A program made the translations under genes and the position numbers. A stretch of DNA of 52,898 nucleotides, from positions 1 to 52,898 of the forward strand of contig CAIMSF010000146.1 in the NCBI GenBank assembly GCA_903844055.1, in the 5' to 3' direction. The stretch is from an uncultured bacterium. GTDB taxonomy: Bacteria > Bacillota_I > Bacilli_A > Izemoplasmatales > Hujiaoplasmataceae. How positions within the stretch are numbered: the stretch's first letter is position 1; the number at the start of each line of letters is the position of its first letter. Of the stretch, positions 1 to 52,898 are shown one piece after another. The notes beneath the pieces are model-generated. The model worked only from the letters and a program-made list of their open reading frames with translations, did not search any database and had not been told where the DNA came from.

Positions 1-1225
1 ATAGTCTCAGGTTGATCAGCAGGACGGCATTCACGGATGTCTTTTTTGACATGACGCCGTTGACATAAACATAATACGATTTGACGCGGAGGTCGTCGGT
101 CGCCGGCGTCCAGGAGATGAACGCTTGGTTCCCGCTCTGCCAATAGATGCGCGGCATCCGGATCGTAGAGGGACTTTCGGCGTCGCCGGTGACATAGTCC
201 TGCTGGTAGACGCGGACGTAGTCGATCGCGAAGGTCGCCGGGAAGATGGTGTCGTCGACGCCTTGCGCGCCGCCCCAGGTGCCGCCGATGGCGAGGTTGA
301 GGATGATGTAGAAGGATTGGTCGAACGGCCAGTCGAGGCTGGTGTCGGCGCTGTAGCCGTTGCCCCATTTCTCATCCGCTTCGACCGTACCGAACAGGTG
401 TCCGTCGAAGTACCATTCGATCTTATCTTCGTTCCAGATGATGCCATAGGTATGCCAGGTGTTGACGACGTCGATCGAGGCGACCGTGTTGGGAATGAGC
501 GAGTCGGTGGACCCGCCGCGGCCGTTGGTGCCGCTGAAACGCTCGGTGTGGACGGTTCCTAGGACGGTATTCATGTCATATCCCACGTGTTCCATGATGT
601 CGATCTCGCCGCTATCGGGCCAACCGCCGTACTTGGATGTCTTCGGCATCATCCAGAAGGCCGGCCAGGTGCCGCGGCCGTAGGGCAGTTTCGCCCGCAT
701 CTCGATCTTGCCGTACTTGAAGCTGGCGGTTGCCTGCGTCCAAAGCTTCGTTGAAGTATAGTTGTTGGAGGAATAGACTTCCTTGAGAGCGGTGATGACG
801 AGCGCACCGTCGCGGATCGCGATATTGTCGGGATCGGCGTTTTTATAATACTGCAATTCCTGGTTTCCGAACCCGCCGCCGCCCGTTTGATAGGTCCATT
901 TGGTCGGATCGATGATGGTCGTGGGAAGCGCCGCTTCGAACTCGTCGCACCAAGTCGGAACCCAGCCGTCGACGATGGCGATGTCGGAACACTCGGCGGG
1001 AATCAGATCGATGAGCGCGGTCTTGGTCGTGGTGACGCCGGTCGTGGTGGTCGTGGTCTGTTCCGTGGATGTTTCCGTCGAACTCGCGCCGGTCGTCGTT
1101 TCCGTCGCCGTGGTGTCGGTCGTGCCGGTGGTCGACTCGGTCGTCGTCACCGTGACGAGCCCGCATCCGACGATCGTCGCCGTCACGAGCGTTAATATGG
1201 ATAGAATGAGCAGTTTCTTGAACAT
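1..1225 (-). CDS. GH16 family beta-glucanase lipoprotein (3' end cut by window)
   Basis: Secreted, lipid-anchored endo-beta-glucanase of glycoside hydrolase family 16, the family of laminarinases and lichenases. The reading frame runs off the window edge with 408 residues visible. The start has GGAGG placed correctly upstream. Residues 1-21 are a lipoprotein signal with Cys21 (I-V-G-C). Residues 22-70 are a Thr/Ser/Glu-rich linker. The catalytic domain covers about 78-347 and carries E-I-D-I-M-E at 207-212, giving Glu207 as nucleophile and Glu212 as acid/base. From about 350 a fibronectin type III-like module begins and is cut off. Substrate (beta-1,3 or mixed-linkage glucan) cannot be fixed from the sequence. 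It has its own promoter and operator-like site and lies just downstream of the EamA gene terminator. Confidence 0.9.
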   Translation of the reverse strand, partial: MFKKLLILSILTLVTATIVGCGLVTVTTTESTTGTTDTTATETTTGASSTETSTEQTTTTTTGVTTTKTALIDLIPAECSDIAIVDGWVPTWCDEFEAALPTTIIDPTKWTYQTGGGGFGNQELQYYKNADPDNIAIRDGALVITALKEVYSSNNYTSTKLWTQATASFKYGKIEMRAKLPYGRGTWPAFWMMPKTSKYGGWPDSGEIDIMEHVGYDMNTVLGTVHTERFSGTNGRGGSTDSLIPNTVASIDVVNTWHTYGIIWNEDKIEWYFDGHLFGTVEADEKWGNGYSADTSLDWPFDQSFYIILNLAIGGTWGGAQGVDDTIFPATFAIDYVRVYQQDYVTGDAESPSTIRMPRIYWQSGNQAFISWTPATDDLRVKSYYVYVNGVMSKKTSVNAVLLINLRL

Positions 1226-1245
1226 AGCAAGCCTCCGAACCCGTG

Positions 1246-1292
1246 TGGAAATGGTTACACATCAATCATATCATATGTATTTGCTAATGCAA
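1246..1292 (-). promoter_or_regulatory. Promoter and cre/LacI-type operator of the GH16 gene
   Basis: On the minus strand TTGCAT (1287-1292) and TATGAT (1265-1270) are 16 bases apart. Just downstream, TGGAAATGGTTACA (1246-1259) matches the catabolite-responsive consensus TGWAANCGNTNWCA at all but two positions and lies at the expected transcription start. The wider TGTG...CACA arms are symmetric. The site resembles those in front of the starch genes; CcpA or another LacI-family repressor is the inferred binder. Confidence 0.5.
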
Positions 1293-1320
1293 AGAAAAAA
1301 GCCGTCAGTTTCCCGGCTTT
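1293..1320 (-). terminator. Terminator of the EamA transporter gene
   Basis: Inverted repeat AAAGCCG/CGGCTTT with a 9-base loop, followed on the minus strand by a T-rich run. It overlaps the stop codon of the transporter gene and abuts the GH16 promoter. Confidence 0.65.
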
Positions 1321-2216
1321 GTTTCCGCGGTGCGGATGCTTTGGATCGTGAGCAGCGTCATCGAGAGGATGATGACGAGTCCGCCGATGATGGTGAGGGC
1401 ATCGATCGTTTCGCCGAACACCAGGATGTTCGTCAGAACGGTGAAGAGCGGAACGAAGTTGATGAAGACGTTCGGGAGCGTCACGCCGAGCGCGTCGACG
1501 GAGAAAACATACAGGTAATAACAGACCCCGGAACAGATGACCCCGAGGAAAACGAGGTGAAACCATTGTGTCGGACCGAATGACAGAAAGTCAGGGAAAG
1601 GCCTGAAAATCAACGTTGGCAGGAATGTGAACAGTGCGATGATCGATTGGATCGTCGTGATTTTCAGGCTGTTGTATTTCATCCCGGCCTTCTTTGTGAT
1701 CAAGGTATACACCGTCCAAAAGACAATCGAGAGGACCATGAAGAGATACCCGATCCATGCGTTGGCGAGGCCTCCCAAGGCGAATCCGTCATGGAACACG
1801 ACCATCGCGACGCCCGCGATCGAGACGAGAATCAGGAGAATCGAGCGTCCGCCGATCCGCTCCTTGTACACGAGGCGGTTCCCGAGAACGGCCGCCATGG
1901 GCGTGAGCGAGACGAGAATCGAGGCGGTTTCGGAGGAGATATACAGCATGGACGAGTTTTCGAAGACCGAATACATGAAGATTCCCATGAAACCGGCGAG
2001 GAAGAACGTGACAAAGTCGCGTTTGGTGATCCTGAAGTCCATTTTGGATGCGAATGCGACGATCAGGACAAAGACGACGGCGAAAACATAGCGGAAGAAT
2101 CCGAGCGTGACTGAATCGATATATCCTCCGGACACAAGCGCTGCGATCGAAATGAACGATACGCCCCAGAACATGACCGCCACCAGAATGGCGCCGACCC
2201 CGAGCAGTTTTTTCAT
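1305..2216 (-). CDS. EamA/DMT-family transporter
   Basis: Inner-membrane drug/metabolite transporter of the EamA type, 303 residues. About ten hydrophobic segments fall in two homologous halves of five; the first begins with the typical F-W-G-x-S-F and the second contains the W-T-V-Y-T segment. The start ATG-AAA-AAA-CTG was chosen because it lies just after rsmA; a longer frame upstream would run into rsmA. The gene is 8 bases behind the rsmA stop, so it is probably the last gene of the rnmV-rsmA transcript. Members export amino acids, metabolites or drugs; the substrate cannot be predicted here. Confidence 0.85.
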   Translation of the reverse strand: MKKLLGVGAILVAVMFWGVSFISIAALVSGGYIDSVTLGFFRYVFAVVFVLIVAFASKMDFRITKRDFVTFFLAGFMGIFMYSVFENSSMLYISSETASILVSLTPMAAVLGNRLVYKERIGGRSILLILVSIAGVAMVVFHDGFALGGLANAWIGYLFMVLSIVFWTVYTLITKKAGMKYNSLKITTIQSIIALFTFLPTLIFRPFPDFLSFGPTQWFHLVFLGVICSGVCYYLYVFSVDALGVTLPNVFINFVPLFTVLTNILVFGETIDALTIIGGLVIILSMTLLTIQSIRTAETKPGN

Positions 2217-2224
2217 GGAGGATC

Positions 2225-3097
2225 CTACTTTCCCGCCTCTGAGACGGTCAGCCGATCGGCGAGGCGGACGAAATCGGCGACGCTGAGCGTCTCTGCCCGA
2301 CAGTTCGGATCGATCCCGACTTCTTGCAGGATCGACGCCCACTCATCGCGTGATTTATCGGTATATGCATCTCTTACATTATTTAATATAGTCTTCCTGC
2401 GCTGCGAGAAACAGCGGTGCACCATTTCAAAGAAGAAACTTTCATCACGTGCCGGGTAAGACGGTTTCGGATCGACGGAGACCATGACGACGGCCGAATC
2501 GACGTTCGGCTGCGGGATGAAAACGGTCCGCGGAACCTTGAAAAGGTGCTTCACCGACGCGCGATAACGGATCGCGACGGTCAACGCGTTGTAATCTTTC
2601 GTATCCGGTTCCGAGCTGACGCGCATCGCGACTTCGCCTTGCATCATGAGCACGAGGCGGGAGACTGATTTCGAGGTTTCGAGGAATCGCATCAGGATCG
2701 GCGTGGTGATGTAGTAGGGCAGATTCGCCACGACGACGATCTCGGCACAGTCCTTGAAGTAGGTCGCGACATCAAGGTCGATGTCCGCCTTCAGGATATC
2801 CCGGTTGAGCAAGATCACGTTGGGCGACATTTTCAGCGTTTCGGCGAGAATCGGCACCAATTCGGCGTCGATCTCATAGGCCAGTACGGTCTTCGCCGCG
2901 GCCGCGAGGGGAATCGTCAGCGAACCGAGTCCCGGACCAACCTCGATGACGCCGGTTTGCGGGGTGACGCCGGCCGCTTTGACGATCTTGTCGAGAATGT
3001 TCTTGTCCGTCAGGAAGTTTTGGCCCAGATGCTTCTTGATCCGGAACCCGCTTTCCGACAAAACGCGGCTGACGCCGCCTTTGACCGATTCGTTCAT
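2225..3097 (-). CDS. rsmA: 16S rRNA dimethyladenosine transferase
   Basis: RsmA (KsgA) dimethylates two adjacent adenosines in the 3'-terminal hairpin of 16S rRNA, using S-adenosylmethionine, late in 30S assembly. The protein has 290 residues, normal for the family. The family N-terminus K-K-H-L-G-Q-N-F-L is at 21-29, the SAM-binding motif E-V-G-P-G-L-G at 52-58, and the catalytic N-L-P-Y-Y at 125-129. It starts one base after the rnmV stop, so the two are translationally coupled, the same pairing found in Bacillus. Confidence 0.97.
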   Translation of the reverse strand: MNESVKGGVSRVLSESGFRIKKHLGQNFLTDKNILDKIVKAAGVTPQTGVIEVGPGLGSLTIPLAAAAKTVLAYEIDAELVPILAETLKMSPNVILLNRDILKADIDLDVATYFKDCAEIVVVANLPYYITTPILMRFLETSKSVSRLVLMMQGEVAMRVSSEPDTKDYNALTVAIRYRASVKHLFKVPRTVFIPQPNVDSAVVMVSVDPKPSYPARDESFFFEMVHRCFSQRRKTILNNVRDAYTDKSRDEWASILQEVGIDPNCRAETLSVADFVRLADRLTVSEAGK

Positions 3098-3098
3098 A

Positions 3099-3623
3099 TC
3101 ATCCGTCCAGACGCTCGGCGGGTAGGCCGAGCATGTTCATCCATTTGAGGAGCGTTTTCGCGTTCGATAGCGGCAAGCCCAGCCGTTCCGACACCATTTC
3201 GCGCCGTCTTGCGGCGTCGGGAGCACCCGCCAGCCCTCTTGCATAGAGGTCGGCAGGCGTCACCAGTACCTTGGCGTGACCGCCGAGCGTGTATACGCCG
3301 CGAAGCGCGGCATCGATCGCCGCGGCGCTCGCATGCTCGACGCCGACCTTGCGGCCGTTTTCGCTGACGGCTTCCCGTCTTGGCAGAAAAGCGATCTTCG
3401 CGTTGGGAACCGCCGCCAGGATCCGGTCCGTGATCATCCTGCCGGGATGGTCGGGATCGAGAAAAAGGATGACGCCGCGGTGATCCGAGGCACTCTTGAT
3501 GAGTGCGATCGTCGTCTCGGCGATCTCGCTGCCGTTGGTCACGATGCATTCGACGCCGGGGTAGACCGATTCGAGTTTTTGCTTGTCATGCGCGCCTTCG
3601 ACGACGAGTATCTCAGTTAACAT
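3099..3623 (-). CDS. rnmV: Ribonuclease M5
   Basis: RNase M5 trims both sides of the 5S rRNA precursor in low-GC Gram-positive bacteria and Mollicutes; its presence supports that placement. The product has 174 residues. The N-terminal Toprim domain shows V-V-E-G-A-H-D at 7-13 with catalytic Glu9 and D-P-D at 56-58 for metal binding. The C-terminal half is the M5-specific domain. The start chosen has GGAG 8 bases upstream; an in-frame ATG four codons earlier lacks a good site. It is the first gene of the rnmV-rsmA-EamA cluster. Confidence 0.95.
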   Translation of the reverse strand: MLTEILVVEGAHDKQKLESVYPGVECIVTNGSEIAETTIALIKSASDHRGVILFLDPDHPGRMITDRILAAVPNAKIAFLPRREAVSENGRKVGVEHASAAAIDAALRGVYTLGGHAKVLVTPADLYARGLAGAPDAARRREMVSERLGLPLSNAKTLLKWMNMLGLPAERLDG

Positions 3624-3677
3624 ATAATGCTCCATATTTTCTATATATCGTTATTTTGCCCACATATGGGCGTTTTG

Positions 3678-4598
3678 TCATTTTGATTGATTGATCTGGG
3701 AAGGAAAATGCTTTTGCTTCGCCCGCTCCGGCACGATGATCGAAATCGCCCTTCTGCAGACCTGGATTTCCTGGTTTCCGGTTCCGCCGGACTCGCCGTC
3801 GACGTTCCATTTCGACTTCGTGTCGGTGGTGATCCGCATCGATCCGGTACGGAACCGCTTGACCAGCGGCGTCGACCAGAACGGCAGGATGAACGAGAAG
3901 AAATAGATGATGTTGTTGAAGGGGAAGTAATACCGATAGAGGACGACGTCGACGAGCCCGTCGTCGAGCGTCGGCTTGTAGATCATGTTGATGCCGGCGA
4001 CGCGTTTCGAATTGATGATGAGCATGAGCGAGAAGCTGCCGCGAAACTCGCCCTTGTCGTAGGAGACGCGCATCCGCATCTTCGGAATCGAGACCAGTTC
4101 CTCGATACCTTTGATCAGATAGGCCAGATAGCCTATTTTCTTCTTCAGGCGGGAATCGGTGACGTAGCTGATGTCGATGTAGGCGCCGTTGCCGGAAACG
4201 TAACAGAAGTACCGGTCGTTCGCCCTGACGACGTCCATCTGCACGGCCGTGTTGGAAAGGATGTTGTCGATCGCCTTCGTGACGTCCTTCGACAAGCCGA
4301 GCGTATGTCCGATGTCGCATGCGGTACCGGCGGGGATGTAGCCGATCACCGGACGCCGTTCGAACGCCATCATGCCGTTGACGCATTCGTTGAAGGTGCC
4401 GTCGCCGCCGACGATGATGATCCGGTCGTATTGTTCCTCGCACGCCGTTCGGGCGAATTCGGTCGCCTGCCCCGGATAGGCGGTTTCGCGGGTGGTGACG
4501 TCGTGGCCGCAGGCCGAAAGACGGTCGACGACATACTGAAGATGTCCGGCGAACGTTTGCTTGCCGCTTTTCGGGTTGTAGACGATCATGGTTCTCAT
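3678..4598 (-). CDS. Diacylglycerol kinase family lipid kinase
   Basis: Soluble, membrane-associated lipid kinase of the DgkB/YegS family, 306 residues, which phosphorylates diacylglycerol or a related lipid and recycles it into phosphatidic acid. Residues 7-13 hold the N-P-K-S-G-K motif, 64-71 the G-G-D-G-T-F-N-E nucleotide motif, and 89-100 the P-A-G-T-A-C-D-I-G segment. The ATG start has GGTGAG 8 bases upstream; that GTG is an alternative start adding four residues. It has its own promoter and reads away from the divergent HAD gene. The 54 bases before rnmV contain a small GCCC/GGGC hairpin without a T-run on this strand, so readthrough into rnmV is possible. Confidence 0.88.
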   Translation of the reverse strand: MRTMIVYNPKSGKQTFAGHLQYVVDRLSACGHDVTTRETAYPGQATEFARTACEEQYDRIIIVGGDGTFNECVNGMMAFERRPVIGYIPAGTACDIGHTLGLSKDVTKAIDNILSNTAVQMDVVRANDRYFCYVSGNGAYIDISYVTDSRLKKKIGYLAYLIKGIEELVSIPKMRMRVSYDKGEFRGSFSLMLIINSKRVAGINMIYKPTLDDGLVDVVLYRYYFPFNNIIYFFSFILPFWSTPLVKRFRTGSMRITTDTKSKWNVDGESGGTGNQEIQVCRRAISIIVPERAKQKHFPSQINQSK

Positions 4599-4617
4599 AT
4601 CGGCGCTCACCGGGCTT

Positions 4618-4645
4618 ATTATATCATAGAATAGGCGTTCGCCAA
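4618..4645 (-). promoter_or_regulatory. Promoter of the lipid kinase gene
   Basis: TTGGCG (4640-4645) and TATAAT (4618-4623) on the minus strand, 16 bases apart, just upstream of the chosen start. Confidence 0.55.
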
Positions 4646-4654
4646 AAAGAAATC

Positions 4655-4685
4655 TTGCGACGCCGATGTGGTGAAATGGTATAAT
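4655..4685 (+). promoter_or_regulatory. Promoter of the HAD-HIT pair
   Basis: TTGCGA (4655-4660) and a perfect TATAAT (4680-4685) preceded by TGG, an extended -10 that compensates for the 19-base spacer. Transcription should begin near 4692, only about ten bases before the chosen start codon, giving an extremely short leader. Confidence 0.5.
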
Positions 4686-4702
4686 GGTGTCAGGTGATGA
4701 CC

Positions 4703-5365
4703 ATGCCCCGGATCGACGCCGTACTGTTCGATCTCGACGGAACCCTCGTCGATTCCATCCCGCTGATCGCGGACACGCTCAAAAAGACGCTACGTGAATT
4801 TTTTCCCGCCCTGTCCGTGTCGCCGGCCGAGGTCGACGCGATGATCGGACCGCCGCTTTCGGCGTCGTTCGCCCGCTACACCGCGGACCCGCATGTCGTC
4901 CGGACCATGATCGAACGCTACCGCGCGATTTATCAGGAATGCGAGATGGAGTCGATCCGGATCTACCCCCGCGCCGCGGAAACGCTCAGGATGCTCAAGG
5001 CGCGCGGATACAAACTCGGCCTGGTCACCAGCAAGTTCACCGCCTCGGCGCTGCCGTCGCTCGACCATTACGGCCTCACCGGCCTGTTCGACGTGATCGT
5101 CGGCCTCGAACACGTGACCAACCACAAGCCGCACCCCGAACCGGTCCTGAAGGCGCTCGCCGCCTTCCGATACGGTCAAGCCGTGATGGTCGGCGACACG
5201 GAAGGCGACCTCGTCGCTGGCCGCGACGCCGGAATCCTCACCTGCGCGGTCGGCTGGTCGCACCGGCGGGATTCGCTTCGGGCGCTCGCCCCGGATTTCT
5301 GGATTGACGATTACGCGGAACTGCTTCCCGCGATCGAACGATATGGCTCGAAGGAGGAACTTTGA
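4703..5365 (+). CDS. HAD-superfamily phosphatase, PpaX/Gph-like
   Basis: Cytoplasmic haloacid dehalogenase-type hydrolase, 220 residues from this start. Motif I D-L-D-G-T begins at residue 10, with Asp10 as nucleophile and Asp12 as acid/base; motif II is the Ser of V-T-S-K, the motif III Lys lies in H-K-P-H-P, and motif IV is G-D-T-E-G-D. The helical cap between motifs I and II fits the phosphoglycolate phosphatase/pyrophosphatase PpaX branch. Alternative starts GTG (4694) and ATG (4697) are in frame; the chosen ATG has AGGTGA five bases upstream. It is followed directly by the HIT gene, with which it forms an operon. The exact substrate is unknown. Confidence 0.85.
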   Translation: MPRIDAVLFDLDGTLVDSIPLIADTLKKTLREFFPALSVSPAEVDAMIGPPLSASFARYTADPHVVRTMIERYRAIYQECEMESIRIYPRAAETLRMLKARGYKLGLVTSKFTASALPSLDHYGLTGLFDVIVGLEHVTNHKPHPEPVLKALAAFRYGQAVMVGDTEGDLVAGRDAGILTCAVGWSHRRDSLRALAPDFWIDDYAELLPAIERYGSKEEL

Positions 5366-5366
5366 T

Positions 5367-5777
5367 ATGGATTGCGTATTCTGCAGGATTCTGAATGGGG
5401 AAATACCCTCGTACAAGGTGTTTGAGAACGACGACGTGCTCGCCATCCTCGACATTTCGCAGGCGACGAGGGGCCACACGCTGATCATCGCCAAGAAACA
5501 TTACAAAAACCTCTACGACGTCGACGCGGCGCTCGCGGGCAACGTCTTCTCGGTCGTCCCGAAGATCGCCAACGCGATCAAGAAGGCGTACAACCCGATC
5601 GGCATGAACGTTGTGGTCAACACCGAAAAGCCGCTTCAGACCGTCTTCCACTTCCACATCCATCTGATTCCCCGGTATCCGAACGACGGCGTCGACATCG
5701 ATTTCATCAACAACGCAGGCAACACGTCCCGCGAGACCTACGTCGAAACGGCTGCCCGGATCCGCGACAGCCTGTAA
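5367..5777 (+). CDS. HIT family nucleotide-binding protein
   Basis: Histidine-triad protein of the Hint branch, 136 residues, which hydrolyses nucleoside phosphoramidates or similar adenylated compounds. The triad H-F-H-I-H lies at 95-99. The N-terminal C-x-x-C (Cys3, Cys6) resembles the zinc site of Bacillus Hit. The start ATG-GAT-TGC has AAGGAGGAA 8 bases upstream; in-frame ATGs further upstream lie inside the HAD gene. Only one base separates it from the HAD stop codon. Confidence 0.92.
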   Translation: MDCVFCRILNGEIPSYKVFENDDVLAILDISQATRGHTLIIAKKHYKNLYDVDAALAGNVFSVVPKIANAIKKAYNPIGMNVVVNTEKPLQTVFHFHIHLIPRYPNDGVDIDFINNAGNTSRETYVETAARIRDSL

Positions 5778-5793
5778 CGAAAACGATTGAAAT

Positions 5794-5828
5794 AAAGCGC
5801 GCTTCCGAACCTCGGAAACGCGCTTTTG
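5794..5828. terminator. Bidirectional terminator between HIT and gyrA
   Basis: Long inverted repeat with AAGCGCG/CGCGCTT at the base and TTCCG/CGGAA above it. The plus strand ends in TTTTG, closing the HAD-HIT transcript; the minus strand continues CTTTATTT, a weaker end for gyrA. Confidence 0.75.
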
Positions 5829-5840
5829 TCATTTGATGAA

Positions 5841-8498
5841 TCAATAGCTTTCCTTCATGAGCCCGTCGACTTCCGCTTCGGTCTCGTCCTGTTCGGTCTC
5901 TTCCGCGTCGGCGGAGGAGTCCTGATTCAGGAAGTGCTTATAGTCGGCCGAGAGCTTCGAAGCGTCTTCGACGGTCATCGGAGCGACCTTTTCGACAACC
6001 GGTTCCAAGACCGCCGCTGCGCCGTTTCCGGGTGTTTCATCGGACTCTTCCGAGCGTTGGACGATGGCGATCGTGGCGACCTGGTGGTTCTCCACGAGGT
6101 TGATCACGCGGACGCCCTGGGTCGAGCGCTTGGTCTGCGTGATCTGGTCGATCGGGACCCGGATCACCATGCCCTTGTCGGTCACGACGATCAGGTCTTC
6201 GTCCGGCGTCACGTTCACGAGCTTGCGCAGGACGCCGTTCTTTTCGGTGACGTTGATCGTCTTGACGCCCTTCCCGCCGCGCTGCTGGAGGCGGTATTCG
6301 TCGACGATGGTGCGCTTGCCGTAACCCTTCTCGGTGATGACGAGGATCTCGTTCCGATCTTCCGTGACGACGCTCACGCCGATCACGCATTCCTTGTCCT
6401 CGAGTTCGATGCCCTTGACGCCGGCGGCGCTTCTGCCCATGGCGCGGACGTCCTCTTCGTTGAAGCGGATCGCCTTGCCGTTGGAGGCGCCGATGATGAT
6501 GTCGCGGTTCCCGTCGGTCAGCTTGACGCTGTGCAGCTCGTCGCCTTCGCGGAGCGAGACGGCGCGGATGCCGTTGGTGCGGATGTTCTGGAAGTCGGAC
6601 ACCTTGGTGCGCTTGACGATGCCGTCCTTGGTCGTGAAGAACAGGTAGCCGCTTTCGAAGTCCTTGACGCTCATGAGCGCCGCGAGCTTCTCGTTCTCGG
6701 CCAGATTGAGGAGGTTTACGATCGGCAACCCCTTCGAGTTGCGACCGAGCGAGGGGATCTTGTAGCCCTTCATCTTGTAGACGCGGCCGAGGCTCGTGAA
6801 GAAGAGCAGGTAGTCGTGCGTCGAGGTCGAGATGATCGAGTCGACGACGTCGTCGTCGTTGCACTTGACACCGGTCTTGCCGCGTCCGCCGCGGTTCTGC
6901 GACTTGTAGACGTCGATGTTCATGCGCTTGACGTAGCCGTTCGTGGTGACGGCGATGATGACGTCCTCGACCGGGATCAGGTCCTCGTCCTCGAGGTCGA
7001 AATCGGCGTCGGCGTCGATCGCGGTGCGGCGCGCGTCGCCGAAGCGGGCGCGGATGTCGAGGGCTTCCTGGATCAGGATCTCGTGCTGGACCTGTTCGCT
7101 CGAGAGGACGCTCTGATAGAAGGCGATCGCCTTCTCGATCTCGGCGAGTTCGTCGTGGATCTTGCCCTGTTCGAGTCCGGAGAGCTTGCGCAGCTGCATC
7201 GCGAGGATCGCCTTCGCCTGGATCTCCGAGAGGCCGAAGCGGGCGATCAGGCGGGCTTCCGTGTCGTCGTAAGATTCGCGGATCGTCGCGACGACCGCCT
7301 CGATGTTGTCAAGGGCGATGATGAAGCCCTTGAGCAGATGGTCGCGGGCCATCGCCTTGTCGAGGTCGAACCGCGTCTTGCGGACGAGCACCTCGACCTG
7401 ATGGCGGAAATAGTGCGTCAGGATCTGCTTCAGGGTGAGCGTCTCGGGCTTGTCGTCGACGAGCGCGAGCATGTTCACGGCGAAGGTGATCTGCAGCTGG
7501 GAGTTCTTGTACAGGTTGTTCAGAAGCACTTCCGGATTGACGTCGCGGCGCAGTTCCATGACGACGCGCATGCCGTTGCGGTTCGATTCGTCGCGCAGGT
7601 CGGTGATGCCTTCGATCTTCTTGTCCTTCGCGAGTTCGGCGATCCGTTCGATCAGGGTCGTCTTGTTGACCTGGTAGGGGATCTCCTTGATGATGATGCT
7701 CTTCTTGCCGTTGGCGTGCTCGATGATCTCGGTCTTGGCCTGGACGCGGATCTGGCCGCGGCCGGTGAGGTACGCCTCGCGGATGCCGGCCTGGCCGAGG
7801 ATGATGCCGCCGGTCGGGAAGTCGGGGCCCTTGACGTAGTCCATCAGTTCCAGGTCTTCGATCTCCGGGTTCTTGATGTAGGCGACATAGCCGTCGATCA
7901 CTTCGGTCATGTTGTGCGGCGGGATGTTCGTCGCCATGCCGACGGCGATGCCGTTGGCGCCGTTGACGAGCAGGTTCGGGAACTTCGAGGGGAGCACTTT
8001 CGGCTCGCGTTCGGAGCCGTCGTAGTTGTCGATGAAATCGACGGTGTTCTTGCGCAGGTCCTTGAGCATCTCCACCGTGATCTTGTCCATCTTGGCTTCG
8101 GTGTAGCGCATCGCGGCGGCGCCGTCGCCGTCGACCGAGCCGAAGTTGCCGTGGCCGTTGACGAGCGGATAGCGGTAGCTGAAATCCTGCGCCATGCGGA
8201 CCATCGCGTCGTAGATCGAGGAGTCGCCGTGGGGATGGTACTTGCCCATGACGTCGCCGACGATGCGGGCTGACTTCTTGTAGGCCTTGTCGGGATAGAC
8301 GCCGAGTTCGTCCATGCCGAAGAGGATGCGGCGGTGGACCGGCTTGAGGCCGTCGCGGACGTCCGGGAGGGCGCGCGCGACGATGACCGACATCGCATAG
8401 CTGAGGAACGAGGTCTTCATTTCCTTCGTGATCTCGATGTCGACTAGTTTGTTCGCTCCGATGACCGGGGCGATCGGCTGCTTGTTGTTCTCGTCCAT
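5841..8498 (-). CDS. gyrA: DNA gyrase subunit A
   Basis: GyrA is the DNA-cleaving subunit of gyrase, which introduces negative supercoils with GyrB. The product has 885 residues. Catalytic Tyr132 sits in A-M-R-Y-T-E. The quinolone-determining region is [10 protein letters not shown], with Ser93 and Asp97 at the positions of E. coli Ser83 and Asp87, i.e. wild-type residues. The wrapping C-terminal beta-pinwheel starts after about 505 and carries the GyrA box Q-N-R-G-G-R-G at 534-540, which marks gyrase rather than topoisomerase IV. The last 50 residues are an acidic tail. It lies 11 bases after gyrB. Confidence 0.98.
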
Positions 8499-8509
8499 GG
8501 GTGTGCTCC

Positions 8510-10453
8510 TCAGATGTCCAGGTTACGCACGTAACCGGCGTTCTCGACGATGAAGTCCTTGCGCGTCGACACGTCTTCCCCCATCAGCATCGAAAAGATC
8601 TGATCGGCTTCCATCGCGTCTTCGAGATTGACTTGCATCAGGGTGCGGTACGCGGGGTCCATCGTCGTCTCCCAGAGCTGTTCCGGGTTCATTTCGCCGA
8701 GACCTTTGTAACGCTGGATGACCGGCTTGCCGCCGAGCCGCGCCAGGATCGCCTCGAGTTCCTTGTCGTCGTAGGCGTATTCGATCGTCTTGCCGACCTG
8801 CACCTTGAAGAGCGGCGGCTGGGCGATGTAGATGTAGTTGTTCTCGATGAGCGGCTTCATGTACCGGTAGAAGAACGTCAGGAGCAGCGTGCGGATGTGC
8901 GCGCCGTCGACGTCGGCGTCGGTCATGATGATGATCTTGTGGTATCGGGCGGAGGCGAGCGTGAACTCTTCGCCGATGCCGGTGCCGAACGCCTGGATCA
9001 TCGACAGGATCTCCTTGTTGCCGAGCGCCTTGTCGAGGCGGGCCTTTTCGACGTTCAGGACCTTGCCGCGGAGCGGCAGGATCGCCTGGTATTCGGAGTC
9101 CCTGCCCTGCTTCGCCGAACCGCCGGCGGAATCGCCTTCGACGATGTAGATTTCGGACTTCGAGGCGTCCTTCGTACGGCAGTCGGCGAGCTTGGAGGCG
9201 AAGCCGAGGGTGTCGAGCGGGGATTTGCGGCGGGTCGCGTCGCGGGCCTTCTTCGCGGCTTCGCGGGCGCGTTGCGCCATGACGGCCTTCTCGATGATGG
9301 TCCGCGCGGCGACCGGGTTCTCCAGGAGGAACCGCTCGAGGCCTTCGGCCATGATGTTCGAAACGACGCGGCGGACGTCGGTGTTGCCGAGCTTCGCCTT
9401 CGTCTGGCCTTCGAACTGCGGGTCCGGATGCTTGATCGAGATGATCGCGACAAGCCCTTCGCGGGTGTCTTCGCCGAGGAGCGACTCGTCCTTCTTGAAG
9501 ATGCCGAAATTGCGGCCGTAGTTGTTGATGATGCGGGTCAGGGTCAGCTTGAAGCCTTCCTCGTGGGTGCCGCCTTCGGGATTGGTGATGTTGTTGGTGA
9601 AGGGATAGATGTTGGCCGCGTAGCCGGTGTTGTACTGCATCGCGATCTCGACCGTGATGCCCTCCTGCTCGCCCTCGAAATAGGCGACGAGCGGGTTCAA
9701 CAGCTCCTTGCCGTAGTTCAGGAACGCGACGTATTCGCGCACGCCGCCGTCATACTTGTATTCGTGATGGAGGATGTTCGCCGGATCGCGGGAGTCCTTG
9801 ATCGTCAGCTGGATGCCCTTGTTCAAAAAGGCGAACTGCTGGATGCGCGTCCGGAGCGTCTCGTAATCGTATTCCTGCGTTTCCTGGAAGATCTCCGGGT
9901 CGGCGAGGAAGGTGATGATCGATCCGCGCTTCTCGGTATCGCCGAGGCAGACGAGCGGTTCCTTGAGGAATCCGTGCTCGAAGGCGATCCGGTACTTCTT
10001 GCCGTCCTTGTGGACTTCGACCTGGAGCGACTTGGAAAGCGCGTTCGTGACGGAAGCGCCGACGCCGTGCAGGCCGCCGGAGACTTTATAGGATTGATGG
10101 TCGAACTTGCCGCCCGCATGCAGGGTGGTGAACACCGTCTCGACGACCGGCTTGTGGGACTTCGGATGGACATCGACGGGAATGCCGCGGCCGTTGTCCT
10201 CGACGCGGATGTAGTTTCCGGGGAGAATCTCGAGGTCGACCTTGTTGGCGAAGCCGGCGAGGGCTTCGTCGACCGCGTTGTCGATGATTTCCCAGACCAG
10301 ATGATGCAATCCGCGCGGTCCGGTGCTGCCGATGTACATGCCGGGGCGCTTCTTGACGGCTTCGAGCCCTTCGAGGATCTGGATGCTGCTGGCGTCGTAT
10401 TTCGCGCCGGGAGCGATCGGATTGCCGGGGTTGTTCGGGGTGTTATTGTCCAT
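8510..10453 (-). CDS. gyrB: DNA gyrase subunit B
   Basis: GyrB is the ATPase subunit of gyrase, 647 residues. The GHKL ATPase shows [11 protein letters not shown] with Glu55 as general base and D-N-G-R-G at 86-90. The Toprim domain carries E-G-D-S-A-G-G-S-A and P-L-R-G-K, and a D-A-D-V-D-G metal motif follows. The start ATG-GAC-AAT-AAC has AAGGAGGAACACC directly upstream and lies inside the last codons of recF (11-base overlap), so a longer frame reading back into recF is not used. Confidence 0.98.
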
Positions 10454-11537
10454 GGTGTTCCTCCTTGATGGTGCCTTGTGCGACTTTGAAGATGCGGGCG
10501 CTTCCGATGATGTCGGCGGCGATGTCGGTGAGTTCGGTGGCGGTGACGATCGCCTGGATGCCGGTTTCCATGAGGCGGCGGAGCAGCCGGTTCTGCTTCT
10601 CGCGGTCAAGTTCGCTCAAGACGTCATCGAGCAGGAACAGCGGCCGCTCGCGTTTCGTTTCCTCGATGTATTCGACGAGGGCGAGATCGACGGCGAGCAC
10701 GATCATGCGCTGTTCGCCCTGCGAGGCGAACGACGCCGCGGGCATGCCGTTCAACATAAAACCGAGGTCGTCGCGGTGCGGCCCGTGGTTCGTCGTTCCC
10801 GAAAGCAAGTCCGAGCGGTAACGCGCCTTGAGGGCCGGCAACAGGTTTTCCGCGACGGAGGGCTGATAGGTCAGCCCGAGGTCTTCCTGCTTGACGGAAA
10901 GGAACTGGTACGCCTTGGCGGCCTTGCGGTCGAGTGCGGCGATGAACGCGGAACGTTTCGCGATGACCGCCTCGCCGGCGGCGGCGAGTTGTTCGGTAAG
11001 GACGTCGAGCAGGTCGCGGTCGATGTCCTTGCCCGGCTGCGCCTGTTTCAATAGTTCGTTGCGCTGCTTGAGCGCGTGCTTGTAGGCCGACAGGTCGTCC
11101 AAATACCGTTTGTCGATCTGACCGAGCACGACGTCGAGGAAGTAGCGGCGGTCGACCGGCGACCCTTTGACGAGGTTCATGTCCTCGGGGGCGAACAGGA
11201 CGACGTTGAGGATCCCAACGTAGTCCGACAGGCGTTTGACTTCCTGCCCGTTCGCGAGGGCCTTCTTGCCGTCCTCGGCGAGGATCAATTGCAGGTCGGT
11301 GCGTCCCGCCGAACTCATCACGGATGCGCGGGCACGCGCGAAAGGAGATTCGAACCGAACCATCTCGCGGTCCTCCGCCTTGTATGATTTGGAGAGGGCG
11401 AGAGCATAGATCGATTCGAGGAAGTTGGTTTTGCCTTCACCGTTCGCGCCGATGAAGAAGTTGAGGCCGGACGCGAGCTCGACGGTTTGCTTCCGGTAGT
11501 TCCGGAAGTCGGCGAGCGTGACGGTTTCGATTCTCAT
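10443..11537 (-). CDS. recF: DNA replication and repair protein RecF
   Basis: RecF, an SMC-like ABC ATPase of 364 residues, loads RecA at single-strand gaps together with RecO and RecR. Walker A G-A-N-G-E-G-K-T is at 30-37. The C-terminal part has the ABC signature region (Q-G-E-Q-R) and Walker [13 protein letters not shown]. Its start overlaps the yaaA stop by 4 bases (ATGA) and its end overlaps the gyrB start by 11, a tightly coupled operon. Confidence 0.97.
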
Positions 11538-11752
11538 CGGGAGATCTCGAGATCGACGCGGGGTTTCGTGAAGACGGCGATCCGGTCGCCGGGATACAGT
11601 TTCCGGCCGCGGCGGTTTTCGGGTTCGTCGTTCACCGTCACCCGGGTGTCGGCGAGGAACGCCTTGATCTCGCCGCCGCTTTGGAGCACGCCCGCGAATT
11701 TCAACAGTTGCCCGAGCGTGATGTATTCGGTTGTGATGTCGATCTTCTTCAT
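11534..11752 (-). CDS. yaaA: S4-domain protein YaaA
   Basis: Small RNA-binding S4-domain protein, 72 residues, of the kind encoded between dnaN and recF in Firmicutes. The S4 core I-T-L-G-Q-L-L-K...G-G-E-I-K fills most of it. The start ATG-AAG-AAG-ATC has GGAGG 7 bases upstream. It is the first gene of the yaaA-recF-gyrB-gyrA operon and is driven by a near-consensus promoter. Its cellular role is not established. Confidence 0.9.
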   Translation of the reverse strand: MKKIDITTEYITLGQLLKFAGVLQSGGEIKAFLADTRVTVNDEPENRRGRKLYPGDRIAVFTKPRVDLEISR

Positions 11753-11789
11753 GGTTTGCCTCCGGCGCGGCATTTTCGTTATATATAAT

Positions 11790-11818
11790 ATTATATAATA
11801 TTCATATATAAATTTCAA
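11790..11818 (-). promoter_or_regulatory. Promoter of the yaaA-recF-gyrB-gyrA operon
   Basis: TTGAAA (11813-11818) and TATAAT (11790-11795) on the minus strand with an ideal 17-base spacer, inside a very AT-rich patch that stands out from the GC-rich surroundings. Confidence 0.75.
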
Positions 11819-11876
11819 TCGAAATCGACGCTTGGCGCATCTTTCGAGAACCCGCCGGACATCGCCCGAATGCCGC

Positions 11877-11910
11877 TATAAAAACGTAAAGACGCGCATT
11901 TTCGCGCGTC
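11877..11910 (-). terminator. Terminator after mfd
   Basis: GACGCGC/GCGCGTC stem of 7 bp with a 6-base loop, followed on the minus strand by TTTACGTTTTT. It lies about 20 bases after the mfd stop and isolates mfd from the yaaA promoter. Confidence 0.7.
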
Positions 11911-11931
11911 TCGTTTCTTGTTTTTTGACGG

Positions 11932-14900
11932 TTACCGGGTCACGATTTCCAGGAAGGTCGTCATCGTGAAGAGCCAATGACGGTCGAGTTTGATGGTGTC
12001 CAGGATGATGTGGATCCGATTGTTCTTGAAGGTGAAGCGGAAGTATTTCGACACGTCGTTGCCGGTATCGAAGACCTTGACGCCGGACAGCCGCGCCGAG
12101 GCGTCCTCGCCGACGACGAGCGTGACGTTGGTCTTCGTCTCGAGGACCTTCTCGACGCCGGCCTTTTCAGACAGATGTTCGAATAGTTTCTCATACATGT
12201 AGATTTCCAGATCCGGATCGTAGCGTCCGAACCGGTCGGTGAACTCCTCGAGGAGGTTCGCGACGTCGGCGCGGGAGCGGACCGACCCGATCTTGTTGTG
12301 CATCTCCATCTTGACGAAGTCGTCGTCGACGTACGCGCCGTCGATGTACTTCGACACGGTGGCCTTGACCTTCGCGGGTTTTTCCGGTTCGGCGACGCCC
12401 TGCTGATAACGGATCTCCTCCTGCAGGATGCGCATGTAGAGGTCGACGCCGACCGAATCGATGAAGCCGGATTGCTCGCTGCCGAGCACGTCGCCGGCGC
12501 CGCGGATCGAGAGGTCGCGCACGGCGATCTTGAAGCCCGAGCCGAGTTCCGTGAACTCCTTGATCACCTTGAGGCGCTTCTCTGCGTCTTCGGTGAGCAC
12601 CTTGTCCTTCTTATACATCAAGTACGAATAGGCGATGCGGTTCGACCGGCCGACGCGGCCGCGGATCTGATAGAGCTGCGCCAGTCCGAGGCGGTCGGCG
12701 TCATGGATGATGAGCGTGTTCGCGTTGGGGATGTCGATCCCGGTCTCGATGATCGTGGTCGACACGAGCACGTCGTATTCGCGTTCGATGAACCCTTCGA
12801 CGACGTTCTCGAGCTGGATCTTGTTCATCTGCCCGTGCGCCACGGCGATGCGGGCTTCGGGCACCATCTTGCGGATGTTCGCCTCGACGCGCTCGATGTC
12901 GTCGATGCGGTTGTAGATGTAGAACACCTGGCCGTGCCGCGCGAGTTCGCGTTCGATCGCGTCCTTGATGACGGTGTCGTTGCGCTCGAGCACATACGTC
13001 TGGATCGGATAGCGGTTCTCCGGCGCGGTTTCGAGGAGCGACATGTTCTTGACGCCCATGATCGCCATCTGGAGCGTGCGCGGGATCGGCGTGGCCGACA
13101 GCGACAGGACGTCGACGTTGACCTTCATCTCCTTGATGCGCTCCTTGTGTTCGACGCCGAAGCGCTGCTCCTCGTCGATCACGAGCAGCCCGAGGTCCTT
13201 GAAGACGACGTCCGTCGACAGGATCCGGTGCGTGCCGATGAGGACATCGACGGTGCCGTTCTTCAATCCATCCAGAACGGCCGTCTGATCCTTGCGGGTC
13301 ACGAACCGGTTCATCAGCTTGACGTTGATGCCGTACTTCTCCATGCGGTTGACGAAGGTGTGGAAGTGCTGGCGCGAGAGTACGGTCGTCGGCGCGAGGT
13401 AGGCCACCTGCTTGTTGGAGAGGACGGCCTTGAAGGCCGCGCGGAGCGCCACCTCGGTCTTCCCGAAGCCGACGTCGCCGCAGAGCAGGCGGTCCATCGG
13501 CCGGGCGTCCTCCATATCCTTCTTGACGTCCTGGATCGCGCGCAGCTGATCCGGGGTCTCGTCGTACTCGAAGTCGGCTTCGAAGTCGGCCTGCATCGGA
13601 TCGTCCGGGGCGAACGCGAAGCCGACCGAATGCTCGCGCTGGGCGTAGAGGTTGATCAGTTTCTCGGCGATGTCCGCGGCCTTGGCGCGGACGCGCTGTT
13701 TCGTCTTCGCCCAGTCGCTGCCGCCGAGCTTGTTGAGATGGGGTTCGAACCCTTCGCTGCCGGCGTACTTCTGGATCTGCGCGATCGCGTCGACGGGGAT
13801 GTAGAGCTTGTCGCCGTCGCGGTATTCGATGTGGATGTAGTCGTTCTTGGTCGCGCCGAGTTCCATCGTCTTGATCTCGAGGAAGCGGCCGATTCCATAA
13901 TCGTAGTGGACGACATAGTCGCCGGGCTTGAGTTCGTTGACGGACGAAAGCCGCTTGCTGTTCTGATAGACCGAGACGTAGCGTCCCCGCTTCGGGATCG
14001 GCTGCTTGCGCGAGAGCGCGGCCTCCGTGATCACGACCAGTCCGCCGGTTTCCAGCGAAAGGTCGAAGTAACGCTCCGAGGCGATCAGGTTGACGACGTT
14101 CGGCGCAGGCGCGTCGCGCTCGCCGATGACCGCGAACGGCACGCCGCGCTCTTCGAACATGTCGCCGAGGTTGTCGCGCGTCTTGACCGTACGGACCGCC
14201 ACGATCACCGTGTTCTTGCGGAGCAGCGCGCCGACGTCGCGATAGAACGCTTCGAAATCGCCTTCGTATTGAGCGGGTCCGCGTCCGAAGATCTTCACGG
14301 TCGCGTCGAACGGTTCGGGATAGGAACGGTCGAGCAGGTCCATCGCGACGACAGTCCCGAAATCGATCCCGTGCAAATCGAACAGAAGGTCGAATCCCAT
14401 CTTGGCGTAGTCGCCGGTCGAGAGATACCAGTCGGTCATTTCGGCGGTCATCGCGTCGAACTGCTCGTAGACGCGGTGGTGGTCGAAGAAACAGACGACC
14501 GGCCGATCCAGCAGCTCGACGAGGGTCGTCCGGGCGCCGGTCAGGATCGGGATGTAACGCGACAGCCGGTCAAGATCGCGATGTTCCATGATCGCTTCGC
14601 GGTCGAGCTCGATCCGCTCCAGGGCGACCGGCGAGAAGGCGGTCGCGGCGGTCTTCCCGTCGATGAAACCGAGGAGCCTCCGCATCCCGTCCTCATCGTA
14701 GAAGAACTCGTACATCGGCATCACCGAAAAACCGTCGACGGTGCCGGTCGAACGCTGCGACTCGATGTCGAAGATCTTGATCTTCTCGAGCGTGTCGCCG
14801 AAAAAATCAAGCCGGAAGGGCTTCGGCTGGTTGAGCGGGAAGACGTCGAAGATGCCGCCGCGCAGGCTGAAGTCGCCCGGCTTCTCGACGGTGTACTCGC

Positions 14901-15390
14901 GCTTGTAGCCGACCTCGACGAGACGGCGCGCGAGCGCCTCGACATCGTAGTCGGACCCCGTCGCAAAATGCATCTCGGCCTTCTTCCACTCCGCCTTCGG
15001 CATCATCGGCCGGACCAGTCCGGCGGTATGCGTGACGATGATCTTGCGCTTGCCGTCGACGATGTCCTGGATCGCGTTGATGCGCTCCATCTTGAACTCG
15101 TTGGAGGCGACGAGCATCTCGCTCGTGATGAATTCGTCCTGCGGGAAGAAGCCGAGCGCGTCCTCGCCGACGGCGATCGAGAGGCGGTCGTATAAAAGCT
15201 GGGCCTTGTACAGGTTCGGGGCGCAGACCACGAGCGGCCGATCGGTGTCTTCGAACAGCGAAAGGACGAGCGCGGCCATGTCTTCCTCGCTCAGTTCGTT
15301 CACCAGGATTGTTCCCGCCGGTTTGTTGACCCATCGCCGGATCTGCAGGTACTCGGGGACCTTTTTCAGGATGCCAAGGGCTTGTTTCAT
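11932..15390 (-). CDS. mfd: Transcription-repair coupling factor
   Basis: Mfd is a DNA translocase that removes RNA polymerase stalled at lesions and recruits UvrA. The length of 1152 residues is normal. In order: UvrB-like N-terminal part (about 1-350), RNA-polymerase-interacting region with P-G-D-Y-V-V-H-Y-D-Y-G-I-G-R-F, RecG-like helicase core with Walker A G-D-V-G-F-G-K-T-E and D-E-E-Q-R-F-G box, the translocation motif region G-R-V-G-R-S, and a C-terminal TRCF domain. The ribosome binding site is GAGGTG. In Bacillus mfd follows pth; here pth is about 20 kb away and mfd sits behind an SDR gene. Confidence 0.98.
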   Translation of the reverse strand: MKQALGILKKVPEYLQIRRWVNKPAGTILVNELSEEDMAALVLSLFEDTDRPLVVCAPNLYKAQLLYDRLSIAVGEDALGFFPQDEFITSEMLVASNEFKMERINAIQDIVDGKRKIIVTHTAGLVRPMMPKAEWKKAEMHFATGSDYDVEALARRLVEVGYKREYTVEKPGDFSLRGGIFDVFPLNQPKPFRLDFFGDTLEKIKIFDIESQRSTGTVDGFSVMPMYEFFYDEDGMRRLLGFIDGKTAATAFSPVALERIELDREAIMEHRDLDRLSRYIPILTGARTTLVELLDRPVVCFFDHHRVYEQFDAMTAEMTDWYLSTGDYAKMGFDLLFDLHGIDFGTVVAMDLLDRSYPEPFDATVKIFGRGPAQYEGDFEAFYRDVGALLRKNTVIVAVRTVKTRDNLGDMFEERGVPFAVIGERDAPAPNVVNLIASERYFDLSLETGGLVVITEAALSRKQPIPKRGRYVSVYQNSKRLSSVNELKPGDYVVHYDYGIGRFLEIKTMELGATKNDYIHIEYRDGDKLYIPVDAIAQIQKYAGSEGFEPHLNKLGGSDWAKTKQRVRAKAADIAEKLINLYAQREHSVGFAFAPDDPMQADFEADFEYDETPDQLRAIQDVKKDMEDARPMDRLLCGDVGFGKTEVALRAAFKAVLSNKQVAYLAPTTVLSRQHFHTFVNRMEKYGINVKLMNRFVTRKDQTAVLDGLKNGTVDVLIGTHRILSTDVVFKDLGLLVIDEEQRFGVEHKERIKEMKVNVDVLSLSATPIPRTLQMAIMGVKNMSLLETAPENRYPIQTYVLERNDTVIKDAIERELARHGQVFYIYNRIDDIERVEANIRKMVPEARIAVAHGQMNKIQLENVVEGFIEREYDVLVSTTIIETGIDIPNANTLIIHDADRLGLAQLYQIRGRVGRSNRIAYSYLMYKKDKVLTEDAEKRLKVIKEFTELGSGFKIAVRDLSIRGAGDVLGSEQSGFIDSVGVDLYMRILQEEIRYQQGVAEPEKPAKVKATVSKYIDGAYVDDDFVKMEMHNKIGSVRSRADVANLLEEFTDRFGRYDPDLEIYMYEKLFEHLSEKAGVEKVLETKTNVTLVVGEDASARLSGVKVFDTGNDVSKYFRFTFKNNRIHIILDTIKLDRHWLFTMTTFLEIVTR

Positions 15391-15410
15391 CGTTTCACCT
15401 CATGCGGACA

Positions 15411-15433
15411 CGGCGAGTCTCTCCGACTCGCCG
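15411..15433 (-). other. Hairpin between the SDR gene and mfd
   Basis: Perfect 8-bp inverted repeat CGGCGAGT/ACTCGCCG with a 7-base loop in the 79-base gap. No T-run follows on the minus strand, so it looks like an RNA-stabilising or processing hairpin rather than a terminator. Confidence 0.35.
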
Positions 15434-15469
15434 GGGTATATGCGATGCGCGCCCGGTGACGGGCCGCGA

Positions 15470-16219
15470 TCACTTCTTTTTCTGGATGGCATAGGCGGTC
15501 GACAGGACCGCCTTGAGCGGTAAAAAGCGCAGGAAGAAGCGGGTCAGCCGCATCATGAAGCCAGGCAGGATCACGCGCCGGTTGCGATACAGGCCGCGAA
15601 CGGCGATCTTCGCGCATCGTTCCGCGCTCATCCCCGGCAGGGCGGTCCTGGCGCCCGCGACGGCGCCGAATTCGGTATGGACCGGACCTGGGCAGAGGGT
15701 CAGGACGCGGATCGGCTTCTTCGCTTTTTGAAGTTCGTAATCGATCGCGGTCCCGAGGTGGTGGACATAGGCCTTGGTGGCGGCGTAGGCCGCAAGCAGG
15801 GGCGTCGGCAGGAAGCCGGCCATGCTCGCGACGTTCATGATCTTCCCCTCGCCCATCGACTGGACGAACAGTTTCGTCAGGATATGGACCGCCGCGACGT
15901 TGGTGTCGAGCATCGCAAGGTCGCCCGCCAGATCATGCTCCGCGAAGGTGCCGACGCGGCCGAAGCCGGCGTTGTTGACGACGATCTTCGGATCGTACTC
16001 GAGGCACTCCCAGTGCAATTTGACGCAATTGTCGCGGATGGACAGGTCGACCGGCTTGACGACGACGTTCACGCCGTACGCGCCGCCGAGTTCGACCTTG
16101 AGTTCTTCGAGTTGCTCGACGCGTCGGGCGACGAGGATGAGATCGACCCTTCGGGCCGCCAGCAGACGGGCGATTTCGCGTCCGATGCCGCTCGAGGCGC
16201 CGGTGATCAGTGCATACAT
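15470..16219 (-). CDS. Short-chain dehydrogenase/reductase
   Basis: Cytoplasmic NAD(P)-dependent oxidoreductase of the classical SDR type, 249 residues. The cofactor motif T-G-A-S-S-G-I-G is at 6-13, N-N-A-G follows mid-protein, the catalytic Ser is in N-V-A-S-M-A-G, and the active-site Y-A-A-T-K supplies Tyr and Lys. The basic, hydrophobic C-terminus (R-F-F-L-R-F-L-P-L-K) may touch the membrane, as in DltE/YqjQ-like members. The ATG start has GGAGG upstream; a longer frame upstream overlaps the GH13 gene. It lies 25 bases after that gene. Substrate unknown. Confidence 0.87.
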   Translation of the reverse strand: MYALITGASSGIGREIARLLAARRVDLILVARRVEQLEELKVELGGAYGVNVVVKPVDLSIRDNCVKLHWECLEYDPKIVVNNAGFGRVGTFAEHDLAGDLAMLDTNVAAVHILTKLFVQSMGEGKIMNVASMAGFLPTPLLAAYAATKAYVHHLGTAIDYELQKAKKPIRVLTLCPGPVHTEFGAVAGARTALPGMSAERCAKIAVRGLYRNRRVILPGFMMRLTRFFLRFLPLKAVLSTAYAIQKKK

Positions 16220-16244
16220 GGGTGGTTCCTCCGTGATTCGACCG

Positions 16245-17909
16245 TCATCGGTCGAAATCGATCTTGATCCAGTCGTACGCCCCGACCAGATGGTCGACGC
16301 CCTCGCATGCATACCGTTCCGCATGGTCTTGATGGTTCATGACGATTCGTACGGTACGGCCGTCCAGGCTTCGTTCGAAGATGAATAGCGACGGATGCGG
16401 AAGGATCGAGAACGATCCGCGGCGCAGCCGGCCGTCGGCCTTGCGCCAGTCCGAAAGACGCGCGTAGAACGCAAGCAGGTCCTCGTCCCAAGTCTCCCGG
16501 CGCCAGTCCATCGTGCGCCGGTTGTCGGGGTCGTAACCGCCCTCCATGCCGATTTCGGAACCATAATAGACACATGGCATACCGATATATGCGAATTGGA
16601 ATAATATCGCCATCTTTAGCCATTTCACATTATTATTGGCTTGTGTCTTGGCGCGGGGTACGTCATGCGAGTCGATTTGGTTCAGAAGGGCTCGGGAGAC
16701 GTTCTCCGGATACATCATGGATAGATGCGTGAGGCGGTCCCGGAAAGTGTCGAGGGTCGTTTTCCGACGCAGGAAGTAATCGCCGACGATTTCGTAAAAC
16801 TGGTAGTTCTGGACCGCGTCGAACTGGTCGCCGCGGAGGTAGTAGTCCGAATTGTGCCAGACTTCGCCGATGATCGCCAGCTCCGGCTTGAGCTTCTTCA
16901 GTTCCTTGCGGAAACGTCGCCAGAAGACGGAATCGACCTCGTCGGCGACATCCAGACGCCATCCGTCGATGCCGAAACGCTCGATATAGTGCTTCCCGAC
17001 CCCGATCAGGTAGTCCTGTACCCCGGGATCGGCCGAATTCAGCTTCGGCATGTGCATCTCGGAAGCGAAGGTCTGATAGGTCTTGTCCTTCACCATCGCG
17101 ATTGGGAACGAATCGATCAAGAACCAGTCCTTGTAGATGCTCTTTTCCTGGTTTTTGAGGACGTCTTGGAAGGCGAAGAACCCGGACCCGCAATGGTTGA
17201 AGACGGCGTCGAGGACGATCCGGATGCCGGCCTGATGGAACGCGTCGACGAGCCGCTTGAACTCCGCTTCGGTGCCGAGGCGCGGGTCGATCGCAAGATA
17301 ATCAGTCGTGTCGTAGCGGTGGCAGGAGGGCGAAAGCGAGATCGGCGTCATGTAGACGGCGTTCACGCCGAGCGCGACGAGATGCGGGATCTTGCTTTCG
17401 ATGCCCGCGAAATTCCCGCCGTAGACGTGATACCACGTGGGTTTTTCGCCCCACGGCTGAAGCCCCGGCTCGGCGGCGCCTATCCGGCAGAACCGGTCGG
17501 GGAAGATCTGGTAGAAGATCGCGTCCTGCATCCATTCCGGCGCGTCGAAGCGGTCGCAGTCCTGGATCCGCGGCATCTCGTACGCGCCCATGCGGACCGG
17601 TTCCTCGCGCTGGAGGCCGTATTCGCCGTAATACCAGACGTCGTCATGCTCGACGATGCGGAAATAATAGATGCACCCATAGTTGGCGGGAACGAAGGTC
17701 GCCTGATAGTAGGCGAACAGCGCGTCGCTCCCGATCTTGACCATCGGATGGGAACGGCGGAGGCGATAATCGTGGAACCGATTGTATTCGACCAGTTCGA
17801 TCGCGAGTGCGTCGTCCTTCGCCGCGCGGAAGCGCAGCGAGAGCGCCCGCCGGTCCGCTACGTATCCCCATTCGGAGTTGGCGTGATGGAACAGCGCTTC
17901 GCGGATCAT
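16245..17909 (-). CDS. Cytoplasmic GH13 cyclomaltodextrinase/neopullulanase-type enzyme
   Basis: Alpha-glucan hydrolase of GH13, subfamily-20-like, 554 residues without a signal peptide. The N-terminal CBM34-like beta-domain (about 1-120) is the hallmark of cyclomaltodextrinases and maltogenic amylases. In the barrel, D-A-V-F-N-H is at 234-239, G-W-R-L-D gives the nucleophile Asp320, I-I-G-E-V gives the acid Glu349, and D-S-H-D gives Asp416. It should cleave imported maltodextrins or cyclodextrins to maltose and glucose. Its start overlaps the lgt stop (ATGA). A paralogue of the same type lies at 32.4 kb. Confidence 0.9.
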   Translation of the reverse strand: MIREALFHHANSEWGYVADRRALSLRFRAAKDDALAIELVEYNRFHDYRLRRSHPMVKIGSDALFAYYQATFVPANYGCIYYFRIVEHDDVWYYGEYGLQREEPVRMGAYEMPRIQDCDRFDAPEWMQDAIFYQIFPDRFCRIGAAEPGLQPWGEKPTWYHVYGGNFAGIESKIPHLVALGVNAVYMTPISLSPSCHRYDTTDYLAIDPRLGTEAEFKRLVDAFHQAGIRIVLDAVFNHCGSGFFAFQDVLKNQEKSIYKDWFLIDSFPIAMVKDKTYQTFASEMHMPKLNSADPGVQDYLIGVGKHYIERFGIDGWRLDVADEVDSVFWRRFRKELKKLKPELAIIGEVWHNSDYYLRGDQFDAVQNYQFYEIVGDYFLRRKTTLDTFRDRLTHLSMMYPENVSRALLNQIDSHDVPRAKTQANNNVKWLKMAILFQFAYIGMPCVYYGSEIGMEGGYDPDNRRTMDWRRETWDEDLLAFYARLSDWRKADGRLRRGSFSILPHPSLFIFERSLDGRTVRIVMNHQDHAERYACEGVDHLVGAYDWIKIDFDR

Positions 17910-18703
17910 GCGGCCACCTCGTTATGCGGTGCGGTCCCGGCGTCCTTCGCCAGACGAACGAGGAGGTGGACGCCGATCGCGACCATCGCGAGCGACAGGT
18001 ATTGGGATGGCGACGGATAGATGTTGCCATGAAGCGTGAAGAGGCCGACGATCGTGCCGCGGTCGTCCCCCCTGAGGAATTCCAGAAGGAAGCGGAAAAC
18101 GCCGTAGGCGGTCAAATAGGACGCGAATTCACGCCCTTTGAACAGCTTGTACGTGTGTATCGCGTACGCGGACAGAAATAGGAAAGCGGATTCGTACAGC
18201 TGCGTCGGCAGGACCGCGCCGGTCCCTGCGGAGTGTCCGTGCGGGAACACGAGACCGAACGTTTCCGACGGGATGCCGTAGCAGCAGCCCGCGCAGAAGC
18301 AGCCGAGCCGGCCGAAGCCGTGCGCGATCAGGATCCCGACGGTGACGGTGTTCAACAAGCTTCCGATGTTCTTCCATTCGGAACGGTAGAAGAACCGCAT
18401 CAAGAGCGTGAACATCGCGACGCCGCCGATCAATCCGCCGATGAAGGTGATCGAACCGAATTCGAACTCGCCGTCTTCGATCCAGTGGAAGGTGGCGTCG
18501 AAAAGCGCCGAGAACAGGAGGGCGGAGCCAAGCCCGATGACGATGAACACGAGGATCTTGTTGGCTTCCTTGCGGGTATAGCCGTCGTTCTTCTCCAGCC
18601 GGTTCCCGACATACATGAGCATCCCGAACACGCCGATGGCGGTCAAAAGGTCGTACATCGCGACGTTGTAACCCAAGACTTCTTCCCATAGGAACGGATA
18701 CAT
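17906..18703 (-). CDS. lgt: Prolipoprotein diacylglyceryl transferase
   Basis: Lgt is an integral membrane enzyme that moves diacylglycerol from phosphatidylglycerol onto the lipobox cysteine of prolipoproteins. The product has 265 residues and about seven hydrophobic segments. The signature region H-G-F-G-R-L-G-C-F-x-x-G-C-C-Y-G is present with the essential His and Arg. The start has AAGGAG nine bases upstream. The gene overlaps the GH13 gene by 4 bases, so the two are co-translated. Several clients are encoded nearby (GH16, MalE-like, amylase and YidC lipoproteins). Confidence 0.95.
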   Translation of the reverse strand: MYPFLWEEVLGYNVAMYDLLTAIGVFGMLMYVGNRLEKNDGYTRKEANKILVFIVIGLGSALLFSALFDATFHWIEDGEFEFGSITFIGGLIGGVAMFTLLMRFFYRSEWKNIGSLLNTVTVGILIAHGFGRLGCFCAGCCYGIPSETFGLVFPHGHSAGTGAVLPTQLYESAFLFLSAYAIHTYKLFKGREFASYLTAYGVFRFLLEFLRGDDRGTIVGLFTLHGNIYPSPSQYLSLAMVAIGVHLLVRLAKDAGTAPHNEVAA

Positions 18704-18724
18704 GGAATCAACTCCTTGCCCTCC

Positions 18725-18755
18725 ATTATATCATAGACCCGGTTAAGTATTAACC
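18725..18755 (-). promoter_or_regulatory. lgt promoter with inverted repeat over the -35
   Basis: TTAATA (18748-18753) and TATAAT (18725-18730) on the minus strand are 17 bases apart. The -35 lies inside the perfect inverted repeat GGTTAAGTATTAACC (18741-18755), with 6-bp arms and a 3-base spacer, placed where a repressor would block polymerase. The binder is unknown. Confidence 0.5.
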
Positions 18756-18769
18756 GTCCATTTCCGGGA

Positions 18770-18799
18770 AAGAGAAAAGGGCACGGACGAACCGTGCCC
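18770..18799 (-). terminator. Terminator of the CBM41-malEFG operon
   Basis: GGGCACGG/CCGTGCCC perfect 8-bp stem with a 5-base loop, followed on the minus strand by TTTTCTCTTT, directly after the malG-like stop. Confidence 0.85.
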
Positions 18800-18813
18800 T
18801 CGCGCATCCCGGA

Positions 18814-19869
18814 TCAGCCCTTGGTGGCGCCGGCGGTGATGCCTTCGATGAGATAACGCTGGAAGATCATGTAGAGGACCGTGATCGGGAAGGCCACGAT
18901 GAGCGCCCCGGCGGCGAACGTCGTATACGACGAACTCCGCGGATTGTTGATCATCGAGAACAGGCCGACCGCGAGCGTCCACTGCCTGGAGACTGGAATG
19001 TCCGGGTCGATCTGGACGTCGAGCAGGAGGCGCGGCAACATGTAGTCCATCCACGGCGCCATGAATTGGCCGACGGCGACGAACGACAGGATCGGGACCG
19101 CGAGCGGCAGGATGATCTTGAAGAAGATCTGCCACTTGCTGGCGCCGTCGAGCATCGCCGACTCGTCGAGGTCCTTCGGGATCTGCGAGAGGTAACCCTT
19201 GATCAGCCAGATGTTGCCGGGGATCGAGCCGCCCACGTAGAGCACGGTGAGCCAGGTCGGCTTGCCGAGCAGATGGAACGTCTGGAACAGCGTGAACATG
19301 GCGATCAGGCCCATGAACGACGGGAACACCTGCAGGACGAGGATGGCCATCAGGCCGGCCTTCTTGCCTTTGAACTTGAAGCGGGCGAACACGTAGCCGG
19401 CGCCGGTGATGAAGATGACGCCGAGGACCATGTTGAGGACGGCGATGATCAGCGTGTTCTTGTACCAGTACAGGAAGTCGCCCTCGAACAGGTCGATGTA
19501 GTTCTGGAACGAGGCGAGGTGCGCCGGCGGGAAGAGCGTCGTCGGCAGCTCGCTGATGTTCGTGAACGAGGCGCTGATCAGGTAGACGACCGGGAACAGG
19601 ACGAAGAACACGGCGGTGGTGAGAAACAGGAACGTCAGGATCTTCATGCCGATTTCCTTGAAGGAGAAGACCTGGCGGTACGCGCCGACGAGCACTTGCT
19701 TCTTGTTGGCAAGATGGAGCGCATGATACAGTCCGTAGCCCGGGACGAGGCCCATGAGCGCGCCGCGGAAGGGCGGGTAGCCCTTGTGGGCGTAGACGTC
19801 GGCGGTGATCGCGCTGTGGGTGAAGAGCAGGGAGATGAGGACGATGATGGTCAATGTGAGCGGCAGCAT
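18814..19869 (-). CDS. Maltodextrin ABC transporter permease, MalG-like
   Basis: One of two membrane subunits of the maltodextrin importer, 351 residues. The standard MalG core with six membrane segments begins near residue 75. The EAA loop that contacts the ATPase reads D-E-S-A-M-L-D-G-A-S, followed by I-L-P-L. An extra N-terminal section of about 70 residues (hydrophobic segment 1-20, then V-P-G-Y-G-L-Y-H-A) is unusual for MalG. It is the last gene of the operon, 5 bases after the malF-like stop. No ATPase gene (MalK/MsmX type) is present in the window, so a shared one elsewhere is inferred. Confidence 0.92.
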   Translation of the reverse strand: MLPLTLTIIVLISLLFTHSAITADVYAHKGYPPFRGALMGLVPGYGLYHALHLANKKQVLVGAYRQVFSFKEIGMKILTFLFLTTAVFFVLFPVVYLISASFTNISELPTTLFPPAHLASFQNYIDLFEGDFLYWYKNTLIIAVLNMVLGVIFITGAGYVFARFKFKGKKAGLMAILVLQVFPSFMGLIAMFTLFQTFHLLGKPTWLTVLYVGGSIPGNIWLIKGYLSQIPKDLDESAMLDGASKWQIFFKIILPLAVPILSFVAVGQFMAPWMDYMLPRLLLDVQIDPDIPVSRQWTLAVGLFSMINNPRSSSYTTFAAGALIVAFPITVLYMIFQRYLIEGITAGATKG

Positions 19870-19874
19870 GTTCG

Positions 19875-22334
19875 TCAGTCCTCCTTAAATGCTCGCGTCT
19901 GCGAGAAGTTCCAGGCCGCGATGGACCCGACCATGAGGAAGATGAGGATCGAGAAGACGGACGCCATGTTGTAGACGCGCTTCGTGACGGTCAGCGTGTA
20001 CATCCAGGAAATCAGGATGTCCGTGCTGCCGGCATAGGCCCTGTCGATATCGCCCGCGCCGGATCCTCCTTGGGTGATGAAGTAGATGACGCCGAAGTTG
20101 TTGAAGTTGCCGGAGAAGGTCATGACGAGGATCGGCGACGTCGAGAACATGATGAGCGGGAACGTGATGTACTTGAATTTCTGCGAAGGCGTCGCGCCGT
20201 CGATGTCGGCGGCCTCGTAGAGGGTCCGGTCGATCGAGGTCATGATCGAGGTCATGAGGGCCATGAAGTACGGCGCCCCGAGCCAGATGTTGACGACGAT
20301 CAGGACGATCCGGACGAACCAGACGTTGTGCGCGTTGTTGAACCACTGGATGTTGTCCTGGCCGAGCCAGATGAACTTCTGCCAGGCCGACAGGGCCGTT
20401 TCGCTCCACGCCGTGCCGAGCATCCCCCAACGGGTCAGGGTGTCGTACACGCCGGCGGAACGCAGGAGCGCGTTGATGACGCCGCGTTCGCTGAAGATGA
20501 TCGAGAAGGCCATCTGCGAGATCAGCGCGGGCACGGCCCACGGCAGGATCAGGAGGGTTCTCCAGAATTTCTTGAAGGGGACGCGTTCGGAACTGATCAC
20601 GACCGCCTGGAACATGCCGCCGAAGAAGACGGTCACGGTTGAGAAGACAGCCCAAATCACGGTCCAGAACAGGACTTTCCAGAACGTCTCGGCGAACGGG
20701 ATGCCTTCGCCGAACGTGAAGATGCGGGCGAAGTTCTCGAACCCGACCCACATGAAGCGTCCGGTGTCGGTGTCGAAGCCGCTGAAGTTCGTGAAGGCGA
20801 TCAAAAAGCCGAAGACGATCGGCATGATCGAGATGAAGGTGATGACGAAGAGCGCCGGCAAGATCATGATGTATTCGAAGCCGTGCGTGAAGACGCTCAC
20901 GAACCATTCGCGGTCGGTCACGCGCTCACCCGTTTGGGCGAACTTCCTGCTCGTCGAATAGGCGTCGATGATGCCCCAGACATACGTCAGGAGGAAATAG
21001 GCGAACAGAAGCGTCGAGATCAGACCCGAGATGAGCAGGAACTGCGAGGTATGCCCGATCAGCGGCGTGTAGTCGAGGATTCCCGATACCGGGATGTAGA
21101 CCGCCGATCCTTCCGTGAAGCGGACGGATTTAAGGGCGTCGTGGAGCGAGTTGTAGTAATACTCGCGCTTGTCGGACTGACCGAGCGTCAGGACCGACCA
21201 GAACCCCTTGACGAAGAATCCCGCGGTGTCGTGGAACCAGTTGTAATAGTTCTCCTCGAATTCCGTCCGGAGTTCGGGATGGACCGAGAAATAGACTTCG
21301 AGCAGGAAGCGGTTGTATTCCTTCGAGGTCAGGCTGCTCGTCGAGAGGTTGTAGCGCGTCGTGATGTAGTTGCGCAGATAGCTCGAGAAGGCGGTGGCGT
21401 TGTAGCCGGCGTCCTTCCGATAGTCGATTTCCGGGATGAACTGCACATACAGCGTGTCGGTGTCGTCGACGACGATGTTGCCCTTGACCGTCAATTCCTT
21501 CAGATCGTCGACCAGCGGATCCTCGGGATCGATGAAGTCGGTGCTGTCGGCGATGTTGACATAACGGTAAATGGCGGTCGAGGTGACCGAAATCGACTTC
21601 GTGCATTTGATGTAGACCTTGTCGGCGACGGCGTCGAGGAAGATCACGCCGGTGCGGTAGTAGGAGTCGGCTCCGTCCGGAATCTCGGTGATCGTATCGT
21701 CCGGGTCGTTGACGTTGGTATAGACGTCCGCGGTCTGTTCGCTGCCGATCGTGTAGTATTCCTGTCCGCCGACGTTGTAGACGGTGAAACCGGAGAGGAC
21801 GCGATAGAAGTCCTTCGCCGCGATCGCCTCGTCGTCCTCGCCGATGATCAGGTCGTTGGCTTCGTCGACCGTGCCGGTGTTCGAGGTCCGCGCGGTCGTC
21901 GAGGTCACGACGAGATCGTCGATCAGGGTGAAATAGCGCGGGGTCGAATGGGCGAGGATGTCGGTTGCGGTGAAGTCGACCAGATCGCGCATCGTGAATC
22001 CGTCGGCGTCGGCGCTTTCGATCGCGTAGAAGGCGTCGAACGTGTCGAACGCATCGATTTCATCGCCGTCGACCTGGTACCGATACAGACTGTAGAAACC
22101 TCTCGCGAAACTGTCGGGATACAATTCGCCGACGCCCGAGTTCGCGTCGCTTACGACCTTGATGTAGGAATCATAATCGCTGAAATAGCGGCTCGAACCA
22201 AGTTCGACGCCGAGGAAGAGCGCGAACACGAAGAAGAAGACGAGCGCCTTCCAGAACTGCTTATTGAAAACCTGGCCGAGGCCGGGCACGATCGCCGAAG
22301 CGACCGCCTTGATCACATGAACGGTTTTGTTCAT
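19875..22334 (-). CDS. Maltodextrin ABC transporter permease, MalF-like, with large extracellular domain
   Basis: Second membrane subunit of the importer, 819 residues, far longer than E. coli MalF (514) or typical Gram-positive MalF proteins. After a cytoplasmic V-P-G-L-G-Q-V-F-N-K segment and a first membrane helix (about 29-45), a hydrophilic region of about 385 residues (46-430), rich in Asp, Thr and Tyr, should lie outside the cell. Membrane segments resume at about 432-455 and 488-512, and the C-terminal half is a normal permease with the EAA loop E-A-A-D-I-D-G-A. The extracellular region has no family I recognise; it may receive or hold the binding protein, as the MalF P2 loop does. 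GGAGG precedes the start. Confidence 0.92.
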   Translation of the reverse strand: MNKTVHVIKAVASAIVPGLGQVFNKQFWKALVFFFVFALFLGVELGSSRYFSDYDSYIKVVSDANSGVGELYPDSFARGFYSLYRYQVDGDEIDAFDTFDAFYAIESADADGFTMRDLVDFTATDILAHSTPRYFTLIDDLVVTSTTARTSNTGTVDEANDLIIGEDDEAIAAKDFYRVLSGFTVYNVGGQEYYTIGSEQTADVYTNVNDPDDTITEIPDGADSYYRTGVIFLDAVADKVYIKCTKSISVTSTAIYRYVNIADSTDFIDPEDPLVDDLKELTVKGNIVVDDTDTLYVQFIPEIDYRKDAGYNATAFSSYLRNYITTRYNLSTSSLTSKEYNRFLLEVYFSVHPELRTEFEENYYNWFHDTAGFFVKGFWSVLTLGQSDKREYYYNSLHDALKSVRFTEGSAVYIPVSGILDYTPLIGHTSQFLLISGLISTLLFAYFLLTYVWGIIDAYSTSRKFAQTGERVTDREWFVSVFTHGFEYIMILPALFVITFISIMPIVFGFLIAFTNFSGFDTDTGRFMWVGFENFARIFTFGEGIPFAETFWKVLFWTVIWAVFSTVTVFFGGMFQAVVISSERVPFKKFWRTLLILPWAVPALISQMAFSIIFSERGVINALLRSAGVYDTLTRWGMLGTAWSETALSAWQKFIWLGQDNIQWFNNAHNVWFVRIVLIVVNIWLGAPYFMALMTSIMTSIDRTLYEAADIDGATPSQKFKYITFPLIMFSTSPILVMTFSGNFNNFGVIYFITQGGSGAGDIDRAYAGSTDILISWMYTLTVTKRVYNMASVFSILIFLMVGSIAAWNFSQTRAFKED

Positions 22335-22380
22335 TGGATACCTCCCATGACATGCTTCCGATCCTTCCACTTATTAGGAA

Positions 22381-22406
22381 AGATGGCCTCCTTGCGAAGG
22401 CCATCT
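22381..22406 (-). other. Intercistronic hairpin between malE-like and malF-like genes
   Basis: AGATGGCC/GGCCATCT 8-bp stem, extendable by a few pairs, followed on the minus strand by TTTCCTAAT. The T-run is short, so it is probably a partial terminator or 3'-stabilising hairpin that keeps binding-protein mRNA more abundant than permease mRNA, as known for other binding-protein operons. Confidence 0.5.
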
Positions 22407-22429
22407 GAACCTAACGATGGGATTGCCGG

Positions 22430-23737
22430 TTATTTCGAGCCGAGCGCCTTGGATGCGAGATACGATGCTTCGGCTTTCTTCTGTTCCGTCGCGATGTCGG
22501 CGTTGGTGTCCCAGATGTTGACGACCATCGTTTGCGCGGCCGCCCAGTAATAGGTGACTTCGGCGATGGTGGGCATCGGGATGGAGGTCTGGAGCTGTTC
22601 GATCATGACGGTCATGAACGGGTCGTCGAGAACGCCTTCGATGTTCGAAAGGTCGATCAGGGCCGGCAGGTCGTTCGAGGTCGTGTACAGGATTTCCTGG
22701 GCGGTTTCGCTGGCGAGGAATTCGACGAACTTGATCGCGGCTTCGCGGTTCGAGGAGTTCTTGTAGACGGCGACCATCTGCGAGCCGGCATAGGTGCTCG
22801 GCGTGTGGGTCGCGCCTTCGACGCCGTCAAACGTCGGGAGGACGGCGGCGCCGAGGTTCTCGGCACCGATCGCATCCTGCATCGAGCGAATCGACCACGG
22901 GCCGGCGATCATCATCGCGGCGGCGCCTTGTTCGAACAGCGTGGTGGAGGCGGAGTTGTACGCGTCGTTTCCGGTGACGACCGGCTTCAGTTCGGTGGTC
23001 AGCCAGTTGAGCGCGGCGAGCAGTTCGTCGGATTCGAAGCCGACTTGCGTGCCGTCGATGCCGTCAACGCCGTGCGGACGCCATCCGAAGGCGGAGTAGA
23101 CCGTCTGGAGGTAGTAGTTGTCGGCCCAATGGGAGTTGGTCGTGAGCAACTGCTCGCCGGGGTGGTCGATCGCATACTGTTCGGCGGCGGCGATCAGTTC
23201 GGGCCAGCTGTCGAGCGCGGCGACTTCTTCGGCGCTGATGAGTTCCTTGTTGTACATCATGAAGATCGATTCGATCGAGATCGGGACGGCATACAGCGCT
23301 TCATTGCTCGAGCCGAGCGTGCCGGCGGTCGCGATGTCGAGGGCGATCGGCTGAACCGTCGCCTTCAGCGTGGTGAGCAGCGAGTCCGGAAGCGTGTAGA
23401 CGAGGTCTTCGAGCATGGCGAGCGAGAGGTGGTCATGCGGGAACATGAACACGTCGGCTCCGAGTCCTTCGACGAGACCATAGGTCTTCAGGTCGTTGCG
23501 GGAGTCGAGGGCGCCCTTGTGCTGGAATTCGACGATGATGTCCGGATAGACTTCGTTGAAGGCCGGGATGACTTCGGCGGCGAAGACGCCGTCGGTGTCG
23601 TCGAGCCACACGGTGATCGTGGTGGGCTGGGTCTGGCTTTCGGAGAAGTCGATGATGTTGTCTTCGAGTTCGACGCCGCAGGCGGAGAGCGCGAAGAGGA
23701 CGATGAGGGTCAAAAATACGCTAAGAAGTTTTTTCAT
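22430..23737 (-). CDS. Maltodextrin-binding lipoprotein, MalE-like
   Basis: Extracellular solute-binding protein of family 1, 435 residues, tethered by lipid at Cys20 (lipobox L-S-A-C). After the signal peptide and a short acidic linker, the mature fold starts with T-I-T-V-W-L-D-D and includes typical family features such as Y-A-V-P-I-S-I-E-S, M-Y-N-K-E-L and A-M-M-I-A-G-P-W. It delivers maltodextrins to the two permeases encoded downstream. The start ATG-AAA-AAA-CTT has AGGAGA upstream; it is 23 bases after the CBM41-like gene, with no separate promoter seen. Confidence 0.93.
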   Translation of the reverse strand: MKKLLSVFLTLIVLFALSACGVELEDNIIDFSESQTQPTTITVWLDDTDGVFAAEVIPAFNEVYPDIIVEFQHKGALDSRNDLKTYGLVEGLGADVFMFPHDHLSLAMLEDLVYTLPDSLLTTLKATVQPIALDIATAGTLGSSNEALYAVPISIESIFMMYNKELISAEEVAALDSWPELIAAAEQYAIDHPGEQLLTTNSHWADNYYLQTVYSAFGWRPHGVDGIDGTQVGFESDELLAALNWLTTELKPVVTGNDAYNSASTTLFEQGAAAMMIAGPWSIRSMQDAIGAENLGAAVLPTFDGVEGATHTPSTYAGSQMVAVYKNSSNREAAIKFVEFLASETAQEILYTTSNDLPALIDLSNIEGVLDDPFMTVMIEQLQTSIPMPTIAEVTYYWAAAQTMVVNIWDTNADIATEQKKAEASYLASKALGSK

Positions 23738-23760
23738 GGCAGTGTCTCCTCTCATCCCAC

Positions 23761-26184
23761 TCAGAACCATTCTTTTCGGCGGGCGAAGAAGAACGCGACG
23801 CCGAAGAGTCCGAGGATCCCGATGCTCGCGTTCTGCGCGGCGCAGCCGGTTTCCGGTGCTGTGATGGTGATGTTGAACGTTGCCTGGGTTTCATTGCCCC
23901 AGTCGTCGTAGGCGGTGACGGTGATCGGGTAGACGCCGGCCTTGTTCATGTTGACGATGCCTTCTTCGGGCTTCACATAAATCCGGTCGGAGACGTTTCC
24001 GTCGCGGTCGTCGATGGCGCGGATGTTCGGCCAGTAGCTGGTGTCCCAAGCCGTTCCGGCGACGAACGTGAGTTCTTCGGTGAGCAGGACGGTGATGACC
24101 GGGCCCTCGGCGTCCGTGACGACATCGACTTCGGCGGCGCGGTTGTCAAGGCCTTCGGCGCCGTTGTCGAACTGCAGGACATATTCATGTCCGGATTCGA
24201 GTTCGACGTTGAGTTCGACGGCGAGTTCGGTGATGACGTCCTTGTCCTCATTGAAGCTGACGCTCTTGATCGCGTTTTCGACGGCGACGCCATCCTTCAG
24301 CAGGGTGAACATGGCGGCGACATCGTACAGAGCGCGTTCGTAACTGGTTTCTTCATATTCGACATAGTCGTAGATCGCGACTTTTTCGGTTTCGACCATC
24401 AGTTCGAGGACGAAGCGGTCGTGATCGGGAGACCAGGTCTTGTCGCTGAAGCCGGTATAGACGACGAGGACGTCGCCGGCAACCATCGTGCCGAAGCCGG
24501 CGCCGGTGCCGTTGTTGACGTCGCCGGTCTTCTTGGAGGGATCGTCACCGGCATAGACCAAGTAACCGATCCAGTCTTCTTCGACCGCGGGATCGAAGGA
24601 GTTCATGACGGCGACGCCGGGAACATCGTCCGGGCTCTTGAAGGACTCCGTCATCGGGATCGACTGACCCCAGTCGCCTTCCTGGTTGGTCCAGGAGCCC
24701 CAGGTGTAGATGCCGAGGTTGGCTTCGTAGGTTCCGTCGCTCTCATAATACAGCGTGATGATGTTGGCTTTGGCCGGGTCGGCGACGAAGTACGTCTGGA
24801 AGCCGCCCTGGAAGTAGTAGACATGGATTTCGTCGACGGTGCCGTTCTTGATCGCGGTGACGTCGAAGTTGATGTGCTGTCCGTCCGGCGTTTCGCGGTA
24901 GGTCCAGCGGTCGTCGGTGCCGATCGAGTCGGCGATCGGGATCAAGCCGATGGTGTCGGAAGCGTCGTCGTCGACGTTGATGACCATGACGGCGCCGAAA
25001 TCATCGACGCCCGAGCGGATGACCGGTGCGCCCGTTCCGTCCGTGCCGGTGCCCCAGGTCCACAGACCGACGTCGGAATAGTCGCTGTCCCACTTCTGAT
25101 AGTGGAAGACGACGCGGCCGGCGACGTTGCTGGGAATGTCGGAAGCGACGTACGGATCATAGACGGTGTCGTCGATCGTGATTCCGCCGGATCCGGTCGG
25201 AATGTATTCGTAACCGACGATTTCGTACAGTTCGTAGGTGGTGACGATCGGCTGGGTCATGTCTTCGTAGGCCGAAGCGACTTCCGCCGAGAACTTGACC
25301 TGGATGATCGACTTGGTCAACGCGTAGGTTCCGTCGAGTTTGCCTTCGATCATGCTGTAAGGCGTGAACTTGAAGGCGAACGAGGAATCGGCGAAGAGGG
25401 TGACGTTGTCGAATCCCTGCCACTGTTCGGCCGCCGCATAGAGGGCGGTGCAGTCGCCGGCGACAAGGCCGGTCACATCGATCGCGACGTCGCCGGTTTT
25501 CTTGGTGGCGTCGTTGCCCGCGTAGATGATGAGGTTCGGCGTGCCGCCGTCAACGATGGCCTGCGCCATGCCGACTTTGCCGAGTTTGCCTTCCGGCGTG
25601 GTGAATTCGCCGGTGAAGATCGGCGTCGGGGTGCCCCAAACGCCCCACGAGCCGATATTCGCGTCGTTGTACCATCCGCCCCAAGCATGGAGGCCGAGGT
25701 TCTCTTCATACACTTCGGAAGCGGTGAAATAGACGACGAAGACGTTGATGTACTCTTCGCTGGCGACGAAAATCGTGTCGGATCCGCTGAAGAAATACAC
25801 ATGCATCGTCGCGCCGGCCGCCGCCGCGGTGACGTCGAGCGAAAGGTCGGCATCGCCCTTGGAGTCCTTGTTGGACCAACGGTTGTCATTGCCGATTTCA
25901 GCCGAGATCGGAATGATGCCGGCGGTGGTCGCATCCGCGCCGATGGCGATTTCGATCACGGCGCCGAAATCATCGACGCTGGTCTTCTCCAGACCGTTCG
26001 AACTGCCGTCGGTGCCGGTGCCCCAAACCCAAAGACCGACACTGTCATATACTCCGTCCCACTTCTGATAGTGGAACACGACTTGTCCGGCCGCGGCGGC
26101 GTCGACGGTGAGATTCTTCGTCGACATCGCGAAGCCGAGCAAAGCCGTTACCGCGAAAAACAGTAGCAACAGACTTTTTTTCAT
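23761..26184 (-). CDS. Surface starch-binding protein with duplicated CBM41/PUD-like modules and P-E-T-G-C anchor
   Basis: Secreted protein of 807 residues without any glycosidase domain. A signal peptide (about 1-30) is followed by two related repeats, about 28-270 and 385-625. Each opens with V-V-F-H-Y-Q-K-W-D, continues G-L-W-x-W-G-T-G-T-D-G and ends near K-K-T-G-D-V. Each repeat appears to hold two CBM41-type (pullulanase-associated, alpha-glucan-binding) modules, four in all. A DUF5011/Ig-like domain follows at about 690-775. The C-terminus is A-P-E-T-G-C (Cys781), a hydrophobic stretch and R-R-K-E-W-F, like a sorting signal. It leads the malEFG operon; a role in capturing starch at the cell surface is inferred. 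AGGAGG precedes the start. Confidence 0.85.
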   Translation of the reverse strand: MKKSLLLLFFAVTALLGFAMSTKNLTVDAAAAGQVVFHYQKWDGVYDSVGLWVWGTGTDGSSNGLEKTSVDDFGAVIEIAIGADATTAGIIPISAEIGNDNRWSNKDSKGDADLSLDVTAAAAGATMHVYFFSGSDTIFVASEEYINVFVVYFTASEVYEENLGLHAWGGWYNDANIGSWGVWGTPTPIFTGEFTTPEGKLGKVGMAQAIVDGGTPNLIIYAGNDATKKTGDVAIDVTGLVAGDCTALYAAAEQWQGFDNVTLFADSSFAFKFTPYSMIEGKLDGTYALTKSIIQVKFSAEVASAYEDMTQPIVTTYELYEIVGYEYIPTGSGGITIDDTVYDPYVASDIPSNVAGRVVFHYQKWDSDYSDVGLWTWGTGTDGTGAPVIRSGVDDFGAVMVINVDDDASDTIGLIPIADSIGTDDRWTYRETPDGQHINFDVTAIKNGTVDEIHVYYFQGGFQTYFVADPAKANIITLYYESDGTYEANLGIYTWGSWTNQEGDWGQSIPMTESFKSPDDVPGVAVMNSFDPAVEEDWIGYLVYAGDDPSKKTGDVNNGTGAGFGTMVAGDVLVVYTGFSDKTWSPDHDRFVLELMVETEKVAIYDYVEYEETSYERALYDVAAMFTLLKDGVAVENAIKSVSFNEDKDVITELAVELNVELESGHEYVLQFDNGAEGLDNRAAEVDVVTDAEGPVITVLLTEELTFVAGTAWDTSYWPNIRAIDDRDGNVSDRIYVKPEEGIVNMNKAGVYPITVTAYDDWGNETQATFNITITAPETGCAAQNASIGILGLFGVAFFFARRKEWF

Positions 26185-26222
26185 TTTTTCCTCCTGTAAT
26201 GATTTTTGTCTCTGTCCACAAG

Positions 26223-26292
26223 TGTAAGCGCTTGTGTCCATTTGAACGTGTTTAATTCTACTACTTTCATATAATGAATGCAAGCGTTTTTA
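26223..26292 (-). promoter_or_regulatory. Promoter and two cre-like operators of the CBM41-malEFG operon
   Basis: TTGCAT (26278-26283) and TAGAAT (26255-26260) on the minus strand with a 17-base spacer. TGTAAGCGCTTGTG (26223-26236), with the palindromic core AAGCGCTT, lies about 12-25 bases into the transcript. TGCAAGCGTTTTTA (26279-26292) overlaps the -35. Both resemble TGWAANCGNTNWCA (11 and 12 of 14 positions). A LacI-family repressor (CcpA or MalR type) is the likely binder. Confidence 0.6.
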
Positions 26293-26305
26293 CTGCTGTG
26301 CAAAA

Positions 26306-26358
26306 CGTAATCGGTTACAGACTCAAATGCGAAAAACCCACATTTTTTGTGCTAGAAT
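26306..26358 (+). promoter_or_regulatory. Pullulanase promoter with upstream cre-like operator
   Basis: CGTAATCGGTTACA (26306-26319) matches the cre consensus at 13 of 14 positions. The -10 is TAGAAT (26353-26358) preceded by TGC, an extended -10; no good -35 is seen. The operator lies about 45-60 bases before the expected start, between the two divergent promoters. Confidence 0.55.
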
Positions 26359-26398
26359 AGAGACGTACATCCGATTCACCATACAAGGGGGAATTTCC

Positions 26399-29251
26399 GT
26401 GATTAAAAAGATCGCTTTGATTCTGTTTCTTGCATCGTCGCTCCTGTTCATTCCGACCTTCCGGCGCGTCGAGGCCACCACCGCGTCCCCGACCGAAACG
26501 ATGGTGATCCACTATTTCCGCTATGGTGCCGACTATGACGACGGCTGGAACATGTGGTTGTGGCCCGCCAACGGCGCCGGCGCCGCCTATCAGTTCGACA
26601 CCGATCAAACCGGCGTCGTCACCGACGACTTCGGCGCGGTCGCCACGATCGACCTGACCACCAACTTCGCGAGCGCGTCCTCCATCGGCATCATCATGCG
26701 CCAGGGCGAGTGGGTGAAGAAGGATGTCGACAAGGACCGCTTCATCACCGTCCCGGCGACGACCGCGGACGGCACGCTCCACGTCTACTTCGTCGAAGGA
26801 GACGAGCGGATCGGTTATTCGATCGACGATCCCGCCGGGCCCGACCGCTCGGACAAGATCGTCAACGCCTACTTCAGCACGCTCAGGACGATCCGCTTCA
26901 CCCTGACGTCCGTCATCGCCTCCGGCAACATCAACCTCAAGGTCAACGGCGTCGACGCGAGCTTCACGATCGCGCTCTCCGCCAACACCGGCACGATCAC
27001 GATCCCCTCGAACGTCAACCTCGAGAACACCTACACGCTCGAAGTGCTGTTCGGATCCGAACTCAAGACGTATGACGTCACGTTCGACGGCATCTACGAT
27101 ACGACCGCCTTCATCGACGCCTACGGCTATGACGGCGACGACCTTGGCGCCGTGGTCAACGCCTCGACCACCGACTTCCGCGTGTGGGCGCCGATCTCAT
27201 CCTCGGTCGTGCTCAAAATCTATGATTCCGGCACCCCCGCGAGACTTCTCGCCAAGGATGCCGCCGCGACCGACACGCCTTCCCAGACGGTCGCGATGAC
27301 GAAGAGCGTGAAGGGCACCTGGACCGCCTCCCTCCCCGGAAATCTGCACGGCAAATACTACACCTACACCGTCACCAACGGCATCAAGACCAACGAGCTG
27401 GTCGACCCGTATGCGAAGAGCTGCGGCATCAACGGCCTCCGCGGGATGGTCGTCGACTTCAGCCAGACCAACCCCGCCGGCTTCACCTACGGCGACCGTC
27501 CCGGTTCGATGCTGAACTACACGGACGCGATCATCTATGAAGTCCACGTCCGCGACCTCACGAGCCATTCGAGCTGGGTCGTCGCAAGCGGTCAGGAGGC
27601 TTATCGCGGGAAATTCCTCGGCTTCACCGTCGAAGGTACGACCTACCAGGGCGTCTCGACCGGCATCGACCACATCAAGGAACTCGGCGTCACCCATGTC
27701 CAGATCCTCCCGTTCTTCGACTATGGAGCCGCCGTCGACGAATCCGGATCGGCCACCCAGTTCAACTGGGGCTACATGCCGCTCAACTTCAACTGCCTCG
27801 AAGGCCACTACTCGACCAACCCGTATAACGGCGCCGTTCGCGTGAACGAATTCAAGCAGCTGATGGCGACGATGTCGGAAAACGGTTTGCGCGTCGTCAT
27901 GGACGTCGTCTACAACCACACCGGCCAAAGCGGCGATTCCAACTTCAGCATGATCCTCCCCGGCTACTACTACCGCATGAACGGCGACGGATCGTTCTCG
28001 AACGGATCCGGCACCGGCAACGAGACGGCCTCCGAACGCTACATGATGCGCAAGTTCATGGTCGATTCCGTGACCTTCTGGGCGGAAGAATACAACATCT
28101 CCGGATTCCGCTTCGACCTGATGGCGCTCCACGACGTCGACACGATGAACCAGATCGTCGCCGCGCTCCATGAGATCGACGACACCATCCTCGTCTACGG
28201 CGAACCGTGGACCGGCGGCGGAACGCCCCTGTCGGCCTCGATCGCGGCCGACAAGGCCAACCTCGTCGACATGCCCGGCGTCGCGGCCTTCAACGACGAC
28301 TTCCGCAACGCCGTCAAGGGCAACCCCGACGGCACCGAGGATGGATTCGTGCAAGACGCGAAAACCACCTCGATCATCAACCGGCTCAAATACGGCGTCG
28401 CCGGCGGCGTCCAACTCCCCGGCATCACGACCGAAGGCCTCTCGTGGGGCAAATTCTGGAACGACAATCCGAGCCAGACCCTGAACTACGTCACCGCCCA
28501 CGACAACCTGACCCTCTTCGACAAACTGACGTACACCGCGACCTTCGCCCAGAAGAGCGGCGGCCTCATCAAGGAAATGCAGAAGCAGGCCAACGCGCTC
28601 GTCCTCACGGCGCAGGGCATCCCGTTCCTGCATGCCGGCGAGGAGTTCCTGCGCTCCAAGCCGTGCGTCGCCGGCGACAATCCCGACGTCTGCGTCGCCT
28701 CCAAGTACAACCGCAACTCCTACCAGTCGCCCGACGCCGTCAACCAGTTGCGCTGGGACCTCAAGGCCCAGGACGACAACATGGAGGTCTTCGAGTATTA
28801 CAAGGACCTGATCGAACTCCGCAAGGCCCATCCGGCCTTCCGGCTGTCGACCGCCGCGGAAGTCGAGGCGCATCTTTCCTTCATCGACTTCGACGACAAC
28901 TCGGTGCTCGGCTACACGATCTCCGACTACGCCAACGGCGACTCCTGGGATACGATCCTGGTGATCCACAACACCGGCGAATTCGCCACCGTCACGCTGC
29001 CGGCCGGCGACACCTGGAATCTCGTGGGCAACCAGGACGGCATCGGTACGGACGTCATCCAGACCTATGCGGGCGGCGCGTCGATGTTCGTCATGGAAAA
29101 CGAGACCGTGGTCCTCTATCAGGGCGTGGTCGTCGTGCCCGAGGAACCGGATACCGGATGCAACTTCCTCGGCTTCCACTTCGGCTCGGTCTTCTATTCG
29201 ATGGGCGCCATCTGTCTCGCGTTCTTCGTCCTCATCCGCAAAAAGCATTAA
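26399..29251 (+). CDS. Cell-surface pullulanase (GH13_14-like) with CBM41 and P-D-T-G-C anchor
   Basis: Extracellular type I pullulanase that debranches alpha-1,6 links in starch or glycogen, 950 residues. GTG start with AAGGGGGA upstream. Signal peptide to about residue 26 (V-E-A), CBM41 at about 33-150, CBM48 at about 240-340, then the pullulanase landmark Y-x-V-H-V-R-D and the GH13 barrel: D-V-V-Y-N-H-T, G-F-R-F-D with nucleophile Asp573, G-E-P-W with acid Glu602, and T-A-H-D with Asp702. The end is E-P-D-T-G-C (Cys921), a hydrophobic stretch and R-K-K-H, matching the anchor of the neighbouring CBM41-like protein. It is transcribed divergently from that gene across a shared regulatory region. 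Confidence 0.94.
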   Translation: MIKKIALILFLASSLLFIPTFRRVEATTASPTETMVIHYFRYGADYDDGWNMWLWPANGAGAAYQFDTDQTGVVTDDFGAVATIDLTTNFASASSIGIIMRQGEWVKKDVDKDRFITVPATTADGTLHVYFVEGDERIGYSIDDPAGPDRSDKIVNAYFSTLRTIRFTLTSVIASGNINLKVNGVDASFTIALSANTGTITIPSNVNLENTYTLEVLFGSELKTYDVTFDGIYDTTAFIDAYGYDGDDLGAVVNASTTDFRVWAPISSSVVLKIYDSGTPARLLAKDAAATDTPSQTVAMTKSVKGTWTASLPGNLHGKYYTYTVTNGIKTNELVDPYAKSCGINGLRGMVVDFSQTNPAGFTYGDRPGSMLNYTDAIIYEVHVRDLTSHSSWVVASGQEAYRGKFLGFTVEGTTYQGVSTGIDHIKELGVTHVQILPFFDYGAAVDESGSATQFNWGYMPLNFNCLEGHYSTNPYNGAVRVNEFKQLMATMSENGLRVVMDVVYNHTGQSGDSNFSMILPGYYYRMNGDGSFSNGSGTGNETASERYMMRKFMVDSVTFWAEEYNISGFRFDLMALHDVDTMNQIVAALHEIDDTILVYGEPWTGGGTPLSASIAADKANLVDMPGVAAFNDDFRNAVKGNPDGTEDGFVQDAKTTSIINRLKYGVAGGVQLPGITTEGLSWGKFWNDNPSQTLNYVTAHDNLTLFDKLTYTATFAQKSGGLIKEMQKQANALVLTAQGIPFLHAGEEFLRSKPCVAGDNPDVCVASKYNRNSYQSPDAVNQLRWDLKAQDDNMEVFEYYKDLIELRKAHPAFRLSTAAEVEAHLSFIDFDDNSVLGYTISDYANGDSWDTILVIHNTGEFATVTLPAGDTWNLVGNQDGIGTDVIQTYAGGASMFVMENETVVLYQGVVVVPEEPDTGCNFLGFHFGSVFYSMGAICLAFFVLIRKKH

Positions 29252-29266
29252 TCCACGAAGTTGAAA

Positions 29267-29308
29267 ATCGGGTCGGTCCCGCGCTGGGATCCGACCCGAT
29301 CTTTTTTT
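29267..29308 (+). terminator. Terminator of the pullulanase gene
   Basis: ATCGGGTCGG/CCGACCCGAT 10-bp stem, which GGTCCC/GGGATCC may extend, followed by CTTTTTTT. A textbook factor-independent terminator that reaches to the stop of the convergent DUF1189 gene. Confidence 0.92.
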
Positions 29309-30152
29309 ATACTTCCTTATTGGAAACTTCTTTCACGTTCGACCCTTTCAGGATCGCCATCAGCGCGATCAGGGGCGTGAGCAACTGGAAGAGGACGACG
29401 GTGAAGGCGTTGACCTCCATGATCCCGAGCAGGCCGATGAAGAATCCGATCAGCGAGGGGATCGTCATCGACGCGACCACGATCCGGATGTTCTCCGCGA
29501 AACCGGTGACCTTCTGATAACGGACGCGGACGAGCAGGAAGATCGCGGAAATCACGAGGACCAGGATGAGGTTCAGGACGAGTGTGACGAAGGTGAAGTA
29601 CACCGTCGACTTGAAGACCGCCGGACCCGAGAAGGCCTCGTCGATCATCGTCACGAATTTCTCGAGGGCGAGGTCTTCGGACGACATCAGTTTGAGTTCT
29701 CCGAAATTGACGGTCGTGACGACGGTGCCGTATCCGACGTCGAAGAGCTCGGCCCCGTCCTCGCCGCAGTAGGCGATGCGATCGGGTTCGAACACGAGCG
29801 CCCGCCCGGTCGCCGCGTAGCCGCCTTCGGGGGCGAACACGATGAAGAGCGGATCGCCTTCGACGTTGACGGTCTCGAAGACGGACGTCGCGGTGTCGGA
29901 ATAGGTCATCCCGCGCGGCGAGACGATGATGTCGGAGGGTAGCCCGGCGGGAAGCCAGTCCGGCGTGTCGCTGCGGATTCCGCCTGTGAAATTGTAGAGG
30001 TCCCAGCCGCCCGAACGGACGATCTGGTAGTTGAGCGGAAAGCTCATGAGCAGGACGAGAAACAAGAAGTAGAACACGAACCCGCGGAACGGCGCGGTCT
30101 TGAGCGAGAAGATGCGTTTGAAGGAAAACCCGTTCGCGATGATCCGAAGCAT
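29307..30152 (-). CDS. DUF1189 membrane protein, maltodextrin-utilisation YvdJ/MalA-like
   Basis: Integral membrane protein of 281 residues with the DUF1189 layout: a helix at about 25-45, an extracellular section of about 120-140 residues, then three to four hydrophobic segments in the C-terminal half. The family includes Bacillus YvdJ and streptococcal MalA, encoded in maltodextrin operons, which fits the setting. Its biochemical role is unknown; assisting transporter assembly is a guess. The ATG start has GGAGG 7 bases upstream and overlaps the amylase stop (TGATG), so it is translationally coupled; a TTG one codon earlier is the alternative. Confidence 0.78.
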   Translation of the reverse strand: MLRIIANGFSFKRIFSLKTAPFRGFVFYFLFLVLLMSFPLNYQIVRSGGWDLYNFTGGIRSDTPDWLPAGLPSDIIVSPRGMTYSDTATSVFETVNVEGDPLFIVFAPEGGYAATGRALVFEPDRIAYCGEDGAELFDVGYGTVVTTVNFGELKLMSSEDLALEKFVTMIDEAFSGPAVFKSTVYFTFVTLVLNLILVLVISAIFLLVRVRYQKVTGFAENIRIVVASMTIPSLIGFFIGLLGIMEVNAFTVVLFQLLTPLIALMAILKGSNVKEVSNKEV

Positions 30153-31747
30153 CAATCCGCCTCCGGGGTGACGTCGATGATGAGGGTGGAGCGGGCGGGG
30201 ATCTCGGTGATCGCGCCGCCCACGTCGGTTCCGCTCAGATACAGGACGGTGCCCGCGATGTCCGGCATCGCGGCCGCTTCATCGTCGAAGTTGTGGATGA
30301 CGAGGACGCGCTGCGTCATCTCTTCGTAGGCGTATTCGCGGTAGAAGCCGGCAAGCGACGCGGACGAATCCTCCCACGCGGTGAAGCTGTTCCCGTAGGC
30401 GAGCGCCATGTTCGCGTTGCGGACCGCCAGGATCGCGGTATAGAGGGAGAGCAGCGATTCCGGGTCGGCGAGTTGTTCCGCCGCCGTGCCGACGGCGGCG
30501 TTCGCGGCTTCCATGTTCGCAAGCGTCTGGCTGGAAGAGGCGATCCAGTCGGTCTGGGCTTCATCGCCCCAGACGAACGGCATCCGGCGCGTCTCGTCCC
30601 AGATGTCGGGTCCGGAGGCCTTGACGCCGAACATCCCGAGTTCCTCGCCGTAGTAGATGATCGGATTGCCGGGAAGCACCAGGAGCATCTCGGCGGCGAG
30701 CTTCATCATCGCCGTGTTGCCGAGAACCTGCGAGGCGAAACGATCCATGTCATGGTTGGCGATGAAGGGAGCGTCGATGAAGTTTTGATTGATGTCGCGG
30801 TAATAATCGTACCACACCTCGAGGTTCTCGGCGTAGTTGTAGTTCTTGGTCTTCTGGGCGGCGGAACGGATCTTCGCGGCGAGCGGGAAGTTGATCGGCG
30901 CGTCGAGGCCGTAGAAATAGGTCGCGGGGATCTTGTAGTCGGATTCGATGTAGGCTTCGCCGATCACGTAGATGTCATCCGCATAGGCGTCGATCGCCGC
31001 CGAGTAGGCGTCGAGATAGATGATGTTGTTATAAAAATCGTACGTTTCGTCGAGATACTCGTTCTCGCCATAGAAGTGGTGCACGGCGTCGAGGCGGAAG
31101 CCTTTGACGCCCTTGTCGATCCAGAACTTCGAGATGTCTTCGATTTCCGTCTTGACGGCGTCGCTGTAGAAGTTCAGGTCGGGCATCGTATGGGAGAAAT
31201 AGCCGCAATACTTGAAGGCGTCGGTCGTATGCCAGATGTTCTGATTCCAGCTGCCGAAGATCCGCGAGGTGTCGGTCGCCTTCGGGATGGTGACGTAATA
31301 ATCGAGATACGTCGCGTCTCCGGCTTGCGCGGCGACGAACCACGGATGCTGGTTGGAGGTGTGGTTGAAGACCATGTCGAGCATCACGCGGATGCCCGCG
31401 GCGTCGGCCGCCGCGACCATGTTCTCGAAGTCCGCCATCGTCCCGTAATCGGGATTGACGTCGTAATAATCCATGACGTCATATCCGTGATACGAGGGGG
31501 ACGGATGGATCGGCATGAGCCAGATGCCCTTGACGCCAAGGGATTGAAGATACCCCATCTTGGCGGTGATCCCGTTGAAATCGCCGATCCCGTCGTCATC
31601 GCTGTCGGCGAAGCTGCGGACCAGGATTTCGTAATAGACCCCGGCTTCGGGGTTGACTTCGGCAAGGTCGATCTCGTTTCCCTTGCACGCCGCGATTCCG
31701 AAGAGCAGGAACAGGGCGATGGTGGCGGCGCTTATTTTTTTAATCAT
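30152..31747 (-). CDS. Alpha-amylase lipoprotein (GH13)
   Basis: Surface-anchored GH13 alpha-amylase, 531 residues, with a lipoprotein signal ending at Cys21 (G-I-A-A-C). The barrel follows closely: Y-Y-E-I-L-V-R-S-F-A-D-S-D, D-M-V-F-N-H-T at 124-130, G-F-R-L-D with nucleophile Asp220, V-I-G-E-A with acid Glu264, and A-N-H-D with Asp333. A short C-terminal beta-domain follows. Calcium-site-like D-S-D-D-D-G-I-G-D lies at 48-56. It should cut starch or dextrins outside the membrane, feeding the MalEFG importer. It sits in the RDD-amylase-DUF1189 operon; its start overlaps the RDD stop by 8 bases. Confidence 0.93.
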   Translation of the reverse strand: MIKKISAATIALFLLFGIAACKGNEIDLAEVNPEAGVYYEILVRSFADSDDDGIGDFNGITAKMGYLQSLGVKGIWLMPIHPSPSYHGYDVMDYYDVNPDYGTMADFENMVAAADAAGIRVMLDMVFNHTSNQHPWFVAAQAGDATYLDYYVTIPKATDTSRIFGSWNQNIWHTTDAFKYCGYFSHTMPDLNFYSDAVKTEIEDISKFWIDKGVKGFRLDAVHHFYGENEYLDETYDFYNNIIYLDAYSAAIDAYADDIYVIGEAYIESDYKIPATYFYGLDAPINFPLAAKIRSAAQKTKNYNYAENLEVWYDYYRDINQNFIDAPFIANHDMDRFASQVLGNTAMMKLAAEMLLVLPGNPIIYYGEELGMFGVKASGPDIWDETRRMPFVWGDEAQTDWIASSSQTLANMEAANAAVGTAAEQLADPESLLSLYTAILAVRNANMALAYGNSFTAWEDSSASLAGFYREYAYEEMTQRVLVIHNFDDEAAAMPDIAGTVLYLSGTDVGGAITEIPARSTLIIDVTPEAD

Positions 31748-32231
31748 GGGAACTTCCCTCCATCCGTTTTTTCATTGCGGGAGTCTGTTCGATCGGCATG
31801 CCTTCGCGGTCGCTGACGTATCGGGTGAGGCAGATGACCTTGGTATGGAAGATCAGGTCGTGGATGGTCCGCCCGTCGCGGCGCGACGAGGCCATGATGC
31901 CGCACACGACGGCATAGAAGCCGACCGTCGAGATCAGCAGGGCAGCCTTGACGAGTTCGCGCAGGACGACCATCGGGAGCGGTTCGGGTTCGCCCGTCTT
32001 GACGTCGACGACCTTGATCTTCTGCGTCCGCTTCCCGAACGATTGTCCCTTCGAGAAGAAATTGGGGATCACCAGCGTTCCGAAATAGGCGACGGCGGCG
32101 GCGATGAACATGACGACCCCGCCGTCGGCGCCTTCGATGGTTCCGCCGAGGATGATCAGGAGGATGAGCAAGATGGTCGCCATCGACATGTCGATGGAAA
32201 AGGCGCGGATGCGGCGATCGATCGTATTCAT
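31740..32231 (-). CDS. RDD family membrane protein
   Basis: Small membrane protein of 163 residues with the RDD domain: R-R-x-x-A-F-S-I-D at the start, two early hydrophobic segments, G-K-R-x-x-x-I-K-V-V-D mid-protein, and a C-terminal helix followed by R-R-D-G-R-T-I-H-D. The role is unknown; some RDD proteins act in ion exchange or stress. The ATG start has GAGGTG upstream; an in-frame GTG three codons earlier is less likely. First gene of the operon with amylase and DUF1189. A TATAAT lies at 32270-32275 on the minus strand, with no clear -35. Confidence 0.82.
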   Translation of the reverse strand: MNTIDRRIRAFSIDMSMATILLILLIILGGTIEGADGGVVMFIAAAVAYFGTLVIPNFFSKGQSFGKRTQKIKVVDVKTGEPEPLPMVVLRELVKAALLISTVGFYAVVCGIMASSRRDGRTIHDLIFHTKVICLTRYVSDREGMPIEQTPAMKKRMEGSSHD

Positions 32232-32292
32232 GGTCAACACCTCACAGGCAAATAGTCTTCGTACGTTCCATTATACTATAAAAAGCGGTCGC

Positions 32293-32315
32293 CGGCGGGT
32301 TTTTCTCGCCCGCCG
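32293..32315. other. GC-rich hairpin between RDD and GH13 genes
   Basis: CGGCGGG/CCCGCCG 7-bp stem with a 9-base T-rich loop in the divergent region. No T-run follows directly on either strand, so it is not a clear terminator. Its position upstream of the RDD -10 could make it part of that promoter. Confidence 0.25.
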
Positions 32316-32348
32316 CGCAATGTGAAAGCCATTCCACGTTTGCGCGGA

Positions 32349-32376
32349 TTGATTTCGACGGGGTTGATGATACAAT
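32349..32376 (+). promoter_or_regulatory. Promoter of the second cytoplasmic GH13 gene
   Basis: TTGATT (32349-32354) and TACAAT (32371-32376), 16 bases apart. I found no good cre-like site here, unlike the pullulanase and mal promoters. Confidence 0.55.
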
Positions 32377-32412
32377 AGGGACGGTGAATCATTCGAAGGA
32401 AGGTGCCCATCC

Positions 32413-34236
32413 ATGAATCTCCATGCCGTCCGCCACGCGCCGAAAAGCCCGATGGCCTATGCATATGACGAACATACGCTTCACATCCACCTGCAGACCG
32501 CCAAAAACGAAGTCGCGATGGTCGAGTTGATCATCGGCGACCCGTTCGAATGGCGGCTTGAGAACGGCGCCTACGTCTGGAGCGGCAAGGCGTTTCCGCG
32601 CAAGCCGATGGCGATCGAATGTCAAACCGAACTGTTCGATCACTGGTATGTCTCGGTTCATACGGAGACGACCCGCAACAAATACGCCTTCCTGATCCAC
32701 GCCGAAGGGAAAACCTGGTTCTACGGCTGCCGCGACCTCGCCGCGGTCGACGTGGTCAAGGATGAAAAGCTGATCTATACATTGGCCGGATACTTCAATT
32801 ACCCCTATATCAACCGCGAAGACCTGATCGACGCGCCCTCGTGGGCGGACGATACGGTCTGGTATCAGATCTTCACCGACCGGTTCCACAAGAGCGCCAG
32901 GCAGAAGGATGGCTATCCGGTTTGGGGGTCCGTCGAACTGGGAATCAAGAACAACATGTTCTTCGGCGGCGACCTCCCCGGCGTCATCGAGAAGATCCCG
33001 TATCTGCATTCGCTCGGGGTCACCGGCATCTACTTCACGCCGATCTTCAAAGCCTACTCCGCGCATAAGTACGATACGGAAGACTATTTCACGATCGATC
33101 CTTCGTTTGGCACCAACGACGACCTGAGGGAACTGGTCCAAACCTGCCACAAGAGCGGCATCCGCGTCATGCTGGACGCCGTCTTCAACCACTGCGGATG
33201 GGATCATCCGTTCTTTCAGGACGTCGTGAAGATTAAGAAGGCCTCGCCCTACTGGGATTGCTTCTTCATCGAAGAGGAGGATTTCATCAACTTCCCGCTG
33301 GATGCGAACGGCCGTCCGGCGGTCCACTCGATCCGGCCTTCCTATCGCACTTTCGCGATGACTCCCTTCATGCCCAAACTCAATACCGGCAACCCCATCA
33401 TGGAAAAGTACCTGCTCGACGTCGGAACCTACTGGGTCAGGGAATACGACATCGACGGCTGGCGCCTCGACGTTTCCAACGAGGTCTCGCATGCGTTCTG
33501 GCGGAAATTCCGGACGGCGGTGCGGGCGGTCAAGAACGATGTCTACATCCTGGGCGAAAACTGGGACGATTCGACGCCGTGGCTGCGCGGCGACCAGATG
33601 GACGCCGTGATGAACTACGAGATCTCCTATCCGGTCTGGCAGTTCTTCGGAACCTTCAACACGCCGGGGAAGATCACCGCGGAACGATTCGCCTACCGCA
33701 TCAACAATCTCCTGTTGTCGTATCCGAAGACGGTCTCGAAGAACATGTTCAACCTCGTCGACTCGCACGACACGATGCGTATCCTCACGCGGTGCGGCGG
33801 AAACGTCGCCCTCGCCAAACTCGCATACCTCTTCATCTTCACGTTCTGCGGCTCGCCGGCGATCCTCTATGGCGATGAGATCGGGCTTGAGGGCGGTGAC
33901 GATCCGGACTCCCGCCGATGCATGATCTGGGACGAAACGCGCCAGAACCAAAGCATGTTCGACTTCATGCGGTCGATGATCGCGCTGCGTAAATCGACGC
34001 CCGACTTCAAGAATACGGAATTGAAATGGCATCGTCACGACGACAACGTGCTGGTCTACCAGAAGGGTTCGCTGGTCGTCATGATGAACACGAACCCCGA
34101 CCAGCGATTGATCACGATCCCGTCCGACGACGACAAAAATCCGGCGATCGACCTGGAAACGGGGAAGCCGATCCTGTTGAACGGCACCGTCCTTTTGCCG
34201 GGATTCGGTTATCGTTTATACGAAGTGGAAATCTAG
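32413..34236 (+). CDS. Cytoplasmic GH13 cyclomaltodextrinase/maltogenic amylase-type enzyme
   Basis: GH13_20-type alpha-glucan hydrolase of 607 residues, no signal peptide. An N-terminal CBM34-like domain covers about 1-135. In the barrel: D-A-V-F-N-H-C at 255-261, G-W-R-L-D with nucleophile Asp353, I-L-G-E-N-W with acid Glu382, and V-D-S-H-D with Asp453. A complete C-terminal beta-domain follows, which its paralogue at 16.2 kb has only in shortened form. It should break imported linear or cyclic maltodextrins, and may also hydrolyse pullulan or transglycosylate. Monocistronic, with AAGGAAGG upstream of the start. Confidence 0.92.
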   Translation: MNLHAVRHAPKSPMAYAYDEHTLHIHLQTAKNEVAMVELIIGDPFEWRLENGAYVWSGKAFPRKPMAIECQTELFDHWYVSVHTETTRNKYAFLIHAEGKTWFYGCRDLAAVDVVKDEKLIYTLAGYFNYPYINREDLIDAPSWADDTVWYQIFTDRFHKSARQKDGYPVWGSVELGIKNNMFFGGDLPGVIEKIPYLHSLGVTGIYFTPIFKAYSAHKYDTEDYFTIDPSFGTNDDLRELVQTCHKSGIRVMLDAVFNHCGWDHPFFQDVVKIKKASPYWDCFFIEEEDFINFPLDANGRPAVHSIRPSYRTFAMTPFMPKLNTGNPIMEKYLLDVGTYWVREYDIDGWRLDVSNEVSHAFWRKFRTAVRAVKNDVYILGENWDDSTPWLRGDQMDAVMNYEISYPVWQFFGTFNTPGKITAERFAYRINNLLLSYPKTVSKNMFNLVDSHDTMRILTRCGGNVALAKLAYLFIFTFCGSPAILYGDEIGLEGGDDPDSRRCMIWDETRQNQSMFDFMRSMIALRKSTPDFKNTELKWHRHDDNVLVYQKGSLVVMMNTNPDQRLITIPSDDDKNPAIDLETGKPILLNGTVLLPGFGYRLYEVEI

Positions 34237-34550
34237 ACCGCCATCGAAATCTTTCTTAGGGATAGACATATCGTTTACTAATGATGGAAATCAAGACGTC
34301 TTCGTCGATGATGCTGAAAATCTGATTATTCATATAAATTGTTTGTTCGTATTTTACATATCTGCTAAAATAGCGATCTTGGTTATCATCAAACGACAAA
34401 AATCAACATTTTAAACCACAGAAATAGATACATTTGCATTATGTCCATATTTAGCGGTTTAGATGACTTATATTGAATATATATGCTCAATGTTCATTTA
34501 TTTACGGGCATTCCAGTGTTTTCCTGTTGTGTGGGATTTTTAATATAGAA
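34237..34550. other. AT-rich intergenic stretch without an intact gene
   Basis: About 310 bases, strikingly AT-rich against the GC-rich genes on both sides. I see no intact gene, tRNA or repeat. The only coding-like signal is a 49-codon open frame on the minus strand, listed separately. No insertion-sequence ends or target duplications are visible. Confidence 0.6.
34256..34402 (-). pseudogene. Possible gene remnant in the AT-rich stretch
   Basis: Open frame of 48 codons plus stop, closed upstream by another stop, with no ribosome binding site. The only ATG (34331-34333) would give 25 residues, M-N-N-Q-I-F-S-I-I-D-E-D-V-L and so on to Y-V-Y-P. The amino-acid mix looks protein-like and codon use is AT-rich, unlike the neighbours. 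It could be the 3' fragment of a decayed, perhaps transferred, gene; chance is also possible. Family not recognised. Confidence 0.2.
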
Positions 34551-34576
34551 GAAGCGTTCCGGAGCCGGAACGCTTC
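34551..34576. terminator. Terminator at the end of the rpmH-pth operon
   Basis: GAAGCGTTCCGG/CCGGAACGCTTC perfect 12-bp stem with a 2-base centre. The minus strand continues TTCTATATT after pth; the plus strand continues TCTTTTC, so it may work in both directions. Confidence 0.8.
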
Positions 34577-34581
34577 TCTTT

Positions 34582-35154
34582 TCAAACCGCCGAATCAGGT
34601 TTTTTTGAATTGAATCTTGACATGATGCCGTCGAAGGGTTCGGATGTCAGGTAAAGCGCCAGAATCTGCGATGTGATGATCATGAAATCTGACAATTCCT
34701 TTTGCTGGGACTTGCTGAATCCGTCGAGTACGTAGTCGACTACGTCTTGTCGATCGTCGCGGCCGATGCCGATGCGCAGACGCTTGAAATCGTTGCCGTG
34801 AAGATGTTCGATGATGGACTTGAGTCCGTTATGGCCGCCGGCGCTCCCTTGTTCGCGCATGCGGATCTGCAAAAACGGCAAATCGAGATCGTCTGAAACG
34901 ACGAGAATGTCGCTGTTCTTTATTCCATAATACTCCGCAACGGCTCTGACGGAGATTCCGGAGAGATTCATGAATGTCCTTGGTTTCAACAAAACGGCGT
35001 CCTGCATCTTGGCGATTTCGCCATGGAACTTGATCGATTTGGTGAAGGTGACATGTTCTGCGGCGGCGAAGGAAGAAAGGACCATATAGCCGATATTGTG
35101 CTTCGACTTGGCGTATTCTCTGCCGGGATTGCCAAGCCCGACGATGAGTTTCAT
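34582..35154 (-). CDS. pth: Peptidyl-tRNA hydrolase
   Basis: Pth releases tRNA from peptidyl-tRNAs dropped by ribosomes; 190 residues, typical. Visible family residues: G-L-G-N-P-G at 6-11, catalytic His19 in K-H-N-I-G, F-M-N-L-S-G with Asn63, the D-D-L-D-L-P segment with the catalytic Asp, and G-S-A-G-G-H-N-G-L-K. It is the last gene of the rpmH-rnpA-yidC-jag-pth operon, one base after jag. In Bacillus pth precedes mfd instead, so its linkage to jag here is a rearrangement or a lineage trait. Confidence 0.97.
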   Translation of the reverse strand: MKLIVGLGNPGREYAKSKHNIGYMVLSSFAAAEHVTFTKSIKFHGEIAKMQDAVLLKPRTFMNLSGISVRAVAEYYGIKNSDILVVSDDLDLPFLQIRMREQGSAGGHNGLKSIIEHLHGNDFKRLRIGIGRDDRQDVVDYVLDGFSKSQQKELSDFMIITSQILALYLTSEPFDGIMSRFNSKKPDSAV

Positions 35155-35155
35155 A

Positions 35156-35776
35156 TTACTTGTTCTTCGGCTTGATGACGACGCAGCGGTTTGGCTCTTC
35201 GCCTTCGGATTCCGTCGTCACGTCACGCCAGTCGGCGAGTTTCGTGTGGATGACGCGGCGTTCGTAGGCGTTCATCTTGCCCAATTTCGCCTCGACCCTG
35301 GTCTTCGCGACTTCCTTGGCCGTCTTCGTCGCCAGGATTTCCAACTGCTTCTTGCGCTGTTCCTTGTACCCGCCGATATCGACGAGGACGACATAGTGCT
35401 CGTCGGTAAAGAGGTTGATGAAGTTCTTGAGCAGCGTCTGGATGGCGTCGAGCGTCTTCCCGTTCTTTCCGATGAGGATCGGGTTCTCGCTCGTATTGAC
35501 GACGAAGGTGATCTCGTGATCTGCGACGATCTTCGCTTCGACGACCGCTTCGAGCTGCATGTTGTCGAGGATCTGCTGCAGGTACTTGATGCTGTCGCGC
35601 ACGACGTCGAACTTGATCGTGGCTTCGACCACGAAGGTCTTGTTGAGGCGAAGAAGGCCGAATTTCTCTTCGATGACGTTCAGTTCGACGAAATCCTTGT
35701 TGATCTTGAGTTCGTCGGCGGCGTACTTGACGGTGGCGTCGTTCATGACTTTGGCTTCAAAACGAATCGATCTCAT
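35156..35776 (-). CDS. jag: RNA-binding protein Jag/KhpB
   Basis: Jag (KhpB, SpoIIIJ-associated protein) is a cytoplasmic RNA-binding protein usually encoded next to yidC. The 206 residues comprise an N-terminal Jag-N domain (about 1-50), a spacer, a KH domain with the I-G-K-N-G-K loop, and an R3H domain with E-R-R-V-I-H-T-K-L. It probably forms a complex with KhpA and binds mRNAs; its effect in this organism is unknown. The start has GGAGGG upstream and lies 21 bases after yidC. Confidence 0.94.
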   Translation of the reverse strand: MRSIRFEAKVMNDATVKYAADELKINKDFVELNVIEEKFGLLRLNKTFVVEATIKFDVVRDSIKYLQQILDNMQLEAVVEAKIVADHEITFVVNTSENPILIGKNGKTLDAIQTLLKNFINLFTDEHYVVLVDIGGYKEQRKKQLEILATKTAKEVAKTRVEAKLGKMNAYERRVIHTKLADWRDVTTESEGEEPNRCVVIKPKNK

Positions 35777-35797
35777 GTTGGTTGTCCCTCCGTTGTC

Positions 35798-36913
35798 TTA
35801 CATGCGCTTGCGGAGTTCTTCCTGGCGCGTGGTCATGCCGCGCTGTCCAAGATAACTCTGCAACAACTGATACAGGTTGCCGATGATCCAGTAGAAGGCG
35901 ATGCCGGCGTTGCCGAGCGCGATCCAGGCCATCATGGCGGTCATGAAGTACATCATGAACTGCATGGTCTTCTGGGTCTGTTGGGCCTGGGCGTTCATGT
36001 AACGGACGTTCTTTTGGTTCTTTTTGGTACGGAGCTGAGCCAAATACTGGCTGAGCCACATCGTGACGCCGACGACGAGCGCCAGCGGCAGGTTCGGGAG
36101 CCAGGCGGTGCTGCCGAGGTTGGTCCAAAGGAAATCGATGTTCATCGTGATGGTCGTTCCGCCGTTGAACACCGCGGTATCGGTGAGCGGGAAGCGCTGC
36201 ACGACCTGATACATCGCGATGAAGATCGGCATTTGCAGGAACGGCATGAGGCATCCCATGAAATTGACTTTATACTTCTTGTACAGCTCCATCATTTCCA
36301 TCTGCATGCGCTGTTGCGAAGCCTGGTCGGTGCGGTTCTTGTACTTCTCCTGGATCCGTTGCTGGTCCGGTTGCATCATCTGCATCTTGAGCGTCATGTC
36401 ATTCGACTTGGCGTAGATCGGCCAGCCGAGGGTACGGATCGTGAGCGTCATGATCAAAAGGCCGAGCCAGTAGTAGTGCGCCGGCAGGATTCCGAACAGG
36501 CTGCTCGCATAAAACGTGTAGTAGCCGATCCAGCGGATGATCATCTGCCAGAGGCCGATGTCGTCGGCGTCGCTGATGGGCGTATGGTAGATGTCCTGAT
36601 ACAGGTTCGTCGAGTATGTCGAGGCAACGACGTCGTCGATGATGATGACGGTGATCGTCACGTCTCCGTCGACCCAGGTCATGACCCCCTGCTGGGTGGC
36701 GGAGTCATAGGTGGTTTCCGTCGGGTTGCCAAGCAACACGATGACGCCGGAGTGCGTCGTGGTGGTCAGATCCTCGTTTTCCGCGGATTCGGCGACGGTG
36801 ACGATGGAATCGTAGTTCGCGTACGATACGACTCCGGTTTTCGTTCCGCAGGACGCAAGTCCGAGGAACAGGGTGAGCAACAGTGCGATTTTGATGATTC
36901 GGCTTTTTTTCAT
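35798..36913 (-). CDS. yidC: Membrane protein insertase YidC (lipoprotein form, extended)
   Basis: YidC/OxaA inserts proteins into the membrane, alone or with SecYEG. A lipoprotein signal ends at Cys22 (L-A-S-C). The core has the conserved Arg of T-I-R-T-L-G-W-P-I, the cytoplasmic hairpin rich in Met and Gln (M-Q-M-M-Q-P-D-Q-Q), and four to five membrane segments. At 371 residues it is clearly longer than Bacillus SpoIIIJ (about 260). The extra part is an acidic, Thr/Val-rich extracellular section at about 23-128, between the lipid-anchored Cys and the first core helix. The ATG start has GAGGGATG upstream. It lies 11 bases after rnpA. Confidence 0.95.
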   Translation of the reverse strand: MKKSRIIKIALLLTLFLGLASCGTKTGVVSYANYDSIVTVAESAENEDLTTTTHSGVIVLLGNPTETTYDSATQQGVMTWVDGDVTITVIIIDDVVASTYSTNLYQDIYHTPISDADDIGLWQMIIRWIGYYTFYASSLFGILPAHYYWLGLLIMTLTIRTLGWPIYAKSNDMTLKMQMMQPDQQRIQEKYKNRTDQASQQRMQMEMMELYKKYKVNFMGCLMPFLQMPIFIAMYQVVQRFPLTDTAVFNGGTTITMNIDFLWTNLGSTAWLPNLPLALVVGVTMWLSQYLAQLRTKKNQKNVRYMNAQAQQTQKTMQFMMYFMTAMMAWIALGNAGIAFYWIIGNLYQLLQSYLGQRGMTTRQEELRKRM

Positions 36914-36924
36914 GGATTCATCCC

Positions 36925-37254
36925 TCATATTATTTTCGCTCGCGCGAATAGTTTATGCAAATCGGTTTGGATTTCGGCGAACGTCAACGGCGCGGCGTTC
37001 GGCTTGACCACGATGAAGTAATCGTAATTGGGTTTGAGTTCGGCATGGGCGACGATTTCGCGGATGCGCCGGCGGATCAGGTTCCGCTGCACGGCGTTTC
37101 CGTACTTCTTGGGCACGCTGACGGCGAAGCGGAGGTGCGGGATCGCCGGCTGATCGAGCTTGTAGACGACGAAATAGGCGTCGCCGACCGTGTCTTTACG
37201 CTTGATGATCTTCTCGATGTCCTCGTTCTTTCGTACATGGTACGACTTGTCCAA
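36925..37254 (-). CDS. rnpA: Ribonuclease P protein component (TTG start)
   Basis: RnpA is the protein subunit of RNase P, which matures the 5' ends of tRNAs with the RNA rnpB. The product has 109 residues. The RNA-binding signature reads N-A-V-Q-R-N-L-I-R-R-R-I-R-E. I chose the TTG start because AAGGAGG lies nine bases upstream and the protein then begins at the family's usual point (D-K-S-Y-H-V-R-K); no in-frame ATG fits. The open frame extends far upstream through rpmH, but that part is not translated as rnpA. Confidence 0.94.
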   Translation of the reverse strand: MDKSYHVRKNEDIEKIIKRKDTVGDAYFVVYKLDQPAIPHLRFAVSVPKKYGNAVQRNLIRRRIREIVAHAELKPNYDYFIVVKPNAAPLTFAEIQTDLHKLFARAKII

Positions 37255-37273
37255 CGCATTCGCCTCCTTCCGG

Positions 37274-37312
37274 AAAATAAAAATCACCGGAACGACTTGC
37301 GTTATTCCGGTG
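37274..37312 (-). terminator. Attenuator-like hairpin between rpmH and rnpA
   Basis: CACCGGAA/TTCCGGTG perfect 8-bp stem with a 12-base loop, followed on the minus strand by ATTTTTATTTT. It looks like a factor-independent terminator inside the operon and ends about 20 bases before the rnpA start. Partial termination would give much rpmH mRNA and less rnpA-yidC-jag-pth mRNA. Confidence 0.65.
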
Positions 37313-37346
37313 GTTTCGGGTGTCGGTTGTATGGGTGTGACGGGGA

Positions 37347-37490
37347 TTAACGATCGGAAACGGTCAGCGATTTGCGGCCAACTGCGCGCCGCTTGTTCAA
37401 TACTTTGCGACCCGTCGAGGATGCCATTCTGGCCAAAAATCCATGCGTCCTGGCTCTTTTCAGTTTGCTCGGTTGATATGTCTTTTTCAC
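37347..37490 (-). CDS. rpmH: 50S ribosomal protein L34
   Basis: L34 is a small basic protein of the large ribosomal subunit. The 47 residues begin [17 protein letters not shown] and continue A-R-M...[10 protein letters not shown]-x-G-R-K, the complete family signature. GTG start with AAGGAGG upstream. The C-terminus S-L-T-V-S-D-R is slightly longer than usual. It heads the operon next to oriC, its standard place. Confidence 0.97.
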
Positions 37491-37533
37491 ATTCAACACC
37501 TCCTTGCCACGATTCGAAAAACCATGCTACACC

Positions 37534-37562
37534 ATTATATGTGATTTTGCCGTCTCTGTCAA
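37534..37562 (-). promoter_or_regulatory. Consensus rpmH operon promoter
   Basis: TTGACA (37557-37562) and TATAAT (37534-37539) on the minus strand with a 17-base spacer, a perfect sigma-A-type promoter, as expected for a ribosomal protein operon. Confidence 0.9.
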
Positions 37563-37603
37563 CAGAAATAGAAACGAAGGCTCTCGTTTTTAAAATCCGC
37601 CGT

Positions 37604-37799
37604 TTTTCCACATTCCTCTTTTTCGCCAGACGGCGCGCTTTATGCGGTCCCTCCGCTTCTCCACTTTTATGTGGAAAACCACTGTCGGTGAAGGTGTTGA
37701 AAACCTGCTCCGAGCGCGTTCTTTGGCGCTTTGGTTTTCCACACACAAGGTGAAACGGAGGGCCTGTTATGGGTTTTTTTCCACATTTTTTGTGGAGAA
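37604..37799. other. oriC: oriC: cluster of DnaA boxes upstream of dnaA
   Basis: The rpmH-dnaA intergenic region holds at least five DnaA-box-like 9-mers. TTTTCCACA occurs at 37604-37612, 37735-37743 and 37777-37785 (plus) and 37670-37678 (minus); TTCTCCACA occurs at 37791-37799 (minus); a weaker TTCTCCACT lies at 37657-37665. All differ from the E. coli consensus TTATCCACA at the third base. No other gene fits here. Together with gene order and the switch in strand bias, this marks the replication origin; unwinding may occur here or in the AT-rich dnaA-dnaN gap. Confidence 0.88.
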
Positions 37800-37826
37800 C
37801 TTTGTGTCAAGATTCCTACCCGTGTA

Positions 37827-37835
37827 TGGTATATT
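37827..37835 (+). promoter_or_regulatory. dnaA promoter -10
   Basis: TGGTATATT, an extended -10, lies about 25 bases before the dnaA start. No strong -35 is seen. DnaA boxes immediately upstream would allow autoregulation. Confidence 0.45.
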
Positions 37836-37860
37836 GTAGATGATACGCGAGAGGTATGAC

Positions 37861-39234
37861 ATGGAAGAATTCCAAAAGCTCTGGGAACAGATCAAAGCCA
37901 AACTGCAAATCATCCTCGACGAGGACGTTTACAACGAAACGTTCGCCGGTATCACGAGTGTTTTCAAGATCGTAAACAACTACGTCTACCTCGTTGCGCC
38001 GAACTCGTTCATCAAGGGAAAAATCGAATCGTTCTACCTCAACCGCCTCAACGGCATGCTCAACGAACTGGTGCAGGAAAAGCACATGTTCAAGATCATC
38101 ACCAAAGAGCAGGCGGCCGAGGAGCTCGCCAAGGCCCCCTACGCCGTCAACAGCCCGGAACAGGGTCTCGCAGATAAGTACAAAACCGGGCTCAACAACT
38201 CCTATACTTTCGAAAACTTCGTCGTCGGCGCATCCAATCGCCTGGCCTATACGTCGGCCATCAAGGTCGCCGACCAACCGGGCGTGATCTCCAACCCGCT
38301 CTACATCTTCGGCGAAGTCGGATTGGGCAAAACCCATCTGATGCAATGCGTCGGCAACTACATTCTCGAGAACGACGTGAACAAGAAGGTCCTGTACGTC
38401 AAGACCGACCAGTTCATCGAGGATTATGCGAAGGCGTCGGTCAAGAAAACGTTCGATGAATTCTCCAAGAAATACGAGAACGTCGACATCCTCCTCGTCG
38501 ACGACATCCAATTCCTGTCCGGCAAGAACCAATCGCAGCTTGAGTTCTTCAAGATCTTCGAGAAACTGAAGGAAAACAACAAGCAGATCGTCATCACGTC
38601 CGACCGCCCCGCCACCGAACTCTACGACATCATGTCGCGTCTGACCAGCCGGTTCTCCTGGGGACTCTCGGTCGACATCAATCGTCCGTCGCTCGATCAC
38701 CGCATCCAGATTCTCAAGAAGAAGCTGCAGGCGGAGACCTCTGATCCGGAACTCGTGCCTGACAACGTCCTCGAATACGTCGCCAGCATCTTCGACAACA
38801 ACGTGCGTGAACTGGAAGGCGCATTGAAACGCGTGCTTTTCTATTGTACCGCGTTCGACTACAAGTTCACCATCGCCAACGCCGAGGAAGCCTTGAAGAA
38901 TCTGATCAACACCAAGAAGATTTCCAACAGCGCGATGGCCAACGGCAATTTCAACGCGGTCCTCGACATCGTGAGCGCCTATTACCATATCACGACATCG
39001 GATCTGCTCTCCAACAAACGCACCAAACAATACGTCTATCCGCGTCAGGTTTCGATGTACATCCTGAAGGAAGTCTACGATCTCACCTACAAGAAAATCG
39101 GCCAGATTTTCAACGACAAGGACCACTCTACGGTGATCTATTCGATCGAGCAGATCGCCAACGACATGCAGACCGACAAAGACAAGAAAACAGATATCGA
39201 GAAGCTGTTGATAAAGTGTGGAAAAAAGGCGTAA
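37861..39234 (+). CDS. dnaA: Chromosomal replication initiator protein DnaA
   Basis: DnaA binds the boxes upstream, melts the origin and loads the helicase; it also acts as a transcription factor. The product has 457 residues: domain I (about 1-85), short linker, AAA+ domain with Walker A G-E-V-G-L-G-K-T at 151-158 and Walker B L-L-V-D-D-I-Q-F, and a C-terminal HTH domain with D-H-S-T-V-I-Y-S, the box-recognition signature. The start at M-E-E-F-Q-K-L has AGAGG upstream; an in-frame ATG seven codons earlier lacks a site. Confidence 0.98.
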   Translation: MEEFQKLWEQIKAKLQIILDEDVYNETFAGITSVFKIVNNYVYLVAPNSFIKGKIESFYLNRLNGMLNELVQEKHMFKIITKEQAAEELAKAPYAVNSPEQGLADKYKTGLNNSYTFENFVVGASNRLAYTSAIKVADQPGVISNPLYIFGEVGLGKTHLMQCVGNYILENDVNKKVLYVKTDQFIEDYAKASVKKTFDEFSKKYENVDILLVDDIQFLSGKNQSQLEFFKIFEKLKENNKQIVITSDRPATELYDIMSRLTSRFSWGLSVDINRPSLDHRIQILKKKLQAETSDPELVPDNVLEYVASIFDNNVRELEGALKRVLFYCTAFDYKFTIANAEEALKNLINTKKISNSAMANGNFNAVLDIVSAYYHITTSDLLSNKRTKQYVYPRQVSMYILKEVYDLTYKKIGQIFNDKDHSTVIYSIEQIANDMQTDKDKKTDIEKLLIKCGKKA

Positions 39235-39325
39235 AAACGCCCTCAAATCCGGCGTATATAAGGATATACAATCAAAGAGTTTTATGTTATAATATGAGAT
39301 AGAATGACGGGGTGTTTTTCCCCGA
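39217..39325 (+). promoter_or_regulatory. dnaN promoter region with DnaA box and AT-rich stretch
   Basis: TGTGGAAAA (39217-39225), a DnaA box on the minus strand, sits in the last codons of dnaA. An AT-rich stretch (about 39254-39300) follows, containing an extended -10, TGTTATAAT (-10 hexamer at 39288-39293). The CGGG/CCCG hairpin at 39308-39324 lacks a T-run. The layout resembles the second half of a bipartite Firmicutes origin. Confidence 0.5.
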
Positions 39326-39389
39326 ATCCCCGCCGCCAACAACAATCATTAAGTACTAAAAGATTACCTAAATAAACAGGAGGTCGCCT

Positions 39390-40514
39390 ATGAATTTCAC
39401 CATCAACAAAGAGGTCATGCTGAACAATCTGCTGGTCGCACAGAAGGCTCTTTCGACCAAGACCCCGGCTCCGTATCTGCAGGGCGTCAAGCTTGAGGTA
39501 TATCAGAACGAACTGGTCATGATCACGAGCAATTCGGATATCTCCATCAAGCTTTCGGTGAAGCACGAGAGTCTTTCCGTCGAATCGACGGGCGAGGTCC
39601 TCGTCCCGGGTCGTTACTTCGTCGAGATCATCCGGAAGCTGGACGGCGACAAGGTCGCGGTGTCCGTGATCGAGAACAACATGCTCCGGATCGTCGCCGG
39701 CAATTCCGACATCACCCTCAACATGATGAACGTCGACGACTTCCCGCAGATCGAATTCTTCATGAACGACAATCCGATCCGCCTGGACTCGAAGGTCATG
39801 CGCTCGATCATCCGCCAGACCACGTTCGCAACATCCGTCGTCGAGAACCGTCCGATCCTGACCGGCGTCAACATCCGCGTCGACGGACAACGGCTCGTCG
39901 CCATCGCGACCGACTCCTTCCGCCTCTCGCAGAAAGTCGTCGACATCCCGACGAACCGGGAGAACATGAACGTCGTCATCCCCGGCCGCAGCCTCGACGA
40001 ACTGATCAAGATCATGGAATCCAACCTCGAAGAGATCCTGGTCCATCTCGACCACAAGTCGATCCTCTTCGAATACGGCAACGTGTTGTTCCAGTCGCGG
40101 CTGCTCGACGGCAATTTCCCGGAAACGTCCCGACTGATCCCGTATGAATTTCCGATCGTCATCAAGTTCAGCAAGAACGATCTTGCGGTCGCGATCGAAC
40201 GCGCCTCGCTGCTCTCGTCCCGCGAAGCCACGGCGGCCATCGTCAAGCTGTACCTGCGCAGCGACAACGTCGTCGAGATCACTTCGAACTCGCCGGAAAT
40301 CGGCAAGGTCGTCGAGGAAGTCTTCCCCGTCGACAAAGCCATCGGCATCCCGATCCGGATCGCCTTCAGCGCGAAATATTTCCTTGACGCCCTCAAGACC
40401 TTCCTGTCCGACCAGGTGTTCGTCAAGTTCACCGGCGAGATCCGTCCGTTCGTCATCGAAGGCGAGAACGATCCCGGATTGATCCAGTTGATCCTGCCGG
40501 TCAGAACCGAATAA
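39390..40514 (+). CDS. dnaN: DNA polymerase III sliding clamp (beta subunit)
   Basis: DnaN forms the ring-shaped clamp that holds the polymerase on DNA. The 374 residues make up the three clamp domains: N-terminal M-N-F-T-I-N-K-E, the middle V-V-I-P-G-R-S-L-D-E-L, and the C-terminal P-V-R-T, equivalent to the conserved P-M-R end. AGGAGG precedes the start. The usual next genes yaaA-recF-gyrB-gyrA do not follow; they lie about 26 kb away on the other side of the origin. Confidence 0.98.
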   Translation: MNFTINKEVMLNNLLVAQKALSTKTPAPYLQGVKLEVYQNELVMITSNSDISIKLSVKHESLSVESTGEVLVPGRYFVEIIRKLDGDKVAVSVIENNMLRIVAGNSDITLNMMNVDDFPQIEFFMNDNPIRLDSKVMRSIIRQTTFATSVVENRPILTGVNIRVDGQRLVAIATDSFRLSQKVVDIPTNRENMNVVIPGRSLDELIKIMESNLEEILVHLDHKSILFEYGNVLFQSRLLDGNFPETSRLIPYEFPIVIKFSKNDLAVAIERASLLSSREATAAIVKLYLRSDNVVEITSNSPEIGKVVEEVFPVDKAIGIPIRIAFSAKYFLDALKTFLSDQVFVKFTGEIRPFVIEGENDPGLIQLILPVRTE

Positions 40515-40534
40515 CGAACCGTTTCAAACCATTG

Positions 40535-40566
40535 CGGCGTCCCAAGCGGCGCCGCTTTCTTTTTGC
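40535..40566 (+). terminator. Terminator of dnaN
   Basis: GCGGCG/CGCCGC stem followed by TTTCTTTTT, 20 bases after the dnaN stop. Confidence 0.75.
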
Positions 40567-40574
40567 GTCGGCGA

Positions 40575-40603
40575 TTGATTTCACGGGCGTTTGATGATAT
40601 CAT
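40575..40603 (+). promoter_or_regulatory. Promoter of the FAD-dependent protein gene
   Basis: TTGATT (40575-40580) and TATCAT (40598-40603) with a 17-base spacer, 28 bases before the start codon. Confidence 0.6.
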
Positions 40604-40631
40604 CTTATCGTCCCGAAAACGGAGGTCGCCC

Positions 40632-42056
40632 ATGAACGAACGGTATGATGTCGTAATTGTCGGCGCCGGTCCCGCCGGATCGATGTGCGCCTATGAACTC
40701 CATGAGAAGAACCCGTCCCTGTCGGTCCTGCTTTTGGACAAGGGGAACGACCTCGACCACCGCCGCTGTCCGATCCTCGAGAAGCGACTGACCAAATGCC
40801 CGGAACGTCCCGACGGCGTCGCCGGCTGCTACCCGGCCTGTTCGATGACCAACGGTTTCGGCGGATCCGGCGCCTACTCCGACGGCAAGTTCAACATCAC
40901 CTCCGAGTACGGCGGATGGATGACCGACTACCTGGACGCCGCCGACGTGGAGGAATTGATCAATTACGTGGACGCCGTCAACCTCAAGTTCGGCGCCCCG
41001 CTCGAAGTCACCGATCCGACGACCGCCAAGGTGCGCGAGATCGAACGCCACGGCCTGGCCGTCGGCCTCAAGCTGCTCCGCGGCAAAGTCCGCCATCTGG
41101 GCACCGAAGTCAACCTGAGGGTGCTGAAGAACCTCTACGTCGACCTCTCGCGAAAAATCACGATGCGCCACCGCACCGAAGTCGTCGACATCATCGCCGA
41201 AGCCGGCGCCGTCCGCGGCGTCGTCCTCAAGGATGGGACGAGGATCGCAAGCGACCGGGTCGTCGTCTGTCCCGGCCGCGACGGATCCCGCTGGCTCTCC
41301 GACATCTGCGCGGCGCGCGGCATCCCGATGCATGCGAACCACGTCGACATCGGCGTCCGCGTCGAGACCAACAACGAGATCATGGAAGAGATCAACGCCA
41401 ACCTCTACGAAGGCAAGTTCATCTTCCGGACGACGATGGGGACCCAGGTCCGCACCTTCTGTTCGAACCCGTCCGGACACGTCGTGATCGAGAACTTCTC
41501 GGGGATCATGCTGGCGAACGGCCATGCCTACTCCGATGCCGGCCTCGGTTCGAAGAACACCAACTTCGCGATCCTCGTGAGCCACGATTTCACCGATCCG
41601 TTCCATCAGCCGAACGAGTTCGCCCAAAGCGTCTCGGGACTGGCCAACATGCTGTCGAACGGTTCGATCATCGTGCAGCGCTACGGCGATCTGAAGATGG
41701 GCCGCCGTTCGACCGACAAGCGGATCAAGGAAGGATTCGTCACGCCGACCCTCAAGGAGGCCGTCCCCGGCGACCTCGGGCTGGTGTTGCCTTACAAAAC
41801 GATGATGTCGATCATCGAGATGGTCGAGGCGCTCGACCACGTGACGCCGGGAATCGCCTCCGAGCATACGCTCTTCTACGGCGTTGAGGCGAAGTTCTAT
41901 TCCGCCCGTCCCGAAGTCGACGATCGTTTCGAAACGCGCGTCAAGGGCCTTTATGTCGGCGGAGACGGGGCGGGAATCACCCGCGGCCTCGCGCAAGCCG
42001 GCGCCAACGGAGTCCGCATCGCCCGCGCCATCGCCGAAGCGAACCCCCAAAAATAA
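40632..42056 (+). CDS. FAD-dependent dehydrogenase of unknown substrate
   Basis: Flavoprotein of 474 residues resembling the uncharacterised FAD-dependent dehydrogenase group (COG2509-like). The N-terminus has the dinucleotide motif V-I-V-G-A-G-P-A-G-S. A Cys-containing stretch R-C-P...C-P...C-Y-P-A-C-S (about 40-75) runs into the family hallmark G-F-G-G-S-G-A-Y-S-D-G-K. The C-terminal flavin-closing motif is G-L-Y-V-G-G-D-G-A-G-I-T-R-G. Substrate and partner are unknown. The four closely spaced cysteines could bind metal or take part in redox chemistry; this is inference. CGGAGG precedes the ATG. Confidence 0.8.
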   Translation: MNERYDVVIVGAGPAGSMCAYELHEKNPSLSVLLLDKGNDLDHRRCPILEKRLTKCPERPDGVAGCYPACSMTNGFGGSGAYSDGKFNITSEYGGWMTDYLDAADVEELINYVDAVNLKFGAPLEVTDPTTAKVREIERHGLAVGLKLLRGKVRHLGTEVNLRVLKNLYVDLSRKITMRHRTEVVDIIAEAGAVRGVVLKDGTRIASDRVVVCPGRDGSRWLSDICAARGIPMHANHVDIGVRVETNNEIMEEINANLYEGKFIFRTTMGTQVRTFCSNPSGHVVIENFSGIMLANGHAYSDAGLGSKNTNFAILVSHDFTDPFHQPNEFAQSVSGLANMLSNGSIIVQRYGDLKMGRRSTDKRIKEGFVTPTLKEAVPGDLGLVLPYKTMMSIIEMVEALDHVTPGIASEHTLFYGVEAKFYSARPEVDDRFETRVKGLYVGGDGAGITRGLAQAGANGVRIARAIAEANPQK

Positions 42057-42065
42057 ACCCAATCG

Positions 42066-42100
42066 ACGACCGTCCGTGAAAACGGAGGTCGTTTCTTTTC
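42066..42100 (+). terminator. Terminator of the FAD-dependent protein gene
   Basis: ACGACC-GTCCG paired with CGGAGGTCGT (one bulge), followed by TTCTTTTC. Confidence 0.7.
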
Positions 42101-42135
42101 ACCCGCCCGCAGGGTGCAATCGGCGGACCGCATGA

Positions 42136-44713
<2,578 letters not shown>

Positions 44714-44740
44714 TGGCCAAATATAGCCATTAACCATACA

Positions 44741-44770
44741 AAAAGGAGTCCATTTCGGACTCCTTTTTTT
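44741..44770. terminator. Bidirectional terminator
   Basis: AAGGAGTCC/GGACTCCTT 9-bp perfect stem with a 5-base loop, flanked by A-runs and T-runs on both sides, between the convergent aminotransferase gene and the small membrane protein gene. Confidence 0.9.
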
Positions 44771-44779
44771 CTTTCATGC

Positions 44780-44995
44780 TTAAGCGAGGAAGGTCACTTT
44801 ATTCGAAGTGGCGATCGTGAAAAGGTCGATCAATGCGCCGACCCAGCCGATGAAGAGGATCCAAAGGATACCGACGATGACCCTTCCCTTGGCGATGCGA
44901 TAGATGCCGTAGACGACATTGTCGAGTCCCGGCAAGGCGAGGATGATTTTCAGAATCAGCGGCAGACCATCGATGATGCGGATGTATTCTTTCAT
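44780..44995 (-). CDS. Small membrane protein of unknown function
   Basis: The product has 71 residues and two hydrophobic segments (about 8-24 and 38-62), joined by a short G-I-Y-R-I-A-K-G-R loop. The L-P-G-L-D-N-V-V-Y-G-I-Y-R part and the G-W-V-G-A-L-I-D end recall small TM2/YqaE-like proteins, but I do not recognise the family firmly. The start has AAGGGAG upstream; a longer frame upstream has no site. It has its own promoter and terminator. No function is assigned. Confidence 0.7.
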   Translation of the reverse strand: MKEYIRIIDGLPLILKIILALPGLDNVVYGIYRIAKGRVIVGILWILFIGWVGALIDLFTIATSNKVTFLA

Positions 44996-45017
44996 TGTAT
45001 CACTCCCTTCGGTTGTG

Positions 45018-45047
45018 ATTATAACACGATGCATCCCGTGTTGTTAA
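45018..45047 (-). promoter_or_regulatory. Promoter of the small membrane protein gene
   Basis: TTAACA (45042-45047) and TATAAT (45018-45023) on the minus strand, 18 bases apart, with TGT before the -10. The spacer carries the inverted repeat AACACG/CGTGTT, which may also serve as a weak end for the aro transcript. Confidence 0.6.
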
Positions 45048-45089
45048 GCCTTTCGTCGATTTTCTCGGCGCAAGGATGACGATTGGCGA

Positions 45090-46106
45090 CTATTCCAGGA
45101 TCCGGTCGACGGCTTCCGCGATCCGCCGGCACTTGACCACGAGGTCGGCGAAACGTTCCGGCTTGAGCGACTGCTGCCCGTCCGAAAGCGCGCATTCCGG
45201 CTCCGGATGCACTTCGACGATGAGCCCGTCGGCCCCCGCGGCGATGGCCGCTTTGGAAAGCGATTCGATGTATTCCCAGCGTCCGCTGGCGTGCGAAGGG
45301 TCGATGATGACCGGCAGATGGGTCAGTTTCTTGAGGACCGGGACGGCGCTGATGTCCAGCGTGTTGCGGGTGGCGGTCTCGAAGGTGCGGATCCCGCGTT
45401 CGCACAGGATGACGCGATCGTTTCCGCCGGCGAGGATGTATTCGGCCGACATGAGCCACTCTTCGATCGTGTTGGCGAGGCCGCGCTTCAACAGGATCGG
45501 CTTGTCGATCTTGCCCAGTTCCTTGAGCAGCGAGAAGTTCTGCATGTTCCGGGCCCCGACCTGGATCATGTCGACGGAATCGAGGAAGAGCGGGAGGTCT
45601 TCGATGCTCATCAGCTCGCTGACGACCGGGATGCCGTATTTGGCGCGGGCTTCCCTGAGGATGCCGAGGCCTTCGGGGCCGAGTCCCTGGAACGAATACG
45701 GGCTGGTGCGCGGCTTGTAGGCGCCGGCCCGCAGGATCTTCGCGCCCGCCGCCTGGACGAGGCTGGTCGTGAGGTCGACCTGCTCGCGGCTTTCGACGGC
45801 GCACGGTCCGGCGATCATGACGACGTTTTTCCCGCCGATCGGCACGCCGGAGACGTCGACGATCGTATCGGTCAGCTTGAACTTGCGGTTGACCTTCTTG
45901 AACGGCTCCTGGACCCGCAGGACGGTGTCCACCGAAGGGAACGCGTAAAGCGAGTTCATGTCGAACTTCGACGTGTCGCCGACGATGCCGAAGATCGTAT
46001 AGGTCTGGCCGACGCTCTCGTGGATCGTGAAGCCGAGGTCGGTCAGATGCTTTCTGAGGACCTCGATCTCGTTTCTTCCGGTACTTTCCTTGAATTTGAC
46101 GATCAT
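45090..46106 (-). CDS. aroF: 3-deoxy-7-phosphoheptulonate synthase
   Basis: DAHP synthase condenses phosphoenolpyruvate and erythrose 4-phosphate, the entry step of the shikimate pathway. The product has 338 residues. The N-terminal 70 or so residues form the ferredoxin-like regulatory domain known from Thermotoga-type enzymes, which mediates feedback inhibition by Tyr or Phe. The barrel follows with A-G-P-C-A-V-E-S, L-R-A-G-A-Y-K-P-R-T-S-P, K-R-G and D-P-S-H-A-S-G. It is the last gene of the aro operon, with a 4-base overlap with aroQ. Confidence 0.96.
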   Translation of the reverse strand: MIVKFKESTGRNEIEVLRKHLTDLGFTIHESVGQTYTIFGIVGDTSKFDMNSLYAFPSVDTVLRVQEPFKKVNRKFKLTDTIVDVSGVPIGGKNVVMIAGPCAVESREQVDLTTSLVQAAGAKILRAGAYKPRTSPYSFQGLGPEGLGILREARAKYGIPVVSELMSIEDLPLFLDSVDMIQVGARNMQNFSLLKELGKIDKPILLKRGLANTIEEWLMSAEYILAGGNDRVILCERGIRTFETATRNTLDISAVPVLKKLTHLPVIIDPSHASGRWEYIESLSKAAIAAGADGLIVEVHPEPECALSDGQQSLKPERFADLVVKCRRIAEAVDRILE

Positions 46107-46540
46107 GGCAGATCATTCCCTTTCTTGAGTTCGTCGACGGCCTCGAGATATCCGGCGAACCCCTTCCCGCAGATTTGTTTGACGCAGACATCCGCCGTGA
46201 CGGACAGTTTCCGGAACGCTTCCCGGGCGTCGATGTCGGACAGGTGGACTTCCACCGTCGGCAGCCCGACGGCCTTGATGCAGTCGCGCAGCGCATACGA
46301 ATAATGCGTGAGCGCGCCGGGATTGATGACGATGCCGTCGAAACGGCGGTAGCGGCGCTGGATCGCATCGATCAGCGCCCCTTCGTGGTTGGATTGGAAG
46401 AAGGCGACCGCGACGCCGGCCGTCTTCGCGTGCCGGCGGATCTCGCGGACGAGATCGCGATAGCTTCGCTTTCCGTAGATCGCCGGTTCGCGAACGCCGA
46501 GCATGTTCAGGTTAGGGCCGTTCATGATCAAAATACGCAT
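46103..46540 (-). CDS. aroQ: 3-dehydroquinate dehydratase, type II
   Basis: AroQ converts 3-dehydroquinate to 3-dehydroshikimate. The 145 residues fit the small dodecameric type II enzyme. N-G-P-N-L-N is at 7-12, the catalytic Tyr22 sits in I-Y-G, I-N-P-G-A-L-T-H-Y-S binds substrate, and V-E-V-H-L-S carries the catalytic His. It overlaps the end of the aroE-aroK fusion by 29 bases, an unusually long overlap. Confidence 0.97.
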   Translation of the reverse strand: MRILIMNGPNLNMLGVREPAIYGKRSYRDLVREIRRHAKTAGVAVAFFQSNHEGALIDAIQRRYRRFDGIVINPGALTHYSYALRDCIKAVGLPTVEVHLSDIDAREAFRKLSVTADVCVKQICGKGFAGYLEAVDELKKGNDLP

Positions 46541-47768
46541 GGATCTTCGCCTCGATTTCCTTGGTGGTTTCTTCGTGCCGACCGGTGATCTCCACCTTGA
46601 CGTCGGCGTATCGTTCGTAGATCGGATGCCGCTCGAGGGCGAGCCGTTCGACGTCCGCCGGCGACTGGATCAGCGGCCGGTTCCGGATGTCGGAGGCCAT
46701 GATCTTGCGATAGTCTTTATCGAGGAAGACGACGACGCCGTTCCTGCGCAGCCGGCTCATCGCCGTCGGGTTCTTGATCATCCCGCCGCCGGTCGAAATG
46801 ATGAGGCCGCGCGCGGTGGCGATGCCCTCGACGATCGTTTCCTCGAGCGCCCGGAAAGCCGATTCGCCGCGTTGGGCGAAGAGGTCCGGGATCGATGTCG
46901 CTTCGCGAATCTCGATCGCCTTGTCGGTGTCGAACGGCGTCTTTTCGAAAACGGACGCCAAGCGGCCGGCGTACATCGACTTGCCCGACAGGGGCATGCC
47001 GATCAAGACGACGTTCGCCTGCCGGACCGCCAGGTCGCGGTAGACGGCCTCCGCGCGGGCATCTGAGATCAGGCCGTCCGTGAACAGTTCACGCGCCCTG
47101 CGCGCCTGCATCACGAGCATGTAGAGGCCGGAGGCGGCCGCGACGCCGCGGTCGATCGCGGCGAGGATGAGATTGGTGCGGAGCGGGTTGTAGACGAGGT
47201 CGAAGACGAATTCCAGATCCGGGAAGAGGGCGAGGTCGACCGGGGTTCCGTCGTCGTCCGGATGCATCCCGACCGGCGTCGCGTTCACGAGGATCGCCTG
47301 AGGTCCGCCGGCTTCGTCGAGCGGCCGTTCATCCGGATGCCTGGGCGTGCGGCAGAACACGTCGACGCGCACGGCGCCGCAATCCCTCAAGAACTGCACG
47401 ACCGTCTTCGCGGCGCCGCCGTTGCCGATGACCGCGGCCGTCTTGCCGGATGGATCGATGCCGTGGCGGGCAAACGTCTTCGCGATGCCGTCGTAGTCGG
47501 TGTTGTAACCATACAGCCTGCCGTTGCGGCGGACGATCGTATTGACCGCGCCGGTGCGGGTCGCGACGTCGTCGGTGACGTCCATCGCGGAAAACAGCGT
47601 TTCCTTGTAGGGAATCGTCACGTTGAGGCCGTCGAACTCCTCGTACTCGAGGAAGGCGACCGGGTCGTCCGTTTCAAAGATGCGGTAATCGGGATCGCCG
47701 AACGCCGCATGGACGGCGGGGGAGAAACTGTGGGACAACCGCTTGCCGAGCAACCCGAAGGTCTTCAT
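46512..47768 (-). CDS. Fused shikimate dehydrogenase-shikimate kinase (AroE-AroK)
   Basis: One 418-residue polypeptide covers two consecutive steps. AroE (about 1-245) reduces 3-dehydroshikimate with NADPH: L-S-H-S-F-S-P at 11-17, catalytic Lys55 and Asp91, and the NADP-binding G-N-G-G-A-A-K-T at 115-122. AroK (about 251-418) phosphorylates shikimate: Walker A G-M-P-L-S-G-K-S at 257-264, D-T-D at 280-282, G-G-G at 327-329, and R-N-R-P-L in the lid. The reading frame is continuous with no stop or second start between the domains. It starts inside the aroC end (4-base overlap). Confidence 0.95.
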   Translation of the reverse strand: MKTFGLLGKRLSHSFSPAVHAAFGDPDYRIFETDDPVAFLEYEEFDGLNVTIPYKETLFSAMDVTDDVATRTGAVNTIVRRNGRLYGYNTDYDGIAKTFARHGIDPSGKTAAVIGNGGAAKTVVQFLRDCGAVRVDVFCRTPRHPDERPLDEAGGPQAILVNATPVGMHPDDDGTPVDLALFPDLEFVFDLVYNPLRTNLILAAIDRGVAAASGLYMLVMQARRARELFTDGLISDARAEAVYRDLAVRQANVVLIGMPLSGKSMYAGRLASVFEKTPFDTDKAIEIREATSIPDLFAQRGESAFRALEETIVEGIATARGLIISTGGGMIKNPTAMSRLRRNGVVVFLDKDYRKIMASDIRNRPLIQSPADVERLALERHPIYERYADVKVEITGRHEETTKEIEAKIHAYFDHERP

Positions 47769-48862
47769 CGGAACCAGCTCTCCGGTTTCCCTTCCGCGAG
47801 CATGTCGAGGAGTGCGTAATAGACCGCCGCGTTGATGACGTGGACGGCGCGGTTGACGATCGCCGGATCGTGGCGGCCGATGATCTCGAGGATCGTATTC
47901 GCCTGGGTGTCGAGGCGCACCGAGCGTTGCGGAAGACCGATCGAGGCGGTCGGCTTGACGGCCGCCCGCAGGATCACGGGCATCCCCGTCGCCATCCCGC
48001 CGACGATCCCGCCGTTGTGGTTGGCGAGGGTTGTCACGACGCCTTCCGGCGTGTAGGCGTATTCGTCCTTCGCTTCGGATCCGGCGAGCCGGGCGATGTC
48101 GAAGCCGTCGCCGAATTCGACGCCCTTCACCGCCGGAACGGAGAACAGGACGGCGGACAACTGGCTTTCCAGCGACCAGAACAGCGGTTCGCCGAGTCCG
48201 ACGGGAAGACCGGTGATCGCCGTCTCGACGACGCCGCCGACGGAATCGTGGGCGTCGCGCGCCGCGGCGATGAGGTCTTTCATGACCGGTTCGATCGCCG
48301 GGTCGAGGACGGGGAAGAGGTTGCCATCGAGCGCCTCGAGGAGCGCCGGGCCGACCTTGACGGGATCGAAGCCGACATCCTGCGCATCTTTGACGGACAG
48401 GATGTGGGAACCGACGCGGATGCCCTTCGGGACGAGGATCTGCTTGGCCAGGGCGCCGGCGATCATGAAGAGGCTGGTGATGCGGCCGGAATGGATACCG
48501 CCGCCGCGGAGGTCTTCCGTGCCGTGTGATTTGATGTAGGCGGGATAGTCGGCGTGACCGGGGCGCGGGACATGCCTGAGCGGATCGTAGTCGCCCGAAC
48601 GGACGTCGGTGTTCTTGATCACGAAGCGCACCGGCGTGCCGTCGGTGACTCCGTTTCGCAGGCCCGAGACGATCTCATAGGCGTCCGGCTCGCTCCGCGG
48701 CGTCGAGAGCGTCGACTGCGGCCGGCGCTTCGCGAGGCCGGCCTTGATCAATGTCTCATCGATTGCGATGCCGGCGGGGAGGCCGTCGACCGCGATCCCG
48801 ATTTCCGGACCATGGGACGTTCCCCACATCGTGATCTTGATGTTTTTGCCGAAAGTGTTCAA
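47765..48862 (-). CDS. aroC: Chorismate synthase
   Basis: AroC makes chorismate from EPSP, using reduced FMN as catalyst; 365 residues, a normal length. The N-terminus F-G-K-N-I-K-I-T-M-W-G-T-S-H-G carries the catalytic His, R-R-P-Q follows, and further on come R-P-G-H-A-D-Y, R-G-G-G-I-H-S-G-R and G-I-V-G-G-M-A-T-G. Reduced flavin must be supplied by another enzyme or by a built-in NADPH activity, which the sequence does not show. It lies 15 bases after aroB. Confidence 0.97.
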   Translation of the reverse strand: MNTFGKNIKITMWGTSHGPEIGIAVDGLPAGIAIDETLIKAGLAKRRPQSTLSTPRSEPDAYEIVSGLRNGVTDGTPVRFVIKNTDVRSGDYDPLRHVPRPGHADYPAYIKSHGTEDLRGGGIHSGRITSLFMIAGALAKQILVPKGIRVGSHILSVKDAQDVGFDPVKVGPALLEALDGNLFPVLDPAIEPVMKDLIAAARDAHDSVGGVVETAITGLPVGLGEPLFWSLESQLSAVLFSVPAVKGVEFGDGFDIARLAGSEAKDEYAYTPEGVVTTLANHNGGIVGGMATGMPVILRAAVKPTASIGLPQRSVRLDTQANTILEIIGRHDPAIVNRAVHVINAAVYYALLDMLAEGKPESWFR

Positions 48863-48877
48863 GATATCACTCCGCCT

Positions 48878-49864
48878 TCAAAGCTTGAACTGCGACTTGA
48901 CGATGACCGACGAGCCGATGTCGAGGACGTCGACGATCGAGAGCAGGTCGCGGCGGTATTTCTTGTCGCGGTTCACATACAGTTTCAGGTTCTCGACGTC
49001 GACGGGGTCATACGTCGGCAGGTCGTAGCGGCGCAGGCATTCGACGAGTTCCCGGCGGACTTCGGGACGGGAGACGATCATCACCATGCCGATCGCGATG
49101 GCTTCGCCGTGCAGGTATTTCTTGTAGTCGTAGTAGGCTTCGATCGCATGGCCGAAGGTGTGGCCGAAGTTGAGGGAACGGCGGACGCCGTCGTCGAATT
49201 CGTCGGCTTCGACGAAGCGCCGCTTGATTTCGAGCGACTTGTAGATGTAGTATTCCCAGTCGGACGCCACGTCTTCCGTCTTGATCTTCTGGAAGAAGTC
49301 CTTGTCGGCGATCATCCCGTACTTGATCATCTCCGCCATGCCGGCGGAAATCTGACGTTTGTCGAGGGTCTTGAGGGTATCCGGGTCGATCAGGACCTTG
49401 ACCGGCGGATGGATCGCGCCGATCGCATTCTTGGCCTTCGCGGTGTCGATCGCGACCTTCCCGCCGACGCTCGAGTCGATCTGGGCGAGCAGGGTGGTCG
49501 GAATCTGGATGTAGGGGATGCCGCGGAGATAGACCGCCGCCGCGAAGCCGGCGAGGTCGCCGGTCACGCCGCCGCCGACCGCGATCACGCAGGAGTCCTT
49601 GCGGACGCACTGGTCGGTCATGATGTCGATGATCCGTCCGAGTTCCGCAAGCGACTTGCTCGCCTCGCCCTGCGGAAAGCGGATCACGATGTGGTTGGGA
49701 CAGACCGCGGTGACTTTCTCGATGTAGGCGGAAGGAATGTGGTCGTCCGCGATGACGACGTAGAACAACTCGGGATCGAGATGGGCGGAGAGCCGGCCGA
49801 GCAGGCCGGACTCGATCATGACGTCGTAGGTTCTCGCCGATGCCTTGACGCGCAATTGCCGCAT
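48878..49864 (-). CDS. aroB: 3-dehydroquinate synthase
   Basis: AroB cyclises DAHP to 3-dehydroquinate with NAD and a divalent metal; 328 residues, slightly short for the family. G-G-G-V-T-G-D-L-A-G-F binds NAD, P-T-T-L-L-A-Q-I-D-S-S-V-G-G-K follows, and the metal ligands lie in A-E-M-I-K-Y-G, N-F-G-H-T-F-G-H-A and H-G-E-A. It starts one base after the aroA stop. Confidence 0.97.
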   Translation of the reverse strand: MRQLRVKASARTYDVMIESGLLGRLSAHLDPELFYVVIADDHIPSAYIEKVTAVCPNHIVIRFPQGEASKSLAELGRIIDIMTDQCVRKDSCVIAVGGGVTGDLAGFAAAVYLRGIPYIQIPTTLLAQIDSSVGGKVAIDTAKAKNAIGAIHPPVKVLIDPDTLKTLDKRQISAGMAEMIKYGMIADKDFFQKIKTEDVASDWEYYIYKSLEIKRRFVEADEFDDGVRRSLNFGHTFGHAIEAYYDYKKYLHGEAIAIGMVMIVSRPEVRRELVECLRRYDLPTYDPVDVENLKLYVNRDKKYRRDLLSIVDVLDIGSSVIVKSQFKL

Positions 49865-49865
49865 G

Positions 49866-51131
49866 TCATTCCTCCATGGCGGTGTAGATTCCGCCGACGC
49901 TCTTGTAGTCGTTGAAGAAATTGGGATAGGATTTGTTGACGGCCTCGGCGTGCTTGATCAGCACGGGTTTCACCGCGCGGGTCGCGGCGATCGCGGCCGA
50001 CATCACGATGCGGTGGTCCGGTGCCGGATCGATGAGACCGCCTTCGAACGTGGGACGGCCGTGGATCACGAGCGACGTTTCGGTCATCTCGACGGCGACG
50101 CCGAACGCGCGCAGGATGTCGGTCGTCGTCTGAAGCCGGTTCGATTCCTTGTATTTGAGGCGGGCGGCGTTCTCGATCGTCGTGATGCCCTTCGCGCCGG
50201 CGCCCAGGACGGCGATGATCGGCCCGATGTCGGGACACTGCGACACATCGACGACGCATCCCCGCAAATCCGATTTACGGAACAGGATGCCATCCTCGCG
50301 CGTCACGATCGTACCGTTCATCGCGGCGATGACGTCGAGGATGCGGCGGTCCGGCTGCAAAGAGGCGACCGAGATGTTCTTGCACAACACGTCGCCCGAA
50401 AGGACCCCGGCGGCGGCGAAGAAGGCCATCTGCGAATGATCGCCTTCGATCGTCAGGTTGGCGGCGACATAGGTTTGGTTGCCGCGGACAAAATAGACGC
50501 CGTTTTTTTCTTCGATCGCGATCCCGAACCGGCGGAGGATGTCGACCGTCATGTCGACGTAGCCCTTCGATTCGAGCGGTTCGCCGATATGGATTTCGGA
50601 ATCGCCCTTGAGGAGCGGCAGGGCGAAGAGCAATCCGGAGATGAACTGGCTGCTGACGGATCCGGGAACCTGGTAGACGCCGGGTGTCAGGGTGCCGCTC
50701 ACCATGATCGACTTGTCGTTCTGCTGATAGACGAGGCCGTGCTGCCGGCAGATCTCGTCGTAGGTCGACATCGGCCGCTTCATCAGGCTCGGCTTGCCGG
50801 AATAGATGACTTTTTCGCGCGAAAGCGCCAGGATCGGGAGGATGAAGCGAAGCGTCGATCCGGACTCGTTGCAGTCGATGAAGTTGTCGTCGCTCACGAC
50901 CACGCGCGATACGCCGTTCACGATCAGCTGCGTTCCGTTGTTGATGATCTTGACGCCGATCTTCTCCATCGCGGCGATCGTGGCGGCGATGTCGTCGTTG
51001 ACCGCGGCGTTATGGATCACGCTCTTTCCCTTGGCGAGCGAAGCGGCGATGATCGCCCGGTGCATCTGGCTTTTCGAGGGAGGAACGGCGACGGTGCCGG
51101 AAAGCGGACCGGGCGTAATCAGTACATTCAT
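49866..51131 (-). CDS. aroA: 3-phosphoshikimate 1-carboxyvinyltransferase (EPSP synthase)
   Basis: AroA transfers an enolpyruvyl group from phosphoenolpyruvate to shikimate 3-phosphate. The product has 421 residues. P-P-S-K-S-Q-M-H-R near the N-terminus holds the catalytic Lys; N-E-S-G-S-T-L-R-F is the PEP-binding loop; G-K-P-S-L-M-K-R-P-M follows. The start at M-N-V-L-I-T-P-G has AAGGGG upstream; a TTG six codons earlier is less likely. It starts one base after the tyrA stop. Confidence 0.97.
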   Translation of the reverse strand: MNVLITPGPLSGTVAVPPSKSQMHRAIIAASLAKGKSVIHNAAVNDDIAATIAAMEKIGVKIINNGTQLIVNGVSRVVVSDDNFIDCNESGSTLRFILPILALSREKVIYSGKPSLMKRPMSTYDEICRQHGLVYQQNDKSIMVSGTLTPGVYQVPGSVSSQFISGLLFALPLLKGDSEIHIGEPLESKGYVDMTVDILRRFGIAIEEKNGVYFVRGNQTYVAANLTIEGDHSQMAFFAAAGVLSGDVLCKNISVASLQPDRRILDVIAAMNGTIVTREDGILFRKSDLRGCVVDVSQCPDIGPIIAVLGAGAKGITTIENAARLKYKESNRLQTTTDILRAFGVAVEMTETSLVIHGRPTFEGGLIDPAPDHRIVMSAAIAATRAVKPVLIKHAEAVNKSYPNFFNDYKSVGGIYTAMEE

Positions 51132-51132
51132 G

Positions 51133-51972
51133 TCATTTCCCCTTTTCAAGAAGCGACCGGCGTCGCTTCGCTTCCGTCATTTTTTGGTTCAGACCGTCGA
51201 GGTCGTCGTTTTTGAGCATCGCCTCGAAGGCGTCGAGGGAAGACCGGAACGCGTCGATGCGGGCAAGCAGGTTTTCCTTGTTTTCCAAAAACAGTTCGCT
51301 CCAGAGCGGGGCATTGATCATCGCGATGCGGGTCAAATCGCGGTACGAGTCGCCGATGAAGCGGCCGGTGTCGAACTTGCCGTCGTCGCTGTCGACGATC
51401 GAGAGCGAGATCACGTGGGTGAGCTGCGAGGTATAGGCGATGATCGCGTCATGTTCATCCGCCGAGAGGTCGGTGACGTTTCCGAAGCCCATCTCACGGG
51501 CGAGCGAACGAACCGTCTCGAGCGCTTCCGGGGTATTCTCGGGAGTGGGGACGACGATGTAGTTCGCTCCCTTGAAGATGGCCGGGTCGGCGAAGGCGAC
51601 GCCGACCTTTTCGCGCCCGGCGACCGGGTGCGAGAAGACGAACTGGATGTCCTTGCGTAGATGGGCGCGGATGCCGTCCACGATCGCCGCCTTGACGCCG
51701 GCGATGTCGACGCAGATCGTACCGGGACGGAGTTGGTCGACATGCCGTTCGAAGAACGCGTCGACCGCCCGGGGATAGAGGCAAAGATAAATTACGTCGG
51801 CCGCACCGAAGAGTTCTTCGGGGGTCTTCGCGCCGGCGTCGATGAAGCCTTTTGAGAGGGCGAGCGAAACCGCGGCGGGATCGATGTCGTAGGCGGTGAC
51901 GCGGTGGCGCGGCTTCAACGCGGCGGCGATGCTGCCGCCCATCAAACCGAGTCCGACGATGCCGATTCTCAT
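51133..51972 (-). CDS. tyrA: Prephenate dehydrogenase
   Basis: TyrA oxidatively decarboxylates prephenate to 4-hydroxyphenylpyruvate for tyrosine synthesis. At 279 residues it is a minimal enzyme without an ACT domain or a fused chorismate mutase. The NAD motif G-L-G-L-M-G-G-S is at 7-14, S-H-P-V-A-G-R-E carries the catalytic His, and Y-T-S-Q-L-T-H and F-x-x-x-S-Y-R-D-L-T-R follow in the dimerisation part. It is the first gene of the operon, with GGAGGGGG upstream. No chorismate mutase or prephenate dehydratase gene is in the window. Confidence 0.95.
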   Translation of the reverse strand: MRIGIVGLGLMGGSIAAALKPRHRVTAYDIDPAAVSLALSKGFIDAGAKTPEELFGAADVIYLCLYPRAVDAFFERHVDQLRPGTICVDIAGVKAAIVDGIRAHLRKDIQFVFSHPVAGREKVGVAFADPAIFKGANYIVVPTPENTPEALETVRSLAREMGFGNVTDLSADEHDAIIAYTSQLTHVISLSIVDSDDGKFDTGRFIGDSYRDLTRIAMINAPLWSELFLENKENLLARIDAFRSSLDAFEAMLKNDDLDGLNQKMTEAKRRRSLLEKGK

Positions 51973-52004
51973 GGTTTCACCCCCTCCAACGAATACTTTA
52001 TATC

Positions 52005-52013
52005 ATTGTATCA
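52005..52013 (-). promoter_or_regulatory. Promoter of the tyrA-aro operon
   Basis: Extended -10 TGATACAAT on the minus strand with only a weak -35 (TTCCAT) 16 bases upstream. The leader is about 25-30 bases, too short for a T-box or attenuator, so no leader-based tyrosine control is visible. Confidence 0.5.
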
Positions 52014-52096
52014 CAATTTGTCCGCGATGGAATTCGCATTGCCGAAATTCCCAAAAAAGTCCCGGTCCGCCGTCCGATCCGTTTCCGGAATTCCTT

Positions 52097-52124
52097 TTTC
52101 ACATGCGGGCGATTATGATATAAT
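52097..52124 (+). promoter_or_regulatory. Promoter of the flavin reductase-folD pair
   Basis: TTTCAC (52097-52102) and TATAAT (52119-52124), 16 bases apart, just before the start codon. Confidence 0.55.
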
Positions 52125-52148
52125 TACTGTGAAGGCAGGTGGACCGAT

Positions 52149-52673
52149 ATGTATACCAACGTCTCTCCATTCGAATACGCCGGTGCCGCACTCGAACGGA
52201 TGAAACCGGGCGTCTTCCTCACCGCTTCCGCGGATGGGCGAAGCAACACCATGATCATCGGCTGGGGCGGACCGCTCATGATCTGGAACCGTCCGATGAT
52301 GGTCGTCTTCATCCGCGACATCCGTGCCACCTACGCGCTCGTCGAACAAAGCGGCGAGTTCACCGTGAGCGTCCCGCTCAGGGACGGACTGGAAGAAGCG
52401 ATCAAGTTCTGCGGCACGCGCTCCGGCCGCGACGTCGACAAGTTCGCCGCCTGCCACCTGACCGCCGTTCCCGGACGCAAGGTCGGCGCGCCGATCATCG
52501 GCGAATGCGATCTGCATTATGAATGCAAAGTGCTGTACAAGCAAACCCTGAATCAAAACGACGTGCCCCAGGCGATCAAGGACCGCTTCTATACGAATCC
52601 CGCCAACAAAGCCAACCACACCGTCTATTTCGCGGACATCCTCGACTGCTACGTCGACGAGAGGATCCGCTGA
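52149..52673 (+). CDS. Flavin reductase-like (FMN-binding split-barrel) protein
   Basis: Protein of 174 residues of the flavin reductase-like/DIM6-NTAB type, which binds FMN and often supplies reduced flavin. The N-terminal G-V-F-L-T-A-S-A-D-G-R-S-N-T-M and W-G-G-P-L-M-I-W-N-R-P segments and the F-T-V-S-V-P strand are typical. AGGTGG lies six bases upstream of the start. The stop overlaps the folD start (TGATG), so the two are translationally coupled. It could in principle feed reduced FMN to chorismate synthase, but nothing in the sequence proves that. Confidence 0.85.
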   Translation: MYTNVSPFEYAGAALERMKPGVFLTASADGRSNTMIIGWGGPLMIWNRPMMVVFIRDIRATYALVEQSGEFTVSVPLRDGLEEAIKFCGTRSGRDVDKFAACHLTAVPGRKVGAPIIGECDLHYECKVLYKQTLNQNDVPQAIKDRFYTNPANKANHTVYFADILDCYVDERIR

Positions 52674-52898
52674 TGGCGGTGCTTCTCGACGGCAAGGCCC
52701 TCGGGCTCGCGATCCGCGAAACGGTGAAGCAAGACGTCGAGGTCATCCGCCGCGAAACCGGCGTCGTCCCCCATCTTGCGGTCATCCTCGTGGGCGACGA
52801 TCCGGCGAGCCAGACCTATGTGAAGGGCAAGGAGAACGCCTGCCGGAACGCCGGCATCCGTTCGACCGTCATCCGCGAACCGGCGGACGTCCCTGAGG
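52673..52898 (+). CDS. folD: Methylenetetrahydrofolate dehydrogenase/cyclohydrolase FolD (3' end cut by window)
   Basis: FolD interconverts 5,10-methylene- and 10-formyl-tetrahydrofolate for purine and formyl-methionine synthesis. Only the first 75 codons are visible. They contain the N-terminal hallmarks L-A-V-I-L-V-G-D-D-P-A-S-Q-T-Y-V-x-x-K, with Tyr and the catalytic Lys of the Y-V-x-x-K motif, and A-C-R-N-A-G-I. The start shares its A with the preceding stop codon. Confidence 0.96.
   Translation, partial: MAVLLDGKALGLAIRETVKQDVEVIRRETGVVPHLAVILVGDDPASQTYVKGKENACRNAGIRSTVIREPADVPE

Follow-up and report, generated by a model that had tools for sequence, protein, structure and literature searches.

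A [T/S]-G-C tail with C-terminal helix and basic end as a proposed surface-anchoring signal in wall-less Bacilli without sortase

Sortases join proteins to the cell wall, and how large enzymes are held at the surface of single-membrane bacteria that have neither wall nor sortase has, N-terminal lipoproteins aside, to our knowledge been little explored. Two divergent neighbours of a starch-use cluster raise this question in the window, by which we mean the whole stretch of 52,898 nucleotides analysed here (contig CAIMSF010000146.1, from an uncultured member of the Hujiaoplasmataceae, order Izemoplasmatales). The minus-strand gene encodes a protein with two PUD (CBM41-like) domains, an Ig-like domain and a Sec signal peptide without lipobox, the plus-strand gene a pullulanase, and both products close with P-x-T-G-C, a helix and basic residues (Table 1). 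A first-pass annotation had read this end as a dedicated surface-sorting signal with an invariant Cys, either of the sortase type (x-P-x-T-G) or an anchor based on the Cys and akin to short CTERM signals. Translation confirmed both C-termini at their positions: the minus-strand tail is A-PETGC-helix-RRKEWF, with AAQNASIGILGLFGVAFFFARRKEWF and a stop following PETGC, and the plus-strand tail E-PDTGC-helix-RKKH, with NFLGFHFGSVFYSMGAICLAFFVLIRKKH and a stop following PDTGC. For the minus-strand gene, ATG 26184, which follows an AGGAGG site, is a likelier start than TTG 26283, and GTG 26399 is a possible start of the pullulanase. In the host genome (206 contigs totalling 1.87 Mb, ~99% complete by estimate), P-x-T-G-C has 28 six-frame matches, and only two of them, those of the window, close a long open frame that has a helix; a tail profile run over the same genome likewise matched these two tails only.

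Table 1. Positions of the tailed proteins, their C-terminal elements and the neighbouring candidate machinery.
Feature	Position	Strand	Basis or context
Secreted starch-binding protein, C-terminal TGC tail	23761..26184	-	Domain matches, translation
P-E-T-G-C motif, CCGGAAACCGGCTGC	23842..23856	-	Six-frame motif search, translation
C-terminal helix and basic end, AAQNASIGILGLFGVAFFFA-RRKEWF	23764..23841	-	Translation
Type I pullulanase (PUD, CBM48, GH13, all-beta domain), C-terminal TGC tail	26327..29251	+	Domain matches, translation
P-D-T-G-C motif	29147..29161	+	Six-frame motif search, translation
C-terminal helix and basic end, NFLGFHFGSVFYSMGAICLAFFVLI-RKKH	29162..29248	+	Translation
Maltodextrin-type substrate-binding lipoprotein, N-terminal lipobox LSAC	22430..23770	-	Translation, domain matches
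Two ABC permease genes (19875-22370 and 18814-19869)	18814..22370	-	Between tailed gene and Lgt gene
Divergent Lgt-family (prolipoprotein diacylglyceryl transferase) gene	17906..18703	-	PF01790 match, gene context
Adjacent divergent Lgt and CPBP pair	L092:1342-2979, L094:1321-3006, L096:1333-3035	all -	Three order relatives, including X. coldseepsis

Searching the host genome together with its relatives recovered the tail in orthologues as well as on unrelated proteins. Across 48 aligned tails from at least eight unrelated cargo types, Gly is present in every tail, Cys in 47 and Thr or Ser at position -2 in 44, which supports the claim of a dedicated sorting signal with a near-invariant Cys; Ser or Ala follows at +2 in 38, and the Cys sits 27-34 residues before the C-terminal end. 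Pro at -4, on the other hand, is found in merely 19 and Leu at -5 in two. The T-G-C part of the originally noted P-x-T-G-C thus recurs while its Pro is not kept, and we widened this too narrow motif to a core of [T/S]-G-C, mostly followed by [G/F/A]-[S/A], with all upstream residues variable. Indeed, pullulanase orthologues at ~55-90% identity retain the tail without the Pro (KPTGC, ESTGC, ISTGC, IASGC), and G-C is retained in every orthologue found of the PUD/Ig protein. The pullulanase orthologue of relative G002 (L109:9372-12452) ends TGVFFRKPLIS..., without a recognisable TGC tail. In another family of the order, three adjacent large secreted proteins (L101:1-2109, 3415-9051 and 11539-16926) have GCK-type tails, NGCKAS, SGCKSF and FGCKSS, so the residue preceding the Gly appears freer in that family.

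The cargo consists of large, secreted and mutually unrelated proteins: GH13, PUD/Ig, GHL10, GH3, phosphatase and PUD/LTD proteins and the binding protein PotD, with several further tailed proteins lacking a Pfam match. Three families of the order carry the tail, as do other orders of the class, and named relatives are Acholeplasmatales UBA12489, HGW-Tenericutes-1, Bacillales UBA5603 and Candidatus Izemoplasmatales STD2_261. Profile matches that span the motif were obtained in ~21 of 90 genomes of the order, at one to five per genome; weak matches starting downstream of the motif were counted as noise, and the profile misses some true tails, that of PotD having been seen only on reading a whole genome. 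G+C is 59% in the window's genus and 33-38% in most relatives, thus the tail persists through a wide change in base composition. Judged from the sequences, recurrence of the tail is not chance, because orthologues from 90% down to ~55% identity keep it and unrelated proteins carry it.

Could the helix simply be left uncut in the membrane, with the Cys in a lesser role such as packing, S-acylation or a disulfide? A helix that ends in basic residues is an anchor in its own right, the dedicated tail enzymes discussed below are candidates only, and two pullulanase orthologues retain the helix without TGC, in G028 (STGF in place of STGC) and G062 (L155); a plain helix may therefore be enough for some proteins. 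Such an anchor needs no invariant dipeptide, however, and G-C is held nearly throughout on unrelated proteins while the sequence of the helix is free. Further evidence comes from Xianfuyuplasma coldseepsis zrk13, a cultured organism whose group is described as lacking a wall and whose growth starch stimulates (PMC8397711); we read its complete genome (G032; 1,958,905 bases, 38.2% G+C) whole. A crude filter returned eight secreted-looking proteins with a single C-terminal helix and basic end, three of which, two starch proteins and PotD, have [ST]GC directly before the helix, against a background of ~3e-5 per residue in secreted proteins. The single-helix tails without GC exist alongside the GC type, and this coexistence of two types argues against one plain anchor for all. 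We accordingly regard the uncut helix as a serious but minority possibility.

The sortase-type reading fared worse. Sortase (PF04203) was found in none of 41 genomes (the host and 40 relatives, complete genomes included), and in the class as a whole, 395 genomes, it is present in none of the 34 that are tail-bearing (counted by a tail match that includes the motif) versus 108 of the remaining 361, an exclusion with a Fisher p of 2e-5 when shared ancestry is ignored. Loss of sortase has been inferred at the ancestor of Acholeplasmatales, Izemoplasmatales and ML615J-28 (PMC10868615). The suggestion of a possibly wall-less lineage held up: no peptidoglycan transpeptidase (PF00905) was found in the host genome, and the family occurs in five of the 34 tail-bearing genomes versus 169 of the 361 others. 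That a sortase was merely lost in assembly gaps, as the fit of the window's PETG and PDTG to xPxTG might invite, is therefore highly improbable, considering its absence from complete genomes, the missing transpeptidase in 29 of the 34 and the poor conservation of Pro. For the same reasons, together with the scarcity of the Leu, we rejected the tail as a sortase signal.

A broader variant, in which an enzyme of sortase-like or archaeosortase-like kind would cleave at the motif and, in the same step, transfer the protein to a lipid or glycolipid, would agree with the tripartite layout, which is common to all such systems, and with the resemblance of the T-G to LPXTG, given that some tails exceed the cut-off of the LPXTG model (TIGR01167), one of them clearly at 20.6 bits against 15.9. 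No sortase is available for this step, however, nor any exosortase-family protein above cut-off in 90 genomes of the order, and neither LPXTG nor archaeosortase signals have an invariant Cys after the Gly. The host has one rhomboid (PF01694), but the family is missing from tail-bearing G010, G016, G025, G041, G045 and others, on which ground the GlyGly-CTERM/rhombosortase route was also dismissed. Taken together, one-step transpeptidation is unlikely.

That the tail serves as a membrane anchor, equivalent in use to N-terminal lipidation, is supported most strongly by an exchange of the two in PotD and the pullulanase, an exchange that is no proof of a lipid on the tail itself. PotD is a substrate-binding protein, and an N-terminal lipid is the usual tether of such proteins in single-membrane bacteria. 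Among 28 PotD orthologues, 27 are without tail, 26 of them having a strict lipobox and one the near lipobox TYGC. The lone exception is that of X. coldseepsis, encoded directly after potABC, which has no lipobox but an ordinary signal peptide and the end ETGCFSS-helix-KKQK; this clear exchange in PotD is a single event. The reverse is seen in the pullulanase, where L036, a homologue from a gut MAG, lacks the tail but has a VISC lipobox, while the tailed homologues are without lipobox. No protein with both elements was seen among the listed tailed proteins, and the three TGC-tailed proteins of X. coldseepsis are not among its 79 N-terminal lipoproteins as identified by a simple rule. The maltodextrin-binding lipoprotein beside the PUD/Ig gene shows that the N-terminal route is in use within the very same cluster. 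On this comparison of sequences, the tail seems to stand in for the N-terminal lipobox.

If the Cys is lipidated, which enzyme could be responsible? The cluster of the PUD/Ig gene includes an Lgt-family gene, overlooked in the first-pass annotation, and the string of tailed protein, binding lipoprotein, two permeases and Lgt is shared by five genomes (the window and L108, L109, L110 and L116). The larger of the two, a maltodextrin permease (19875-22370, minus strand), is 831 aa in all, with a DUF5683-like N-terminal extension. The Lgt gene overlaps the next gene by 4 bp (ATGA), and its product reaches 107.2 bits against the LGT superfamily (PF01790, Pfam cut-off 24.9), but only 61.5 bits against canonical Lgt (TIGR00544, curated cut-off 118.9). 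The product has no counterpart of the His in the canonical HGG motif, a residue that E. coli Lgt, where it is essential, and the canonical copy of X. coldseepsis both have, and it carries a Cys-rich GRxGCFxAGCCxG motif, GRLGCFCAGCCYG. The canonical copy, a second Lgt (193.4 bits against TIGR00544), lies among copper and heavy-metal genes (L230:5968-6867; G032:1185968-1186867) and was possibly acquired with a metal-resistance island. The window's divergent Lgt could thus be a candidate for lipidating the tail Cys or, since X. coldseepsis has its canonical copy among metal genes, the general Lgt of the lineage.

A candidate for removal of the helix is found next to this enzyme. In G026, G032 (X. 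coldseepsis) and G036, the divergent Lgt gene lies directly upstream of one for a CPBP intramembrane protease, and members of the CPBP group so paired are also present in tail-bearing G019 and, more distantly, in G010. Each of the 15 tail-bearing genomes in the first set encodes CPBP proteins, but so do 40 of 41 in the order overall, and this near-universal presence does not single them out; against the Mrt_core model they score weakly, at 18-24 bits with a cut-off of 100. A second CPBP protease, with an FxLYD domain, lies beside hup and der (host copy L104:1101-2546, on G000:C138) and is conserved in the host family, and X. coldseepsis has a shorter CPBP gene near hup. We discarded this copy as the specific tail enzyme, as it is present in family members with and without tails, and co-occurrence cannot decide. 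The pairing of Lgt and CPBP fits, circumstantially and by analogy, the two-step model of MYXO-CTERM proteins, for which Lgt-like lipidation followed by CPBP cleavage has been proposed (PMC11980579).

We therefore consider it rather probable that [T/S]-G-C, helix and basic end form a C-terminal anchoring and sorting signal that replaces the lipobox in wall-less, sortase-less Bacilli, with lipidation of the Cys, cleavage of the helix and the enzymes as presumed components. Of the two readings voiced in the first-pass annotation it is hence the Cys-based anchor that we favour, its processing being conjectural. That [T/S]-G-C equals the last three lipobox positions speaks for this reading, and by analogy the tail Cys is probably lipidated and the tail trimmed, giving an anchor of the MYXO-CTERM kind. 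The protein would be exported via Sec and lose its ordinary signal peptide, after which the C-terminal helix would halt in the membrane and place the Cys on its outer side. This Cys would receive a lipid from an enzyme of the Lgt family, either the general Lgt or the divergent copy of the cluster, and a CPBP-type protease would then cut the helix away, leaving the protein held at the cell surface by a C-terminal lipid. More tentatively, and with doubt, a specialised Lgt paralogue may lipidate the TGC-tail Cys and its partner CPBP remove the helix, so that one protein family is lipid-anchored at the N- or the C-terminus depending on the species.

The tail represents a recognisable answer, across several orders, to surface anchoring without sortase, and some proteins that carry it are probably annotated as LPXTG in error. 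It also lets N-terminal and C-terminal anchoring of one protein be compared as they occur in nature. The tail is present in a cultured species, X. coldseepsis, and the Lgt/CPBP gene pairs bring the lipidating step proposed in the MYXO-CTERM model within reach of a test.

Among known systems, MYXO-CTERM with the myxosortase MrtX, a CPBP protease, shares with the tail a near-invariant Cys followed by a C-terminal helix and basic end, as well as secreted cargo without N-terminal lipobox, and CPBP proteins of the order match the myxosortase core model weakly. Here, however, the motif is T-G-C, the hosts, single-membrane Bacilli without a wall, have neither outer membrane nor type II secretion, and there are one to five substrates per genome rather than dozens; the tails gave no domain match to curated MYXO-CTERM models, only weak matches to MYXO-bearing full-length families, and NCBIfam has no dedicated curated model for the TGC tail. 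Analogously, the Cys-bearing signals with Mrt enzymes of the JDVT and Synergist types have the same general layout, with local CPBP proteins sub-threshold to MrtJ and MrtS, but differ in motif and lineage, and the scores fall far under the curated cut-offs. The LPXTG signal is alike in its T-G before helix and basic end, yet the tail-bearing lineage lacks sortase and mostly a wall, Leu and Pro are variable and it is the Cys that is near-invariant. Finally, the N-terminal lipobox (Lgt/LspA) corresponds to [T/S]-G-C at -2, -1 and Cys and interchanges with it in PotD and pullulanase, but the tail lies at the C-terminus with the helix after the Cys and not before, an opposite topology. The tail is thus best described as a new lineage variant of Cys-bearing C-terminal sorting signals, serving as a membrane anchor in wall-less Bacilli.

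Follow-up and report, generated by a model that had tools for sequence, protein, structure and literature searches.

A non-catalytic CBM41 protein encoded ahead of malEFG in an uncultured Izemoplasmatales bacterium, with a candidate Lgt2-associated C-terminal anchor

Introduction

SusE and SusF of Bacteroides are outer-membrane lipoproteins in the SusCD system, and they share with the protein described here a proposed role in non-catalytic capture of starch at the cell surface. Outside the Bacteroidetes, Sas20 and Sas6 of Ruminococcus bromii are likewise non-catalytic, multi-domain, starch-binding proteins, and Sas20 is part of amylosome complexes (PMC9112005). The binding domains of Sas20 are not termed CBM41 in the abstract of that paper, whereas the present protein combines CBM41 modules with a membrane-spanning (TM) tail and linkage to malEFG. 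The pullulanase CBM41 modules of Thermotoga maritima PulA (structures 2j71/2j72), SpuA (2ya1/2j44) and Eubacterium rectale Amy13K (6az5) resemble two of its modules (1a and 2a) both in sequence and in fold, and the other two (1b and 2b) only through a weak fold match. It differs from them in apparently placing four modules on an enzyme-free protein, two of which are too diverged for profile detection. A literature search yielded no publication on CBM41 proteins that stand alone.

For the C-terminus, two kinds of described anchor are comparable, namely the LPXTG/sortase system and the MYXO-CTERM/myxosortase system. In the latter, Cys-containing C-terminal tags are modelled as undergoing lipidation and then cleavage, and an Lgt-like enzyme was named as candidate lipid transferase, with none identified as dedicated to the task (PMC11980579).

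Results

Host, gene and locus

The window, i.e. the whole stretch of DNA that was analysed (52,898 nucleotides), is one contig of a 1.87 Mb host genome comprising 206 contigs. The host belongs to the Izemoplasmatales (Tenericutes), a cultured member of which has been described as lacking a cell wall (PMC8397711), and is itself probably wall-less; the "Gram-positive-type" label that an earlier note gave to the locus therefore calls for caution. The genome collection lists its relatives as MAGs of Tenericutes, Acholeplasmatales, Bacillota or Izemoplasmatales. A search for viral contigs found nothing. The window also carries a dnaA-like gene recognised by eye (37840-39234) and gyrA/gyrB-like genes (5841-10609), which suggests that the replication origin is close to the starch locus.

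The gene of interest (23761..26184, minus strand), delineated by its open reading frame, profile matches and orthologues, encodes a predicted surface protein of 807 aa. It starts with an ATG at 26184 preceded by an AGGAGG ribosome site and stops at 23761-23763. Nine full-length orthologues with 52-81% identity were found in relatives, and the resulting set of ten (including the window's own) excludes a chance ORF. The reading frame and coordinates first proposed are borne out. Orthologues occur in at least 15 genomes of the Izemoplasmatales and of a second family of the same class (f18), the latter at 34-42% identity; the f18 loci L039 and L205 are one contig.

Downstream on the minus strand follow genes for a malE-like lipoprotein solute-binding protein (22430..23770; PF13416/PF01547, lipobox LSAC), a malF-like permease with a long N-terminal extension (19875..22370; PF00528) and a malG-like permease (18814..19869; PF00528). 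The MalF-like permease has 831 aa, with DUF5683 in its extension, and its orthologues in the family have about 820 aa. A type I pullulanase with an N-terminal CBM41 and a TGC-TM-RKKH tail is encoded divergently on the plus strand (26399..29251; TIGR02104, PF03714). Beside the GH13 enzyme lies a conserved membrane protein without an assigned family (29307-30155), which accompanies this locus throughout the order. The arrangement of pulA divergent from CBM41 protein-malE-malF-malG was the same in every checked locus of the window's family and in f18, and spans 10 or more species. The CBM41 protein gene thus heads the mal genes, as had been claimed. The distance between this gene and malE is short and contains no terminator-like site; co-transcription with malEFG is suggested by gene spacing together with the conserved order, which form its sole basis.

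A terminator-like hairpin (18777..18801, minus strand) follows malG, with a promoter-like site (18753-18725) after it, and these two elements argue against a single operon that includes the next gene, lgt2 (17906..18703, minus strand). Next comes a GH13 neopullulanase/cyclomaltodextrinase-like enzyme (16245..17909, minus strand; PF00128, PF02903).

The divergent promoter region (26185..26398, 214 bp) contains three LacI/GalR-type operator-like palindromes (26224, 26280, 26307) within 26224-26318, identified by pattern match. All exact matches to the operator pattern RTAANCGNTTNY in the 52.9 kb window fall within this region, and with one mismatch allowed the whole window holds 34 matches against 26.9 expected, which is not above chance. 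The palindromes are therefore no more than suggestive as putative regulatory sites.

In family f3, proteins of 486-536 aa that combine two CBM41 modules with an Ig-like domain and a TM tail, or else longer variants, take the place in front of malE. One of the longer variants (L069:8788-10977) carries two CBM26 starch modules preceding two CBM41 modules. L074:3827-8284 encodes a CBM41-containing surface protein of 1485 aa that has both a TGC tail and a lamin tail domain and adjoins a GC-tailed pullulanase.

Domain architecture of the CBM41 protein

The protein consists of a signal peptide, a first module pair (1a and 1b), a connector and a second pair (2a and 2b), after which come a beta-rich region, the Ig-like domain and the TM tail; all of these parts are encoded on the minus strand. 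The Sec signal peptide (residues 1-29, 26098..26184), recognised from the sequence and modelled as a helix at residues 2-17, has no lipobox cysteine, and an N-terminal Cys is present in 0/10 orthologues. Internal duplication, described previously as two long repeats, is confirmed by the alignment of residues 27-249 with the second half (40.6% identity over 234 aa, E 2e-38).

Modules 1a (residues 32-144, 25753..26091) and 2a (residues 355-472, 24769..25122), which are 50% identical, are canonical CBM41 modules. PF03714 scores 92.2 bits over two stretches (E 4e-26, above the curated cut-off), the single stretches scoring 52.3 and 42.2 bits and covering 1a and 2a only, and the profile matches 10/10 full-length orthologues. 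The PUD/CBM41 match spans residues 35-139, with a second copy from about 355. Module 1a matches the T. maritima PulA CBM41 (2j71) by sequence, with the LWxW pair aligned, and Foldseek placed 2j71/2j72 first with a TM-score by target of 0.73-0.76. The AlphaFold model searched is poor overall (pLDDT 66.7) and confident in the CBM41 modules (blocks roughly 66-92). Trp residues at positions aligned with the PulA module and downstream are kept in both 1a and 2a; from the CBM41 literature, we take the aligned residues to be contacts with the glucan.

Modules 1b (residues 145-256, 25417..25752) and 2b (residues 473-585, 24430..24768) resemble each other (hhalign 99.6%) and are divergent. Neither matched a CBM41 profile in Pfam, and HMM-HMM comparison was not significant, either with CBM41 or with an intermediate profile built from the short relatives. 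Modelled alone from its own and orthologous b sequences, 2b reached a pLDDT of 80.6, and its top two PDB matches in Foldseek were the CBM41 structures 2ya1 and 6az5, at a weak E of about 0.009, with mostly CGTases ranking after them. The b slot of the short f3 relatives reads LWTWxTG...FIVRTDxWxKQ...DLF, which is typical of CBM41, and Pfam detects two PUD stretches in these proteins. The b modules are thus regarded as CBM41-like because of this slot and the predicted fold, the sequence comparison being not significant, and a total of four CBM41-like modules is plausible when they are included by position and fold. Of the four CBM41 modules claimed in the earlier note, 1a and 2a hold by HMM search, whereas 1b and 2b lack a profile match and show a weak fold match; structure prediction divides likewise, the fold of 1a being nearest to PulA CBM41 and that of 2b nearest to CBM41 only weakly. 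The b modules are conserved, yet the aromatic residues of CBM41 are incomplete in them and they may be non-binding.

The connector (residues 257-354, 25123..25416) and the region after 2b (residues 586-690, 24115..24429) are beta-rich and without an assigned family, as judged by HMM-HMM comparison and the model. The Ig-like domain (residues 691-778, 23851..24114) is matched by 2kpn and by PF16403 over residues 703-773 at 26.4 bits, just under the cut-off of 27, and some short relatives exceed this cut-off; the Ig-like assignment of the earlier note is confirmed. No glycoside hydrolase profile of Pfam or NCBIfam matches the protein, in agreement with the reported absence of a glycosidase domain.

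C-terminal tail

The last 29 residues (779-807; 23764..23850, minus strand) form a TGC-TM-RRKEWF signal, in which T779, G780 and C781 are invariant in the 10 orthologues. In the CBM41 protein the tail reads P-x-T-G-C...ASI...TM...RRKEW, and the divergent pullulanase has a tail of this type too; these two proteins are the only matches to the tail profile in their own genome. The tail Cys is the sole cysteine shared by 10/10 orthologues, and in 6/10 it is the sole cysteine at all. A search of 346 genomes across the class detected the tail in 20, whose sizes all fall within 1.2-2.0 Mb. The hydrophobic, basic C-terminal tail expected of a surface anchor is present; the unusual PxTGC and the Lgt paralogue nearby had been missed by the earlier note.

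The tail is like an LPXTG/sortase anchor in having PxTG followed by a TM helix and a basic end. It differs in that Cys always follows TG in the orthologues and in that LPXTG/sortase anchoring is rejected for the order, a sortase search having found none in 90/90 genomes while the identical search was positive in 3/14 control genomes. The MYXO-CTERM-type features, i.e. an invariant Cys, a TM helix and a basic tail, are present in the tail alignments, and no curated CTERM model in NCBIfam matched the tail at E up to 1.

Other surface proteins carry comparable ends. GC-TM-RK tails were seen on unrelated surface proteins of families f7, f12 and f18 (L208, L211, L212, L213 and L214), all in small genomes, and a NAGPA-domain surface protein (L146:1795-3324, genome G020) ends in SSCFSFGG-TM-RKH with an Lgt paralogue directly after it.

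Lgt2 and CPBP proteases

The lgt2 gene lies about 5 kb downstream of the CBM41 protein gene and encodes a non-canonical Lgt paralogue (PF01790). The HGGL motif is important in Lgt; Lgt2 has FIGGL in place of this His motif, plus GC..GCCYG. Against TIGR00544 (equivalog cut-off 118.9) it scores 61.5 bits, compared with 113.2 bits for a second, canonical-looking Lgt of the same genome (L077), a copy cut by a contig end. Lgt2 without the HGGL histidine was also found at L093, L100, L101, L103, L106, L107 and L110.

Lgt2 occurs in 10/10 genomes that encode the CBM41 protein at full length, compared with 5/24 of the remaining genomes in the family; physical linkage can explain this pattern. A TGC ending was found on the CBM41 protein in 12/12 genomes with Lgt2 versus 0/8 without it (p 8e-6) and on the pullulanase in 9/13 versus 0/9 (p 0.0017). 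Searching whole genomes with the tail profile (E up to 0.01) gave 10/14 versus 0/14 (p 1.5e-4); with the profile-training genomes omitted, it gave 6/10 versus 0/14 (p 0.0016), one of the six (G037) lacking the Cys. All of these p-values are optimistic, as they come from raw counts on related genomes. A long distance separates Lgt2 from the starch genes in G035, G041 and G045, so linkage is disfavoured as the sole cause of the co-occurrence of tail and Lgt2.

In families f2 and f3 of the same order, Lgt2 adjoins a CPBP/Rce1-like protease in more than 10 genomes. No orthologue of this protease was detected in the window's family except an unlinked one in G019, and the host genome has two CPBP genes elsewhere. 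The CPBP partner scored under both cut-offs when compared with MrtJ and Mrt_core.

Discussion

What is directly established for this protein is its architecture, the CBM41 identity of two modules, the conserved gene neighbourhood and the shared tail. From its anatomy and synteny we infer a starch-capture role, which would involve alpha-glucan binding, display at the surface, joint regulation with the pullulanase and transporter genes, and cooperation between their products. The CBM41 protein is thus most probably (at roughly 0.8) a secreted, non-catalytic surface protein that captures alpha-glucans and feeds the pullulanase and MalEFG. Its C-terminal signal would hold it on the external side of the cytoplasmic membrane, where the CBM41 modules would keep starch, glycogen or pullulan-type chains close to the cell. 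Debranching of the held chains would fall to the surface pullulanase encoded divergently, which has its own CBM41 and the same tail type, and the products would be imported via MalE-MalFG and broken down by the GH13 enzymes encoded alongside. The description of a non-catalytic, internally duplicated CBM41 surface protein before malEFG is well supported by profiles, the duplication and synteny.

Other functions must be weighed against this one. The protein could act as an adhesin, anchoring the cell to alpha-glucan-bearing surfaces such as starch grains or glycogen-storing cells rather than feeding a transporter; an Ig-like stalk with a TM anchor does resemble adhesins, and PDB titles call the SpuA CBM41 modules part of a streptococcal virulence factor. 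However, its conserved first place before malE-malF-malG, divergent from pulA, in two families points to nutrition, and adhesion is unlikely to be its role. That the two proteins share a tail type and are divergently co-located, and that the b modules are conserved while short of CBM41 aromatics, would also fit a docking scaffold in which the b modules or the Ig domain contact the pullulanase and carbohydrate binding is secondary. The Trp residues retained in 1a and 2a speak against such a scaffold, as does the lack of any dockerin/cohesin-like domain, including those of amylosome type, in Pfam or NCBIfam, and we regard it as very improbable.

Descent into a relic, in which a former pullulanase without its catalytic domain would be drifting as a pseudo-enzyme, might be considered because CBM41 usually sits on pullulanases and because signal peptide, CBM41 and tail are common to this protein and its neighbour. 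Nevertheless, stop-free orthologues of full length with identities of 34-81%, the duplication, an Ig domain of its own and a fixed position indicate selection for a working protein, and the Pfam/NCBIfam profile search detected no remnant of GH13 or CBM48; decay is thus strongly disfavoured and hardly tenable. Capture of alpha-glucans for uptake accordingly stays the preferred function.

The comparison with SusE/SusF made in the earlier note is fair as a functional analogy, but the proteins are not relatives, profile searches having found no sequence relation. The present gene lies in an ABC transporter locus and its product has no N-terminal lipobox, which sets it apart from the outer-membrane lipoproteins of a SusCD locus. 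Sas20 and Sas6 are a closer precedent outside the Bacteroidetes, although the Foldseek match to Sas6 (7uwu/7uww) is not confident (probability about 0.2), and this precedent makes the protein less novel than first implied.

The anchor, as a hypothesis, is the less expected part compared with the capture protein itself. The link between tail and Lgt2 suggests a C-terminal lipid anchor of MYXO-CTERM-like type. The adjacency of Lgt2 and CPBP in f2 and f3 is the sort of arrangement that the model of PMC11980579, with lipidation followed by cleavage, would predict. Likenesses to MYXO-CTERM/myxosortase and JDVT-CTERM/MrtJ include the invariant Cys, TM helix and basic cluster, the CPBP proteases as putative partners and the Lgt-like lipidating enzyme proposed in PMC11980579; here, by contrast, no NCBIfam model matches, and the tested CPBP protein falls below the MrtJ and Mrt_core cut-offs and is non-adjacent in the window's family. 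Tentatively, and with some doubt, the TGC-TM-RK tail may be an undescribed C-terminal lipid-anchoring signal (a prior description being possible), in which Lgt2 would acylate the Cys and the CPBP/Rce1-like protease found beside Lgt2 in f2 and f3 would remove the TM helix. Its clients would include the CBM41 protein and the pullulanase, and in wall-less Bacillota it would serve as a substitute for sortase.

Collectively, the locus points to a compact starch-capture system beyond the Bacteroidetes and R. bromii, made of CBM41 modules and belonging to environmental Bacillota that probably lack a wall. The link between tail and Lgt2 makes the question of a dedicated lipid transferase testable (cf. 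PMC11980579), since an Lgt paralogue co-occurs with Cys tags and adjoins a CPBP protease in related families. If the hypothesis is true, a lipid anchor would stand in for sortase anchoring in wall-less Bacillota.
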